Origin: Clytia hemisphaerica
Taxonomy: Eukaryota > Cnidaria > Hydrozoa > Leptothecata > Clytiidae
Reading direction: 5' to 3'
DNA: 64,000 nucleotides
NCBI GenBank assembly: GCA_902728285.1
Contig: CACVBU010001147.1
Location: 128,443 to 192,442 of the forward strand
In this document: one piece after another, positions 1 through 64,000 of the stretch
How positions within the stretch are numbered: the stretch's first letter is position 1
Layout: the number at the start of each line of letters is the position of its first letter
Made by a program: the position numbers and the translations under genes
Notes under the pieces: model-generated
Told to the model about the DNA's origin: nothing
What the model saw: the letters and a program-made list of their open reading frames with translations, nothing else
Database searches by the model: none

Positions 1-180
1 ATAAATCATTTCAGCTCTCTGTATTTTCAGGCTGGTTTTTATAACAAATCATATAACTTGGTGTATAGATTTCAAAGTTTTTTGGTTCTACCTTTGCGAC
101 ATTAACTTCTAATTTTCTTAGATTGGCTATAATGTTCTATGCTTGTTTCATCTTATAAAGTACTCCCTTCTTTCTTGTAG

Positions 181-1129
181 GAACACAAGTCTATTATTGG
201 AATTGATGCTTTAAATGCTAAATACAAATACATCCAGCTCTGCCAAGATTTACCAACTTATGGTGTCACTTTCTTCTTAGTCAAGGTACAATAGGTCATA
301 TTATTTTTAGATGTTTGAGTAATAACTGTGGCGTGGCAACCTGAAGACTTTTTTGAAAGCGCCACTCTTTCTCCCTGGATTGCTCCAGCTATCCTCGATC
401 CTTCTCTTAGTATGGTCATCTTGCCAGGGAATTGAATCTTCGACCTTGCCTACCGCTGCCAAATTCTCTAATTTTAGACTAAAATTTCTTTAATGTTTAA
501 GATTTTGTATGTCTGATAATACTCAATATTCAATCTGTTTTTCATGTTGAATTTAATAAAAATCAATATTAATTTTTTTGTAGGAAAAAATGAAGGGGAA
601 GAATAAACTTGTACCTCGATTACTTGGTGTAAACAAAGAGAGTGTCCTTCGTGTCGACGAGAAGACAAAGCAAGTCTTAAAAGTCTGGCCTTTAACTCAA
701 GTCAGACGTTGGGCTGCTTCTCCTAACAGTTTCACATTGGTAAGTGACTCCCCCGGACTCTCTGTTTAAGAATATCGCCACACCATTAATGACATTTGAA
801 AAGATTTCACCTGTTGATTGAACCTTTGATTAAGCAAACTGTTAAGCAAGAACTTTCAACCCCTACTATTGAAGCAAAATCTTTTGAATTATATAGAGTA
901 TAACACAGTATATTATCCAGGATTTTGGGACTTTGAACTATGCATGTGATATTATAATTGTAGAGTTCCAATCACAATATATGTCATTCTTTCATGCACA
1001 AAACGCTGTTTAATTTTTTTTGCATAGGATTTTGGAGACTACACGGAAGGTTATTACTCTGTACAAACGGCTGAAGGAGAACAAATCAGTCAATTGATTG
1101 CTGGATATATTGATATCATACTCAAAAAG
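181..1129 (+). CDS. Talin A FERM F2 end and F3 (PTB-like) subdomain
   Basis: Three exons (181-285, 584-739, 1028-1129; 35, 52 and 34 codons) encode the end of F2 and the F3 subdomain. F3 binds the membrane-proximal NPxY motif of integrin beta tails. Visible motifs are LPTYGVTFFLVK, GKNKLVPRLLG, RRWAASPNSFTL, DFGDYTEGYYSVQT and IAGYIDIILKK. The tryptophan of RRWAASP aligns with human talin-1 W359, which contacts the integrin tail, and the lysine-rich KMKGKNK loop is the membrane-facing and autoinhibitory surface. Talin B has an extra intron after codon 30 of the second exon that A lacks. Positions 1-180 are the 3' end of an intron; the acceptor is the TAG at 178-180. Confidence 0.95.
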
Positions 1130-4100
1130 GTAAATGATTTTGTTTTTATATGACTATATTGAAGACTTTAAATAGTAACTTTAATATGCTTACTTTAAAT
1201 TGAAATTCATACCAAGGAGTGTCTATGACTCGAACACGCAGGAAGGGGGACACAAATTTGTTCAAATATGGAGTAAGGTTTTGTAAAGCATTGTTTACTG
1301 AAGGGACGAGGAGCAAACTTGTTCGAGTTAAGAAGACAAGATTGCAGTTATAAAGGTTCGAGTTAACGAGTTTCCACTGAAATTAAAATCGCTTGTTCTT
1401 TTTCATTTTCACACATACAGAGACGAGCACATGATATGTATGATGGCGATTATGACGAAGAGAGTACCATGCTGGAAGATACCGTCCTCCCTAACAAAGC
1501 TACCGTTTTATCAAGAAACTCCAACAGATCGAAGATGCCTCAATCAGGATCTGTCGCTATACCAGCCGTCATCCGAGCTGGTGGTCAAGGACCGAGTTCT
1601 TACCACATGGGAAATATGGGCGACGAACAATTTTCTAATCAGCGGGGTCTTCAACATTCAGGTCATCAACCACCTCTTGGTCACACCGCCAAAATTGGAG
1701 AATTTTCGGCTGGCCAGAAGGCGTTGTTTAAGAATATTGACGATGGACGTTCACGTAGACCCGTTGTTGAGGAATTGTTGAATCAAGCACCGGAAATCCC
1801 TGTCAACGCTGAAGACCCAGTAAGTTTCAGACCATTCTTCGTGTCCTTTTAAACCCCTACCAGAAATCATTGAAATTTTGGTAAAAACGGCCTTTTTAGT
1901 TGAAAAGTACTAGAAAAAGTACTTTTTTGGCCACCAACGGTCCTGCCTTTCTAAGCTATGGTCTGAGTTTCCTTCAACAAAAAAATAAAAGTTGCCCTCT
2001 TGATGACCTGATTCTTTAAAATCAATTATTTTAGCTGAGTAAATCTTTCGTCCTAACATCGGACATAATTTAGTCACTAGAATTAGTTAGCTAGACAGTT
2101 TTATTAAATTCGAGAGTCCTTAAAACAGCACGACTGAAGTATTATTAGTAATTTTCAAAACTTAGAAATCTACTAAATCTTTCTTTTGTATAGCAATCTT
2201 TGAAATGGATGGACGATCAGAAGGAGATATCAAAGAGCAACGTCTCCAATCGTTTGGCTGCCATGAGTGCTGCCACAGCTGCCATCGTCTCCCTAACTTC
2301 TGGTGATCCAGAGGGCTTTAATTACACAGCTATTGGTGCTGGTGTCTCAACTATGTAAGATTCCCTTATTTTTTGTAATTCGATTCTTTCACAACTGTTC
2401 ACAAGGATATTTTTCAAAAAGGAAATTTGTTCATTTAGCCTTATACCAGCTGATGATTGTAACAGCATGAAACTTCAAGACGCAGAATTGTTCGTTCAAA
2501 ATATGCAACTTCTCTTTATTTTAGAAATTCGAACTTGGAAGAATTGATGCGTGGAATTCGTATGTTGGCCACCTTAATGGATGATCAAGGTGACAACAAC
2601 CTGTTGAATGCTGCAAAAGATTTGTCTGGCGCTTTCAATAACCTCTTGTTTTCGCTCAACCCTAATGACAGAAAAGTAAGTTTACACTACCTACTACTTT
2701 AAACATATTTGGAATAACTTTATGTAAAGTTTATGCAAATTGATATATAGAAATACAGAGAAATAGAAATACAAATCAAAACTCAATCGGGACACGTTGC
2801 TCGATTTGGGTAACCGCCACTCGATTAATCCATGTTCTGGCGTGTTCATCGACAGACGTCCCTTCTACAAGCCATAATAGCTATGATTGGCTATTGACGA
2901 CTTTATTTGGATGTTTTATAAAATATTTGACTAGTAACACCCCTGCCTCGCAGCCCCGGAGGGGATAAAAATTTCTATCGAAATTTCAAATATAGGATAG
3001 GGATAGAGTTCTATTGTTCCAAGGGATGGATTTTGATTGCAATATTTGCGTAGAATTTCGAACGGGGATGAAATCGAAGTCAATCTCCCGGCGGACCTGA
3101 AATTGTAGGGTATTTTTGCCACCGAGAACAAAATCTTGGCCAAATTTTCTACCAGTGGGTGTGTGACACAGGGGTGTAGATTAATGATAATGCAGACACT
3201 CTTTGAACTAACATAATACTGTCAGGGGGGGGTCTTGCAGTTACTCCTTGACACTATGTGGAGTAACTGCAATTTTGGACATTTTCTACAGACACCACCA
3301 CCCTTGCAGTTATTCCATAGTGTACTAACTGATTTTACCCTCAAAATTGGTGTATACCACCCCAAAAATGCCAAATTTGGCAATTTTTTCACGGAATTCC
3401 TCATTTTTGATACCATTTCACTGGGTACGTCTTATTAACGACCGTTCAAGAGTTAAATATCTCAATCATTTTCCAAGTTTGTTAAAATAACTTTCATGCC
3501 TTGATTGAAGAAAAAAATTTGATTTTTCTTTTACTTTTGAAAAAAATGTTTTGAATTTTTTTGCTTCCGGAATTTTTTAAAAACCTAAAATTTTAAGTGA
3601 AAAATTGAAAAATGTGCTCACTTAGTACACCATATCCTACCAAAATCGACAATTTTGGGCTTAGGCACCACCCATGTTGCAGTTAGTCCACTGGTGGAGG
3701 AACTGTTTTCCCAAATTTTGGTTTATATACCACCACGGTAGTAATTGTCATAGTGTTTATATAATAACTGCATGACCCCCCCCCTGATACTGTAACTTTT
3801 TCTGTCTTCAGCCACGACAAGATTTGTTGACACATGCCGGTGAAATCGGAACATTAAGCGCCAGCATCATGATCGCTATTGGAGATGCTGACGTAGATGC
3901 CGAATTTGAAGAACTTTTATTACAACTGGCCAAAGCGGTCGCTAATGCCACCGCCGCGCTCGTCTTGGAGGCTAAGAATATTGCCAGTACTACCGAAGAC
4001 ACGAATTCACAAGACAAGATCATTGAAAATGCTAAGGAAACAGCGATGACTACATCACAACTTGTGGCTTGTACTAAGGTACTCGCTCCTCATATCTCAA

Positions 4101-7100
4101 GTCCTTTATGTCAAGAACAAATGGTGGAAGCTGCAAAACTGGTTTCTTCCAGTGTAGACGGTGTCCAAGGGGCTTGTTTTGATGCGACCGAAGATGACGG
4201 TTACCGAAGCAAAATTAAAGATGCTGCCACAGCTGTGTCTGATGCATTGAACAATTTGTTGAACCACATCCGTGATGGAGCGAACCGTAAAGGCGGTCAG
4301 TTTGACCACGCATGTGATGACATTCTCAATGCAACTGACAAGTTGTTCAATAGTATGGGTAATGCTGGGGAAATGGTCCGGCAAGCCAAAATCCTTGCAC
4401 AGGTTAGTGTCCATTTGAGTATCACAGCTCTTTTTGTTTGAAACTTGGCCAATTTTTAGCCATTTGGTAACGTTCTTTAAATTTATTTTCGATGAATTGT
4501 TTCTGAAACGATGAAAATAGTCATTTTTACAGAAATGTTTCTTTTTAAGCGTTAATGATCGTTGGATGCTCTAAACTCGGTATAAATTCACTCACCATTT
4601 GGATAAGGCTATCACTATCACTAACATTTTGCCGATTAGTAGTGTGAAGTTTTTTATCACAGACTTGCACCGTAGTGGACTGTGTTTGAACCCCAAGCAC
4701 TCCCAGGTAGGGTGTTAGGGAAACAAGGCCTCTCTATCTCAACTCAAAATTTTCTAGGCTACTTCCCTGCTTGTCAATGGTATCAAAGGAGACGCAGAAG
4801 GGGAAGAAGATGACGATGCGCAGAAGAGATTGTTAGCCGCTGCAAAAGTTCTTGCTGATGCCACTGCCAAATTGGTTGAAGCAGCTAAGGTACTTTTTTG
4901 TTTTCAGTTCAAGCCCCGAGTGATTTTAGGTTAAATCTTGTCTAGATTTTCGAATTTGAACTAAAAATTGCCGACCTATATTGAAAACGTAGTAACTTAA
5001 AAGTAAAAGCAGCAAGTATAAAAACAACAAATGAAGCGACTGCTAGTTACTTTTGAAGAGCGTAAATAAGTTATTATTTTCTCTCCTGCAAGTCGACTTG
5101 AGCAGACTCCCTTACTCTGACTATATAAATCTATCAACAACAAATACCTCATTTATATTTAAATTGGGGCAGGTAAACACATAACTTTCGACCGCTTGGC
5201 GTTGTGTTTGGGTCTAAGCCCGCTCGTGATTTTAGCAAGGTCGAATAACTCCAAAAACTGTTTCTTGTGAGAGTGTCATTAATGAATGCGATGAATTTAG
5301 GTATTTTGGCCTTGTGGTGAACTAGAACTTCTGGCAAAAATTTGATGAAATACATTGAATATTTTCCTAACCTTCTTTCTCTACCAGGGTGCTGCCAAGA
5401 ATCCGAATGACAAGAATGAGCAGGAGAAATTGAAGCGGGCTGCCGAAGATTTGCGTGTGGCCACCAACGCCGCCGCCAGTAACGCACTGAAGAAAAAACT
5501 CATCAGACGGTTGGAAAACGCTGCCAAGCAGGTTTGCTATTTTCATTCATAATGATCATCATTTTTTAGTTTTTCGTGTCTTTTCGACCAGATTGCAATA
5601 CCAATAGGCTCTCTGCAATCACCAGAGTACGAGACGGTGGTCAAGGTGAATTCCCCTTTTTCAACAAACGTTCTAAAATTGATCTTTATTTTGTTGCCCG
5701 CTGAACGAGTGACGAGTTTTGTTTCAAAGAATCGTAAATTCTTAAAAAAGAAACCCTGATTTCGTGATTCAAACCGCAAAAACAGCAGTTTCTCTCGGGT
5801 ACCTAATAGCCCCCCCCCCCGCTTATTAAGTTTTGAGATTTTTTTCCAACCCGAGAGTAATTGATTACTTTCATCGCTTTCATACTTAGGCTGTCGCTTC
5901 TGCCACACAACTGACGTCAGCCGCAAAGGCTGCCGGTCCAAGCAACCGAAACCCGTCGTCACAGCAACAGTGCGAAGATTCCATTAAAGGCGTCAACGAA
6001 CAATCACATTACCTCATCCATAGTATCAGGGATAGTCACAATAATCTGGACAAGCCAAGCGCACAATTGGGTTTGATCACTGCTTCCAAGAACTTTATTC
6101 CTGTGAGTTGTTTTGTACATACATAACTTTGTCCCCAATTCGATACGGTGGCGGTTTTTATCCTGCAGTAAAATATGAAAATGAGCCCGGCGCTTAGAAA
6201 GATTTCCTAGCAATAAAAGGCTTCGAAAAAGTTTTCCTTTTTTTGCAGTACGCTTAATCTGCCTGGTGGACACGTCGAATCTTTTATTATTTGGATTAAG
6301 CAGTTCGTTATTTGGCCTTGATTGAAATGCAAAGTATTTTATCCCGATAATCAATTTTCTTATAGCCTGGATCCAGACTTGTCGCAAATTCGAAAGCCGC
6401 AGTTCCTACAGTCGGAGATAATGCAGTTGCTTTGCAATTGTCAAACTCAAGTAAAAACACACAAAATGCCCTCAATGAACTGAGGATAGCTGCTGAAAAG
6501 GTGGGTGGAAAAGCCTCTTGAGAATAATTTTATCAAAGGGGACTCTCTTGTACATGATGAACACCTTTGCGAGAAGAAGCTCTTGAAATGTTTCCTCCTT
6601 GTGAGATTTTCTACCATGTAAGAAATTATAAAGTTAAAACTTATTGAAAATTTTTTTGTCCCTTTTATTCCCTTTTCTACTTGATACCTTTTTTATCTCG
6701 AACCTACTTATTTGATTTCTGCCTTAACTATGAAATGTTTGATACGGTTAAAGAAATCAGCCCCAAAAACACCATTGCTCAGGAGTGATTCAACTTGCTT
6801 CTACATGATCAACTTGATTGATTTTTCACTTTCTCAAGGCTGCTGAAGCATGTGGTTCACTGGAGATTGATAATGCATTGGCAGCAGTCAAAGCTCTTGA
6901 ACAACAATTGGGTGAAATGAGAGTTGCTGCTGACGAAGGAAGATTAAGACCTTTCCCTGATGATAATGTGAGTAGCAAACTTTTTTTCACTTTGCAGTTG
7001 CAATTTTGCTGATTGGGAACTACCTAGAGGGAACAGTACTGTGATGTCATGTGTTAAAGTTTTAAGATTAGGTGAAAAAGAATAAAGGAGCAATCGAAAA

Positions 7101-10100
7101 TCCTAGATTACTGGACTCTCGGCGTAGAATATCGACTTTATCTATCTATGTGGTTTTGGTGGTGCTTTGGTTTATGGTATCAGTTGAGATTCTTATTTCT
7201 TCATGAAGATAATTGTGCGATTCTTTACAATTTTCTTGCAAAAACCTAATAACTTGTTTTTAATAAATAACATTAACTTTCAGGCTGACGAACGAGCACT
7301 TGAGGTTGGTGCCACTTCAAAATCAGTTGGTGCAACCATGGCTCAACTCTTGACGGCCGCAGCTCAAGGCAACGACAGTTATACTGGCATTGCCGCTCGG
7401 GACACGGCAAGCGCGTTGAAAAACTTGACAAACGCCGTTCGTGGTGTTGCTGCCACGTCAGAAAAGCCGTCGGATCAGCAAGCCATTTTGAAAGCGTCAC
7501 AAGTGGTCATGCATGAGTCAGCAAATTTGATTGAAGAAGCCAAACGTGCGTTGGAAAATCCAAATGATCCTGATAATCAACAAAAACTAGCTCAAGTAAG
7601 TCTAATCTAATTTTTCATGCCTTAATGTTGTCAATAGACTTCTTATTGGAAAATCTATCATACCACATTTTAGCATAATGGTTCTGCTTTTCGGAATCGG
7701 AACGGGGCTCTGGGGTTAATAAGACTGGAATCGGTTATAATACGTAGATTATACTAAAGGTGTTTCATGGTTTACAGTAATGATTACGGGATAATGTTAC
7801 TTTAGATAGACTGTACTTTATCGCTCAGTTTTCATAAATTCATTCACCTGGCATGCTAGACTGTGTCACTTCAATCACCAAGGAACTTTAATAAAACAGC
7901 TCTATCAGTTCTAACTAAAATAATGGTGAACCCATTTCTATGAGAGAAAGGGAGCTGCAACATTTGAAAACTTTTTTGTTTTCAAACGTGTCTGTTCGTG
8001 ACCTAACCTTCTAAAAATATAACTTGGACTTATTAGTTTCTTTTGATAACATGTAAATGGGGTCGCTTGTAATCGGTGGTATACCATCCACTATTTATTT
8101 ATTAAGATAATGTTCTAATAGTTCCGTTGTGATGACCTCCTTCAGCTAACAAAAACTATTTTCGTGTAAGCTAGTATTGCCAATCATAACTGATTCATTC
8201 AAAATGTAATAATATTTTCTGAAGGCACCCCAAGTGTCCTATGTCGACTCTCCAAACTTTCCATTATTTATTATGAGCTCGACAGGGTGTCAGTAAACAC
8301 GAAAAATTTGTTTTTATAAAAAAAAGAGAAAAAGTAAAGTGAAACTTCCTCTATGAGAATAAAATATTTTTGCTTGCACTATGTATTTGTGGAAATGGTC
8401 AATTTAAAATTACAGAACAGGGTTACAGAGCTGCTCGATTGTATTCCTTTGAAAAAAGCTGAAACTGAAGAATCGAAAAGCGAAGTAATAATTTTACATC
8501 ACCTTAGTTGAACTTAAAATTGATTACATCGCTAGAAAAAACATTGACATCGAATAGAGAAAACTTTAACCTAATTACGGTGAAATGTTCGCCATTTCAT
8601 GGGACTTATTGCCAAATTTTGCTGCATTGCAGTCAATATTATATAAAGTACAATTAGTAAACATTTGGTTAACAAAACCTCGACTCAAACCATCCTATAC
8701 TCTTCATATTTTTCTCTTCAGGTCGCTCGTGGAGTATCTGCAGCCTTGAACAACGTTGTGAACTGTTTACCAGGCCAAAGGGTTGTCGAAGATGCCATCG
8801 AAGAAATCAATGCTGCAAGTCAACTCTTGCAAAATCCTGACATCAAGGTACCTCTTGCAGAATCTGTCACTTGCTTTTAAGTTTTTCTTGAGATCTTGAG
8901 CAAGTTTTTTTTCCATCCGTTTATATTTTGATACTCTTTAAAACTTTCTGCATTACAACCGTCTAGACTTAAATTTAGTTAATGGGCTTTTCCAGAAGAA
9001 AAGAAACATATACCCCTTTTGAGGAGGTCTATCCTTCCTGTGGCTGGAAATGCTGTAACCCCCCAGGCAATCTAAGGTTTAAACCCCTTCAGGAATAATG
9101 AATTTTAGTATTGGATTTAAAAAGCTACCCCCATGGGACTCCAGTTATTTTTGACAGATTTTTGTATCTTCCTTGGAACGGAAATGGACCTGTCCTCAAC
9201 AGAGGGTATACGGTTTTTTTTCTGGAAAAGCCCAATATAGGTAGCCCTTTCAGATACTCCAGCAGCTGTGTATTATAAAATAAACACTTTCGATCGTTGC
9301 GAACTGATTTCACTGTGCATTTTCAGTTCCCCGTCTCAGAAGATCCTTTCAGTCAAGTCCAAGAACGTCTCAACGAATCAAGTCTCAACTTGAACGCCGC
9401 TGCCAACGATGTCGTCCACGCTGCAAAGGGACCAAGTGGTCAGCTTGCCAAAGCATCAGCCAAGTTCTCACATTCTTACCAAGATTTCCAAACGAGTGGA
9501 TTGACACTTGCTGGCAAATTTAAAGACAAACAGGCTCAAGACCAACTGGTTAACAATCTGAGAAAGACCTCGACATGCAGTAGTCGATTGTTGTTGGCTT
9601 CGAAATCACTTGCCGCCGACCCAGGAGCACCAAACGCAAAGAATCTACTCGCTGCAGCTGCTAAGTAAGTCCATTATAATTCTGATTTCAAAAAACTCAC
9701 TGTATAGTTTTATGATAATATTTCAAATGGTTTTATTTACATTGTTGAACACGGAAAATGTTATGGTCATGATTTTGTGAAAGTGTTCAAAACAATTTTA
9801 AAATTAAAAATTTACATCTCATTTTTCTCTTCTTCGAATTGTCTTTAGGGGTGTAACTGACGCTATCAACCAACTATTGAACGAAGCTTTGACCACAGCT
9901 CCCGGTCAAAAAGAATGCGACTCTGCAATCAGAAACATTGAAGGTACGTTTGATTACATATATATTTTTACATGATTTGAAAACCGCGCGGTTGAAAACA
10001 AAGTTGACGCTCGCTAAAGTCGATTTTAAAGGGGAATTGGCGTACCGAATAATATAGCGTCATTTATGAGAATCTCTTAATGACGGTGATTTTTCGAAGA

Positions 10101-13100
10101 AAAGCCACGGTAATACGTGTATGACTAGTCTGTACTGTTATGATGGTTTTAAAAATTTCTAGTCTAAAAGAAGTGTTTTCGTCTCAACAATTCCGTTTTC
10201 GAATTTAGCAATAATTCATCAAGTTAGTCAATGTCTTTTTACGTTTATCCTATTTTCCGTTTGAAAAGAAACACCTTGTTTAATCCTTGTTTCGTATACA
10301 GGCCAACTTTGGGTTTAAAATTCTGTACTTAACCCTTTGAGTGCCAGGGTCCTTTTTTCTAAGTTTTTTTTTTTAAATTGCTAGTTCAAACTTTAAGGGC
10401 TTATATCTTCTGATCTAGAATGAATTAGAAGCTCGTATATAGCTCGTTGGATAGCTTAGAGTCTCCTCTTTCTTTTGGGCGCCTTCGGCGCCGCCCGATT
10501 TAGGAAGGGCGTGGTGGGCGGCGGCCAGGGGGGGGGGGGGTAGGTTAGGGAATTAAAGCAGTCAGGCCCGCTGCGCGGACCTGACTGAACTGATGGAAAG
10601 GTGCCCAGTGGTAAAACTTCAAATCGATTCACTAGAAGACAGAATAAAGTAAAACAGGGCCAAATTTGGAGGTTCTTGGATCACTCGTTGACCAAAAATA
10701 GTCAAAAAACGGTCAGAATCTCAAAAAAGTGAATTTTTGTCAATTTTTTGCATTTTTTTGACTTTTTCGCTTAAAATCTCGCTGGAAAGACTCACTTTTG
10801 AAATTTTTTTTGCTTGACCATAAAGGACAATCTAATTCCTACGAGTTCGACCAAAAATAACGATTTCTAAATCAAACTGGGCATTACAGGAGGGCTTCGC
10901 CCTCCTATATAGCCCATGTCGTATATATACGACATCGGCACTTAAAGGGTTAAACAAAGTGAAAAAAAAAATTGAAAATGTGATTTTTTGGTGTTTTTCA
11001 GCATTTTTGAGTGATTTTAGGCCAAAAATTGAGAAATTTAAGAAAAAAAATAATTTTTGCAATTTTTCTTTAACCCTTTGAGTGCCAGGGTCCTTTTTTC
11101 TAAGTTTTTTTTTTTAAATTGCTAGTTCAAACTTTAAGGGCTTATATCTTCTGATCTAGAATGAATTAGAAGCTCGTATATAGCTCGTTGGATAGCTTAG
11201 AGTCTCCTCTTTCTTTTGGGCGCCTTCGGCGCCGCCCGATTTAGGAAGGGCGTGGTGGGCGGCGGCCAGGGGGGGGGGGGGGTAGGTTAGGGAATTAAAG
11301 CAGCAGTCAGGCCCCTGCGCGGACCTGACTGAACTGATGGAAAGGTGCCCAGTGGTAAAACTTCAAATCGATTCACTAGAAGACAGAATAAAGTAAAACA
11401 GGGCCAAATTTGGAGGTTCTTGGATCACTCGTTGACCAAAAATAGTCAAAAAACGGTCAGAATCTCAAAAAAGTGAATTTTTGTCAATTTTTTGCATTTT
11501 TTTGACTTTTTCGCTTAAAATCTCGCTGGAAAGACTCACTTTTGAAATTTTTTTTGCTTGACCATAAAGGACAATCTAATTCCTACGAGTTCGACCAAAA
11601 ATAACGATTTCTAAATCAAACTGGGCATTACAGGAGGGCTTCGCCCTCCTATATAGCCCATGTCGTATATATACGACATCGGCACTTAAAGGGTTAAAGA
11701 GAATTTGTTGTTTGGCCTAGAAAAGGGAGATGATGTATATGTGTTTTTGTATGATTTATTAGGTGTGGCACATGTGTTGGAGAATCCGGTTGAGCCAGTT
11801 AACGAGGCTTCTTTCTTCGAATGTTTGGACACAGCTACTGAACGTTCCCAACAACTCGCTCAATCCATGCAAGATATGACTGCATCCTTGAAGAAAGAGG
11901 ACACCGATACGCTGGCTAATGCAGCCAGTGTGGCATCTGATGCAGTGTGTCAATTGACTGAATCAACTGCTCAGGTAAAAAAGATGTCAAAATTATGTTC
12001 GATCTTAAGTTTATAAACTACCAGTAAAAGTAGTACAACCCTTCTATATGCCCTTATAATAGTGCTCTGGTGAGAAATCTATATTTTGTAATTCTAATTT
12101 ATGCAGGATTTGAAATAACGGTCGGATATTGCCCGACCAAAAATCATAATTTGTAAGCTAAAGCAACCCTGTTCGGGCATTTTGTCCGACCTGCTTGGTA
12201 TCGTTATACCAAGCCTTGTCTACGATTCCTTTTTTGTGCTCTGAGTAAGATGGGATTTCCGGGGATTTCCTATCTCAGTGAATGTCTATGTCTCAGGTCT
12301 CTACGTAGAAGAAAGTATTAGATATTCTTAAAACATGATACCTCAATACTTTTCTTTCTCTTTAGGCTGCATACTTAGTCGCAATTTCTGACCCATCGTC
12401 GACAGCTGGGAGAGCTGGTCTTGTCGACCAATCACAATTTGCAAAAGCACGTGATGCAATCCGCGGGGCCTGTGAAGGACTTCTTAGCGAAAACAATTCT
12501 CAACAACAGGTAATGGCTCAATACCAAAAAAGTCCTAGATAAACCAAAATATGAAGAACTTTTTCAAAATATCTTTCACAAAAGTATGAATGAACTTCTG
12601 CTTTTTTTTAAATAATTACTTTACTTTGCGATATTAATTACCACAGCCTGCTAAAAATATTAATTATTTTAAACAAATTTTAATAACTTGTTTCTTTTAG
12701 GATGAAAAACAGTATTATAGGGTAAGAAATGAAATGCTAGTCATAATCTTTAAACCTTTAAATTCAAATAAACCATTAACCATTTTGAATTTTAAAATGA
12801 AATATTAAATTTAATCCCAACATGAAAGATAAAAAAATATTTTAAATGTTTTTAAACGAGCAACTCCTGTATTAAGAATTAAATATAAAACACAATAAAC
12901 TATATTTAATAGAGTTCGGAATAATTGGTTGATAACGAACGATTCACAAATTTTGTCTTTTAGATCCTTTCCGCAGCAACAGTTATCGCTAAGCACACCG
13001 CTGGTCTTTGCAATGCTTGCAAACTGGCATCCACCAAGACTGACAACCCCGTTGCTAAGCGACAATTTGTGCAATCAGCGAAAGATGTCGCTAACAATAC

Positions 13101-16100
13101 TGCAAACCTCGTCAAATTCATCAAGGTATGTAACCTATATTATTGAAGCAATTTCAGTGTTCAATTGATAACTTTTTTAACGTTGCATTTTTAAACCCTT
13201 TGCAGGTTCAGATATAATGGGCTATTCCAGAAATAGTCTGTACCCCTATGTTGAGGAGGTGTGACGTCCAGGGTGGTCTGGAAAATAAAAAATCAAGGGT
13301 GATCTGGTTTTTTGAATGATGAAATCCGGGGGGTCAGTAAAATCGGGGTCATTATAACGAGGTCGAAAATCCAGAGTGGTCCAAAGAAATGGGAGAAAAA
13401 AATCAAAGGGGTCCTAAAATTGGGAAAAAATCCAGGTGATCACCTTTTTAAAAAAAAATCTCAACATAGGGGGTACAATTTCTTTCTGGAATAGCCCAGT
13501 GAGTTCCAGTATACAATAAACTAATAAACAAAATATAGCTGTTTACAGATTTTGTTTAAATTATAAAGTAACACTATTATGGAAGCAAAGTGTTCTATTG
13601 TAGGGACAGAAATTATGGTGGAAACTATGTAACTTATTCGAACGGAAAAACCTTTGTACATAGAAAGACTCTCTAAATGATGTTTTGATTAATTTTATCC
13701 AGGTTTATGCTGCAAACATGACACCGGACAATCGCAACGAGTGTGCCAAAGCTACTGAACCCTTACTCGAAGCTGTCGATAGCTTAGTCACTTATGCATC
13801 CTCTCCTGAATTCGCTTCAGTTCCCGCTAAGATCAGCAAACAGGTAAGAATGCGCTGCTTTGTTTTCTTCCGTTTTGGTCTAATCCTTTTAAAATAACAT
13901 TTAAAGTTACTTGAGTAAAAACATCTTAAATCGATTTCATTCATGACATGCAGCATTTCAATGTCTTCTGGCATTACATCACGGACCCTACAGGTTGCAA
14001 GTGACGTATTGACTGATTTTACGTCACTTACAACCAATCAGCTGTAAGGTCTATGCTGTAATGTTAGAGGGACATTGCAATCTTACATCATTAACAACAA
14101 TTACCCCGACCTCAAGTGAGGAAATCGCACCTTCTTGCATCTTGGTTATTGTTTCAAACTGAGACAAGTATTGACTCTGACGTAATTTATGGGATCGTCT
14201 AGACTACTTTGATATTTCAAGGAATATCGGACAATATATTAAACCTCCGATTTCCCCCATAGGCCAAAGCAGCGCAATATCCATTGATCATGTCCGGTAA
14301 ATCTATGGTGACATCCAGTACCAACTATTTTGTTTCCGCCAAACAATTGGCCATCAACAACAAAGATCAACCTACATGGCAAATCTTTGCTCAACACTCA
14401 AGAGCTTTGGCTGATGCCATGAAAAAGATTGTTACCTGTTTGAAGTAAGTTATGTATTCTTTTCCATCTTACCCCTTCAGCACTGTCTTGTAACTCAGAG
14501 AAATCAGGCAATAAAAACTCAGGTCAGCAAAAAACTCAACAAATTCGCATCGTGTGAGCTTAAAATATCTTCTTACAAAATGTAAACACGTTACATTCCA
14601 CGATTATCAGGGCGCCAAATGAACTAATTATTATAATGATATAGTTGAGAGTTGCCTACCGCCAAACACATTTAATAAAAATCTAAATGAAAAAACTGCG
14701 TATATCTTGTGAGGCCGGAAATTGTCACAGCTCCGGGTTCCATTTTATGGCACAGCCAAAACTCCAATTTTTTTTCCCATTCTATGATATACCATATATT
14801 CTTGAAATTACAAACTTTTTTTAAATATAAGTCAAAAATCAAGTTTTACACTACCTACAAAAATAAGTCTTGTCTCGCGTGTACTTATCATTCAAATTAT
14901 ACTCATGGGTTTGAAGTCATGTTTTCAATGCATAACTTTCTCTTCCCGCAGAGAGAACGCTCCAGGACAACAAGAATGCGACCAAGCCGGTGATATGATC
15001 AACAGAGCCATCAATAAAATCGATCAAGCTTCACTGGCAGCTATTAGCAATAACTTGAAACCAACAACCGAAGGATCACTGAAGGTATCTAAAGGAACTA
15101 CCACTTTTTGGGGGGATTCGACATAGAAAATTATGACAGCTATGGAATTTCTTACTAAATTTGTTTTTCTACACATAGTTATTAGCCAATATTATGATTT
15201 AAATTTCTAGTCGTTATGTCGATTTAAAGAATGCCTTATGTTCACCACACCTTCGAAACTATGTCCGCTATAATGTACTACATTTTAAATGAAGAGGGAA
15301 ACAGGTCTCGAGATTGACGAAATAAAAACGGTCATGCAAGATCGGGTATTGTAGAAGGAGGGCTTCGCAAATTTTCCGATGTAAGTCCAAAGATGATCAT
15401 GATGACATTTTTCAATATTTCGTAGGGTCTTGAAGAGAAGATGATGTTGACTTGCGATCAATTGAAAGAAAGTGTTCCCAACACTGTCGAATATGCCAAA
15501 GGATCTCCTGAACGCATTGGCCATGCTGTATGTATTTTATATCATTATATTTATACTGTTTATTAAGTAATCATTAGGGTCTTCTTTTGTAATTCTATTT
15601 ATTTTCGTTCCTGGAAGCCTTGGTTATCAATATTTTGACTGATCTGGCCAGGGAGGGGGCTCTGTTGCAGGATACTAACTCGATTAGGAAAATTTGTCTT
15701 AGGCACCATCACTCCTATTTTAGAACCTGGAAAAAACTGGAAAAAAAGAAACCCCCATTACCCTACTTAGAGGCCAGTTGCCAACCAAAAAAATATAGGT
15801 ATATCACCCTGGTAAAATCCCTAATACCCGAAAGGGGGGTACATACACCCCCTGATTTAGCCTTAGCTTTCACACTTGTGATAATTCGTTTTCAGGTTAT
15901 CACACTGGCGAATCTTGCCGATCCATTGGCCGATTCTGCTATTGGATTCGCCTCCAAACTTCCAGGAGGCTCACAAAAACAAACCGAATTGCTTGACGGC
16001 GCTAAAACCGTTTGTGAGTCGGCGGCTGCTTTAGTTTACGCCACCAAAGATGCGGGCGGCAATCCAAAGGCGGTTAACCACCACCCAGCTGTTGAAGAGT

Positions 16101-19100
16101 CGGCTGAAGATCTTGTGGAAGCCATCAAAGATTTGACTCAACAGTTAGAGGAAGCCGCTGGAGAAACTGGAGCCGTTACTGCTCTCGTTAACTCTATCAA
16201 TAAAGCACGATCCGCTGTAGGTTTCTTCATCATTAACAGAGTTTTTTTAAATACATATAGTCGACTCTCTCTAATTTGATCTTCAAAAATTTTCTTCAAA
16301 TTAGAGAGAGTAATTTAAACCCACTTCCAACTGAAAAGACCATTTTTTTAGTTCGAATTACAGAAAGACTCGAGTAATAGAGGTTCGAATTAGAGTGAGT
16401 TGACTGTAATACATATCATAGAGTAGGTCCATGCCAGCTTAAGATTAAATCAACTCCTTGATTTCTAGTGAAGGATCAAGTTTTATTTACAGATTGAACC
16501 TACAATTAAGACAAGTCCATAGAGTAATCTTTCAAGACAAAGTTTAGGCCGGCATTGACCTTGGTCAAAATACTAATAGCGCTGTGTTTGTGCTTACTCA
16601 AATCGATAAAAAAATAGATAATTATAAATTTATCAACTATTTCCATTGTAGATCACAGTCACAGTTGGTGATTACAGAGACAAAGGGAAATCACCAGAAG
16701 ACTCCAACGCTTCGTTCGTCGAACACCAAGGACACATGGTCAAACATCTCAAAAACATTGCACGACATTCTCAAGATATGGTCGGAAAATCCAACACCAA
16801 ACCCAAAGAATTGGGAGGCATTGCTCAAGTTTTGGTAAAAGATTATAACATGTTGACAGACGATACCAAGAAAGCTATCCGATGCAGTAACCAACCTGAG
16901 GTATGTCACCATCATCTTAACGAAATTAATACTTAAATCCCTAATTCATACCAAATAAGAAGAAATTTCAAATGACACAATGTTTTGTCTGAATGAGTTT
17001 GAAATCAAGTCTTTCGGATCCGATGGTTTTCATTCCTACATAAAAAGATTGATTTTGGATTTTGCGTAACAAATGAAACTGTGCTGTACATTAGAATTTA
17101 CATAACTAAATTTATTTCTCTAAGATTGGAGAACGTCTTCAAGTCAGTGTCGATTCTCTTGGATCATCGTGCGTCAACTTGGTGGTCGCTGCTGGAAACG
17201 TTCAATCGTCACCAAACGATTCTTATGCCAAGAAAGACCTCTCTGACAAAGCCAAGACTGTTAACGAAAATGTAAGATTGTGGTTTCCCTTCAAAACGCT
17301 TTCTTTGGCTTGATCTGCATACCTTTGTTTCCGGGTTGGGTTAGAGCGTATTGACGCTATGACGGCTAACTGAAATGTCTTATGGAGAGACTTCATGGGG
17401 ATCTCTCCTACAGACTCTCGCTTATTCGTAGTTTTATTATTCGAATCTTTTTCAATTCGAACTTCTTTCTAGTCCCCGTCAAGGAGAAACCTTCTTGATA
17501 TACGTTCTATAATTCGAATCTCTCTGTAATTCAAGCAAATTAGATTCCCCGTTCGAGTTCGAATTAGTGAGAGGCAACTGTATTTAGTTTAGTGTTAGAT
17601 TTCTTAAATTTATCATGTATTACTTATCGTTGATTTTTTAAATTTCAGGTATCATACGTGCTAGCCACTTTACAAGCAGGATCTGTCGGTACCCAAGAGT
17701 GTATCAACGCAATGAGCACTTTACAAGGTATTATCGGTGACTTGGAAACTACCGTTATGTTCGCCGAAGCTGGAACACTAAACCCCGAAACACCCGGAGA
17801 AACTTTCGGTGATCACCGTGAAAGCATTCTCAAAACAGCCAAGAATTTGGTCGAAGATACGAAATCTCTTGTCGTGGCCGCACAAGGAAGTCAAGAACAG
17901 TTGGCCTCTGCTGCTCAGAATGTCTTGGGAAGTATGACCAAGTTGGTTGATTACGTCAAACTTGGTGCTGCAGCTCTTGGTTCAGAAGACAACGAAGCTC
18001 AAGTGAGATTCTGATTTATTTCATTTATTTTGTTCAGGTCCAGATGATCTTTTGTTCATTTAGTCTGCTCAAATAGTTTACTTTTTACTATTTGCGAAGC
18101 TAAAATACATGAAACCTATGACGTGAATTGCCTAAGTTTCCGAAGTCGATTAAGGAACTAAGAAAGCCATTGACCCTCAAAAGGATTGGGATAAATTTAT
18201 TAGGATTAAAGTAAATCCATCGTATCGTGGTTGCCACCAATTTTAGTTTTAAGTAGTATATCCAGTGACAAACGGCCTGTGCGTAGTTTGGGTGCTTCCG
18301 TATAAAACATTACGTCATGAATATTATGAATCGATAAAGAACCTGATCTTAACTTAATCAAACTCTCCACCATCTCTCCACTCCCCATCCAGGTTATGTT
18401 GCTGATGTCAGCAAAAGATGTTGCCACCGCACTGACCGATTTGATCGACTCCACCAAGAACGCTTCTGGAAAACCTCCAAATGATCCAGCAATGGAAACA
18501 CTTAAAGTCTCTGCTAAGGTATACACTTCGTTTGTTTTGTTAACACTTATCAATTGACGATTTTATGTTTTAGCCAAATATCAGGATTTTTAACTAAATG
18601 TTTTCCGCGGTGACAGTAATACTTAATGGAGATTATAAGAAAGTCAATGTCACTGAACTCTACTAGCTAGCGTCAATACCTAATAATGGACATCAAATAT
18701 CTATTTCGGGAAAAAGAGAGGATGTGCAAATACCATTTAACTTGCGTGAGGTCTCTTTCTAACGGAACTTCTCGGCAAGAATTAACTTCCAGTGTTTTTT
18801 CTCAAACATTTCTGTCCATTTTATCTTTAAATGTTTCTTTTTTTCTTGTAGACGATGGTGACTAGTGTCTCGTCACTCTTGAAGACCGTACGAAGTGTTG
18901 AAGACGAAGCATCGAGAGGAGTTCGTGCTATTGAATCCACCGTTGATGCCGTCAAACAAGCTGTCCTCGTAAGTGCTTCACTTCTCGTGTTTACAGATTG
19001 TCAGCTTTACTTCAAAAATCTTTTAAACAGCTCCTCCGTCTCAGTGAAGTTTAAAGAGAAATTTTTTATGCTCAAAATTACGTGAAATCCTGCAAAATTT

Positions 19101-22100
19101 GAAGAATATCGGACAATTCGCTTGCTACATGTCACTCTCTAACACCAAGAAATTGGCTTGGCCACTGTAGTAACAGGTGCCTAGGAAAGGATCTAAAAGG
19201 CAGGATCAAAAGCTTGTCGATTCCCTGGTTTCACTTTCAAATTCTTTTCTTCGATAGAATCTTCAAGTTGGTGAACCAGACAAAGGTGCTTCGCCAGAAG
19301 AATTGATCCGAGCAACCAAAGGTGTCACCTTGGCAACCGCCAAAGCCGTTTCTGCCGGCAACAGTGGCAAACAAGAAGATGTCGTGCAAGCCGCCAACAT
19401 TGGGCGTCGATATTGCACGGAACTTCTTGTCGTTGTCAAGGTTAGTGTAAATTTGATGACACTGCAAAATGATACTTTTAGGAAACCACCGATGAAGTTT
19501 TCAGATCTTAATCGCATGCTTTATAAAGAGTACGAATTTCTAAGTCTTCTTTGATTTTTCTCATTCTTCTCTAGTAAGCGTATTAAGTTTGCTCATTCGC
19601 AAATTTGTGGGCAGGGCGTTAAGAAACTAGTTTTAGAGTCCGGCATTTCTGGCTAGAATATTTATTTGTCAAAAGGAAAATAGTGCTTCCTTCAAGCTAT
19701 CGACTGTTTTTGTCACGTTGATACGTTGAGTACAATCTCCTTAAAGGGAGAAATATAGCCAAACGTGGATCTCGTGATGCAAGCCACCATTAACTAATTT
19801 ACAGTACGAATATCAATGAGTTGATGAACTTAAACTTATTTATTTATAGTTATTTAGTTTAGTTTATTTTAGTTAAACTTATTTAGTGGTCAAGCAGTAA
19901 GTACAAGACACCATGCCGATTAGTACCGTGGTGTGCCATGTGAATTGGATGAAATCACTTAGTACTCGGATGTACTAAGCAGTTAGTAGGCATAGTGTCT
20001 TGTACTAACTGCTTGACCCCCCCCCTGGTTATAGTGACAATTTACAAAACCTTTATTTCCCAACCTACTTAGGCTGCTGCATTCAACGCCGAATCGGAAT
20101 CGATCAAGGTTGCGACGATCGTGAAAGGGCGTGACGCAGCACAAGCGTATTGTGAAGTACTCGATCACGTGGCTTCAGTCATTGTCCATCCCACACCACA
20201 GAAGAAACAACATTTGACCGTGTTGTCCAAAAAAGTCGCTCACTCTGTTGGTGAACTGGTCAAATCAGCTGAAGATCTTAAAGGTTTGTCATCAGTTCAA
20301 AATCCCACAATTCTTTTTAACAGGGAATTGACTAGAATAGACTTCAAAACAAGAACTTCGTAAACTCGGAATGGATTGTGAGTCTTAAAATCAACAGGGA
20401 AATTTCGTTTGGTTCTCTCCATTTTACCATCTTTTAAACGCCCTTTTTACTCCTATAACGGGCATCATTTTGGTAATTAAGAGCAACTTCTAGTGAATAG
20501 TACCTTAAGGGAAGAAATTTTTGCGGGAAGAAATTTTCTCGGAATTTAATTTCGCGGTTTTTCGACAAAATCCCCGAAATTAAATCCGCGAAACACGAAT
20601 ACCTATAAAATTGGTCTTTTTTGGGCAAAATAGGACATGTTTGAAACAAAAAATCCTCTTAACCATGAAATTAGATTCCGCGAAACTTTCGAATTTTGAG
20701 CTGTGAACCGCGAAAATTTCTTTCCGCGAAGATTTCTTTCCTTAAGGTAGACTACATAGATTTTGTTTATTTCTGGAGCAAAACGTCTATAGCCGGAAGT
20801 CAATCTTTCTTCCCCATTCGTTTCAGGTTCAGATTGGGTGAACCCAGAAGATCCAAACGTGATTGCAGAGAACGAGTTATTGGGTGCCGCTGCATCCATC
20901 GAAGCCGCCGCAAGGAAATTGGCTGAACTTAAACCACGTGCTAGACCTAAGGTAAATACGGATGTTATATTTGAAGTATTATTTGATCTCATTTAAAGGA
21001 CATACATTCTTTTTTATTTATAAGAGCAATTTTATAAGGACGCCTGCCTCAGATTTAGGCCCTCAGAACGATAGCTCTATTGTTTTGAACAATATAAACT
21101 TAAGAACAAATTTTACTTATGAAAAAGCGTATACTTCTACAAATTAATGCTCGGAACAGATTAAGGAATTCTGTATTATAAAAACGCAGGACCTATCTCT
21201 GACAATCGCAACTTTATCCAATCGGGCGTATTTAATTTATAAATCATAAACCAATCTCAATCAGAAAGGATTTTCTTCAAATAATCGCTCGATAATCCGA
21301 TTATCGCCAATTGACCTTTCTATAAACCTTTTTTGTCAATTCAACATCTCTGTTATGACACAAGTCAATGAGAATAAACGCTTTTTTACAAGAACCATTT
21401 CATAAGAACACTGAGAATCTGAAAATCGGCCAAAACCTAAGAACAAAGTTAAGAACAATCTGATTCAAAGATTTCCGAAATCACCTAGACCGTCCTGATT
21501 TATTTTGTTTTTTAACTTAAGAAACTCAGTGTTTCAAGAACATCTTAAGAACATTTTAAGCCCGAAATTTTCAACAAATTAAGAACAGGCCAGCTTTAGT
21601 CAGAAGTAAGCGGTTCTCATAAAAAGAAGCGTGTATTATGAAATCTGTTTTTTCGTGATCATCCGTCCTGAGCGCATATTTTGTTACGCAATTTCATATT
21701 AATTCAAACCTTCCGTGTCTTGTTTTGAATGAAAAGACACTATCTAAAGGCCACTGGCACACTCCATAGAACCTCTATCAGAATGTTTGTAAACTTTCTA
21801 CAATACCTTCCCAAAAATCTAAAAGGTTTTTGTTCACTTTTATGGAACTCAGAGCAAACAATCCTGTTAAGTTCAACTTTTGGCCACAACATTAAAAAAG
21901 CGCTACAGTAGAAATTTGAATTCAAATCTGAACTTTTCGGAGAAGGTCGATGAAGAGTTTTATAAAAATGATTCGATCTGTTGAACACTGCTCCGTAATT
22001 CACTTCACAAGCAAAAAGCAACGAAAAGAATGTTTCCTATACACTTTTTATGTTCCTTCGGGCGATGACCAAATGGTGTCAAACTTCAAAAGCTATCTGT

Positions 22101-23968
22101 TGGAAATCAGGGTATATATTCGATGACTACTCATTCTACCAATCTTAATTGCGAAGAGTGAATATATCGAGTTGAATGTAATGTTACTTGAAAGTCTGTT
22201 GATAACATTTTCTTTTTGGGTATGCATAATGTTTTCCATTCTGTTGCTATAGTAACTAATCAGTCATGCTCTCTACACTTTTGAATTTCAGCAAGCTGAT
22301 GAGTCTCTCAACTTCGAGGAACAAATCTTAGAAGCCGCCAAATCGATCACGGCGGCCGCTGGTGCACTCGTCAAAGCCGCAACCGCTGCTCAAAGGGAAC
22401 TTGTCGCCACCGGAAGGGTGAGTGCTTATATTCTTTGAAACTCAACGATTTTGTTTTGTTTTCGGTCCCGTTAAACACTAGTGTAGTTTTAAGGCTGGAA
22501 GTTTGTTAAAAGTGGTCTTATACAAGCGCCGAAAACAAATTTGAAATAAACCGCTTATATAGCTGACAGCTTTTAACAAAATTTCACTCAAGATGGGGGC
22601 CTATAATAGGATTTGATGTCTCCTAGTTAAAAAAAAAAAACCAAGAAGCCCTTTAAACCCCGGTGTTCTGTCTGTAAACTGTTTGAATATGTAATTTAAC
22701 ATTTACTGCTCTGCAAACGCGCGCGATTTTTTTGAAAACTGTGCGTGGAATTTATGGAAATGATGGTACTTGGGAATTGTGGATACAAAGATGATGCTGG
22801 TGGTATGACAACGTTTTCTATTTTCATTTCCCAAAAAATAGGTATCTTTCTCGTGATTGTTTCGGTTGAGCAATACTTAATGAAATACTTTTCAGAGGAA
22901 ATATCCTCTAACCCTGCCACCTATTATAGGCTCCCGTCTGCTTGGTCGGTTCATAAACAACAACAAAATTACTTTAAAGAAGAAACTTTCTAAAATGTCG
23001 ACATATTTTTATTTTCTTTCCACAGGCTGACTCAGAAAATGGCGAAGATTGGTCACAAAGTATTATTGCTGCCGTAAGCCCTTTTTGTTTTTTGTTATTG
23101 ATTAAATAAGTGCAGTTTTAGCCTCGCAAACTCTCCAAACTCACCTTAATATAGTCTCAGTTTGATGTTTTTAGATTGTAGTTTTTGATTCTCGTATCTT
23201 TAAAAACCTTTAAGATGAATCGTGTAGCTTACATATTTGTTTACTGTCTCTGAAAGTTAGAACTACTTTTTTATTTTGCACTAACAATATTTCATTGAAA
23301 TTGAACCAAAATTATTTGTCCGTTTCTAGGCTCGCTTGGTTGCTGCGGCAACAGGCTCACTTTGTGAGGCTGCAAATGCCGCCATTCAGGGTAATTGCAG
23401 TGAAGAGAAACTGGTCGCTTCGTGTAAAGCAGTCTCCAACTCTACAGCTCAACTCTTACTTGCTTGCAAACAGCATGCTGATCCTACTAGCAAAACTCAA
23501 CGAGGATTACAAGTAAATTTGATATATTGTTTGCTTTATATTTCTGCTTTTGAAATATTTTTCCTTTCAAAGCTTCATAATCTAAAAACTGTTCTATCTG
23601 TCTTAAACTGCGACTTTGATATTTTTCAATTTTTAGTTTGAAACGTAGCACTTGAGTATTTAAAGCATTTGTAATGATAAACTTTTATCGTATTTTTCTC
23701 ATTTTAGAATGCTGGTCAAGCGGTCAAGCGGGCCGCCGATGCGTTAGTAAAGGCCGCTCAAGGCTCTGCGTTCTTCCAAGAAGAAATCGAAGTTAACATT
23801 TCCATCGGAACTTCAGACGACTACAACGCAGAACTTGAAATGCAAGAATTGATCTTACGTAAACAGCGTGAACTGGAAAAAGCGCGCGCTAAGCTAAAGA
23901 TCATCAAAACATCGCGTTTCCGTGACGACGAAGAAGAGGAAGAAGAAGGAGGAGAGCAACAGCAATAA
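181..23968 (+). CDS. Talin A, 3' portion (F2 end to C-terminus), spliced
   Basis: Talin links integrin beta tails to actin and recruits vinculin at adhesions. Spliced exons: 181-285, 584-739, 1028-1129, 1421-1819, 2194-2354, 2525-2675, 3812-4402, 4758-4889, 5388-5531, 5890-6102, 6366-6500, 6839-6967, 7284-7595, 8722-8847, 9327-9664, 9849-9943, 11763-11974, 12366-12509, optional 12701-12721, 12964-13125, 13703-13843, 14263-14444, 14952-15084, 15426-15527, 15896-16216, 16652-16900, 17125-17271, 17649-18002, 18393-18518, 18852-18968, 19258-19440, 20073-20283, 20827-20951, 22292-22417, 23026-23073, 23330-23512, 23708-23968. They join in frame to 2271 residues without the microexon. All junctions are GT-AG. 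The product follows talin order: F3, linker, R1-R13, dimerisation helix. The start and roughly 295 N-terminal residues lie upstream of the window. It is a tandem paralogue of the gene at 39006. Identification as talin is secure; single exon borders could be off by a few bases. Confidence 0.95.
1211..1379. mobile_element. Pogo/Tigger-like MITE (CTCGAAC/GTTCGAG family) in talin A intron
   Basis: An intronic element with degraded inverted ends: the left end reads GGAGTGTCTATGACTCGAAC, and the right end GGTTCGAGTTAACGAG runs to a terminal CCACTG. Internal GTTCGAGTTAAG motifs match the better-preserved copy at 61051-61210. TA target duplications and CAGT-type ends are typical of pogo/Tigger relatives. 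Confidence 0.6.
1421..1819 (+). CDS. Talin A F3-R1 linker exon
   Basis: A single 133-codon exon encodes the flexible linker between the FERM head and rod domain R1. It is low-complexity and polar, and begins right after the LKK end of F3. It keeps segments close to vertebrate talin, including DEESTMLED, GSVAIPAVIRAG and HQPPLGH. In vertebrates the linker contains the calpain cut site; whether this one is cleaved is unknown. Talin B's linker exon is only 88 codons and lacks the first two segments. Splice sites: acceptor CAG at 1418-1420, donor GT at 1820. Confidence 0.9.
2194..2675 (+). CDS. Talin A rod domain R1 (first part)
   Basis: Two exons (2194-2354 and 2525-2675, joined in phase 2, 104 codons) encode the start of R1. 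The first reads from QSLKWMDDQKEISK into the helix with AAIVSLTSGDPEGFNYTAIG; the codon split across the junction restores STINSNLEEL. R1 is a five-helix bundle in talin. The talin B equivalents are 161 and 154 nt, and the first exon is identical in length between paralogues. Confidence 0.92.
2934..3170. repeat. Interspersed repeat also found inverted at 31085-31547
   Basis: This segment, with GATAGGGATAGAGTTCTATT and GGGGATGAAATCGAAGTCAA, is similar to the reverse complement of the spacer sequence around 31085-31140 and 31370-31547. It therefore marks a dispersed repeat family. It lies in the talin A intron just left of the hAT-like element. Confidence 0.55.
3223..3786. mobile_element. hAT-like non-autonomous element with flanking duplication
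   Basis: The ends read CAGGGGGGGGTCTTGCAGTT and its near-complement TAACTGCATGACCCCCCCCC with a final TG. The motif ATACTGT directly flanks both sides, as a target duplication. CAGGG-type ends fit the hAT superfamily, although the visible duplication is 7 rather than 8 bp. There is no coding capacity. It fills most of the 2676-3811 intron. Confidence 0.65.
3812..4402 (+). CDS. Talin A R1 end, R2 and R3 start, one large exon
   Basis: A 197-codon exon starts with PRQDLLTHAGEIG and ends with MVRQAKILAQ. It covers the last R1 helix, the R2 four-helix bundle and the start of R3. Alanine-rich amphipathic helices are visible, including LLLQLAKAVANATAALVLEA and TTSQLVACTKVLAPHI. Talin B carries the same sequence split by a 2.4-kb intron after the residues matching VQGAC here. 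Antisense open frames over this exon are shadows of its codon bias. Confidence 0.95.
4758..5531 (+). CDS. Talin A R3-R4 exons
   Basis: Exons 4758-4889 (44 codons) and 5388-5531 (48 codons) encode the rest of R3 and the start of R4. The first contains KRLLAAAKVLADATAKLVEA, matching a vinculin-binding helix of vertebrate R3, the rod bundle that unfolds first under force. The second contains LRVATNAAASNALKKKLIRR. The donor after AAKQ at 5531 is specific to talin A; B reads through this point. Confidence 0.93.
5890..6967 (+). CDS. Talin A R4 and start of R5
   Basis: Exons 5890-6102 (71 codons), 6366-6500 (45 codons) and 6839-6967 (43 codons). The first begins AVASATQLTSAAKAAG and ends ASKNFIP; the second spans PGSRLVANSKAAVPTVGDN; the third starts AAEACGSLEIDNALAAVKAL and ends LRPFPDDN. 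The order matches vertebrate R4 and the first helix of R5. The latter two exons have the same lengths as in talin B (135 and 129 nt). Confidence 0.93.
7284..8847 (+). CDS. Talin A R5-R6 exons
   Basis: Exon 7284-7595 (104 codons) carries MAQLLTAAAQGNDSYTGIAA and VRGVAATSEKPSDQ, the R5 core. Exon 8722-8847 (42 codons) carries NNVVNCLPGQRVVEDA, matching the SCLPGQRDVDNA segment of vertebrate R6. The intron between them (7596-8721) is 1.1 kb. Parts of the first exon are nearly identical at DNA level to talin B 51635-51946. Confidence 0.94.
7596..8721 (+). other. 1.1-kb talin A intron, no element identified
   Basis: AT-rich intron between R5 and R6 exons. Neither an RNA gene nor paired transposon ends could be found. 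Confidence 0.5.
8984..9233. mobile_element. MITE, GGGCTNTTCCAGAA family, copy 1
   Basis: Ends GGGCTTTTCCAGAAG and TTTTCTGGAAAAGCCC form an inverted repeat around about 250 bp. The internal TACCCCTTTTGAGGAGGTC is shared with the copies at 13219 and 62712. It lies in the talin A intron 8848-9326. Confidence 0.7.
9327..9943 (+). CDS. Talin A R6 end and R7 start
   Basis: Exon 9327-9664 (338 nt) starts FPVSEDPFSQVQERLNESS and ends in the helix containing SSRLLLASKSLAADPGAPNA. It joins in phase 2 to exon 9849-9943, GVTDAINQLLNEALTTAPG. The second exon ends in phase 1 after NIEG, where A has a 1.8-kb transposon-bearing intron absent from talin B. The 3' end of the first exon is almost identical to B 52918-52970. 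Confidence 0.93.
10002..10115. mobile_element. Degraded MITE fragment (GTTGACGCTCKCTAA family)
   Basis: AGTTGACGCTCGCTAAAGTC followed by AAAGGGGAATTGGC resembles the start of the elements at 55206 and 63211. The right end is not clear. It lies in the talin A intron 9944-11762. Confidence 0.45.
10333..10949. mobile_element. piggyBac-like non-autonomous element, copy 1
   Basis: It is bounded by TTAA on both sides (10329-10332 and 10950-10953), with ends CCCTTTGAGTGCCAGGG and CGGCACTTAAAGGG. TTAA duplication and CCC-starting ends are the piggyBac hallmark. It is 617 bp with no transposase frame, and is nearly identical to the copy at 11074. Confidence 0.8.
11074..11693. mobile_element. piggyBac-like non-autonomous element, copy 2
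   Basis: It has the same orientation and nearly the same sequence as copy 1, with TTAA at 11070-11073 and 11694-11697. By eye the differences are a G-run length, an extra CAG and a missing G. It ends 69 bp before the talin A exon at 11763. The two copies are 124 bp apart in one intron. Confidence 0.8.
11763..11974 (+). CDS. Talin A R7 exon after the transposon-bearing intron
   Basis: Starting in phase 1, this 212-nt exon encodes VAHVLENPVEPVNEASFF, then CLDTATERSQQLAQSM and ASDAVCQLTESTAQ. The residues match talin B 54034-54172 plus 54500-54667, but B places its intron 14 codons later, after PVNE. The summed exon lengths agree exactly (95+212 against 139+168 nt), which supports both models. 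Confidence 0.93.
12366..13843 (+). CDS. Talin A R8 and return into R7
   Basis: Exons 12366-12509 (48 codons), 12964-13125 (54 codons) and 13703-13843 (47 codons), with an optional microexon at 12701-12721. R8 is the bundle inserted in R7 and is a hub for RIAM, vinculin and DLC1-type ligands in vertebrates. Visible are AYLVAISDPSSTAGRAG, ILSAATVIAKHTAGLCNACK and the vinculin-binding-site-like FVQSAKDVANNTANLVKFIK. The last exon carries VYAANMTPDNRNEC and PLLEAVDSL, where the chain re-enters R7. Lengths match talin B (144, 162, 141 nt). Confidence 0.94.
12701..12721 (+). CDS. Candidate 21-nt microexon of talin A
   Basis: A phase-0, 21-nt open segment encoding DEKQYYR is flanked by a pyrimidine-rich acceptor (TTTCTTTTAG) and a donor (GGTAAGAA). 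It lies inside the 454-nt intron between 12509 and 12964. Inclusion adds seven residues after the NNSQQQ end of the upstream exon without changing the frame. By alignment the insertion falls in the loop between the first two helices of R8. Talin B has no equivalent in its 55174-55625 intron. It could be a chance open triplet run between fortuitous splice-like signals, so it is a candidate only. Confidence 0.5.
13219..13497. mobile_element. MITE, GGGCTNTTCCAGAA family, copy 2
   Basis: Ends GGGCTATTCCAGAAATAG and TTTCTGGAATAGCCC are near-perfect inverted repeats. The interior has GGTGTGACGTCCAGGGTGG, shared with the 62712 copy. It lies in the talin A intron 13126-13702. The short open frame inside (13312-13494) is transposon sequence, not a gene. 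Confidence 0.75.
14263..16216 (+). CDS. Talin A R9 exons
   Basis: Exons 14263-14444, 14952-15084, 15426-15527 and 15896-16216. R9 binds F3 in vertebrate talin and holds it autoinhibited. Recognisable segments are ENAPGQQECDQAGDMINRAI, KIDQASLAAISNNLKP, LANLADPLADSAIGFASKL and TVCESAAALVYATKDAGGN. By my alignment the glutamate of CESA sits at the position of human talin-1 E1770, the main autoinhibition residue. A has an intron after RIGHA (15527) that B lacks, and lacks B's intron after GGNPK. Confidence 0.94.
16258..16406. mobile_element. Pogo/Tigger-like MITE in talin A intron
   Basis: TA on each side, with ends TAGTCGACTCTCTCTAATTT and the complement of CAGTCAACTCACTCTAATTC. It is about 149 bp with no coding capacity. 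An internal GAAGAAAATTTTTGAAGA-like hairpin follows the left end. Confidence 0.7.
16652..18002 (+). CDS. Talin A R10 to start of R11
   Basis: Exons 16652-16900 (83 codons), 17125-17271 (49 codons) and 17649-18002 (118 codons). Segments include HMVKHLKNIARHSQDMVGKS, NLVVAAGNVQSSPNDSYAK, VSYVLATLQAGSVGTQECI and LVEDTKSLVVAAQGSQEQLA. The VSYVLATLQAG helix matches the vertebrate R10 vinculin-binding site (VSHVLAALQAG). The intron after NEN at 17271 is absent in talin B. The first two exons are the ones with decayed copies at 27998-28999. Confidence 0.94.
17411..17580. mobile_element. Pogo/Tigger-like MITE in talin A intron
   Basis: It starts CAGACTCTCGCTTATTCG after TA and ends CGAATTAGTGAGAGGCAACTG before TA. 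Several internal ATTCGAATC motifs are present. It lies in the intron 17272-17648 between two R10 exons. Confidence 0.65.
18393..20283 (+). CDS. Talin A R11-R12 exons
   Basis: Exons 18393-18518, 18852-18968, 19258-19440 and 20073-20283. Segments include VMLLMSAKDVATALTDLID, TMVTSVSSLLKTVRSVEDEA, RATKGVTLATAKAVSAGNSG and VLDHVASVIVHPTPQKKQ. R11 contains the second integrin-binding site in vertebrates, and R12 lies just before the actin-binding domain. Exon 19258-19440 is 61 codons against 62 in B and contains a run of about 51 bases identical to B 62510-62695. Confidence 0.94.
19887..20024. mobile_element. Short inverted-repeat element related to the 3223 hAT-like copy
   Basis: GGTCAAGCAGTAAGTACAAG and CTTGTACTAACTGCTTGACC form an inverted repeat. 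The right end continues into a C run and TGG like the 3223-3786 element, while the left G run is missing. It lies in the talin A intron 19441-20072. Confidence 0.6.
20501..20749. mobile_element. MITE, TACCTTAAGGGAAG family
   Basis: Near-perfect ends TACCTTAAGGGAAGAAAT and ATTTCTTTCCTTAAGGTA, with CGCGAAA-rich interior. It lies in the talin A intron 20284-20826 close to the R13 entry exon. A degraded relative is at 43404-43578. Confidence 0.75.
20827..22417 (+). CDS. Talin A start of R13 (I/LWEQ, THATCH) domain
   Basis: Exons 20827-20951 and 22292-22417 follow a phase-1 junction that restores KGSDWVNPEDPNVIAENELL, the signature entry into the I/LWEQ actin-binding domain. They continue through LGAAASIEAAARKLAELKPR and ADESLNFEEQILEAAKSI. 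The second exon ends in phase 0 after LVATGR. Two alternative sets of terminal exons follow, at 23026 and 24692. Confidence 0.94.
21012..21645. mobile_element. Probable inverted-repeat element with repeated TAAGAAC motifs
   Basis: The left end TTTTATAAGGACGCCTGC and the right end read backwards (TTTTATGAGAACCGCTTAC) are imperfect inverted repeats. The interior has many TTAAGAACA motifs. It sits in the 1340-bp talin A intron 20952-22291. The boundaries are approximate. Confidence 0.4.
23026..23968 (+). CDS. Talin A proximal terminal cassette: end of R13 plus dimerisation helix
   Basis: Exons 23026-23073 (16 codons), 23330-23512 (61 codons) and 23708-23968 (86 codons plus stop). They complete the THATCH core, for example WSQSIIAAARLVAAATGSL, and the coiled-coil dimerisation helix with ILRKQRELEKARAKL. 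The stop TAA is at 23966-23968. At the position of the human actin-binding KVK triplet (about 2443-2445) this cassette reads KQH. The tail after the coiled coil is highly acidic, a run of glutamates followed by GGEQQQ, unlike vertebrate talin. The domains match vertebrate R13 and dimerisation helix in order. Confidence 0.93.
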
Positions 23969-24691
23969 AACGAACACACTCCTCCGTTGGTTTCTTTTTT
24001 AGTGTGTAACCAATCAGGTCACTTCTAGGTGGCGCGTGTTTGATCAAATAGAATATACCTGGACTTCTGATTGGTTAATTTTACCAGCCACGCGTTTGTT
24101 TCAAACTTGTTTTGAAGTATTCGTTGATCGTATACATTGACGTTACAAGACATATTGGGTGCCAAAGGCGCGCCCATTTGAACAGCTGCTAGAGAAATTT
24201 TTTTAGAATCTTTTATTTTATATCGAAAAATTTATAAAGATTTTCTTTCTTTTATATATATTTCCTTTTTTTTGTGAACTTGACGATTTTGTTTCTTCAC
24301 TTGCCTACCAAAAATAAATTCATTTCGATTGCCAAATTGAGAATTATTTTCTGAAAAGATTAACGGATTCTGGTTTTTGTTTCCGTTCTTTTTTTTATAG
24401 ACACAGCATTATTATTAATGAATTGTACAGAACTTTTTTTGTCTTTTGTTTTTTTTTCTAGAATAATAAAGTAATTAATTACAAGAGATATTAACATAAA
24501 TTGAAATGAGGTTTCGACCTTAATCACGTTTTATTTTTATCCCGTTGCGTCGTTTCCAAACTCCAACTACTTTGTACCGGGTATAAATATATAGGCCCCC
24601 ATCTCTGACATTATATTGCCTTATATGACATTTTTCAACTGGTAATGCTTCAGCTGTACTCATTTTTCTTTTCATTTCTTCTCTTGAACAG
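23969..24691 (+). terminator. Talin A proximal 3' UTR with polyadenylation signals
   Basis: This 723-bp stretch between the two terminal cassettes is AT-rich with long T runs. AATAAA hexamers lie at 24313-24318 and 24465-24470, consistent with 3' ends for the proximal isoform. Choosing the distal cassette would require skipping or splicing past these sites. Confidence 0.6.
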
Positions 24692-26347
24692 GCTGGTAGC
24701 GATGCAGGAATGGATGGGCAATGGTCTCAAGGTCTTATTTCAGCTGTAAGTCTCATATATTTATATTATCAATTGTAAAGTCAAATTTTTGTTGAAATGA
24801 TATTTAAACTTCAACCATTGTTGACTTGAATGGTATTGTTTCTTGTGTTACTTTAATTGGATAAATTTTCGCGGTTGAGCTCATCCGCGAAATTTTAAGA
24901 TTTCGTGGGGATTTAAATTCGCGGTTGACACAATTGCCAGACAATATTTTCCCGATGTTGTGCCTTATACTGCCAAATCTTGCATGTAGGTTGTTGAGAT
25001 ACGCATTGGTAACGTTTTTTTTATGCTAGAAAACTTTTAGAAAATAACTTACTTGACATATAGAAATGAGTTTTATTTAAAATATTTTGCGGATAAGGTC
25101 TTTCAAACTTTCTATTGGGACTTGATTTCGCGGATGACACATAAAAGCGCGAAATCTGCGAAATTTTATCCCATTAGTATCTTTCCAAACTAGATCCCAC
25201 AAAAACTCTTGTTTTGAGATTTCCTCAGAAAGATAAAGAATGCCATATAGAAGCTAATAGTTTTACAGAAAATATGAACCCTCGATTTGTTTCAATTTTA
25301 GGCCCGTATGGTGGTCGCAACAATTGGTTCACTATGTGAAACAGCTAATAGCGCTTGCCAAGGGAATGCTACTGAAGAAAGAATCATTGCTTCAGCTAAG
25401 GGTGTGGCCAGTTCCACTGCACAGCTTTTGCTGGCCTCACGTGTTAAAGCAGATGCAAATAGTAAACCACAAAGGAATTTACAGGTATGTCGTTTTAATG
25501 TGGGAAATATCCCTCCTAGAGAAGGCGGATTCCAAGAAAGGGGGACATTTAGGAAGAGAAGTTGACATTAATGTATGATTTTCTACATTTTAGTACTTTT
25601 CCGGGGTATTTGCTAAATTTTCAAATATTTATATTGGTATGTGAATGTCGCCGTTGAAAAAGGTCCAATCTCAAAATTATTGTCTGAGAAAGGCTAGCTA
25701 GACAGAAAAATTCTTAGCTTTCTCAAACACTAATCTTGTGATTGGCCTGCTTTTGATTTGTCAACGGTGTAAGCAGTCAAAAACTTGGTGTTTTGAGGGG
25801 ACAAGCTGGAGTTTTTACAAGCTCTTATTTGATTTGGTTGGTCGTTAAGATGTAATAAAAGAATCTTATTACTTTTTCTAAAGAACGCGTCATCTCTATC
25901 ACTTTAAATGACAAATTAGTGAAGTATCTTTTAAAAACTCCAAGGCATCTCGTTTTGAGGAGGAAGATGTTTTTTTTAAGACGGGGAATAGGATGTCCCT
26001 GGATTAACCGAGTTGAACATTTAAGACTATCCATCTGGCATTGTAAATTTTCCAATAAATTGATAGGTTCGATGATCAAGTAAATTATTCACTGACTTCT
26101 ATTTCACTTCTAGATTGCTGGTAACGACGTGAAGCGAGCGACAGATATGTTAGTGCGTGCGGCCACCAACCAAGGGGAATTTGTAGTAGAGGTTAAAGTT
26201 GAAACGACCAAAGAACGCAAAATGCACGGCATCCGACAAGAGCGTGAAGCTGAAAACGATGTCAATAGAATCGAACGTGAATTAGAAGAGGCTCGAATGA
26301 AATTATTACAAGCACGTAAAACGAAGAATAAATTCAAGGGAAAATAA
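24692..26347 (+). CDS. Alternative distal terminal cassette of talin A
   Basis: Exons 24692-24745 (18 codons), 25302-25484 (61 codons) and 26114-26347 (77 codons plus TAA) are homologous, exon for exon, to the proximal cassette. All are in phase 0, so the exon ending at 22417 can splice directly to 24692. The first reads GMDGQWSQGLISA, closer to vertebrate talin than the proximal WSQSIIA. The second keeps RVKAD where vertebrates have KVKAD. The third ends in a basic coiled coil, RIERELEEARMKLLQARK. Open frames, splice sites and conserved residues argue against decay. It is either an alternative C-terminus or the stranded 3' end of a lost gene copy. Confidence 0.85.
24850..25180. mobile_element. 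MITE, CGCGAAATTTAATC family, in the distal cassette intron
   Basis: The left end TTACTTTAATTGGATAAATT and the right end AAATTTTATCCCATTAGTA are imperfect inverted repeats, with TTCGCGGTTGA inside. The same family occurs at 50295-50614. It lies between distal terminal exons 24745 and 25302. Confidence 0.6.
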
Positions 26348-26521
26348 ACAAAAACACGGACGTCTATTTTTGTGGTGTCGTGCGTGTGTACGGGGATGAA
26401 CAAACAAACAATACGTCATTTACATCCATTTTGGGGATGGCGTAGAGGGACTGCTATGACGTCATTTCGAGTTAAATTGTCATTGAACTTGTTCGAGCTA
26501 CTACAACTCTACAAATTAATT

Positions 26522-26527
26522 AATAAA
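26522..26527 (+). terminator. Polyadenylation signal for the distal cassette
   Basis: An AATAAA hexamer lies 175 bp after the distal stop codon, followed by AT- and T-rich sequence. It is consistent with an independent 3' end for the distal talin A isoform. Confidence 0.5.
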
Positions 26528-26529
26528 AG

Positions 26530-26950
26530 AATTGACTATATATTTATAAAATACAACCCGAAGAATCGTTCTGTTATTTTTTTCATTTTCTTAACAAAAC
26601 CAAATCTTACAAAATTTTGGTTTTATTTTCATAGTGTAACACGGTGACCAGAAAATCACGTGACATTTTTTTTAAGAATATCCAAATTTTTTTTTTACAA
26701 TGTTTTTTGTTATATGAATTTTTGTCTTTAGTTAGCTTATATGCTCTCCTCTTTTGTATGAAACATTTTTTCCACGTGAAAGTGCTGTGTAAATTTGCAC
26801 CGAAATCATTTATCATTATCAATAGTATTATTAAATTAAAGCAGAATTATGTTAATTTTTTAGGAAAAGAAATTCTTCAAATCTTAAAAAAAAACTTTAT
26901 GAAAAAAATAATCAATTTAAAACGTTTGACAAGTCAGAGGAAGATATCAT
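26530..26950. other. Spacer after the distal cassette, no gene seen
   Basis: AT-rich sequence with T and A runs. The short open frames on either strand have no recognisable domain and no coding bias. Confidence 0.5.
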
Positions 26951-27246
26951 AGGGTCCGCCCCCCCCCCAGAAATTTGGGGATACCTAAAAAGTGTTAAAA
27001 AAGCCAGGTACCTGGAAGTATTCTTAAATTTAGGGGGTACCTGATAAGTTTGGGGGTACCTGCGTTTTCATTAGTGGCAGTGGGGGCTGTTGTTTTTGTA
27101 TGAAGTATTTTCCTTAAGTAACCCAACTTTCTAATTTTGAATTGAACCATTTCATTCAGAATACTTTATAAAAAGCGAGTAACTGAAAGTTGAAAGCTAC
27201 TTTAGAATTCTAAAAGTTTTGGAGTACCTGAACCCTGGAGGACCCT
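26951..27246. mobile_element. MITE with AGGGTCC/GGACCCT ends in spacer
   Basis: AGGGTCCGCCCC and GGAGGACCCT invert around about 296 bp, with AT flanking both sides. The interior repeats GGGGGTACCTGA-type motifs. It lies 0.6 kb after the distal talin A stop. Confidence 0.6.
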
Positions 27247-27249
27247 ATG

Positions 27250-27767
27250 GCATATACCACAATGTGAAAGTGTAGCTCAGATATCATACCGTAAGTTGGT
27301 CTAATGTCGACATCCCTCATCTAATTTCGAAACCCTTCTTTTCAGAGATTGAAATATGATGAGAAGGTTAATACTTTCTTTTTTTAAGAACCAGTGAGAT
27401 TTAATTGAGACTTGACTGTTCTTATTTTTAAGCAGTTTGAGTTACGAATTGTTCTTACAAGTATCCTTATTGATTGCAGTACGAAAGTGAGGTAAGATCA
27501 TTAACTTTTTTTTATTTGACCTAAAGCTATGTGGTTAAATTGCTATTTTTTAGCCTGGCGACCCACTTTTGATGGTCATAACTTTTGATCCAAAAAGTTC
27601 CTAGAGTTTAAAATCAGCGTAAATCAAGGTTTAAAAATAATAAAGGTCAAGTTTCAAAAAAAATTAAAACGGAGATCTTTGTACTTTACTTTTTCATTAT
27701 TATTATTATTTTTAAGATTAACTTTCTTGCTTGCACTGTATTAAAATTGTGGATTGCCAATTTTTAG
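27250..27767. other. Spacer between MITE and talin relic
   Basis: Nothing recognisable. A short TACGAAAGTGAG between AG and GTAAG at about 27481 looks exon-like but is too short to assign. Confidence 0.4.
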
Positions 27768-28999
27768 AATATAGGCTTCAGCAAGATTCAACGGATATCC
27801 CTGAGTTCAATTGGAGTAGAAAATTAATCATATTCTCTCCAATCCATTTATCAGATCAGATATTGCTTGACTGTATTCACCAAAGAAAATCGACGTGCTC
27901 CAAAACCCGTCCAAGTCTCCAAAGCGGTGCTAGTCTGAATCGCAAACTTCTTTAGATATACTCTCTATTCTATAAGATAAGAAACTTTTTTCGCTAGAGG
28001 ATGAGCAGAAGCCTAAAGTGGTTCAAGTTTCAAACACGAAAATGCACATGGTTAGACATCTCAGCTCCATTGCACGACACTCTGAAGATATGATAGGAAA
28101 ATCCAACATCAAATCTTAAGACTTGGAAACATCGCTCAAAGTTTGGTCGAAGATTATAACATCCTGTTTGACGGATTGCAGAACCTTAAAGCCCTTAACT
28201 GTGCCAATAGTAGGTTTGTGTGATGTGAATCACAAAAATGGGTCTATAATTTTTACATACCTGTCTCTCATCAGTGACTTGACGAGAATTTTTTGGTTTA
28301 AAAATCTCTTGTGTTTTTAGTTAGTTGAAAATTTAAATTATGTTTAACAATGAATGGGTGTTTGGTTCTACCTGGTCTGTGTTTTATCGTAATTCGAATC
28401 TTTCTCCAATTCTAAGAACATTCTAGGTCTCTTGAAATTTGTATTAAAGAGAGTCAGGTTTAACTTCAGTTTAGACGATGCTAGAAGCAAGTACACGCAT
28501 CATCTACGCCCCCTCCTCACAAACCGGTGGGATTTTATCAGCTAGTGTTAGATAAATTAACGGACCAAAACTCGATGGTGATTGATATTCCAATGTTTTT
28601 TTATGGCTGAGAATTTGATTTCAATTGTTTTCTAGCGAGAAAATTCAGTACATAGGGGTGGGAACAAATAGTACAATGTTTTGTAGTGAGGATTTGCTTA
28701 TCTGATTATTTTTAGTGGAGACAAAAACTAGAGTATAATCTTGGGGACGATATTTTGGCTAATTTTTCCAGTTGGAAGAATTCCCAGTGGGTCTGTGAGA
28801 AGGGGATGTATCTTCTGTGAGCACATACCTTTTCTTATAAATGGGAAGACGGCTTCTACCAATCTTGGAATCTCTTGGCTCGTCATTCATTAGTCAAATC
28901 ACCACAGCTAGAAAAATTCAATCCTCAAAATCCAACCTTATTTTTGAAAAACAACATAAAAGTAACATTGCTAATAGTAATAGGCTCATCAAGAATGTA
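27768..28999 (+). pseudogene. Decayed talin fragment (R9-R10 exon relics)
   Basis: Three stretches match talin exons in the correct order. 27768-27955 resembles the R9 exon at B 57509-57784 around the ADPLADSAIG region. 27998-28195 clearly matches A 16652-16900, reading HMVRHLSSIARHSEDM then a TAA stop at 28117-28119, and continuing in a shifted frame as LGNIAQSLVEDYNIL. 28838-28999 matches A 17125-17271 and ends in a donor-like AAGAATGTAAG. Stops and frameshifts rule out function. Intronic spacing and collinearity make it a remnant of a genomic talin copy, not a processed retrocopy. The first relic is the weakest match. Confidence 0.8.
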
Positions 29000-31084
29000 A
29001 GATTTTTAAATGTTGTTTTACAGTACATTTTTTTTAATAAAGAACTTGTAAAATTTTGCTGAGGCTCGGCTGTTCTTATTTTTTTGGCACCAGACCATAT
29101 TTTCTTACATTTTGTTAAACACACGCAACAACCTGCTATTCAGAACGAACTCGATTATTTTTTTCGGGACACCCTGTACAAGTACTTAGCTAATTTTTGC
29201 CGATTTCTCATGCTCTAGCTATGTCCGCAATGATGATATCATTGTTCACTCTCCTTATCTCGTTAAATGATTTTTCGTAGCTTTTTAATTGCATTTTTCA
29301 TTGAAAATTACTCATCAAATTCCCCAAAAAGATTTTCAAAAGAGAATTTTCCTGTGAGAATCAGAATCAGATTCTTCTATTTAATTGCCAATTGTATGTC
29401 GTTATGACGTTTCAAGTTGTGAGAAAGACGCAAAGAATGTTGACGGAAATTTTCAAACTTCAACCTCAAAAAACCACCTTTCCACCACCATGTACCTCCT
29501 GAAGATTTTAATACCACGGAGCCAAGTAGCCAAGACACTCAATTCATAGTCCGTGTAGAAAACCATGGTCTGGAAGCCTTTAGTTTTTTTTTCATTGTTT
29601 CTTACTTGAACTTGCGTTGAGAAATTAGTTTGTTTTGCTCACTTTTTGATCATGTGATTAAATCTTAAACCAACCCCAAGAGGAATACTTGGTAACGTGA
29701 TCAAAAACTGAGCAAATCGATTTTAATCTTTTAATATTAACGAATGAAAAAGCTAACAAAAAGAGTTAAAACAATAAGCTTCCAGACCACACAGTTTTAA
29801 AAGTCGTACAATAATTTCTTGCATACAGTATAAGAATTTGTAAACCAGAAACACATTAATATGGAATTACAACCGTTCCCAATTTCCAACCAATTTTCGT
29901 CAAATGTAAGTAAGACACAGGAAATGTCCACGCCTCCTCTACAAGAAGTGGAAGGAAACTCTTTTCAAGATGTACCACAAAAATGTTAATGACATGTGAC
30001 GTCATCTTTTCCGAATTTGATTTGCACAAAAATGGCAATTTTGTTTGTTGATATTTAGAGGTCTGTCCACACGGAACTATTAAGGAAGTCTCATCGTGTA
30101 AACAAGACTTTGTATAATCCTCTTCATCGATGTAAGAATGTAAACAAAAAAACGTTGACAGGTTTTGTTTACTTTTTTATTCAATGAAGAAATGTAAAAC
30201 TGCAAACATGTCAATGTCTAAAAAATGTAGTATCGGGAAAAATCGGGGAAGTTTTTAGCGGTTTTTTCGACTTAACTTTAGTTCATAACTTGTTGATGTT
30301 TGTTGACGATAAAACTTAAAATTTTTATTTATGAAAACAAGATTTAAAAGAGGGATAATTGGTCTTCATGAAAACGCTTATCCCTCTTGGGTCTGTTTAA
30401 GTGAGACGATATTATCGCCCGTAAATATTTAGCACAAGATGGAAATATAACATTCTACATTCTACGTGCGCTGGTTAAAATACCATTTAACAATTAAAGA
30501 CGCTACGGAAAGTAGTGACTATAATGCCTTGGATGGATGTTTTATTATTATTCTGGTATCATAGAACAAGCGTACTCAAATCGGTTCACACTTTCACTAG
30601 GCCGAATAGTGAAAATAAGAGGTGGAAATCTATAATTTTCGTCCGGTGATTGTAAAATCCCCTTCATTACGAGAAAAAAGCTATTATAGCAATATTGAAT
30701 TTCTCTGGGTTTCAATTCGAATTATAGTAATATTGTACAATCATCATCAAAATCTATTGAGAATTTGGCTTATTTCCTCGTTTTTCCAATTTAGAGTTCG
30801 CGGGCAGAAAGTGGCTAATTGATAAATTTAGTCAAGTATTTCAATTTGGGAGGATTTTGTAGACTTCCAAGCTATATTCTGAGCCCAATTGGACCATTCT
30901 TGAACTTTTTTATCCTTTAGATTCCAAGGTCCTAAGTCTTAAGTCTAGCGTTGAACTCAAAATTTCAGCCCCTCTGGTAAGTAAGTATCTATTTATCATT
31001 TAACACTACAAAAAAGGATACAACTACAAGTGATGATATGCACAAAAAATATATGGAAGGAGACCGCCTTATAGTCTAGCTAAT
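29000..31084. other. Intergenic spacer, no gene seen
   Basis: AT-rich DNA without a convincing open frame, RNA gene or intact element. The motif GGGACACCCTGTAC near 29165 resembles the ends of mariner-type elements, but no partner end was found. Confidence 0.5.
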
Positions 31085-31547
31085 CAAAAAGATGCGGGCC
31101 ACCTAAATCTACTGGGAAATTGACTTTGATTTCATCCCCACTCGAAAAGGGGGGGGGGCGTACGGGTTTGACGGTGTGACGGTATTAACCCTTTTTCTGT
31201 CGGTGTTTCGGTGTTTGAAGAAAAAAGTGACGGTATTTCGGTGTCAAACATGCCATGCGCGGTGACGAAAATAAGGATTTTACCAAATTTTGCTGTCGGT
31301 GTTGACGGTAATCCAAGAAATATGCGTCGGTATTTCGGTGTCTGCGACCCCCTACGCCCCCTTCCGAAAAGCAATGTCTAAAAATTGCACTCCAATGTCC
31401 AAAACCATCCCCACTGGATTTTTTAACTTTGGAACAATAGAATCTCTATCCCCATTTAGGTTTTCAATAGGAATTTTTATTCCCATCAAGGAAAAAAGTT
31501 CAGCCGGGGCTGTGTCCTGTGTGAGACAGGGTGTTATTTTCGTCGGA
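31085..31547. repeat. Dispersed repeat with a nested G/C-ended insertion
   Basis: Outer parts (31085-31140 and 31370-31547) are the reverse complement of the repeat at 2934-3170. They are interrupted by 31148-31364, which has GGGGGCGTA and TACGCCCCC ends, internal TTTCGGTGT repeats and CGAAAA on both sides. An element therefore inserted into an older repeat. Confidence 0.55.
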
Positions 31548-32740
31548 TAATCATCTTCACCCTAAACGCCGTCGAAATTCCGTTCAGACCTTTTAGTAGA
31601 TTATTAAAGATTCTTAATAGATTAAAAACTTTTTCCTTTGAATTTTGGAATTGTTATCACCCTATGATATATCTATTTCAAAAATTTCAACAACCTGATT
31701 CGAGACGGGCCAATTTTGTCGGACCTTTTTCCTCTCTATTATTAAACTCCGTACTATTTCATTCGAAACAATGGAACTAATAGGGAAATCGTATAAGGGA
31801 CAAGAACTGTTATTAGCCCCCTTTTTCTTTTCAATAATTCATTGATGAATTTAATCATATTGAGAAAAAAATACGGATTGTTTTGAATTTTGTGGAATTT
31901 CTTTCTTTTTTCTCGTTCCTTATCAATAATTCATTGACTGAATATTTGCTTCTTTATAACTTTTTGATGAATTTTCAAACAAAATGGGGCAACACTTTGC
32001 AACAGGGAACTGATAAATTTACTTCAAAGGTTGACAAATACATGCAAAAAATACTTCATTTTGTCTCAATGAAATACTAGCTGTACTCATAAAATTTTAA
32101 CGGCACGGCATTTTGCTCAAATAGGCGCCATGTTACCCCGATTTCCCGATTCTGGTGATGTGTAAGAGGTAAACAAATCCGTTGATTACCCGTTTCGAAG
32201 TTTTCACATATCGCACACCTTTTTCTGCTGGCTGTCGGTTGGAAATGCATTTGAATCTTTGTTGTGATGTTTTTCATAGATTTGAGAATGGTTTATTTAG
32301 TTCAGCCTGCATGAAAATTGGTTCTCCTTCTGTCTGAATGTTCGAAGGTAAAGTTTTGCTACAATATGTCACTTTTGGAGTGAGTTTATTTTGAATTAAA
32401 ACAGATTTGTAACAATAACAAATCTCTCCTTTTTTCACCAACAATTTTACAGTTTCTATCTGTCCATTCTTTCTTTAGTTTATAGTTGTGACTTTTTAAT
32501 TTATATGTAGTAGTAATTTTAAGAGTTGGTTTTGACTGAGAATTTTATGTTATGATACTTGCTGGGTGAGTCAATAAAAAAGAGAAACAAACAAAAAAGT
32601 TCATCAATCACTGTCTTGACTAGCTGGCAAATAAATATCAACTATGATTACTCTGTCTGCTTTACTATGATTCAAAGTTTTTCCATGAGTATCTTTAATG
32701 TAATTTTGTAATCTTTCACTCTGTCATACTTTGCTTTTTA
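31548..32740. other. Intergenic spacer, no gene seen
   Basis: No coding sequence or element boundaries could be identified. Short open frames at 31883-32080 and on the minus strand at 32077-32277 resemble no known protein. Confidence 0.5.
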
Positions 32741-33413
32741 GGGGCAGCGACATTCAACTTTTTAACGGCATTGGGCCGTTAAGGGGGGGGGAGGGGGTCG
32801 ACCATGTGCCGTTAAGGGAAGGTCGAAAATCTCTTTACAGTAGGGGTCAACTCACCACATATCAATTCTTTTCACTAGAAAATATCGATTTTTGAGACGT
32901 TTATTCCATACAAATGTTACTTTCCATATTTCTTTTCCTCCTTTTATCAACTAAGATCTGCTAAAGTCGCATACCTAAAGTATTCACTTCGCTATTTTTT
33001 AGAATAATTTTAACCAAGACAAACGACTAGATGTTTATGTCTCGTGTTCCATTTGTTTAGACAGTCCGCGCGGCCCTTGAATTCCGCAGACGGTCGGTCT
33101 TTTTTCTTTGAAATGCCGCTCTTTTCTTTTGATTATGATTACGGAGATAATTAATTCGCGCAACTTTCGGAAAAAAGTTTAAAAATTATCTCCGTTATTT
33201 TTAAAATGTAAACTGAGCAAAGCCGTAGCGATATTAAAGATGGCTGACGAAACAACGATGAAAGTGGAGGAGAAAATTTAGAGCTTCATCGATTTTTGAC
33301 AATTTTTTAACTTTAGAGAATTTGATGGCCGTTAACGTAGAGGGGGGGAGGGTGTCAGAACCATAACGGCCAAATGCCGTTAAAAAATTCGAAAGTCGAA
33401 TGTCAACGGCCCC
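32741..33413. mobile_element. Foldback-type element with GGGGC ends and AACGGCATT repeats
   Basis: Left GGGGCAGCGACATTCAACTT and TTTAACGGCATTGGGCCGTT mirror right AACGGCCAAATGCCGTTAAA and TCGAATGTCAACGGCCCC. G-rich runs lie inside each end. It is about 673 bp with no coding frame. Confidence 0.7.
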
Positions 33414-33424
33414 TTATCAGTTAT

Positions 33425-33930
33425 AGGGGCCACTCTTATTTTTCCAGAGATCGACTGGCGCTAAGGATGTTCAAATTTCCAGAAAACTATAACTTTCATA
33501 CTTATTTTTTTAGCAGCCTGCTCTCCATATTCAACATTTAACAAAACATTCTTACTTCAAATTTGTCTCTTTTTCACGGCATCGATAATAAACCGGTATA
33601 TAGTGATATATGCCAGAGACGCTCATTATGTTAAAAAAGTTTGGGGCTTTTCTTTTCCCGGGTCATAACAACTAATGCAGGTCTGGGAACCAATCTGTGT
33701 AAAAGTCATTACTGAAACAACCATTTGAAAAAACAAGCAAAATGTACCAAGCTGAAGGGGGAAGCAACTTCTCTGGCAGTGGAACATCATGCATACTTGA
33801 AGTGAGAAAGGAAAAAATGTTTTCATTTTTGGTATATGACGCGAAGGGTAGGTGGTAGGGGGTAGGTGTTTTTTTTATTAGCGTTAGAATGACTCAAAGC
33901 GTGGGAACAATGGATATGTGAGTGGCCCCT
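33425..33930. mobile_element. Short inverted-end element beside the previous one
   Basis: AGGGGCCACTC at the left and GAGTGGCCCCT at the right enclose about 506 bp without coding capacity. Only 11 bp between the ends match, so the call is tentative. Confidence 0.45.
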
Positions 33931-35489
33931 TAGGAGGGCAGCAGTTAGGAACATTTGGCGAGTTTCTGTACTTGGCCGCAATAAAAAAAATCATAACATT
34001 TCTCATTCAGTGAGGCTAGACAGTTAGTCACACTAGGAAATTAAGCTTGCAGAAAAAACAACATCAGTCATCTACAGGATACATTTCAACAACAAGGATG
34101 AGAGTTACCTGAATCAAGTTTGCAAGACAATATTAATTAAAACTTGAAAGTTGGAAACAAAATAAAACGTGCAGCAGCCAAAATCAACCAACCAAAATTT
34201 GTCATTCAGTCTGATTCAATTCCTGAGACAGCGCTTCGATTTTTAAGGCCTTGTTTATACGCTAAAGTAAAAACAATTCCGCGCATGTAAATGGTTCATT
34301 GTTTGAGGTCCGGCAAAATTTCCGGGAGATAGCCTATCCGGCGGTGCGCGGATCTAGGTGGGTTCCGTCTCCCCCGTAGATCTTTTTCTTGGGAAGTTGA
34401 TCTTCAAATCAGTTTTCCAGGTTGGCTTGGCTCAAATTTTTTCATCTATGGCTCAAATTTTAGGCAATTTCTCAAAGTTTTTGAAAATGTTCATTTCATT
34501 AAAAAAGCGCCGGGTTATTTTTTCATCAATCCCTTTAGAAGTTTTGCGGCGCATTTTTTTGCTTGAGAGTCAAGTAAGCGATATAGCGCTTTTGCTAGTG
34601 TGACTAACTGCTAGAACTTCGATTTTTGAGGATTACGATTTTACCAGCTTTTTAGCGATTTTTGCCTTGCTAACCCAAATCTCGCAACCTCTTTACCTTA
34701 AGGAAAGATCTGGAAAGATCGAAATTAGAGTTTTTTAGCGTTCCGAAAAAAAAGCATAGCAGAAATTTTTTCATCTTCACAGGATTGATTGTCAACAACA
34801 AAATACAACTTTTGGTCTTTGGGTTTGTTTCTGACGTTTTTCCTTCAAAGAATATTGATCACTTTCCTTTTCCCCTGGAGCGCTTGAGAAAAAAATGATT
34901 AGCTCGTATTCTTGCACGGGTGAATAAAAACGAGGTGGCGGTAATTTTGCACTGAGGGTGCTACTTAGTTTCCACCCTTTTTTGCACCCACAATAGAATG
35001 GTCCAAATACGGGGGTATTCCAAATGATAAACTATGTCGTTCTGTAAGTGTTTATTTTCTGAGAGATACAAATAGTGTATTGAATCTGATTGAATATTGT
35101 TAACTTATTTATTTAAGTATTTTTGAGCGCAAATTTAAATATATGGTTAAATAAAAAACAAATGATAGCAGTTCTGTTTTTTCCTCAAACCCCCAGGAAA
35201 AGTTTTTTTGCCGACTTAGCTATTTTAAAAATCTCTGAAAAGAATTCCCATAGGAATTCCGATACATAACCCGATTGGTTAATTTCGGAACGGCTTTCAA
35301 GAAAGTCATAATGGCAGATAATTTTAAAAGTTTCTGAGGAAATGTGTGTAATTTATTGATGTTGATTGCTTGTTGATTCTTTAAAGTAAAAAGATAACAG
35401 GTATAGCTTTTTCTAATCCTGGAATATGAGGTTCCAGCTACACTGTCATTAAAAAATGGGGTTTGTGTCTTTTCGCACTTTTTTTAGCC
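33931..35489. other. Intergenic spacer, no gene seen
   Basis: AT-rich, no recognisable gene. Positions 34533-34596 are duplicated at 36048-36112. Confidence 0.45.
34533..34596. repeat. Segment duplicated at 36048-36112
   Basis: TTTAGAAGTTTTGCGGCGCA and GAGTCAAGTAAGC followed by ATATAGCGCTTTTGC recur at 36048-36112 with few changes. The adjoining GCTAGTGTGACTAACTG also recurs. It marks a dispersed repeat or local duplication. Confidence 0.6.
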
Positions 35490-35771
35490 CAGACAGTTAC
35501 ATCAATATGCCAAAAACATTTTGTTCAACCACTTTCACTTCAAAATAGGCCACCATAGAATAAACTTCCCTTTATAGGATGAACCATATTCATGTGTACA
35601 CTTCATAACAGAGCCTATTTGAGATATTTTACTAACTAGCCCAGAGAAAAATTTCTTGTACACATGAATATGGTTCATCCTATATAAGGAAGTTCATTCT
35701 GTGATGGCCTCTCTTAGAGAGTGAGGATGGCTGAACAAAATGTTTTGGTCATATTGATGGAACTGCCAGAC
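35490..35771. repeat. Large inverted repeat (hairpin) with arms of about 110 bp
   Basis: The left arm 35490-35602 is closely complementary to the right arm 35655-35771. The inner arms share CATGAATATGGTTCATCCTA, and the outer arms share ACATTTTGTTCA and CATCAATATG. The loop is about 52 bp. It is probably a foldback transposon. Confidence 0.7.
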
Positions 35772-36047
35772 GATGTAGCAAACATAGTAAGTATAAGCAC
35801 ACTGTACTTTTAATTGGCTGAAATTTTTTTTGCGTCAGAAAAACTTTTTCAAACTTTTGGCGATGATTGACCAAACTGTTACAATGAAAATTATCCAGCG
35901 CATTTTTTATCTTCTTGCCTTCTTCATCTTCAATGACAGTTAGGGAAACCATGGAGAATCAAGCAAATTTTCTTCCCTGATTGTTAACTCGTTTAAAATG
36001 GTGGACAGAGTTGTGGAATTATAAAGACACCCACTGCTGAATTTCTC

Positions 36048-36112
36048 CCTTTAGAAGTTTTGCGGCGCATTTGTTTGCTTGCGAGTCAAGTAAACAATAT
36101 AGCGCTTTTGCA
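36048..36112. repeat. Second copy of the 34533 segment
   Basis: Same direction as the 34533 copy; GCTAGTGTGACTAACTG follows after a 29-bp insertion. Confidence 0.6.
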
Positions 36113-37735
36113 GTATTAATCTTTGATATGCATTTCAGCGGGATGCTAGTGTGACTAACTGTCACACTTCGTTGTGCGCTACGGTGGAATGTATGACGTA
36201 ACTCGCGCAGCAACTAACTCGCCTTCATATTGGGCGTTTTGGCATTAACACCCTCGAAGCAGCTGGCGCCTCTGTCTTTCCGCAACTCTTTCCACCATTT
36301 TAGTAGATGGCCTTAACAATAGATCCAAAAGGGCGCCATAATTTTGGAAGACAATTTGTTTTGGTCTCCGGCTTTGGGAAGTAGTAATGTTTTTGGTTGT
36401 TTACGATGGGAAATGGTAAGAAACTTAAGTTTACAAGTGTCATTTACTTTTTGCTGGCTTATAGAATGGCAGGATCCTGGATGGCTTCCCTTCACCCAGA
36501 AGTCTTTGACTTCGACATCAGTTCTCAATCAAATGGTTGATGATTTCTTTTGCCATCTCGGCAGGGAGATTGTAGAGCTGATTGTGATTGGGAGATGATA
36601 AAACCCCTGAGAGGACAGTTCATAGGGTGAACAACTAAATATTGCGTCCCAGAAAGCTTGCTTCTCAAGATTGAAGCAATTCGATTTCATTGGCAGACTT
36701 TCCGTAGAATTTTCACTATTGATTTTAGCTTCAATTGACCCTGAATCTCTCCTTTGACCTCATCAAGTCGTTTTTGTTGTTGTCCCTTTGTTTGTCTCCC
36801 GGATCACCATTTTGATCTTCTTAATTGCTCTTTGGCATCTTCCTTGAACATATTTCAATTGGCGTTATCACAACAATAACAGGTTTTATTTAATTCAGTA
36901 TGATGTTGTGTCCTAAAATTGGGGTTACTTTCTAAGTGTTGGGTAATTTTCATACAGTACTGTAATTTTCATTTCAACATCCCTCGTCTAATTCTGATCG
37001 ACCAATACTATTAGGTAATCCTGGCGCTAATATTATGTGACATTTTGGATTCATTATGTAATGTTTTTGCTACTTGTTTGGATCCATAGATACCCTAAAA
37101 CAACCTTGTATGATATTTCATGTAACACAAGAGTTTTTAATTACTTTATCTTTCAAGTCAATCAAAGTATCGGAAGACCTCCAAGAAGGTCTGATAAGAA
37201 AAGCCGAGATTCCAACTAAAAGCTTTTTGATAGACCAGATGGCATAATACATTTTCTGTAAGTATATGCATTGATTTTGCTCAGGGAAATTTATAATTTG
37301 GGAGACAGATTATAGTTGTTTTTAGAAGGTAAAAAAAGGAGGTTTGGCAAGGTTATTATTTTGCAATATGATATCCAAGTCAGGCCACAAGCTGTTTCCA
37401 CAATAATCTTTTATAATTAAAGAAGTGGGGGCATGAAAATTGGTCTGCAAGTATTTTTTTTATTTTTTATTTTGGTCTTTTTACACATTTTACATAAAAA
37501 ATTGCGACTTGATCAGACTCACAAGAGTGTCATGAGAAATTATGAGATTTAACCAAAGTTCAATCAGGAGAAGAGTAGTCTTGATAAATTTCTTGAAGAA
37601 ACTTGATAGTAGAATTTGATTAGAATAACATTTTAAACTTGCAGTTAGTTAAAATCTGTATACAGACCAAATGAATTGGCATCGTCTAAATTGATTTCAA
37701 ATTTACTAATGATATGATCTTATAGACGATATGCT
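36113..37735. other. Intergenic spacer, no gene seen
   Basis: Nothing supported. Short open frames lack coding features. Confidence 0.45.
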
Positions 37736-37861
37736 CTTTCCGAATTCTCCCCGAATGATTACTCCTGATGCATTGCGCAAAAAAATTCACGGACAATATT
37801 AACTTACTGAATTTTTTTGCGCAATGCATCATGGGTAATCATTCGGGAAGAATTCGGAAAG
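37736..37861. repeat. Near-perfect hairpin with arms of about 54 bp
   Basis: Left arm 37736-37789 and right arm 37807-37861 are complementary over TTGCGCAAAAAAATTCA and GAATTC-flanked ends, with a 17-bp loop. It is a compact foldback element or MITE, 1.2 kb before the talin B start. Confidence 0.75.
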
Positions 37862-39005
37862 CCTATATCCTCTATTGGTTAAACCCAAACAAAGGTTCTT
37901 TCAATCCTTTTTGATTTGGTCTAACTTCAGCACCCATTTTTGAAAAAATAATGTCCCATTTGCATAACCATGCATGTTTAGAAATCTGTTTACCTTATAG
38001 AAGACAAAAAAAAGTTTATATAGAGGTTTATAAATCTTCACTAAACCACTAAACCATACCTCAGAATTTTTTCAAAATTAGTTAGAAAAAAAGATTTAAC
38101 TTTAGACATTATCTCAGATTATCCAACTTTAAATGGTACTGATTTGAAGTACAATTAACTTTTTTTAATCACTATAAGAAAAGCCTGGTAGAGAATTTAT
38201 TTTTTGGCATAAGATATGCTGCTGGCCGAGTTTCTGGTCATTATTGTCATTAGAGAAGAATTGTTTTAGCATTTAGTTCTCCTTAGGGCAGTGTTCAATG
38301 AAAAGTGTTGAAAAATGTTCTGCTAATAGCTGTAATGATTTTTGTTTATAAATGATAAACTATGAGAAAATGATACCCCTAGTACAAAAGATAAATCAGC
38401 TTTTAAAAACCTTTTTTGTTATAGCAGGAAATAATGACTTCCATTGATTATGTCAGAATAATCACTGCAAATTGCTTTTCTGTTGTATTCTATAATAACT
38501 AACTGATGAATACAATAATCTGTCATGATATAGTATTTTATGTAAGAGTATCTGTACACTTTTATGATGTATGCTCTTTTAGACAGTATATAAACAGATG
38601 TAAGACAGTTTGAACTGTTGAAGGTTTTGCAATTAAACTTGAACCCATTGTCTGTGCTATTATTAATAGAAAACAGTTGTTAATCTATGACAATTCCTTG
38701 TAATAATACATGTCAGATAAATATCAAGAAAATAAGAAATAGGAGAAGCTTTCTCGTGTGAAAGAAATCTTTTTTGATCCACTATGTTATATCCAAATAG
38801 TTGTCTGCATTTTATTACAGTTGAGAAAGTGGTGAACCATCTCAAATTTCTAAAAATAAAGAAGTTTATTTACTTTTCGTGTATATTTGTTTTTGCTAAA
38901 GAGAATGAAAATAGTTTTCTCCTGTTTGAAGTTATGATTTTTAGTATAATGAACCATCCTTGGCTTTCTTGCATTAGAAAAAAAATTATGATATAAAAAC
39001 ACAAG
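37862..39005. other. Spacer immediately 5' of talin B
   Basis: It must contain or adjoin the talin B promoter and 5' UTR. It is AT-rich, with no TATA box, initiator or conserved motif that I can single out. Confidence 0.4.
38966..38977 (+). promoter_or_regulatory. Candidate splice acceptor just 5' of the talin B start
   Basis: A pyrimidine-rich stretch ending GCATTAG lies 28 bp upstream of ATG 39006, followed by A-rich sequence. It could accept a 5' UTR intron or, in lineages that use it, a trans-spliced leader. No TATA box or other promoter element can be supported upstream. Confidence 0.3.
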
Positions 39006-40342
39006 ATGTCGAAACTGGTTCTAAAAGTTAACTTAGAAAAGCTTGAAATCACAAAAACCTTTCAGGTAATGTTTATTGTCTTTTTTCTACTCTTTACTCT
39101 TTACATTTTAAGAGCTTTTTTCTTCTAATTTCTTATAAAACAAACCAATTGCACGTGCATGGCTGTGTTTTTTTTAAACGAAGACAACCACACATTTAAA
39201 ACTGTTTCACATAATGTATGATGTATCATGGTGTTTGCAAGCATTTCATATTTGTTAGTTAATACTCATTAATGTGAACTGAAATAATTTTGAAATATTT
39301 CAGCAAGAACCTTGATTTGTTTTTTTTTGTAGTTTGAACCATCAGCAACAGTAAAAGATGTGATTGATAAAGTTCATAAAAAAGTTCCTGAGTCGGTGGT
39401 CAAAGGAGGTATGTATTGATGGTCTCTAAACTTCCCAAAATTTCAAAGTTGGTAATAATACCAAGATCAAGAGTGATGCAATCTTTGGGATCATTCCTTA
39501 TATTTTGATTTAATTGTAGAAATAAGAGGTCTGTAGTTGGTAATTGTTAAATTGCTTTCCTAGTATGCTGTTAAAAGTATTATGTTATTTTATGTCTCAA
39601 ATATAAGCTTTTCTTTGTCCTTTTTGATTTCCCAGAGGACAATTTTGGAATCTTCTACTCTCCGAACAATGACCCAGCTAAAAGCACCTGGTTGGAGACA
39701 GACCGAACCTTGGGGTTCTATAACTTTACAAATGGAGAAGAAATGATCTACCGCAACAAGAATAGACTTCTAAAAGTCAAAATGTTGGATGGTTCTGTCA
39801 AAACAGTCATGGTCGATGACAGTAAAACTGTTGCTGTTGCTCTCCAAACAATTTGTGACAAAGTTGGTATGTATCAAAAAAAAATTTATAATGTGTCAAG
39901 ATTGAAGGTTTTGTTTTAAAAAGCTAGATTTTGAAATTACATTTTTTGTGTTGTTTGGTATTATCTTCAATTTTGAAATATGAATCTAGCTATTTCAACA
40001 AATTTTGGATCAAAAATATATATTTTGAAACAAGAGTAACTTTTAATTTCCCAAAAGGTCCTGAAAACTCACTCTTGTTGAAATAACGAGATCTTTAATA
40101 TAAAAACTTTCAAATATTACAAGTTTTTATTGCAATAGTGAGCAATATTCTTGAAAGTGAAAATTTTTATAATTGTGTATTGAACCTTCATTTATATCTG
40201 AATCATATTATTGACAGTGATCAGTAGCTCTAATAAAACTTTTCTGGCTTGTTGTTTAGCTATATCCAATGTTGACGAGTTTTCACTGCTTATTGAAGAG
40301 GAGGAAGCAAAGGATGGTGCCACTGGAACTCTTTCAAGAAGG
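39006..40342 (+). CDS. Talin B F0 and F1 subdomains
   Basis: Exons 39006-39065, 39333-39408, 39636-39866 and 40260-40342 (residues 1-150). It starts MSKLVLKVNLEKLEITKTFQ, the ubiquitin-like F0 fold that binds Rap1 in other talins. KVKMLDGSVKTVMVDDSKTV is the highly conserved start of F1, and DEFSLLIEEEEAKDGATGTL leads into the F1 loop. Junction phases are 0, 1, 1, 0. Confidence 0.93.
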
Positions 40343-43300
40343 GTAATCATTTTTTGCATATAAATTTCAGTTAATTATAAACCTTGATATTTTTTATAAA
40401 GAAGGATGAGCTTTTATGAAAAGGGTGAGGATCAAATTACAAGTTTATCCTTGTTATAAGTAATACTTACTGTACTCTTCAAGAGTTAACTGTACTCTTT
40501 GAAATCCTTCTCAACCAATCAGATTCTTGTAATTTCGTTGTGTTGATAATTACTTTCAAAATTTCAAAATTTATTATAATTTTTGAGATGTTCAATTAGA
40601 TTTCAAAAATTGCATGCTAAATTTTAGCTTAAAATCTATTTTTTACAAGACATATCATCACAACTAAATTTCCACAGAGAATACAAACATATTTTGATAA
40701 TTTCTTTGTCTCAAATTTTTATTATTTTATTCTAGGATAAATCGATGTCAATCAAACACTCTACTCTAATGAGAGTTGAAGAACGCGAGAAGAAGAAAAT
40801 GGACACTCTGAAAAGAAAATTACATACAGAAGATAATAGTAGGAAATCTCTCTGATCGTTAAATCTAAGCATGTTTCTAAAGAGAAATTCATATTTGATC
40901 GTTAGAGTGCAATTTCTATAGCTGTCTTTGCTAAAAATTCAGGCTCTTCTTTTTAACAGTTGATAAGAGTGGAACAGTAACCAAAGGCTCTACCAACAGA
41001 TTTTGGTGGTAATTTTGAATTATTTTTCAACTAATTATTACTTTATTCATAGCAAAATGGCTGGACCATGAGAGAACTTTGCGGGAATGTGGAGTCATTG
41101 ACAATACCATTGTTATTTTGAGGTATAGACTTTACCACATTAAATCTTTTGTATCCTACACAGCTGTGGATGTCTATGCTAGCCTCATTTCTATGCTTTT
41201 CTACATCAATCAATCAGTGTTGAAACTTTTCCGCCTGTAGACGAAAGTCCGTCCAATTGAATTTTCTAACATTCCAAATAACAAGCCTTTAAAGCAGAAA
41301 TTTTAGACTTTCCGTCCAGATTAACCAAAGCTGGTTGCAACACTGATCAATGTTTATGATTGTTAAGAAAGATGGAAGAATGGCACAAAAAAGATTCACA
41401 ATGTATACTTATGTGAAACATAAAGAATCATAAGAATGTAACCAAATCAAAATAAAACATAGCATGTTTTTATTTGAATAATATCTTGACGCTTATGTGT
41501 CTTTCTGAGTGTATACTTTGATAATCAGCCTCTTTTTTATCAACCATTTCTTTATACAGGCGAAAGTTGATTTACGAAAAAAATGCCAACATTAAGAATC
41601 CAGTTGAAATCAATCTTTTGTATTCACAATCACGAGATGCTATTTTGGAAGGAGTTTATCCATGTCCAATGGAAGATGCTGCCAAGGTTAATAGATTTAT
41701 TTAAATCTTTAATTGTGGAATTAAGAAAATCAAAATTAAAGAAAACCCCATTCAACAATGCACTTCTTCAATAAAAAGACATGATAAGTGGAATTATTTC
41801 TTTTAAATGACTGAAAATTTCATATTTTAGTTTGCTGCATTGACAATACAAATTCAATATGGTGATTATGATGAAGGAAGATACAGATCTGGTCAAATTG
41901 AGTACGTACAATTTTCACTGAAGCATTTTATCAAAAATTGAAAAATATATCAAAACTTTTTGAAATTTGTCTTATCAGGGAATCCCTCAAATAGATTCAT
42001 TGGTCTCTATTGGAAGCAAAGCTTTGTTATTTGAAACAATTAAAAGTGTGGCCAACCTAAGTGATCTAGGCTTGTGATAAAGATTGATAGCTTTGTAGGT
42101 ACTGATGCCAAAGGCTTCTAAGAACCTCTTGTTTTACTAATGAATGTGTCTTTTTTTTGTAGTTTCAAAGATGCCCTTGGAAAAGAATATCTCAAACGAA
42201 AAGATGTTGAAAAGAAAGTCAAGGAGGTAACAAAAAAGTTCATTTGACATTTGACTGCAAGTTTTAAGAATCGCTCTTCATTTTCTTTATAACAAATTTA
42301 TTCTTCTTATCCTTAGGAACACAAGCTTATCATGGGATTAGATGCATTGACAGCAAAATATAAATACATTCAAATTTGTCAAGGTCTTCCCACCTATGGT
42401 GTAACCTTCTTCCTTGTCAAGGTGAGAATTCATGAATGAAAATTGTCACCGTTATAACTTTGGTCTGTTAGTAGTAAGCAATAGTAATCCATCTTAGTTG
42501 AGATGTAGAATTTTGATATTCATCTTCATAATAAAAGAAATTTTAGCTCATCAACAAATACATTTAACTCCTTTTGTGTGCTATTGAGAGTACTATTTAA
42601 AGGTCTTTTTCCAACAGAAACTTTTTGGTATCTTCACTTTTTGGTATTTTCAAATTCACCTGTCCACTACTAAAGATAAGCGATCACATATTTTTTGTCA
42701 TCATAGGAGAAAATGAAAGGGAAGAACAAATTGGTGCCTCGTTTACTTGGAATCAATAAAGATGATGTACTACGTGTTGATGAAAAAACAAAACAAGTAC
42801 GAATAGCTTTCTACATCATCACATCGGAGGCTAATCCGTATCATAGTGGAGTCTCTTTAGCTTGAACCTGCTCTATAACTCGAATGTCTCCTTAACTCGA
42901 AAAAGATTTGCGGTCCCTTCAGTTAACAATGTCTTAAAAACCTTACTCCGTAAACTTGAAATTTAACTTTTTTTAACAAATTTTTGCGTTACTCCACTGT
43001 ATAAGAATCTGTTTGAGGAGAAAAACTTGTGTATATATCAGTGTTGAAATTCATCTGTCTTTAGACAGAAATCAATTCATAAAACATGGATCTTTGTCCC
43101 AATAGTTAGCCCTGAAAGCAGAAACTTTAGACATTACACCAAAGCTGACTGCCACACTGATAATTTATTTCGCAATGTAATGTACTTTGTATATATAACA
43201 AATGAGAGATATAATTATGTATCTTTGTTTTGTGTTTTTTTTTTTATTTAGGTTTTGAAAACCTGGCCTTTAACACAAGTCAAGAGATGGGCTGCTTCTC

Positions 43301-46300
43301 CAAAAAGTTTCACACTTGTAAGTTATTGTAGCATTTTCTGTTAAATCGATTTATATAATGGAGTAACTTTCTAGGGGGGTGCTCAATGGAATGCCATAGT
43401 ACTACTAACTTAAGGGAAGATATTTTTTCTGGAAGAATTTTTCGTGGAATTTAATTTTGCAAATCACAGCTCAAAATTTGGAAGTTTCAGGGAATTTAAT
43501 TTTGGGGATTTGTTAAAAAATAGCAAAAGTAAATTTCTCGGTAATTTTGTTCTGCAGAAATTTTTTTCCTTAATAAGTAAGACGATGAGAATTTATCAGT
43601 TTTTTTAACTAAATGTTTTCTTACATTTTAACAAAACAAAATTTGCGTTTAATTTTTAGGATTTTGGTGACTACACAGAGGGTTATTATTCTGTACAAAC
43701 TCAAGAAGCTGATCAAATTGCGAATCTGATTTCTGGCTACGTTGATATCATCTTGAAAAAGGTGTGTAGTTTGATCATTCACATTTACATTTTGCTTAGT
43801 TCAAGTCTCTCATATTGTAACTCAATGATGTAAGTTTCTTGGTACCAATTTTGTTTCAGTTTAAATCAAACACTCAATTTTTTACAAGCAAATTTGCTTA
43901 ACAAGATATTGACCATGCATTTTAAGAGATGTAGAGAAATTGAATACCAACTCTTACTATCTATTATCTTAATAGAGGAAAGCCTTGGAATTTGTTGACG
44001 ATGACCAGGACGAGCAAGGAATCATCAAAGAAGATAATATCACACCTCACCGATCCACAACAGTTGTGCGTAACAAAGCTCCCAAGAAACCCAAATCACA
44101 CCAACAAAACGAACAACCAAGCATGGGTATGAACTCTGGTCAAAAAGCTCTCATGGATGGTATCAACGATAACCGAAAAATACAAATAGAAGACTTTTTG
44201 ACTGCTTCTCCTGAACTACCTGTCTATGGTAGTGACCCTGTAAGTTTACTATTATACCTGCACATGCATTACGCCATATTTCAAAACCTTGCTTTTAGTT
44301 TCATAATATTATTTCTTTCATGAAAAATTCACAACACGAAAACAGCCACTTGATCAAAAACCTCATCATTCATTGAGAAGCTGAATTTCTCATAATATTG
44401 TGGAAAGGTTATTTTATGCCCTTTTGATTAAAAGTGCTCTTATTGATGTTTTAATCTCAAGCCAGGGAGAACTTTACAAGTAAGGTCATTTGATAGTATG
44501 AAATGAAAAAAGTTTTTTGTTTTAGTTTTGTTCTTTTGTATTGTATAATAAGTGCTCTTTGTCTTAGCAATCACAAAGCCCATTTTTGTATTGCATTTAA
44601 TAACCTTCCTCTGTCTTCAGCAATCACAAAGATGGTTGGAAAACCAACAAGAGTTTACAAAGAACGACATAGCAAACCGTCTGGCTGCAACATCAGCTGC
44701 AGTAGCTGGTATCGTTTCTGCCACATCTGGTGACCCAGATGACGTCAATTATACTGAAGTTGGTGCTGGTGTCTCTGTCATGTAAGTCTTGCAAAACTTT
44801 TGTGTCTATTGTGGTTCTTGTTCTCATGGAAGACAGTCATATATTTTAATGTCATTGTAGAATGAGTGAAATCTTTTCCTAATCACTTCTGTCAGGCTTT
44901 TGAAATATCCATTTTCCATCTTCAGTATTTTTGGACTTAAAATAACCTTAAAATTGTTGAAAAAGATCTGTTTTTAAGACTAAGAACCACCCAGAACCAA
45001 ATAATGTTTTTCTTCATTTTAGTAACTCCAATTTGGAAGATTTGATGCGAGGTCTTCGAATGTTCAACACCTTGATAGGAGACGAGGACGACAGCAATGG
45101 TTTGTTGAAAGCTGCTAGAAACCTCTCTGATGCTTTTGGAAACTTTCTTGGTGCTCTTGACCCAACCACCGGAAAGGTATATCTTTGAGCCAGCCGTAAA
45201 ACATTTTATTTTTTGCAGTCATCGAGGCAAAAGGACTAAATCTCAAATAAGTGACTGAGAAAAAAGTTTGACCCTTATTTCACTGCAAGAAAAGGGCCAA
45301 TCGTAAAATCTCTGTTTTCTCAGACACTTATTTTTTAGATTAGTCTTATTTACCACGATGGAAGCCATACGTTAAAATTATTCGTGCAAAATCACATAGA
45401 CCTGCACAGACATGGCCATTCGATCTACCTCTAATTAATATCCATAATGTTATTAAATGGATTAATAAATCAACCCCCTAAAACTCTTGTGTTCTAAACA
45501 TCCTCTCGTTTAACTTTCTTTTTTCCATAGCCACGTCAAGATTTACTGAATTACGCCGGGGAAATTGGTTTATTGTCTGCTGAAATCATGAATGCTCTTG
45601 GTGATCCTAACACTGACGCTGATTTTGAAGATCTCTTGTTGAGACTTGCCAAAGCGGTTGCCACAGCCGCCGCACAATTAGTGTTACAAGCCAAAAACGT
45701 CGCTGAAAATTCAGATGAAGGAACCAGGGATGAGATTATCGATGCTGCAAAACAGACTGCACTGACAACTTCACAACTTGTGGCTTGCACAAAGGTCTTG
45801 GCACCGCACATGAACAGCCCTATTTGCCAGCAACAAATGGTAGAAGCTGCAAAATTGGTGGATTCCAGTGTTGATAATGTCCAAGGAATATGTCTGGTAA
45901 GTTCTGGTTAACTGCAGATTACACGAAACAACAATTCAAACCTTTTTCTATACGTAAAAAGTGTAATGAAAAATATATACCTTTTCCATTCAAAATGTGT
46001 TTTTCTTCTGAGACAACTTTTTCTAGGGATTTATGTTAGGAACAGATCATGCTGATTACCCTCTTAAATTGTGCCATAGGTTATAAAAACTTGAAAAAAC
46101 ATCAATTTTTAGGGTAGGAACCATTTTTGGTTTCCCTACCTGGGCTTTTAGGGTCCACCGACGGCTCAAAGGGGCCGTCCTAGGAGTGATTTTTTTCTTT
46201 GTCAAAAAATAGTCATGTGACCCCTCATTGGAAAGAGAATTTCATGCAGATTCCAAAAAAGGTCAAAAGTAGTGGTTAAAAATGAGGTTATAAATAGTTA

Positions 46301-49300
46301 TGCCTGCTAAAAAATGATGATTTTGTGATTTTCCCTCTAAAAACACATGTTGAGTATATTAAGCTCTTACAATCATTTACCTATCAAAATCATTAATCTT
46401 TGATCAATACTTTCAAAACAATCATACAGAGTTGAGTAAATCAGACTTTTTGTCCTTGGATAGCAGTATTTTTTCAAGAGCTCAGTAAGTATATGTATGA
46501 AGAAAATGGTACTCAATAAAAAGACGACATTCTTGAGCAAGCAAATCCAAATAACTTTAAAAAAAATTTAAAACCCTCCAAAGAAGTCAAGGTAATTAAA
46601 CTTGAATAGGCTGATAAAGTCAAACAACAGAAAACTGAAGCCTTTACTGAAAAAGGAAAGGTAAGTTTGAGTGAAAGGTCAAAAAGTACTCATTATTGGA
46701 GACTTTAAAAAAGGAAAGTATCCCAGGCCCATTTACCTCAGAAGAAGAAATTTTAAGAAGTATGTAAAAACAAACTTGGATGATAAACTTAAGATGAAAA
46801 AAGGATGTATAATATGCTAAAATTACATGCATGTCTTGTCTCTCAAGCGAACAGCTGCATTCTTTAGTTTGAAAAAAGATTATCGCAACCTCTCCACGAA
46901 AGAGCATGTTGAAAACTTGAGCTCTATTAACTGCACGTTGTTGCCCTTAGATAACTATTGGAGATCTTAGCAATGTTATGCATGGAACTGTGGGTAAGAG
47001 GGATGATAGTAAATCACTAAAACTGGAACTCAATTCTCCTTTACAAGGTCAAGGGAATGAAACAGTACAAAAAGATAAAACTTGTGATATCACCTTTTAG
47101 CACGAGGGTAATGAGACAAAATGGCATTTAGGAGTAGTAGAATTTAAAGTTCAACCATTAACAGTTTCATACATGACACAAACTGATAAAAGCAGACACA
47201 ACTGGACATTCCCTGAAAAGGCTGAAATAAATAAAACATCTGTCGACCAAGTAATTGCGACTAAAATCAAAGTCCAATATCTTGGAACTGCGAGGATAAA
47301 ATGTTGTCAAAAATATTTCACTAAAAAAACCTTTTTCAAGAGCAATATAATGTACTCTACAACCTTATCACTTCATTTTTGCTGCATAGTCATGATGTTT
47401 TTCTTAATCTACATTAAATTACCTTTCAAATGAGGGGTAACTTGATAGGTTTTTGAGAATTCTTTTTTTAGGCCACCTAGCAGTGAGATTCCGAGGTGGG
47501 CGTGGCCATAAAGGCCCGGTAGGGAAGTCAAAAAAAGTTTCTACCGAATTTGTTCTACTTTTTATGAAATTATACATGTTTTGGCACATTTTGAAGGGGT
47601 AATCAGTTTATGATTCCAAAAATCCATTTTTAACATAGATCCCTTCTTCTTCAATCAAAAAGGAAAAGCAAAAATGATTTTATTTGTGCAGTCTACAGAC
47701 TAAACACTTAAACGTATTTACTCATTGTATTTTGTTGTTTATAAAAAGTATTATTAAGATATAAGGCGAGGCCAATCTGATTTGTTGTTTTAAGGGCCAA
47801 GCTACCCAAAAAAGAGCGTCTATTGGTCGGTCGGCGAAAAAATAAAAGTAGAACATCACCTATAAAATCTCCTAAAAAGGCAGCAAAAACTACAACATCT
47901 TGACAAAAATGCGGAATAGAAAATAAAAAGACAAAAAGCTCGAATTCATGGATGAATTGAATAAATTTGGCAGTCTGTAAAGCAATGAAAATAAATTAGT
48001 ACTACCAAAATCAATTTTATTTTTATTTCGCTTTCGCTTTCTGGAATTTCAGGGTCGGTTGGGCCCGTAAAACAACCAATCAAATTGGTCTCGCCTAAGG
48101 GATCTGATATGTCAATGAAGAAGTGCTAAATCAATTCAGGAATGAAACGAGAAAAATTACATCCACGACTGAGAGATTGCTACAGTATTTATACAATCAT
48201 CATTTTTTTCGAAAAAGTTTCCGTAGACGGCCTATGGACTGAACACGTAATATTCACTCACTCGTAGAAAGAGTTATAGTAGTTTTTTTCAAGGATTATT
48301 TATAAGAAATAAAATAACACCTACCTTTTTAATTTCCACAGGATTCCACGGATGACGAGAATTCTCAAAACCTGATCAAAGATGCCGCCGCCAAAGTGTC
48401 AGACGCTTTGAACAACCTTCTCAATCAAATTGGGAACGGTGGCAAACAGCCTGAAGACCAGTACGATGACATTTTGAACGCCAGCGATAAATTGTTCAAT
48501 AGTATGGGAAATGCTGATGAAATGGTTAGACAAGCCAAAATCCTCGCACAGGTAAATATTTTCTCTTTTATCTTTGACTTTAAATTGGGTCAGACAGTTT
48601 TGGTAAAGATATTCTCTTTGAGTGAAAGTAAAAAATTTGAAACAATAGATTTGCCTTAAATCCGTCAAGAATCATTTTTCAAAAGCCAAAACCTTTTGTT
48701 AACGATAATTATCCGATGGACTATTATGGAGTTGATTATTATATAGCTAGACGTAGTAACGGAAGGCTTTATATGCGTGATAACCAAAAGAACTGTTAAG
48801 TAAAATTTTATGTTCAATTGTAAATTTTTCGTTTCAGGCCAACTCTTTGCTGGTCAACGGTATCCAAGGAGCAGCAGAAGGAGAGGATGATGATGACTCC
48901 AGTAAGAGGCTACTTGCTGCAGCCAAGGTGCTCGCCGATGCCACCGCTCAGTTAGTGGATGCAGCCAAGGTAGGTCTTTATCTAGGCATGTTTAATTTTA
49001 TTGTTAATACCGTATTTCATTGATTGAATGTGGAGCTTCAAGACTGCATATCTGTTTGCCTTCTACCAATATCCTTAACCATATCGTTTTGAATTACTTT
49101 TTAGTCCCTGTCCGTCTTCCTGGCTACACTTACTCTAATGAAATCTTTGTAAAATCCAATTTTTTGTTTTCTTCTTGCAGGGTACAGCCAAAAATCCCAA
49201 CGACCAAGCCGAACAGGAGAGGTTACGCCGTGCGGCTGAAGACCTTGCAGTGGCCACCAATGCTGCTACCCAGAATGCATTGAAAAAGAAACTGATCAAG

Positions 49301-52300
49301 AGGCTTGAAAATGCGGCTCGTCAAGCTGTTGCTTCGTCAACTCAATTAATCACTGCATCCAAAGCTGCTGGCCCAACCAATAAGAATCCAGCATCTCAAC
49401 AGCAACTCTCAGATTCATGCAAGGTTTGTTGATACTTTTGTGACTTAGTTTAACGTTCAGATAATTCTAAGGTCGTAAAAGTTAGTTAGAATTATGCTAT
49501 GCCTAAACACTACTGTACCATCACCCTTATTACCGAGTTTATGTATGTGTGTTTTTCTGCGACGGGCACGGTAAGGTTCTAATTTGGCTAATTCCTGATC
49601 AACTGAGGACGGCGATAAATTAGCACTTTTACCGTCCTCGATTTTTGGGGGTCACAACTGCGGGTTTTTCCAAGTCGCTTCAGTCACTCTCCCGTCCTCA
49701 AAAGTGCAAATGCATAAACTCGTTATTTAAGAGTCATCGCTATTAGTAAAACGTTTGACTGTTAACAAACAAGTCTTCCGACTAAGGGAGTACAATGAAA
49801 TTGTGATTGTTGTTCTTTTCTTCTAGCCCGTCAATGACCAATGTCATGATCTTATCGCAAGCATCAAAGACAGTCAAAAATATCCGGACCACCAGAAAGC
49901 ACAATTGGGATTGATCACTGCTTCAAAGAACTTTATCCCAGTAAGACTGAGTTTGAGTTATCGAATATTCTGACGATATGTTGGTGAAGTTCCCATCGGA
50001 AAGGAATAATGGTCAGCTTTTGATATGCTGCATTCCCGGTCAGGTTCCACTGTCTTTGCGCGTAAATCATGATGTTTTTTTGATTGAGCCGCGAATCCAT
50101 GAAAACGAAGGTTCAGTTCCGCTCCCTCTGCCAATTCCTTGACGCGTTCTGTCGAAATTTTGAAATCGAAACCTTCCAGATGTTGAAATTTTTCCCGATC
50201 CTCAGAACTTTCTCGTGTCGGAAGAACATTTCTACGGGTAGCGGGTCAGCCTTGGTTTTTTTTAACATTAGGGTATAATTATCTAATATTTTGGTTACTT
50301 TAATCGGATTAATTTTCGCGAGATTAAATTTCGCGATTTCGCGATTTTTTGCCACTTGCGAACACGCGTGAGATTCCTGATTCTCGAAATTAAATCCACC
50401 ACAAAACTTTTAAAATTGTATTTTTGGCGGAGAAACTAGTTCCAAGTCTCCATTTATGGCAAAAAATGGCTATTTTCAGGTTTCTGGCTTATTCGCGAAA
50501 TTAAATCCACGCGAAATATTTCAAAACTCTGACTCGCAAAATTAAATCCAGAAAATTTCGCGATTTTTTTAGCTCGCGAAATTTAATCTCGCGAAATTTA
50601 ATCCGGTTAAAGTAGATCGTTCCTTTCTACTAAGTAAAGATTATTTCTTCCTTCATATCCTTGATTCTTTCTCCTAATGTTCGAATTTTCTTCTTTTTTT
50701 TCAGCCGGGTAATAAGTTGGTGGCCAACTCAAAGGCTGCAGTACCAACAGTCGCAGACAATGCAGCTGCTTTACAACTCACAAAGTCAGGAAAGAACACA
50801 CAAGTTGCACTTGATGAATTAAGATCTGCCGCTGATAAGGTTTGGATTTCTAAGATTTTAAAAATTATTATTAATTGTATTGTTATATTTTTTCAATACG
50901 TATATCAAGTATTGTGCCAAAGCTACATGAAAAGGGATTACAGTAGACTGAATTTAACCATAGTTTAATGACTTAAAATGAAGCTAAAGTAATGACACGC
51001 ACACAGAATAGACTCATTATGCACCCATAAACTTAAACCCAATCCACTTGTGACTCGACTATCCTAAGTTTTTTATGTCTCAAGGTTGTGCTTTCAATGT
51101 ACATTGACAATTTGATTATAAAATCAAATTTTGCCGGTGAAAATTTTAAATTCAACAAAAAAAAAAAAACTTCTTTATTGCACAGGCGGCCGAAGCGTGT
51201 GGTTCATTGGAAATCGATGAAGCTTTGAACGCAGTCAAAATCTTGGAAGAAGAAATTCGAGAAATGAGAGAAGCGGCAAACCATGGCCAATTGAGACCAT
51301 TACCAAATGATGACGTAAGCCGTGATTTTGAACAATGATCTTTATCCTGCTCTTGGATTTTCTTCTCTACTATTTTTGAGATAATCAGTGTTTTCGCCTA
51401 CGTCAATAGTTCAGGTCTTTCCTATTTAGACACATCATTAATAATGCATTTATTGTCTTGTATTGTTAACCGGGTTATTTTTTGACGCGGCCTTTACGAG
51501 ATTTTACGCGATGCAATTGTTCTTTTCGCATGACGGCGGGGTTACATTGCAAGCTAGGTCTTTACTTGATATCGAGCAATATTCTTTATAACATTCATCT
51601 CTTTATTCCAAAATTTCATCCCTTTTGTTTACAGGCCGACGAGAAAGCCTTAGAAGTTGCCGGTTCCGCAAAGACTGTTGGTGCCAACATGGCTCAACTC
51701 TTGACGGCCGCCGCTCAAGGCAACGACAGCTACACCGGCATTGCCGCTCGGGACACGGCCAATGCGTTGAAAGCTCTAACAAATGCCGTTCGTGGTGTTG
51801 CTGCCACGTCTGGCGAACCTTCGGACCAACAGGCCATTTTGAAAGCAGCGCAAGTGGTCATGAACAAATCGGCACAGTTGATCGCAGAAGCTAAACATGC
51901 CCTTGAGGATCCGAATGACCCGGAAAACCAACAGAACCTTGCTCATGTAAGATTTCCTTCCCTTTTTTCTCATACCAAAACGTCATTCGGAAATTGGAAG
52001 CTTTAAAATTATAATAGCATATCAATGAAATGTCATGTTTCCCAAACAAGTACATATATGATATTCTTTCTTTAAAAGGAGCCTCTCTTCGCTCTTTTAG
52101 CCTTCTTATGGTCTACTAAATCTTAGGGATTTAATTAAGTGGAAGATAACCAAAACGCGAATTTTTATGTTTACGCGGAGCTAATTAACCATTTTGAATT
52201 TTTAGGTTGCGAGAGAAGTGTCACGTGCTTTGAGTCACGTGGTCGGTTGTTTACCAGGGCAACGAGTTGTTGAGCGTGCAATCGATGATATCAATGCCAT

Positions 52301-55300
52301 CTCCAAAGCTCTCGGAGATCCTAATGTCCAAGTAAGATCATGTTTTGCTTTTGTACTTTTAGATTAATTATACCAATGCTCGGTGAATCTAGAAATTTTC
52401 ATAAATTCTTTTGTTTGTGCGACGTAAACGTATTCCATCCATGCGGCCGGGTAGCTCAGTCAATAGAGCATTCGCCTTACAATCAAAGGGTAGTGGGTTC
52501 GGTCCCCGTCACCCCTGTAAAATGTAAATGGTCATTGTGGTCAATAATTCCATTGCTTACGCACCATGGTCTACATCGGTACCTTTCCAAGCTGATTTAC
52601 ACTGTTAACTGTCATTAATTCATTTGTGTTAGTTCCCATACACTGAAGAGCCTTTCAGCGCAGTTCAAGAACGTCTTAATGAGACGAGTCTTGCTCTTAA
52701 TACTGCTGCCAACGATGTCGTCCATGCAGCTAAAGGAACGTCTGGCCAGCTTGCAAAAGCATCAGAGAACCTTTCCCACACGTATGGTGATGTACAATAC
52801 AGTGGTCTGGCTTTGGCTGGCAAGTATAACGACAGAGCTGCACAAGATCAGTTGGTCGATAACTTGAGGAACACTTCTAATGCAAGCAGCAAATTGTTGT
52901 TGGCTTCTAAAGCACTTGCCGCCGACCCTGGAGCACCAAACGCAAAGAATCTGCTCGCTGCAGCTGCTAAGTAAGTCAGCCTAGTTTTTCAAAGATAAAT
53001 TACCCTGAACCTCCAATTCTTGTCGCACTGCAGCTTAATCACTTTTGTTATCCTGTGTAAAATGAAGTATTCTTATCGAACCAAAGTATGTACCGGGTGC
53101 GCCACAAAAAAGTTTCTCTCTTTAAAAGTAATTTTCTTGAAATCTAAAAATTTTAAAAGAACCATTCCTATTTTATTGGAAAGGAGAAAAATAAACTTAA
53201 ATTTTGATGGGTCATTTATTGAATTCGATTCATTAAATCAAAAGTTATGCTCAATTGAATAAAAAAGTTACTTTTGGAAAGTGCTCAAAAACGTTAAAAA
53301 TCGACCTATCAAATTATTCAGAAGCATAATTACATGATATATCAGTATTTTTGTTTCAGTCATTAAAAATAATAATTAGCTGTCTAAATGACCTCTTTTT
53401 ATTTAAAGGAAGGTTGAATTTCAATGAAAGGAAGAAAATTCGTCGAAAAAGGCCTAAAAATCTGGTATAATTCATAAAAATACATCAAATATGGGTTTCG
53501 AGGTAGATTCAGCCTTACATAGACTTAATCCAGTCTAGAACCAAAAATTTGAGGAAAATTTCGGTAAAACTAAATCAATTTAATTTTGATGAAGATTTTG
53601 AACCCTTTCGACCCTTCAGTTTCAAAATTTATGTGTTTAGTTAATGAAAAATGCTCTTAATCATGTAAAGGCTATTGCGATTGCCAAATTTAAAGTAAAC
53701 ATTTGATAGGTCGATTTTTAACGTTTTCGAGCACTTTCTGAAATTAACATTTTTATTCAATTGGACATAACTTTTGACCTAATGGATCGAATTTAATAAA
53801 TGACCCATCAAAATTTAAGTCTATCTTTCTTCTTTCCAATGAAATAGGAATGGTTCTTTTAAAATTTTTAGATTTCGAGAAAATTAGTTTCAAAGAGAGA
53901 AACTTTTTTGTGGCGCACCCGGTACAAAATCTAATTGTATCATTGTATTATAATTATGATATCCTAGGATCTTATGACTGAAAATCGAATGTTTGTTTTT
54001 GCTTTTTCTAAACTTTTCATCTCACTTTCCTAGGGGTGTAACTGATGCAATCAACCAACTTTTGGATCAGGTGTTGACGAGCGCACCAGGACAAAAAGAA
54101 TGCGACCAAGCTATCCGAAACATTGAAGGCTTATCACACGTTCTCGATAACCCAGTCGAACCTGTCAATGAGGTTTGAGTTTTTTTTAAATATTTTGCCT
54201 TGTCAACTCTTGCTTTTATTACCAAAACCTTTAATCGGGATTGCTTAGCCATCAGCTGATCATAACTCATAACCTTCGCTACTTTGTTGTTTTAGATATA
54301 AATTTCTATTCCTAGAGCTACAATTTGACTTTTTGACAGTTTGACTTTGATCGTGAAAAATCGGAGAATATCGCCTCAAAAGCAATGTAAATGTGAGGTC
54401 TTCTTTCAACTGTTCATAAGGACAAAAGTTCTCGATGCATTAAAATCGTATCCAATTTATAACTTCAGGTTAATCATACTTGTCTTGTCAATGTTATAGG
54501 CATCGTTCTTCGAATGTTTGGACTCTGCTGCAGAGAAATCACAAGATATGACGAAAGCGGTACAAGATCTCAGTGATTCATTGAAGAAAGAGGACACTGG
54601 TGAACTAGTCAACTCTGTTGGTGTGGCAGCTGATGCTGTTTGTAATCTCACCGAATCAACCGCTCAGGTATGGATTATAATGAATTATATGGTCACTCAA
54701 ACAAATCTAACTGACAACAGTACTATGATAAAGGGCCTTTCCAGAGAATTAACAATCACGATTGGAGATTCTGTCTATGCCCGATTGTACCGCCTCCATC
54801 AGATCGGTGCTATTATAAAATGGTACATGAGTTGCGGTGCTCCTGGGTCTCTACAAGCGGTATCCAGTCAAAAATGATCGTGGTGTAATGCACCTCTTCC
54901 TTAGTAATGGCCGTACAGGCTGATTCCGTGAAATCCAGTTAGGAGCCATCTTCAATCAAAACTCAGCGATAGATCCGAACACTACCAGCTTTTCATCTTT
55001 ATAACCTCCAAATATTCTCTCTTTTCTAGGCTGCATACTTAGTCGCCATTGCTGACCCGTCGAGTACCATGGGACAAGCTGGTCTGGTCGACCAATCACA
55101 ATTTGCAAAAGCACGTGATGCAATCCGCGCGGCCTGTGACGGATTGTTAAGTGACAATGCTAAACAACAGCAGGTAAGAATCGTCGTTGTTATTTGATGC
55201 CGATACAGTTGGCGCTCTCTAGTTCGATTTTCAAGGGGAATTGGATTTTCATCAAATAAGTCAGCGGTGGCTTTCAATTTTATCGAATAATAGAGTGGTG

Positions 55301-58300
55301 TCGAATACTAGAACGCCGAATTTGAGAGCGCCACCGCATTTGTTTTCTATTGTATTGCTCAAATTTATGATTTAGAATATTCTAATTTGCTTTCATTTTG
55401 CTTACACCTCTATTCCGTCGTGATAGGCACCACTGCAATGGCTTTTTCTACCCAGTCTCTGTCATATGCAACCAATCAGCTGTCATAAAAATAACGTAAT
55501 GTCAGAAGATGATTACAGAAGTGCCTAATTCCGAGTCTTTAATATTTAGCCTGTATTTTCACATGCTTCCACTTTAAAAAGTAAGCAACTTAACATTTCA
55601 ATTTAACCAAATTTTTCATACATAGATTTTATCAGCAGCTAGTGTGATCGCCAAACACACAGCCATTCTTTGCAATGCTTGCAAACAAGCATCGACCAAA
55701 ACAAACAACCCTGTTGCCAAGCGACACTTTGTCCAATCAGCGAAAGACGTTGCAACTAATACCGCCAATATCGCTAAATTCATCAAGGTATGATATCTGT
55801 TGGATGAATCGCGGTTTAATGAAGTTCAATATTCCCCTACTGGAAAATCTAAAATATACAACTTCAAGTAGCTTTACATAATACTTAATCTTGGTGAGTG
55901 CCAAAGCTTTTATGAAATCGCTCACAGGGAGTTAAAAATTGTTTGTTTTATACAACCCCTCCTTTGTTCTCTAGGCATACGCAGTGAAAATGACACCAGA
56001 CAATCGTCGAAATTGCGCTGACGCTGCAGAACCACTCTTAGAAGCAGTCGATAACCTTGTGGCATTCGCTTCCTCACCTGAGTTCGCGTCTGTTCCAGCT
56101 AAGATCAGTCCTCAGGTAATACTTTCACTTGCCTCGTATTCAAACAATTACCATGGTGATTATGTCCATCGAGACATTAAATGATTTTTTTATGAATAGA
56201 AAGTAGTTTTAATAAAATCCGCTGTGAGTAAATCAACATGGCAATGATTTCTAAACGTGACAAGTGACGTTCGTAACGTCTTTTCACAACTCGAACCCGA
56301 ACCATTGTCTTTGACTTCTGAGAATACATTAGCCTCTCTCTACTTTAGCCCTTGATTTTGTTTGGTTAGATATTCGTTTTTTATTGGTTTTTGACAGTTT
56401 GAATTGAATAACAATTACCAATAAGACAGTAAAATAAGGCGTAGTTACAAAAATTTATCCATACGCGAAATTTGATCCACCTAAGATAATAATTTGAAAG
56501 GCTATTAATCTTTTTTTTTCCGAATAAAATGTCTTTTAATATTTCGAACGCTTTTCTTTTGCACCTTGTAGGCTAAAGCAGCTCAACAGCCTCTCATCAG
56601 CTCTGGCAAAAATATGGTCAACTCCAGCACCAAACTCTTCCTTGCTGCTAAGCAACTGGCAAACAACAATAAAGATCCACAAGTGTGGAATTCGTTCACT
56701 CAATACGCACGTGCGGTTTCTGATGCTATGAAAAAGATCGTCTTCAGTCTCAGGTAAGGAAGGTTCCTTTGTAATTTCCAGCCTTTATACTTGCGTTGTG
56801 CAATCGTGCCTAAGATATTTTACATATGTGCGCTTTAACCTCTTTGCGCTATTCAGCCCTCTTCCTCGAAACAGATTTTTAAAAATTAACTATCTGCTTT
56901 AGAAGCTTAGAATGAAAAAACACAGACTTCAATTTTTGCCAGTCTTAGTATGTAAAAGTAAAAACTAAAATTCATTTTCAATTTTTTTTTCTCTTCCCGC
57001 AGAGAGAACGCTCCAGGACAACAAGAATGTGACCAAGCTGGCGATATGATCAACAGAGCCATCAACAAAATCGATCAAGCTTCACTGTCAGCTGTCAGTA
57101 ACAATCTGAGACCTGACACGCAAGGTTCATTAAAGGTATGACCAAACGGTCAAAGAAGGGTTTATTTTTCAACGCTTGCTATCAACTTATCTAAAAGAGC
57201 AGATAAAAAAGGTTTCCTAAAATGGCGACATGGTTGAATTCTCTCCACAGTAATCTTTGTGAAAATGGAATACTTGAAACTTACCAATCCTTGACTTCCA
57301 TTTAATGAAACAAGCATATATCAATCGGCGGGAAAGTCTGTGCTGCACTGCCTTACCGGGTCTAACTTATAAGTGCTTTTCCTTCGTTTTCGCACTCCTT
57401 CTGAAACTAGACAGCTAAATAGCTGAATATGGGCACGAGACCACCGCCGTGTCTAACTTATAAGTGCTTATAGGCGCGTCATGATTTATTGAATTTTTAT
57501 ATTTCCAGGAATTCGAAGAGAAATTAATGCTGATCTGTGCACAATTACAAGAATCTGTACCGGACACTGTAGACCACGCCAAAGGAGCACCAGAAAAGAT
57601 CGGGCACTCTGTCATCAAGCTGGCTAACCTTGCCGATCCTCTTGCAGATTGTGCGATTGGATTCGCCTCAAAACTTCCCGGTGGTTCGCAGAAACAGACC
57701 GAATTATTGGACAAAGCGAAGACGGTTTGTGAATCGGCCGCCTCGTTGGTTTATGCCACCAAAGACGCGGGCGGTAATCCAAAGGTAACCCATTGTTTTC
57801 TTTAAACTGACAAACCTATAGCCAGGATGCTTGTAAGATAAGGGTACCAATTTTAATTCTAGCTTGGAAAGTTGAAAAACCTAAACTTCAAATACATGAT
57901 TTGGGGAAATTTAAACACGCTTCTTTTAATTTGTAATCATGGCCAAAGCTTTTCAGTTTCATGCCAAGTTAAGGCATTTTGAAAACACTCCATAAGTTGA
58001 TCGAGTACTGTATATCATACATTTCATTTTATATTTACTTTTCTTGATGCATCGAAAACTATTTTGATATCGAAATAAATTTTATAACTTGATCCATCGT
58101 AAATATGGAGTAAAGGGAAAATTATAAGGAAACCATATCGCTAATCTAAACACGCCTTTCTTGTTCAATAATTCATGGCATATTTCATTTCACAAATTCA
58201 AATTTATTAGAGAAAGATAAGGCCGTCTGTTAGATGGAATTAGACGCCATTTCTTTAAGAAAAACGTATTTCACTAAGGGTCAAAAGAGTTGCTAAAGCT

Positions 58301-61300
58301 TCAAACCTTGAGATTTAATATAAATTGATTGGTCCGGCTGTGCATTTCCTTCAAATCGATTCTCAGGGGTTTTGCTTTGTTTTTGGTAGGTTGGTGAATG
58401 AAAAATTGACTCTGGCGATTTCTAGATTCTAAGTCGACAAACTCTTAGCAAGTGTATTGATTGGCGTAAATATTTACCTGAGGCGGCGAACCAAACTTTT
58501 CGAATGGCGAATTGTATTTTTTTCGTGTCTTGGACCGACGGAATTCTCCGTTCACCGGGCCTGAATAATATCCCTGGATTCTAAGTTGCTTGGTCCTAGG
58601 GATGATTTGTTCCTTTTCCCTGCCAACTCGTACCAAAAGTTTTCCAAATTTTCATATATTTCCATTACCACATTCTCCAGGCACGAGAAACTCATCCCGC
58701 TGTTGACGAGGCTGCTGTAGATTTGGACGAAGCTATCAATGATCTCACTCAACAATTGGAAGAAACTGCAAGTGATACTGGTGCTGTCACTGCTCTTGTT
58801 GATTCCATAAAGAAAGCAAGAACTGGAGTAAGTGGGCATCCATCTTTGTTTGAATAACATCTCTATTTCAGGTCCTATAGTACTGTATATTTTGACACCT
58901 TATTTCGTTTTTGTAGTAAGTGATCTACGCGTAATAGCTCGCCGCGAGCGTAGGACGGGATGAATGCCACCACGCACCACATTGTCTTAATGACCTTCCA
59001 GATGGGAGTTAAGAGCGATGACCACCCCACCACTAACGCATTTGTGGACAACAGTTATAAAAAAAACTAAGCGAAGTTGTGACTGTAGAGTCATCCATCT
59101 CGAGCCTTGACAAGTAAGCCCCAATTATTCAATACTTTTTCTCCCCTTTTTCTTTAGATTAGCATGTTTGTAGCAGATTACCGTGACCGAAGCCATGGTC
59201 TTCCACCTGGTATGACTTTTGTTGAATATCAAGACAAGATGGTCAAAGGGTTGAAGAATATCACAAGAAACTCCCAAGATATGGTAAGAAAGCTTACAAA
59301 TGCATATTTTATTTCCACTGTTGATGATCAGTTTGTCGCAAATTTCGATGTTATCAGTCCAATGTTGCAACTGGAAGTCCGTCCAATTGAATTTTCTAAC
59401 ATGGATTTTCATCCAAATAACAAGCTTTTAAAGCAGAAATTTTAGACTTTCCGTCCAGATTAACCAAAGCTGGTTGCAACACTGGTAATCCATTCAGATT
59501 TTGCAAAGTTAACTAAAAGTTCCGTTGACTTGTTTGAACATGGATTTTTACTTAACTGTTTATCCCTCTTTTCTCCCAACAGGTCAGTAAATCTAATAGT
59601 AAGCCGAAAGAACTTGGTGGAATCGCACAGGACATGTGTAAGAACTACAATCTCCTTGCTGAAGATACCAAATATGCTGTTCTTCTTACCAACCAACCTG
59701 ATGTAAGTCAACTATTATTTAAAGGTCATGTTTTAAAATTAGAGTGATATCGTTTGATTACTCATCAATTTTAAATTACATGCTTTTCCACATTGAATTA
59801 ACACGGACGTGGAGCAACATGAAAGAGGGAAAAACATTTTTTTGTTTATTCAGCACGAAATTGAGCACAATATAACAATAAGAGAAACCGGCCTGATATG
59901 AAACATGTGTCTGTTATGAAACGGGAAACACTTGTGTCAAACTAATATCTTTAAGTTTTTCATCATATACCTTTTTTAGTTCCTTCTTCTTTGAACATGC
60001 TCTCAGCCCGTGAAAAACTTCAACGATTTCAAAGCTTAGGGTTATAATCATTTATGTGGTTTGATTCAGTAAAAGCCTGCATTGGTAATCGTTTACAGGG
60101 AATCCATTAAAATGAGAAATGTATAGAATTCTTTTCAATCCTGCTTCCCCGTTTTCATGGCCGCACTTTATAAATCGTATATATTTTCTGTTCTTTCTTC
60201 TAGATCGCTGATCGATTAAAGACAAGCGTGGACACTTTGGGTGACTCCTGTTCTCATCTGGTGGTCGCTGCTGGCAACGTTCAATCGTCTCCAAACGATT
60301 CGTACGCCAAGAGAGACCTCTCAGATAAGGCCAAGCAAGTCAACGAAAATGTCTCATACGTACTCGCCACGCTACAGGCCGGATCTATTGGTACACAGGC
60401 TTGCATAGATGCTGTAAACACACTTAACGGTATTATTGGTGATTTGGATACAACTATCATGTTTGCCCAAGCTGGCACATTAAACCCAGAAACTGGTTCA
60501 GAGACATTTGGCGAACTTAAAGAGAATATGTTGAAGACTGCGAGAGATTTAGTTGAAGACACGAAATCGTTGGTTGTTGGTGCGCAGGGTAGCCAAGAAC
60601 AGCTAGCGACGTCAGCACAAAAAGTACTTGCTAGTATGACTAGCCTGGCTGATAAGATCAAATTGGGGGCAACTAGCCTGGGATCGGATGATGTCGAAGC
60701 ACAGGTAAGATGATAACATTTGATGAACTGATTATAATCTGATCTGGTTAATTTTGGCTCAAATACTCTTCATAGATAATCTAGTTTTAAAGCAAAAGTT
60801 TGCCACCGTTTAGAAATTGTTCTTCAATAAACAAAAAGTGAGAAATAAACTACTACGAGTATAAGAATCTTCATTTCTTTTAACCACTCTTCGATTCATT
60901 AGGTGATGCTCTTACAAGCAGCAAAAGATGTAGCTTATGCGCTAACTGATTTGGTCAACGCCACTAAGAACTCTTCGGGTAAATCTGCTACTGATCCTGC
61001 AATGGAAGTTCTCAAAGTCTCTGCCAAGGTAAATGATATGATAGTCATTACAGTGGAGTCTCCATAACTCGAACGCGTACGCGTACCAATATTTATTCGA
61101 GTTATGCAGTATGGTTTTATAAGGCATAGCTTACTGAAAGGACCTAAAACTTGTTCGAGTTAATGAGACAATTCGAGTTATAGAGGTTCGAGTTAATGGG
61201 GCTCTTACTGTATTTATAATTTTTTTTAATCTTCCTGTTTTGGAAAGAAAGTTTCGTGTGTCCCCTTGTATTATTAACAAGTGTGAAGTTTTTTTATTAC

Positions 61301-63635
61301 ATCTTGGTGATAGAAAACAGAGATAATGTGTAACATTTTACCATAGTGATCTGTCTGCGTTTTGTGTAAGAAGGAACATGCTGTTCCATTCAATGTTTGC
61401 AAGTTCATAGGTATATGGCTGGTCACTTGTTAGTCACAATATCCTCCCTTTTATTTACCTTCTCCATCTGTAAGCAGAAATTCGTCCAGCTGAGATTTCA
61501 GTTTGCCTATAACGTTTCCACCTTTTCCGTCTATAGGCTGAAATCCCTTAAATTTCCATCCTAATACACTTTTCTCGAGATGCATAAATTTATTGTTGTC
61601 CTCGTTTTCAAACAGATTTCATTGCTATAAAATTACATATTCACAATGATAATTGTGTTGCTTACACCTCATGAGACATTTTGAATTTCAAGTACTTTTG
61701 TTTTAGAGTTAACGTTTGCCTTTTGGGAATTTAAATTGGTTTAAATGTATAATTTAATAGCAATGAAACTGTTTGAAAACGAGGACAACAATAGATTTAT
61801 GCATCTCGAGAAGAGTGTATTGCAAGCTTTTGAAGACTGAAATTTCTTTAACTTTGTGTCTACTTTTAAACTATCCGTCCTGATTCACCAAAGGTGGTTG
61901 CAACACAGTATAATATTTTCACCATTTTTCTCTCTTTCTTTCTCTCCACCAGACGATGGTGACCAACGTGTCATCTTTATTGAAGACCATTCATTCTGTC
62001 GAAGACGAAGCATCGAGAGGAGTGCGCGCCATCGAAGCAACCGTTGATGCCGTCAAACAAGCCGTTGTGGTAAGTTGCTATGACAACTCACGCCTATGCA
62101 AATCATTTAAAATGAAAAACTCATACAAAATCTTAAAAGCTGTCCATAAATGGATACCCTCACTATCCACCATACGATTTTTTTTCTTCTAAAAAACCAA
62201 ATTGTATGTAGTAACTTTAGAACCCTATTTTTGAGTGCAAATTTAAGTCTAGAAAGCTTTCACTCGAGCTTCTTTATAATGTATTGAACGCAGGTTCTTC
62301 GCTTTCTTCGCTGCGAAAATTCAATTTTAAGGATCCGCATATTTCATCTCAATAGTGAAATGCAGAATGACTTTAATTTGTACAGATACTAAAAAAGCTT
62401 GCAGTCAGCTGAAAACTACATTAGGAGGGAATTAATTGAGCTTTGTAGTTTTAATTGAGTTTTTTTTATTCATAAAATATTTCAATCTGGTTTTCCATTA
62501 TTTACCCAGGAATTACAAAACGGTTCTCCCCCATACAAAGACGCTTCGCCAGAAGAGCTGATCCGAGCAACCAAAGGTGTCACCTTGGCAACCGCCAAAG
62601 CCGTTTCTGCTGGCAACAGTGGCAAACAAGACGATGTTCTGCAAGCCGCCAACATTGGACGTCGTTTTACCACCGAACTTCTTGTAACGCTAAAGGTAAA
62701 GTTTTAGTAATGGGCTATTCCAGAAATAGTCTGTACCCCCTATGCTGAGGAGGTGTGACGTCCAGGGTGGCCTGGAAAATGCAAAATTAAAGGTGGTCTG
62801 GTTTTTTGAATGATAAAATCCAGGTCAGTAAAATTGGGTTGAGAATCCAGGGTTTTAATTTTTTTTTTTAAATCACCTCAACATAGGGGGTACAAATTTT
62901 TTCTGGATAATTTAAGTATCGGTCACGCATACCTAAATAAAACATTCCATCTGGTTCTGGCGAAGTAGCTATAAGTTCATGAATTTTTAGGGCTCAACCC
63001 TTTTTTGGTGATTTTCAGTATGGTAGTTGGCAGACTTGATATTCCCAAAAGATCACCCCCCCCCCTAACTAACAGTATATGGTTTACATCTTGAATGCTG
63101 AACAAATTTTGTTGAAACGATTTCATTTTAGTATTGGCAACCAGGAATACATATTACTTAAATAAAATGGCTTACATCGAATAATTATTTTCCATTTCTT
63201 CAGAAAAATACAGTTGACGCTCTCTAATTCGACTTTCAAGGGGAATAGGATTTTCATCGAATAGGGGAGTGTATCAAATAGTAGAGCTTTAGAGGGTTTC
63301 TTGTTGACGGTGACTTTAACGAATAAGGGAGCGTATCGAATAGTAGAACGTTGATTTAGAGAGCGTTATCTGTACATCAAAAAGCTCTTTCAATTGAATA
63401 ATCGTTCTCTCAAAAATTCTACAGGGTGCTGTATTCAACGCGGACAACGAGTCGGTAAAGATATCCATCATGATGAAAGGTCGTGAAACAGCGGAGGCTT
63501 ATTGTGACGTTTTGAACCATGTCGCGTCGATTGTCATGCACCCTTCACAACCGAAGAAACAACAACTTGTCGTGTTGTCAAAGCAAGTGGCCGTCAGTGT
63601 TTCTGATCTTGTCAAACAAGCAGAACAACTCAAAG
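39006..63635 (+). CDS. Talin B, N-terminus through R12, spliced (3' end outside window)
   Basis: The 42 exons are: 39006-39065, 39333-39408, 39636-39866, 40260-40342, 40736-40838, 41053-41122, 41560-41686, 41831-41901, 42163-42226, 42317-42421, 42707-42796, 43252-43317, 43660-43761, 43976-44239, 44621-44781, 45023-45176, 45531-45896, 48342-48551, 48838-48969, 49181-49423, 49827-49940, 50705-50839, 51186-51314, 51635-51946, 52206-52331, 52633-52970, 54034-54172, 54500-54667, 55030-55173, 55626-55787, 55975-56115, 56572-56753, 57003-57135, 57509-57784, 58681-58827, 59158-59283, 59583-59702, 60204-60704, 60903-61028, 61953-62069, 62510-62695, 63425-63635. They encode about 2270 residues up to the R12/R13 junction. 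ATG 39006 has A at -3 and an in-frame TAA at 38994-38996. R13 and the dimerisation helix lie to the right. Confidence 0.95.
40736..42226 (+). CDS. Talin B F1 end and F2 subdomain
   Basis: Exons 40736-40838, 41053-41122, 41560-41686, 41831-41901 and 42163-42226 (residues 151-295). The lysine- and glutamate-rich EEREKKKMDTLKRKLHTED matches the basic F1 loop of vertebrate talin (KLKQKLHTDD). KWLDHERTLRECGV follows, then VEINLLYSQSRDAILEG and the short F2 segment FAALTIQIQYGDYDEG. The donors at 40838 (A|GTAGGA) and 41901 (GA|GTACGT) were chosen from phase and homology; alternatives a few bases away exist. Confidence 0.88.
41214..41346. mobile_element. MITE, CAGTGTTGCAAC family, copy 1
   Basis: Ends CAGTGTTGAAACTTTTC and GGTTGCAACACTG are inverted. 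The interior GTCCGTCCAATTGAATTTTC and AGACTTTCCGTCCAGATTAA are almost identical to 59358-59483. It lies in the talin B intron 41123-41559. Confidence 0.75.
42317..43761 (+). CDS. Talin B F2 end and F3 subdomain
   Basis: Exons 42317-42421, 42707-42796, 43252-43317 and 43660-43761 (residues 296-416). Visible motifs are GLPTYGVTFFLVK, GKNKLVPRLLGINKDDVLRV, VKRWAASPKSFTL and DFGDYTEGYYSVQT. The W of RWAASP aligns with the integrin-contacting W359. The intron between 42796 and 43252 interrupts a stretch that is one exon in talin A, and it contains two short inverted-repeat elements. Confidence 0.95.
42844..42999. mobile_element. Pogo/Tigger-like MITE in talin B intron
   Basis: The left end TAGTGGAGTCTC and right end GTTACTCCACTG are inverted, with TA after the right end. 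CTATAACTCGAATG and CCTTAACTCGAA are family motifs. It lies in the intron 42797-43251. Confidence 0.65.
43039..43161. mobile_element. MITE, CAGTGTTGCAAC family, copy 2 (diverged)
   Basis: ATCAGTGTTGAAATTCATCT at the left and AAAGCTGACTGCCACACTGA at the right. AAAGCAGAAACTTTAGACAT matches the interior of copy 1. Confidence 0.6.
43404..43578. mobile_element. Degraded MITE, TACCTTAAGGGAAG family
   Basis: ACTAACTTAAGGGAAGATAT at the left and AGAAATTTTTTTCCTTAATA at the right are inverted remnants of the 20501 family. It lies in the talin B intron 43318-43659. Confidence 0.5.
43976..44239 (+). CDS. Talin B F3-R1 linker exon, short and diverged
   Basis: An 88-codon exon, 45 codons shorter than A's. 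It begins RKALEFVDDDQDEQGIIKED, continues with a basic, polar stretch (APKKPKSHQQNEQ) and ends SPELPVYGSDP. Only the SGQKAL core and the PELPV end are clearly shared with A. The DEESTMLED and GSVAIPAV segments shared by A and vertebrate talin are missing. Confidence 0.9.
44621..45176 (+). CDS. Talin B rod domain R1 (first part)
   Basis: Exons 44621-44781 and 45023-45176 (residues 505-609). QSQRWLENQQEFTKNDIANR leads into SATSGDPDDVNYTEVGAG and then NSNLEDLMRGLRMFNTLIG. The split-codon junction at 44781 matches A exactly. Confidence 0.93.
45531..48551 (+). CDS. Talin B R1 end, R2 and R3 start, split by a 2.4-kb intron
   Basis: Exon 45531-45896 (122 codons) runs from PRQDLLNYAGEIG to SVDNVQGICL. 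Exon 48342-48551 (70 codons) runs from DSTDDENSQNLIKDAA to MVRQAKILAQ. Together they equal the single 197-codon exon of A less five residues. The intervening intron hosts a 1.4-kb inverted-repeat element, so this intron may be younger in B or lost from A. Confidence 0.93.
46113..47545. mobile_element. 1.4-kb DNA element in talin B intron with coding remnants
   Basis: The left end GGTAGGAACC...TTTCCCTACCTGGGC mirrors the right end GGCCCGGTAGGGAAG...TTTCTACC. Each end is itself a small palindrome. Around 47100-47310 a broken frame reads TKWHLGVVEFKVQPL then WTFPEKAEINKTS, which looks like decayed transposon protein sequence of a family I cannot name. It fills most of the 45897-48341 intron. Confidence 0.6.
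48838..49423 (+). CDS. Talin B R3-R4 exons
   Basis: Exons 48838-48969 (44 codons) and 49181-49423 (81 codons). KRLLAAAKVLADATAQLVDA matches the R3 vinculin-binding helix. NALKKKLIKRLENAARQAVA is read without the intron that A has at this point. The exon ends at DSCK, where A has no intron. Confidence 0.94.
49827..51314 (+). CDS. Talin B R4 end and R5 start
   Basis: Exons 49827-49940 (38 codons), 50705-50839 (45 codons) and 51186-51314 (43 codons). The order is ASIKDSQKYPDHQKAQLGL, then PGNKLVANSKAAVPTVADN, then AAEACGSLEIDEALNAVKIL. The 764-bp intron 49941-50704 contains an inverted repeat rich in TCGCGAAATT. Confidence 0.93.
50295..50614. mobile_element. MITE, CGCGAAATTTAATC family, in talin B intron
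   Basis: TTACTTTAATCGGATTAATT at the left pairs with AATTTAATCCGGTTAAAGTA at the right. CGCGAAATTAAATCC motifs repeat inside on both strands. A relative is at 24850-25180. Confidence 0.75.
51635..52331 (+). CDS. Talin B R5-R6 exons
   Basis: Exons 51635-51946 (104 codons) and 52206-52331 (42 codons). MAQLLTAAAQGNDSYTGIAA is identical to A in protein and nearly so in DNA. SHVVGCLPGQRVVERAIDDI follows. Neutral codon positions within the first exon are unusually conserved with A. Confidence 0.94.
52445..52517 (+). other. tRNA-like sequence, probable SINE head or tRNA pseudogene
   Basis: It has a D-arm TAGCTCAGTCAATAGAGC (A box), an anticodon-like loop CTTACAA (TAC, Val) and a T-arm GTGGGTTCGGTCCCCGT (B box). 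The acceptor stem GGCCGGG against CACCCCT and the anticodon stem TTCGC against TCAAA pair badly, so it is not a working tRNA. It lies in the talin B intron 52332-52632; a SINE tail may extend toward 52600. Confidence 0.6.
52633..54667 (+). CDS. Talin B R6-R7 exons
   Basis: Exons 52633-52970, 54034-54172 and 54500-54667. They cover FPYTEEPFSAVQERLNETS, SSKLLLASKALAADPGAPNA, GVTDAINQLLDQVLTSAPG, SHVLDNPVEPVNE and ASFFECLDSAAEKSQDM. The intron after VNE at 54172 lies 14 codons downstream of A's corresponding intron. The 1063-bp intron 52971-54033 contains the long foldback element. Confidence 0.94.
53091..53924. mobile_element. Long foldback element with 223-bp arms
   Basis: Arms 53091-53313 and 53702-53924 are closely complementary, starting TACCGGGTGCGCCACAAA. 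The loop is about 390 bp with no coding frame. A copy with the same end begins at about 63738. It fills most of the talin B intron 52971-54033. Confidence 0.8.
55030..56115 (+). CDS. Talin B R8 and return into R7
   Basis: Exons 55030-55173, 55626-55787 and 55975-56115 (48, 54 and 47 codons). AAYLVAIADPSSTMGQAGLV is followed by ILSAASVIAKHTAILCNACK and FVQSAKDVATNTANIAKFIK, the latter resembling a vinculin-binding helix. The third exon begins AYAVKMTPDNRRNC. No equivalent of the talin A microexon is seen in the 55174-55625 intron. Confidence 0.94.
55206..55338. mobile_element. Pogo/Tigger-like MITE (GCGCTCTCTAGTTCG) in talin B intron
   Basis: CAGTTGGCGCTCTCTAGTTC at the left and GAATTTGAGAGCGCCACCG at the right, enclosing ATCGAATAATAGAG-type motifs shared with 63211-63372. 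It lies in the R8 intron 55174-55625. Confidence 0.65.
56572..58827 (+). CDS. Talin B R9 exons
   Basis: Exons 56572-56753, 57003-57135, 57509-57784 and 58681-58827 (residues 1563-1808). Segments include ENAPGQQECDQAGDMINRAI, IKLANLADPLADCAIGFASK and TVCESAASLVYATKDAGGN; the E of CESA aligns with the autoinhibitory E1770. B reads straight through RIGHS/VIKLAN but has an intron after GGNPK, the reverse of A. The exon junction at 57003 is flanked by sequence almost identical to A 14952. Confidence 0.94.
57785..58680 (+). other. 0.9-kb talin B intron, no element identified
   Basis: The intron is specific to talin B, after GGNPK. It contains no recognisable gene. A minus-strand open frame near 58552-58860 overlaps the next exon and is a shadow. 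Confidence 0.5.
59158..60704 (+). CDS. Talin B R10 to start of R11
   Basis: Exons 59158-59283, 59583-59702 and 60204-60704 (42, 40 and 167 codons). KMVKGLKNITRNSQDM then VSKSNSKPKELGGIAQDM are separated by an intron A lacks. The large third exon fuses NVQSSPNDSYAKRDL, VSYVLATLQAGSIGTQACI and DTTIMFAQAGTLNPETG, which are two exons in A. Confidence 0.93.
59358..59483. mobile_element. MITE, CAGTGTTGCAAC family, copy 3
   Basis: CAATGTTGCAACTGGAAG at the left and CTGGTTGCAACACTG at the right. The interior is nearly identical to copy 1 at 41214. It lies in the talin B intron 59284-59582. Confidence 0.75.
60903..63635 (+). CDS. Talin B R11-R12 exons
   Basis: Exons 60903-61028, 61953-62069, 62510-62695 and 63425-63635. 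VMLLQAAKDVAYALTDLVN, TMVTNVSSLLKTIHSVEDEA, RATKGVTLATAKAVSAGNSG and VLNHVASIVMHPSQPKKQQ are the same blocks as in A, with matching lengths (126, 117, 186 against 183, 211 nt). The last exon ends in phase 1 after QLKG, so the next exon should open with the R13 signature GxxWVNPEDP beyond the window. Confidence 0.94.
61051..61210. mobile_element. Pogo/Tigger-like MITE, best copy of the CTCGAAC family
   Basis: TA, then CAGTGGAGTCTCCATAACTC, internal GTTCGAGTTAATGAG, and a right end TTACTG followed by TA. It lies in the talin B intron 61029-61952. Confidence 0.7.
61430..61909. mobile_element. MITE, CAGTGTTGCAAC family, copy 4, carrying a nested foldback
   Basis: The right end GGTGGTTGCAACACAG and CTATCCGTCCTGATTCACC match the family, as does AGCAGAAATTCGTCC at the left. 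The middle is expanded by 61563-61822, whose arms CTCGAGATGCATAAATTTAT and CCTCGTTTTCAAACAG are mirrored at the other side. The left limit is uncertain. Confidence 0.6.
62712..62909. mobile_element. MITE, GGGCTNTTCCAGAA family, copy 3 (shortened)
   Basis: It starts GGGCTATTCCAGAAATAG and shares GGTGTGACGTCCAGGGTGG with copy 2. The right end TTTTTTCTGGATAA is degraded and the interior is shorter. It lies in the talin B intron 62696-63424. Confidence 0.65.
63211..63372. mobile_element. Pogo/Tigger-like MITE (GACGCTCTCTAATTCG) in talin B intron
   Basis: TA, then CAGTTGACGCTCTCTAATTC at the left; AGAGAGCGTTATCTG then TA at the right. The internal CGAATAGGGGAGTGTATC recurs as CGAATAAGGGAGCGTATC. 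Confidence 0.7.
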
Positions 63636-63737
63636 GTAATTCTTTGAAACATACCATCTGCTCTTTCTGTAAAATTGAATATAGAACCCAACCCATTATT
63701 TACCTTATTTTGGTATAGTTACCTATTACCCCTGACA

Positions 63738-64000
63738 TACCGGGTGCGCCAAAAAAAATACATGTTTAAAATCGGCTCAGTCGATCAAAAGTTTTGTTAA
63801 GAAAAGTTTTTTTTCTTTTACCATTCTGAGTAGGTCAAAATTTTCATTTTCTACTTTTGATCTTTTGATTGCCTGAACTGATTTTAAAATTATACACGCC
63901 AAAATTTAAGTTAAGTTTTCCTCTATAGAGTAATAAAAGGCATAAACAAAAAATCATCCACTGTACGCTCACAATATCTCCACAAAACTCTGCACTTCTT
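63738..64000. mobile_element. Second CCGGGTGCGCCA element, cut by the window end
   Basis: ACCGGGTGCGCCAAAAAAA matches the terminal sequence of the 53091-53924 foldback. The interior differs. The element lies in the intron after the last talin B exon, and its other end is not in view. Confidence 0.5.

Follow-up and report, generated by a model that had tools for sequence, protein, structure and literature searches.

The 64,000-nucleotide stretch of Clytia hemisphaerica DNA analyzed here (contig CACVBU010001147.1; hereinafter the window) contains the body of a gene for talin, the force carrier from integrins to actin, and part of a tandem paralogue (talin A and talin B; Table 1). The mtDNA points to a hydrozoan source. 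The two genes share a collinear chain of 42 conserved exon blocks, the first of which lies at -3167, upstream of the window. A Pfam scan of the concatenated talin A blocks (1,859 aa) recovered the FERM head (FERM_f0, FERM_M, and IRS) followed by the rod domains Talin_middle, Talin_R4, VBS, Talin_VBS2, IBS2B, and TLN1-like_RS. The R13 exon of talin A (22292-22417) leads into two homologous, intact three-exon terminal cassettes, the proximal A1 and the distal A2, which an earlier sequence-only reading had placed, correctly to the base, at 23026-23968 and 24692-26347. All seven terminal exons (the shared exon and the two cassettes) have lengths divisible by 3, the junctions are in phase 0 throughout with AG acceptors and GT donors, and each cassette possesses its own stop, as that reading had also held, along with its own AATAAA poly(A) signal(s). 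Since all junctions are in phase 0, the reading frame would also allow hybrid isoforms, for instance with A1 exon 2 spliced to exon 3 of A2. The C-terminal domain content assigned to the cassettes was likewise borne out: spliced to the shared exon, both complete an I/LWEQ domain in profile searches (PF01608; A1: E=1.5e-35, 122.9 bits; A2: E=2.8e-41, 141.5 bits; cut-off 27.5 bits), and both align to PDB talin-1 R13-DD chains (best E=1.4e-50 for A1 and 9.1e-56 for A2). This doubling is far beyond chance, and talin B provides a second instance of it.

Table 1. Talin features in and beyond the window; coordinates above 64000 are window-extended (L010 position + 64000).
Feature	Coordinates	Strand	Remarks
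Talin A body, conserved exon blocks	181..20952	+	gene start upstream of window; collinear with talin B over 42 blocks
Last shared (constitutive) exon, first part of R13	22292..22417	+	phase 0 at both ends; counterpart exon in talin B and talin C
Putative docking element, talin A intron after shared exon	22591..22610	+	complementary to both selectors; includes core 15-mer
Putative selector 1, upstream of A1	22920..22939	+	whole docking element paired, 20 bp including G-U
Proximal cassette A1, exon 1	23026..23073	+	
Proximal cassette A1, exon 2	23330..23512	+	R13 helices; KQH at KVK position
Proximal cassette A1, exon 3	23708..23968	+	R13 end, dimerisation helix, acidic tail, stop TAA
Proximal poly(A) signals	24313..24470	+	AATAAA at 24313 and 24465
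Putative selector 2, upstream of A2	24590..24604	+	pairs with 15 nt of docking element
Distal cassette A2, exon 1	24692..24745	+	18 codons, phase 0, starts inside R13
Distal cassette A2, exon 2	25302..25484	+	RVK at KVK position
Distal cassette A2, exon 3	26114..26347	+	R13 end, dimerisation helix, basic tail, stop TAA
Distal poly(A) signal	26522..26527	+	AATAAA
Talin B body	39620..64000	+	tandem paralogue continuing past window end
Talin B shared exon	64643-64768		
Putative talin B docking element	64858-64878		intron after talin B shared exon
Talin B cassettes B1 and B2	65318-66471 and 67459-69664		

Talin B repeats the talin A layout, with a shared exon followed by two cassettes (B1 and B2), each with its own stop; these were outside the view of the sequence-only reading because they are located beyond base 64000. 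For a third talin, talin C, encoded on contig C305, we found a counterpart of the shared exon and one terminal set. I/LWEQ matches were recovered in all five C-termini (A1, A2, B1, B2, and talin C; 122-159 bits against the same cut-off). At the amino acid level A1 is 58% identical to B1 and A2 74% identical to B2, with identities between the classes of 37-46%; pS within the two classes is 0.80 and 0.65. In a seven-row tree A1 groups with B1 (99/98) and A2 with B2 (99/100), from which it follows that both cassette classes, hereinafter class 1 (A1 and B1) and class 2 (A2 and B2), are older than the talin A/B gene duplication. Signs of gene conversion are visible in exon 2 of A2/B2 (dS 0.75) and in the exons preceding the cassettes, and the similarity between talin A and talin B is therefore not fully independent. 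Separately, the window carries a broken talin relic derived from the mid-rod (28045-28208 and 28841-28981; E=7.8e-12 and 0.004), which resembles the talin A exons at 16652 and 17110 and is positioned downstream of the distal set, not between the cassettes.

The two classes differ in the actin-binding KVK motif and at one further residue. At the KVK position, RVK is found in A2, B2, talin C, and the yeast Sla2, whereas A1 has KQH and B1 has QSK; opposite human Arg2526, A2, B2, and talin C carry R, and A1 and B1 carry K. Judged from this alignment, the actin-binding KVK motif is lost in class 1 and retained as RVK in class 2, and the proximal (class 1) protein is probably weaker on actin than the distal (class 2) one.

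The introns around the cassettes harbor complementary elements with the arrangement of a docking site and its selectors, and the predicted docking-selector pairings were found in all four cases (selectors 1 and 2 in both talin A and talin B). In both genes, the two exact Watson-Crick stems have 7 nt of their 5′ arms in common, so that only one pairing would be possible at a time. The core docking 15-mer, GGGGCCTATAATAGG, occurs three times in 417 Mb, always within the talin A/B introns (the A docking element, the B docking element, and the B selector 1 reversed); the same pattern read backwards, used as a control, occurs once. In a comparison between the paralogues talin A and talin B, 12 columns of the docking-selector 2 pairing are Watson-Crick in both genes, four of them through compensatory double changes. 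In blastn searches with whole introns and no element specified, the docking element was the top match of A intron 1 against B intron 1, and the docking-selector 2 pair was the top match within A and likewise within B. Among the best eight matches listed between the A and B distal introns there were only T-rich ones, indicating that the conservation of selector 2 does not extend to its plain sequence. With short flanks, the predicted duplexes have energies of -36.3 (selector 1) and -31.4 kcal/mol (selector 2) in talin A, and -31.9 and -35.4 kcal/mol, respectively, in talin B.

The elements were first spotted by eye and the statistics applied afterwards. When the bare docking element was set against its target region, 0/1000 target shuffles matched the observed energy in each of the four tests, with B selector 2 (-27.1) barely past its best shuffle (-25.9). 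By exact stem length, the observed value was reached by 23 (A selector 1), 4 (A selector 2), 0 (B selector 1), and 31 (B selector 2) shuffles per 1000. Among same-size windows drawn from the 94 kb region (400 draws each, with low-complexity best hits removed before counting and some of the remainder being repeats), it was reached in 22/294, 0/327, 12/291, and 12/340 cases in the same order. Single stems of this length are thus not very rare in the region, and the weight of the case lies in the overlap, the recurrence, and the covariation.

The swap of R13 helices and dimerisation helix through alternative last-exon choice, as the sequence-only reading proposed, appears to be much the likeliest use of the cassettes because both sets are conserved in the tandem talins A and B. 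That reading had also considered the distal set to be, alternatively, the remaining 3′ end of a third talin gene that was otherwise deleted, unused by talin A. The broken relic nearby could be taken as a trace of such a gene; however, it stems from the mid-rod and lies downstream of the distal set, talin B has an orthologous second set at the same place, and each set is intact, its exons bordered by AG and GT. Moreover, had a dead relic been copied along in the two genes, its reading frame would probably have closed at such divergence, and we regard this origin as very improbable. Least probable of all is a separate promoter for the distal set, driving a short actin-binding fragment that lacks the talin head, even with the precedent of mammalian testes, kidney, and brain, which make short C-terminal talin 2 proteins without the FERM domain (PMC6032930, in the sections drawn on here): the first exon of the set (18 codons, phase 0) opens within R13, and the product would be only a partial helical bundle; in addition, selector 2 is complementary to talin A's own intron.

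A further alternative retains last-exon choice and attributes it to ordinary means, namely splicing factors, poly(A) site strength, or transcription speed, with the complementary elements being incidental or serving another role. Two terminal sets with their own poly(A) signals could indeed be selected without RNA structure; the talin of Ciona intestinalis has alternative last exons with RNA pairing unmentioned in the sections of PMC1702346 drawn on here, and single stems of this length, being not very rare, fit such a view. Against it stand the overlapping docking-selector complementarity in two genes, the four compensatory changes, and the genome-wide rarity of the core 15-mer, and we consider it unlikely.

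We accordingly favor, at a probability of about 0.75, the reading that talin A and talin B choose between their two terminal cassettes via competing docking-selector pairing, with class 1 probably having the weaker actin grip. Under this proposal, each gene would yield two proteins distinguished by the latter half of R13 and by the dimerisation helix, with the choice set by competing RNA pairings with one docking element. Pairing with selector 1 would draw the proximal cassette near the shared 5′ splice site; pairing with selector 2 would loop out the whole proximal cassette and recruit the distal one instead. Selector 1 is the earlier of the two to be transcribed, selector 2 being reached after both of the proximal poly(A) signals in talin A and after one of two in talin B; hence, the outcome would probably be governed by the speed of transcription and processing, as well as by proteins bound to either arm. 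In partition-function calculations, which are unreliable for RNAs of 2-3 kb, the mean pairing per docking base with selector 1 in the absence of the distal intron is 0.99 (A) and 0.72 (B); with the distal intron included, the A docking element shifts to selector 2 (0.735 vs 0.004) and the B docking element is split without a clear winner (0.36 vs 0.26).

Alternative talin C-termini and docking-selector splicing are both already known; what is new here is the likely docking-selector switch beside doubled talin cassettes. On balance we lean towards the broader view that it is a docking-selector RNA switch outside Bilateria, which chooses multi-exon 3′-terminal cassettes with poly(A) sites and thereby a strong or weak talin grip, and which had a single origin before the A/B duplication and was kept by compensatory change in both genes. 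If functional, the RNA elements would extend the docking-selector logic, best known from the insect Dscam, to cnidarians, and widen its reach beyond single exons to entire terminal cassettes that include poly(A) sites. The swapping of the actin-binding end of talin by one splice decision would offer a natural test, outside Bilateria, of how grip tunes adhesion, and the natural set of four cassettes, two of which retain the KVK motif and two of which lack it, provides ready reagents for actin-binding assays.

The closest parallel contradicts the statement of the sequence-only reading that no talin of this kind had been described: in Ciona intestinalis, the alternative last coding exons e49a/e49b give different I/LWEQ modules (Singiser and McCann, 2006; PMC1702346, here and below as covered in the sections drawn on). 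As in talin A/B, one gene with common upstream exons has two alternative terminal coding sequences, and the Talin-a tail is acidic and the Talin-b tail basic (read from the printed antisense primers), like those of classes 1 and 2. The Ciona proteins bind F-actin with Kd values of 0.76 uM (Talin-a) and 0.19 uM (Talin-b), against 0.31 uM and 0.88 uM for the I/LWEQ modules of the mammalian Talin1 and Talin2, and C-terminal variation is also recorded for Drosophila talin mRNAs (PMC1702346). In Ciona, however, the last coding exon alone is doubled (78 aa), unlike the three-exon set starting inside R13 in two tandem genes seen here; those sections describe no doubled three-exon terminal set and mention no docking or selector elements for Ciona talin. 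The differing breakpoints suggest that the alternative C-termini of Ciona and of talin A/B are of independent origin. With respect to the RNA elements, Dscam exon 6 similarly has a docking site downstream of a constitutive exon and a selector beside each variable unit (PMC11802352, in part), and in mutually exclusive exons with competing RNA structures, too, only one pairing forms at a time (PMC6071210, in part). Unlike in Dscam, the units here, predicted from sequence, are two three-exon 3′-terminal cassettes, each carrying a stop and poly(A) site(s), in a cytoskeletal gene of a cnidarian. The model of Ivanov and Pervouchine (2018; PMC6071210, in part), proposed for mutually exclusive exons, derives two selectors for one docking site from the tandem duplication of an exon plus one of the arms of an intronic stem-loop; the duplicated unit here is an entire terminal cassette. 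Finally, the vertebrate talin-1/talin-2 and Dictyostelium TalA/TalB pairs provide two talins with different roles from separate genes, whereas in Clytia two genes with two C-termini each would furnish up to four, in addition to talin C with the one set found.

Both terminal cassettes that the sequence-only reading had placed in talin A, the first of two tandem talin genes, were found to lie at exactly the coordinates it proposed, with AG at every acceptor and GT at every donor of the proximal (A1) and distal (A2) three-exon sets. Spliced to the shared R13 exon, each set scores well over the Pfam cut-off for the I/LWEQ domain; the C-terminal tail is acidic in A1 (RFRDDEEEEEEGGEQQQ) and basic in A2 (KTKNKFKGK). 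A search of the whole genome (417 Mb, 951 contigs, with the window at 128443-192442 of contig C791) with the PF01608 profile recovered 11 matches, including two further helix exons just past the end of the window, where the second gene, talin B, continues. There, a shared exon is again followed by a proximal (B1) and a distal (B2) cassette, all in phase 0 as in talin A, with an acidic tail in B1 (EEEDEDEML) and a basic one in B2 (KQKNKFKGGATPR). Both cassette classes (class 1, proximal; class 2, distal) are still open reading frames in both genes. The observation of two terminal sets in talin A is confirmed and extended to talin B, and the interpretation that a single talin chooses between alternative terminal sets is likely to be right.

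Coordinates of the terminal exons and of the candidate RNA-pairing elements of talin A and talin B (talin B positions are window-extended, i.e., position in the contig stretch past the window end plus 64000; energies include flanks)
Gene	Feature	Coordinates	Remarks
Talin A	Shared exon	22292-22417	Ends at phase 0
Talin A	Cassette A1 exons	23026-23073, 23330-23512, 23708-23968	
Talin A	Cassette A2 exons	24692-24745, 25302-25484, 26114-26347	
Talin A	Docking element AGATGGGGGCCTATAATAGG	22591-22610	Intron after shared exon, 173 nt past exon end
Talin B	Shared exon	64643-64768	
Talin B	Cassette B1 exons	65318-65374, 65720-65902, 66220-66471	
Talin B	Cassette B2 exons	67459-67518, 67797-67979, 69428-69664	
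Talin B	Docking element	64858-64878	
Talin B	Selector 1	65234-65248	15 bp core, -31.9 kcal/mol
Talin B	Selector 2	67167-67179	13 bp core plus flanking pairs, -35.4 kcal/mol

The cassettes resemble each other by class rather than by gene: whole-cassette amino acid identity is 58% for A1-B1 and 74% for A2-B2, with 46% for A1-A2, 37% for B1-B2, 40% for A1-B2, and 41% for A2-B1, and exon 3 shows 56% and 61% within classes versus 26-33% between them. A maximum-likelihood tree of seven rows (the four cassettes, the third Clytia talin, talin C, human talin-1, and yeast Sla2) united A1 with B1 (support 99/98) and A2 with B2 (99/100); in the same tree, the joining point of talin C and human talin-1 is one open fork, and the Sla2 branch is very long. 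By this grouping, the cassette duplication is older than the talin A/B gene duplication.

Talin A and talin B share 42 collinear conserved blocks, of which 32 have a dS of at least 1 or are saturated by the Nei-Gojobori count; given this saturation, dN/dS values are only bounds, and dS is meaningless in three blocks (15900, 20863, 22342) that we judged to be shadow-frame alignments. In genes for the most part synonymously saturated, 90 nt just before the cassettes are identical (20863-20952 and window-extended 64165-64254), and exon 2 of A2/B2 has a dS of 0.75. Gene conversion has likely acted on this exon and on the exons just upstream of the cassettes, the identical stretch being a probable recent case, and these signs mean that the two copies are not fully independent. 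Elsewhere, two open frames of talin A (17110-18011) face one in talin B (60204-60710), and one talin A frame (3788-4438) is split in talin B (45531-45908 and 48333-48656), apparently reflecting introns gained or lost in one paralogue or the other. Between its exon blocks talin A also carries a tandem stretch of ~430 bases (about 10550-10970 and 11290-11720, spacing 744), most translated pieces of which are 100% identical. An inverted repeat among the talin B exon blocks (52999-53326/53644-53978), with a similar copy ~28 kb on (window-extended 81752-82378), is probably a mobile element.

The competing explanation, that the distal set is the surviving 3′ end of a deleted third gene, gains some color from a broken, stop-containing talin relic between the two genes (28045-28208 and 28841-28981), which resembles the mid-rod exons at 16652 (E 7.8e-12) and 17110 (E 0.004) and represents the remains of a further partial talin copy. 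This relic, however, lies downstream of the distal set and so cannot be its lost 5′ part without rearrangement; the explanation fails, moreover, because talin B carries the same second set. Talin C, whose exons on contig C305 match those of talin A and talin B in order, has one set of terminal exons (a mini-exon close to offset 17207 in the region starting at 270000, a helix exon, and a dimerisation exon); the search, which covered 30 kb, yielded no second one.

The same genome yielded a weak I/LWEQ match (L014, C797:1450034-1450129, minus strand, 32.5 bits), perhaps a Sla2/HIP1-like gene; tblastn at E 1e-3 found no talin exon there. The mitochondrial contig (14,551 bp), located via cox1 (PF00115), reads cox2-atp6-cox3-nad2-nad5-nad6-nad3-nad4L-nad1-nad4-cob-cox1, genes other than cox1 being named from translations. 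It uses TGA as a sense codon within frames and has one tRNA between cox2 and atp6 with anticodon TCA, labeled tRNA-SeC by ARAGORN and read here as mitochondrial tRNA-Trp. These features match those described for non-aplanulatan hydroidolinan hydrozoans (PMC4655093, PMC3519871).

Alignment to talin-1 (positions counted from the 6r9t alignment ends) places RVK at the actin-binding KVK motif (2443-2445) in A2, B2, talin C, and Sla2, KQH in A1, and QSK in B1. At the position of human Arg2526 (same count), which we take to correspond to fly R2531, A2, B2, and talin C carry Arg, and A1 and B1 carry Lys. Earlier studies give a 40-73% reduction (PMC11075885) or a loss of > 70% (PMC4686655) of ABS3 actin binding in KVK/DDD mutants, and blocked dimerisation in fly talin R2531G (PMC11075885). 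On this basis, class 1 should grip actin less firmly than class 2.

The intron after the shared exon contains a putative docking element complementary to a site upstream of each cassette. These elements were first spotted by eye and the statistical tests came afterwards. Talin A selector 1, 86 nt 5′ of A1, forms 20 bp with the docking element including G-U pairs (-36.3 kcal/mol with flanks), and selector 2, 87 nt 5′ of A2, forms 15 Watson-Crick bp followed by a bulge and three more (-31.4 kcal/mol with flanks). Taken bare, the docking element gives -35.3 and -29.2 (talin A selectors 1 and 2) and -30.6 and -27.1 (talin B); when each target region was put through 1000 dinucleotide shuffles, none equalled the observed value for any pairing, the best reaching -27.0, -24.2, -26.2, and -25.9, respectively. 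The observed exact stem length was attained by 22/294 and 0/327 (talin A selectors 1 and 2) and 12/291 and 12/340 (talin B) same-size windows of the 94 kb region (of 400 draws each, 106, 73, 109, and 60 with low-complexity best matches were set aside), and by 23, 4, 0, and 31 of 1000 joint shuffles. Stem length alone is moderate evidence against chance. In talin A as well as talin B, the two best stems share at least 6 nt of their 5′ arms, an overlap reached in both genes by 2/1000 shuffles at any stem length (88/1000 in one gene or the other).

In blastn, the first introns of talin A and talin B match best at the docking element (E 2.6e-4), and the top match within each gene joins docking and selector 2 (3.4e-4 in talin A, 0.007 in talin B); among the best eight matches, the distal introns share only T-rich ones. 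The 15-mer docking core occurs three times in the 417 Mb (reversed-order control: once), and a mobile-element source is ruled out, all three copies lying within these introns. Six of eight docking/selector motifs tried at the talin C locus had no match there; the other two, the 9-mer GGGGCCTAT and the 7-mer TATAGGC, each have a single copy, in both cases outside the relevant intron. Ungapped comparison of docking and selector 2 gives 12 paired columns common to both genes, with both bases changed in four. We regard arm overlap, rarity, and double changes together as strongly supporting conservation of the pairing itself.

When folded in silico, the talin A intron alone, or RNA through the A1 end, places docking on selector 1 (mean 0.99 per base), whereas RNA through A2 shifts it to selector 2 (0.735 vs 0.004). 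For talin B, selector 1 alone reaches 0.72; with the distal part, selector 1 has 0.26 vs 0.36 for selector 2, which rises to 0.454 with selector 1 blocked. Both proximal AATAAA signals of talin A (24313, 24465) and one of the two in talin B (67095, 67216, window-extended) lie upstream of selector 2. We infer a possible race, in which prompt pairing and prompt cleavage would yield the class 1 end, and delay, or a protein covering selector 1, would yield the class 2 end.

The sequence-only reading knew of no described talin with duplicated C-terminal cassettes; its claim of no precedent is wrong, as alternative C-termini have been published for Ciona talin, in a study that also mentions Drosophila (PMC1702346). 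Ciona Talin-a binds F-actin more weakly than Talin-b (0.76 vs 0.19 µM), and their tails, as inferred from the printed primers, are acidic and basic, like those of class 1 and class 2, respectively (PMC1702346). Docking-selector splicing is likewise already published for Dscam and others (PMC11802352, PMC6071210). Open-access literature gave, by title or abstract, no case of cnidarian talin splicing among the matches listed and none of terminal exons with docking and selector elements, and nothing on competing RNA pairing in cnidarians. In Drosophila, a 3′ variable region is reported to have competing RNA pairings; if so, pairing-driven terminal-exon choice has an insect precedent. Talin C-terminal variation and docking-selector splicing each being known, the surprising part is the putative RNA switch.
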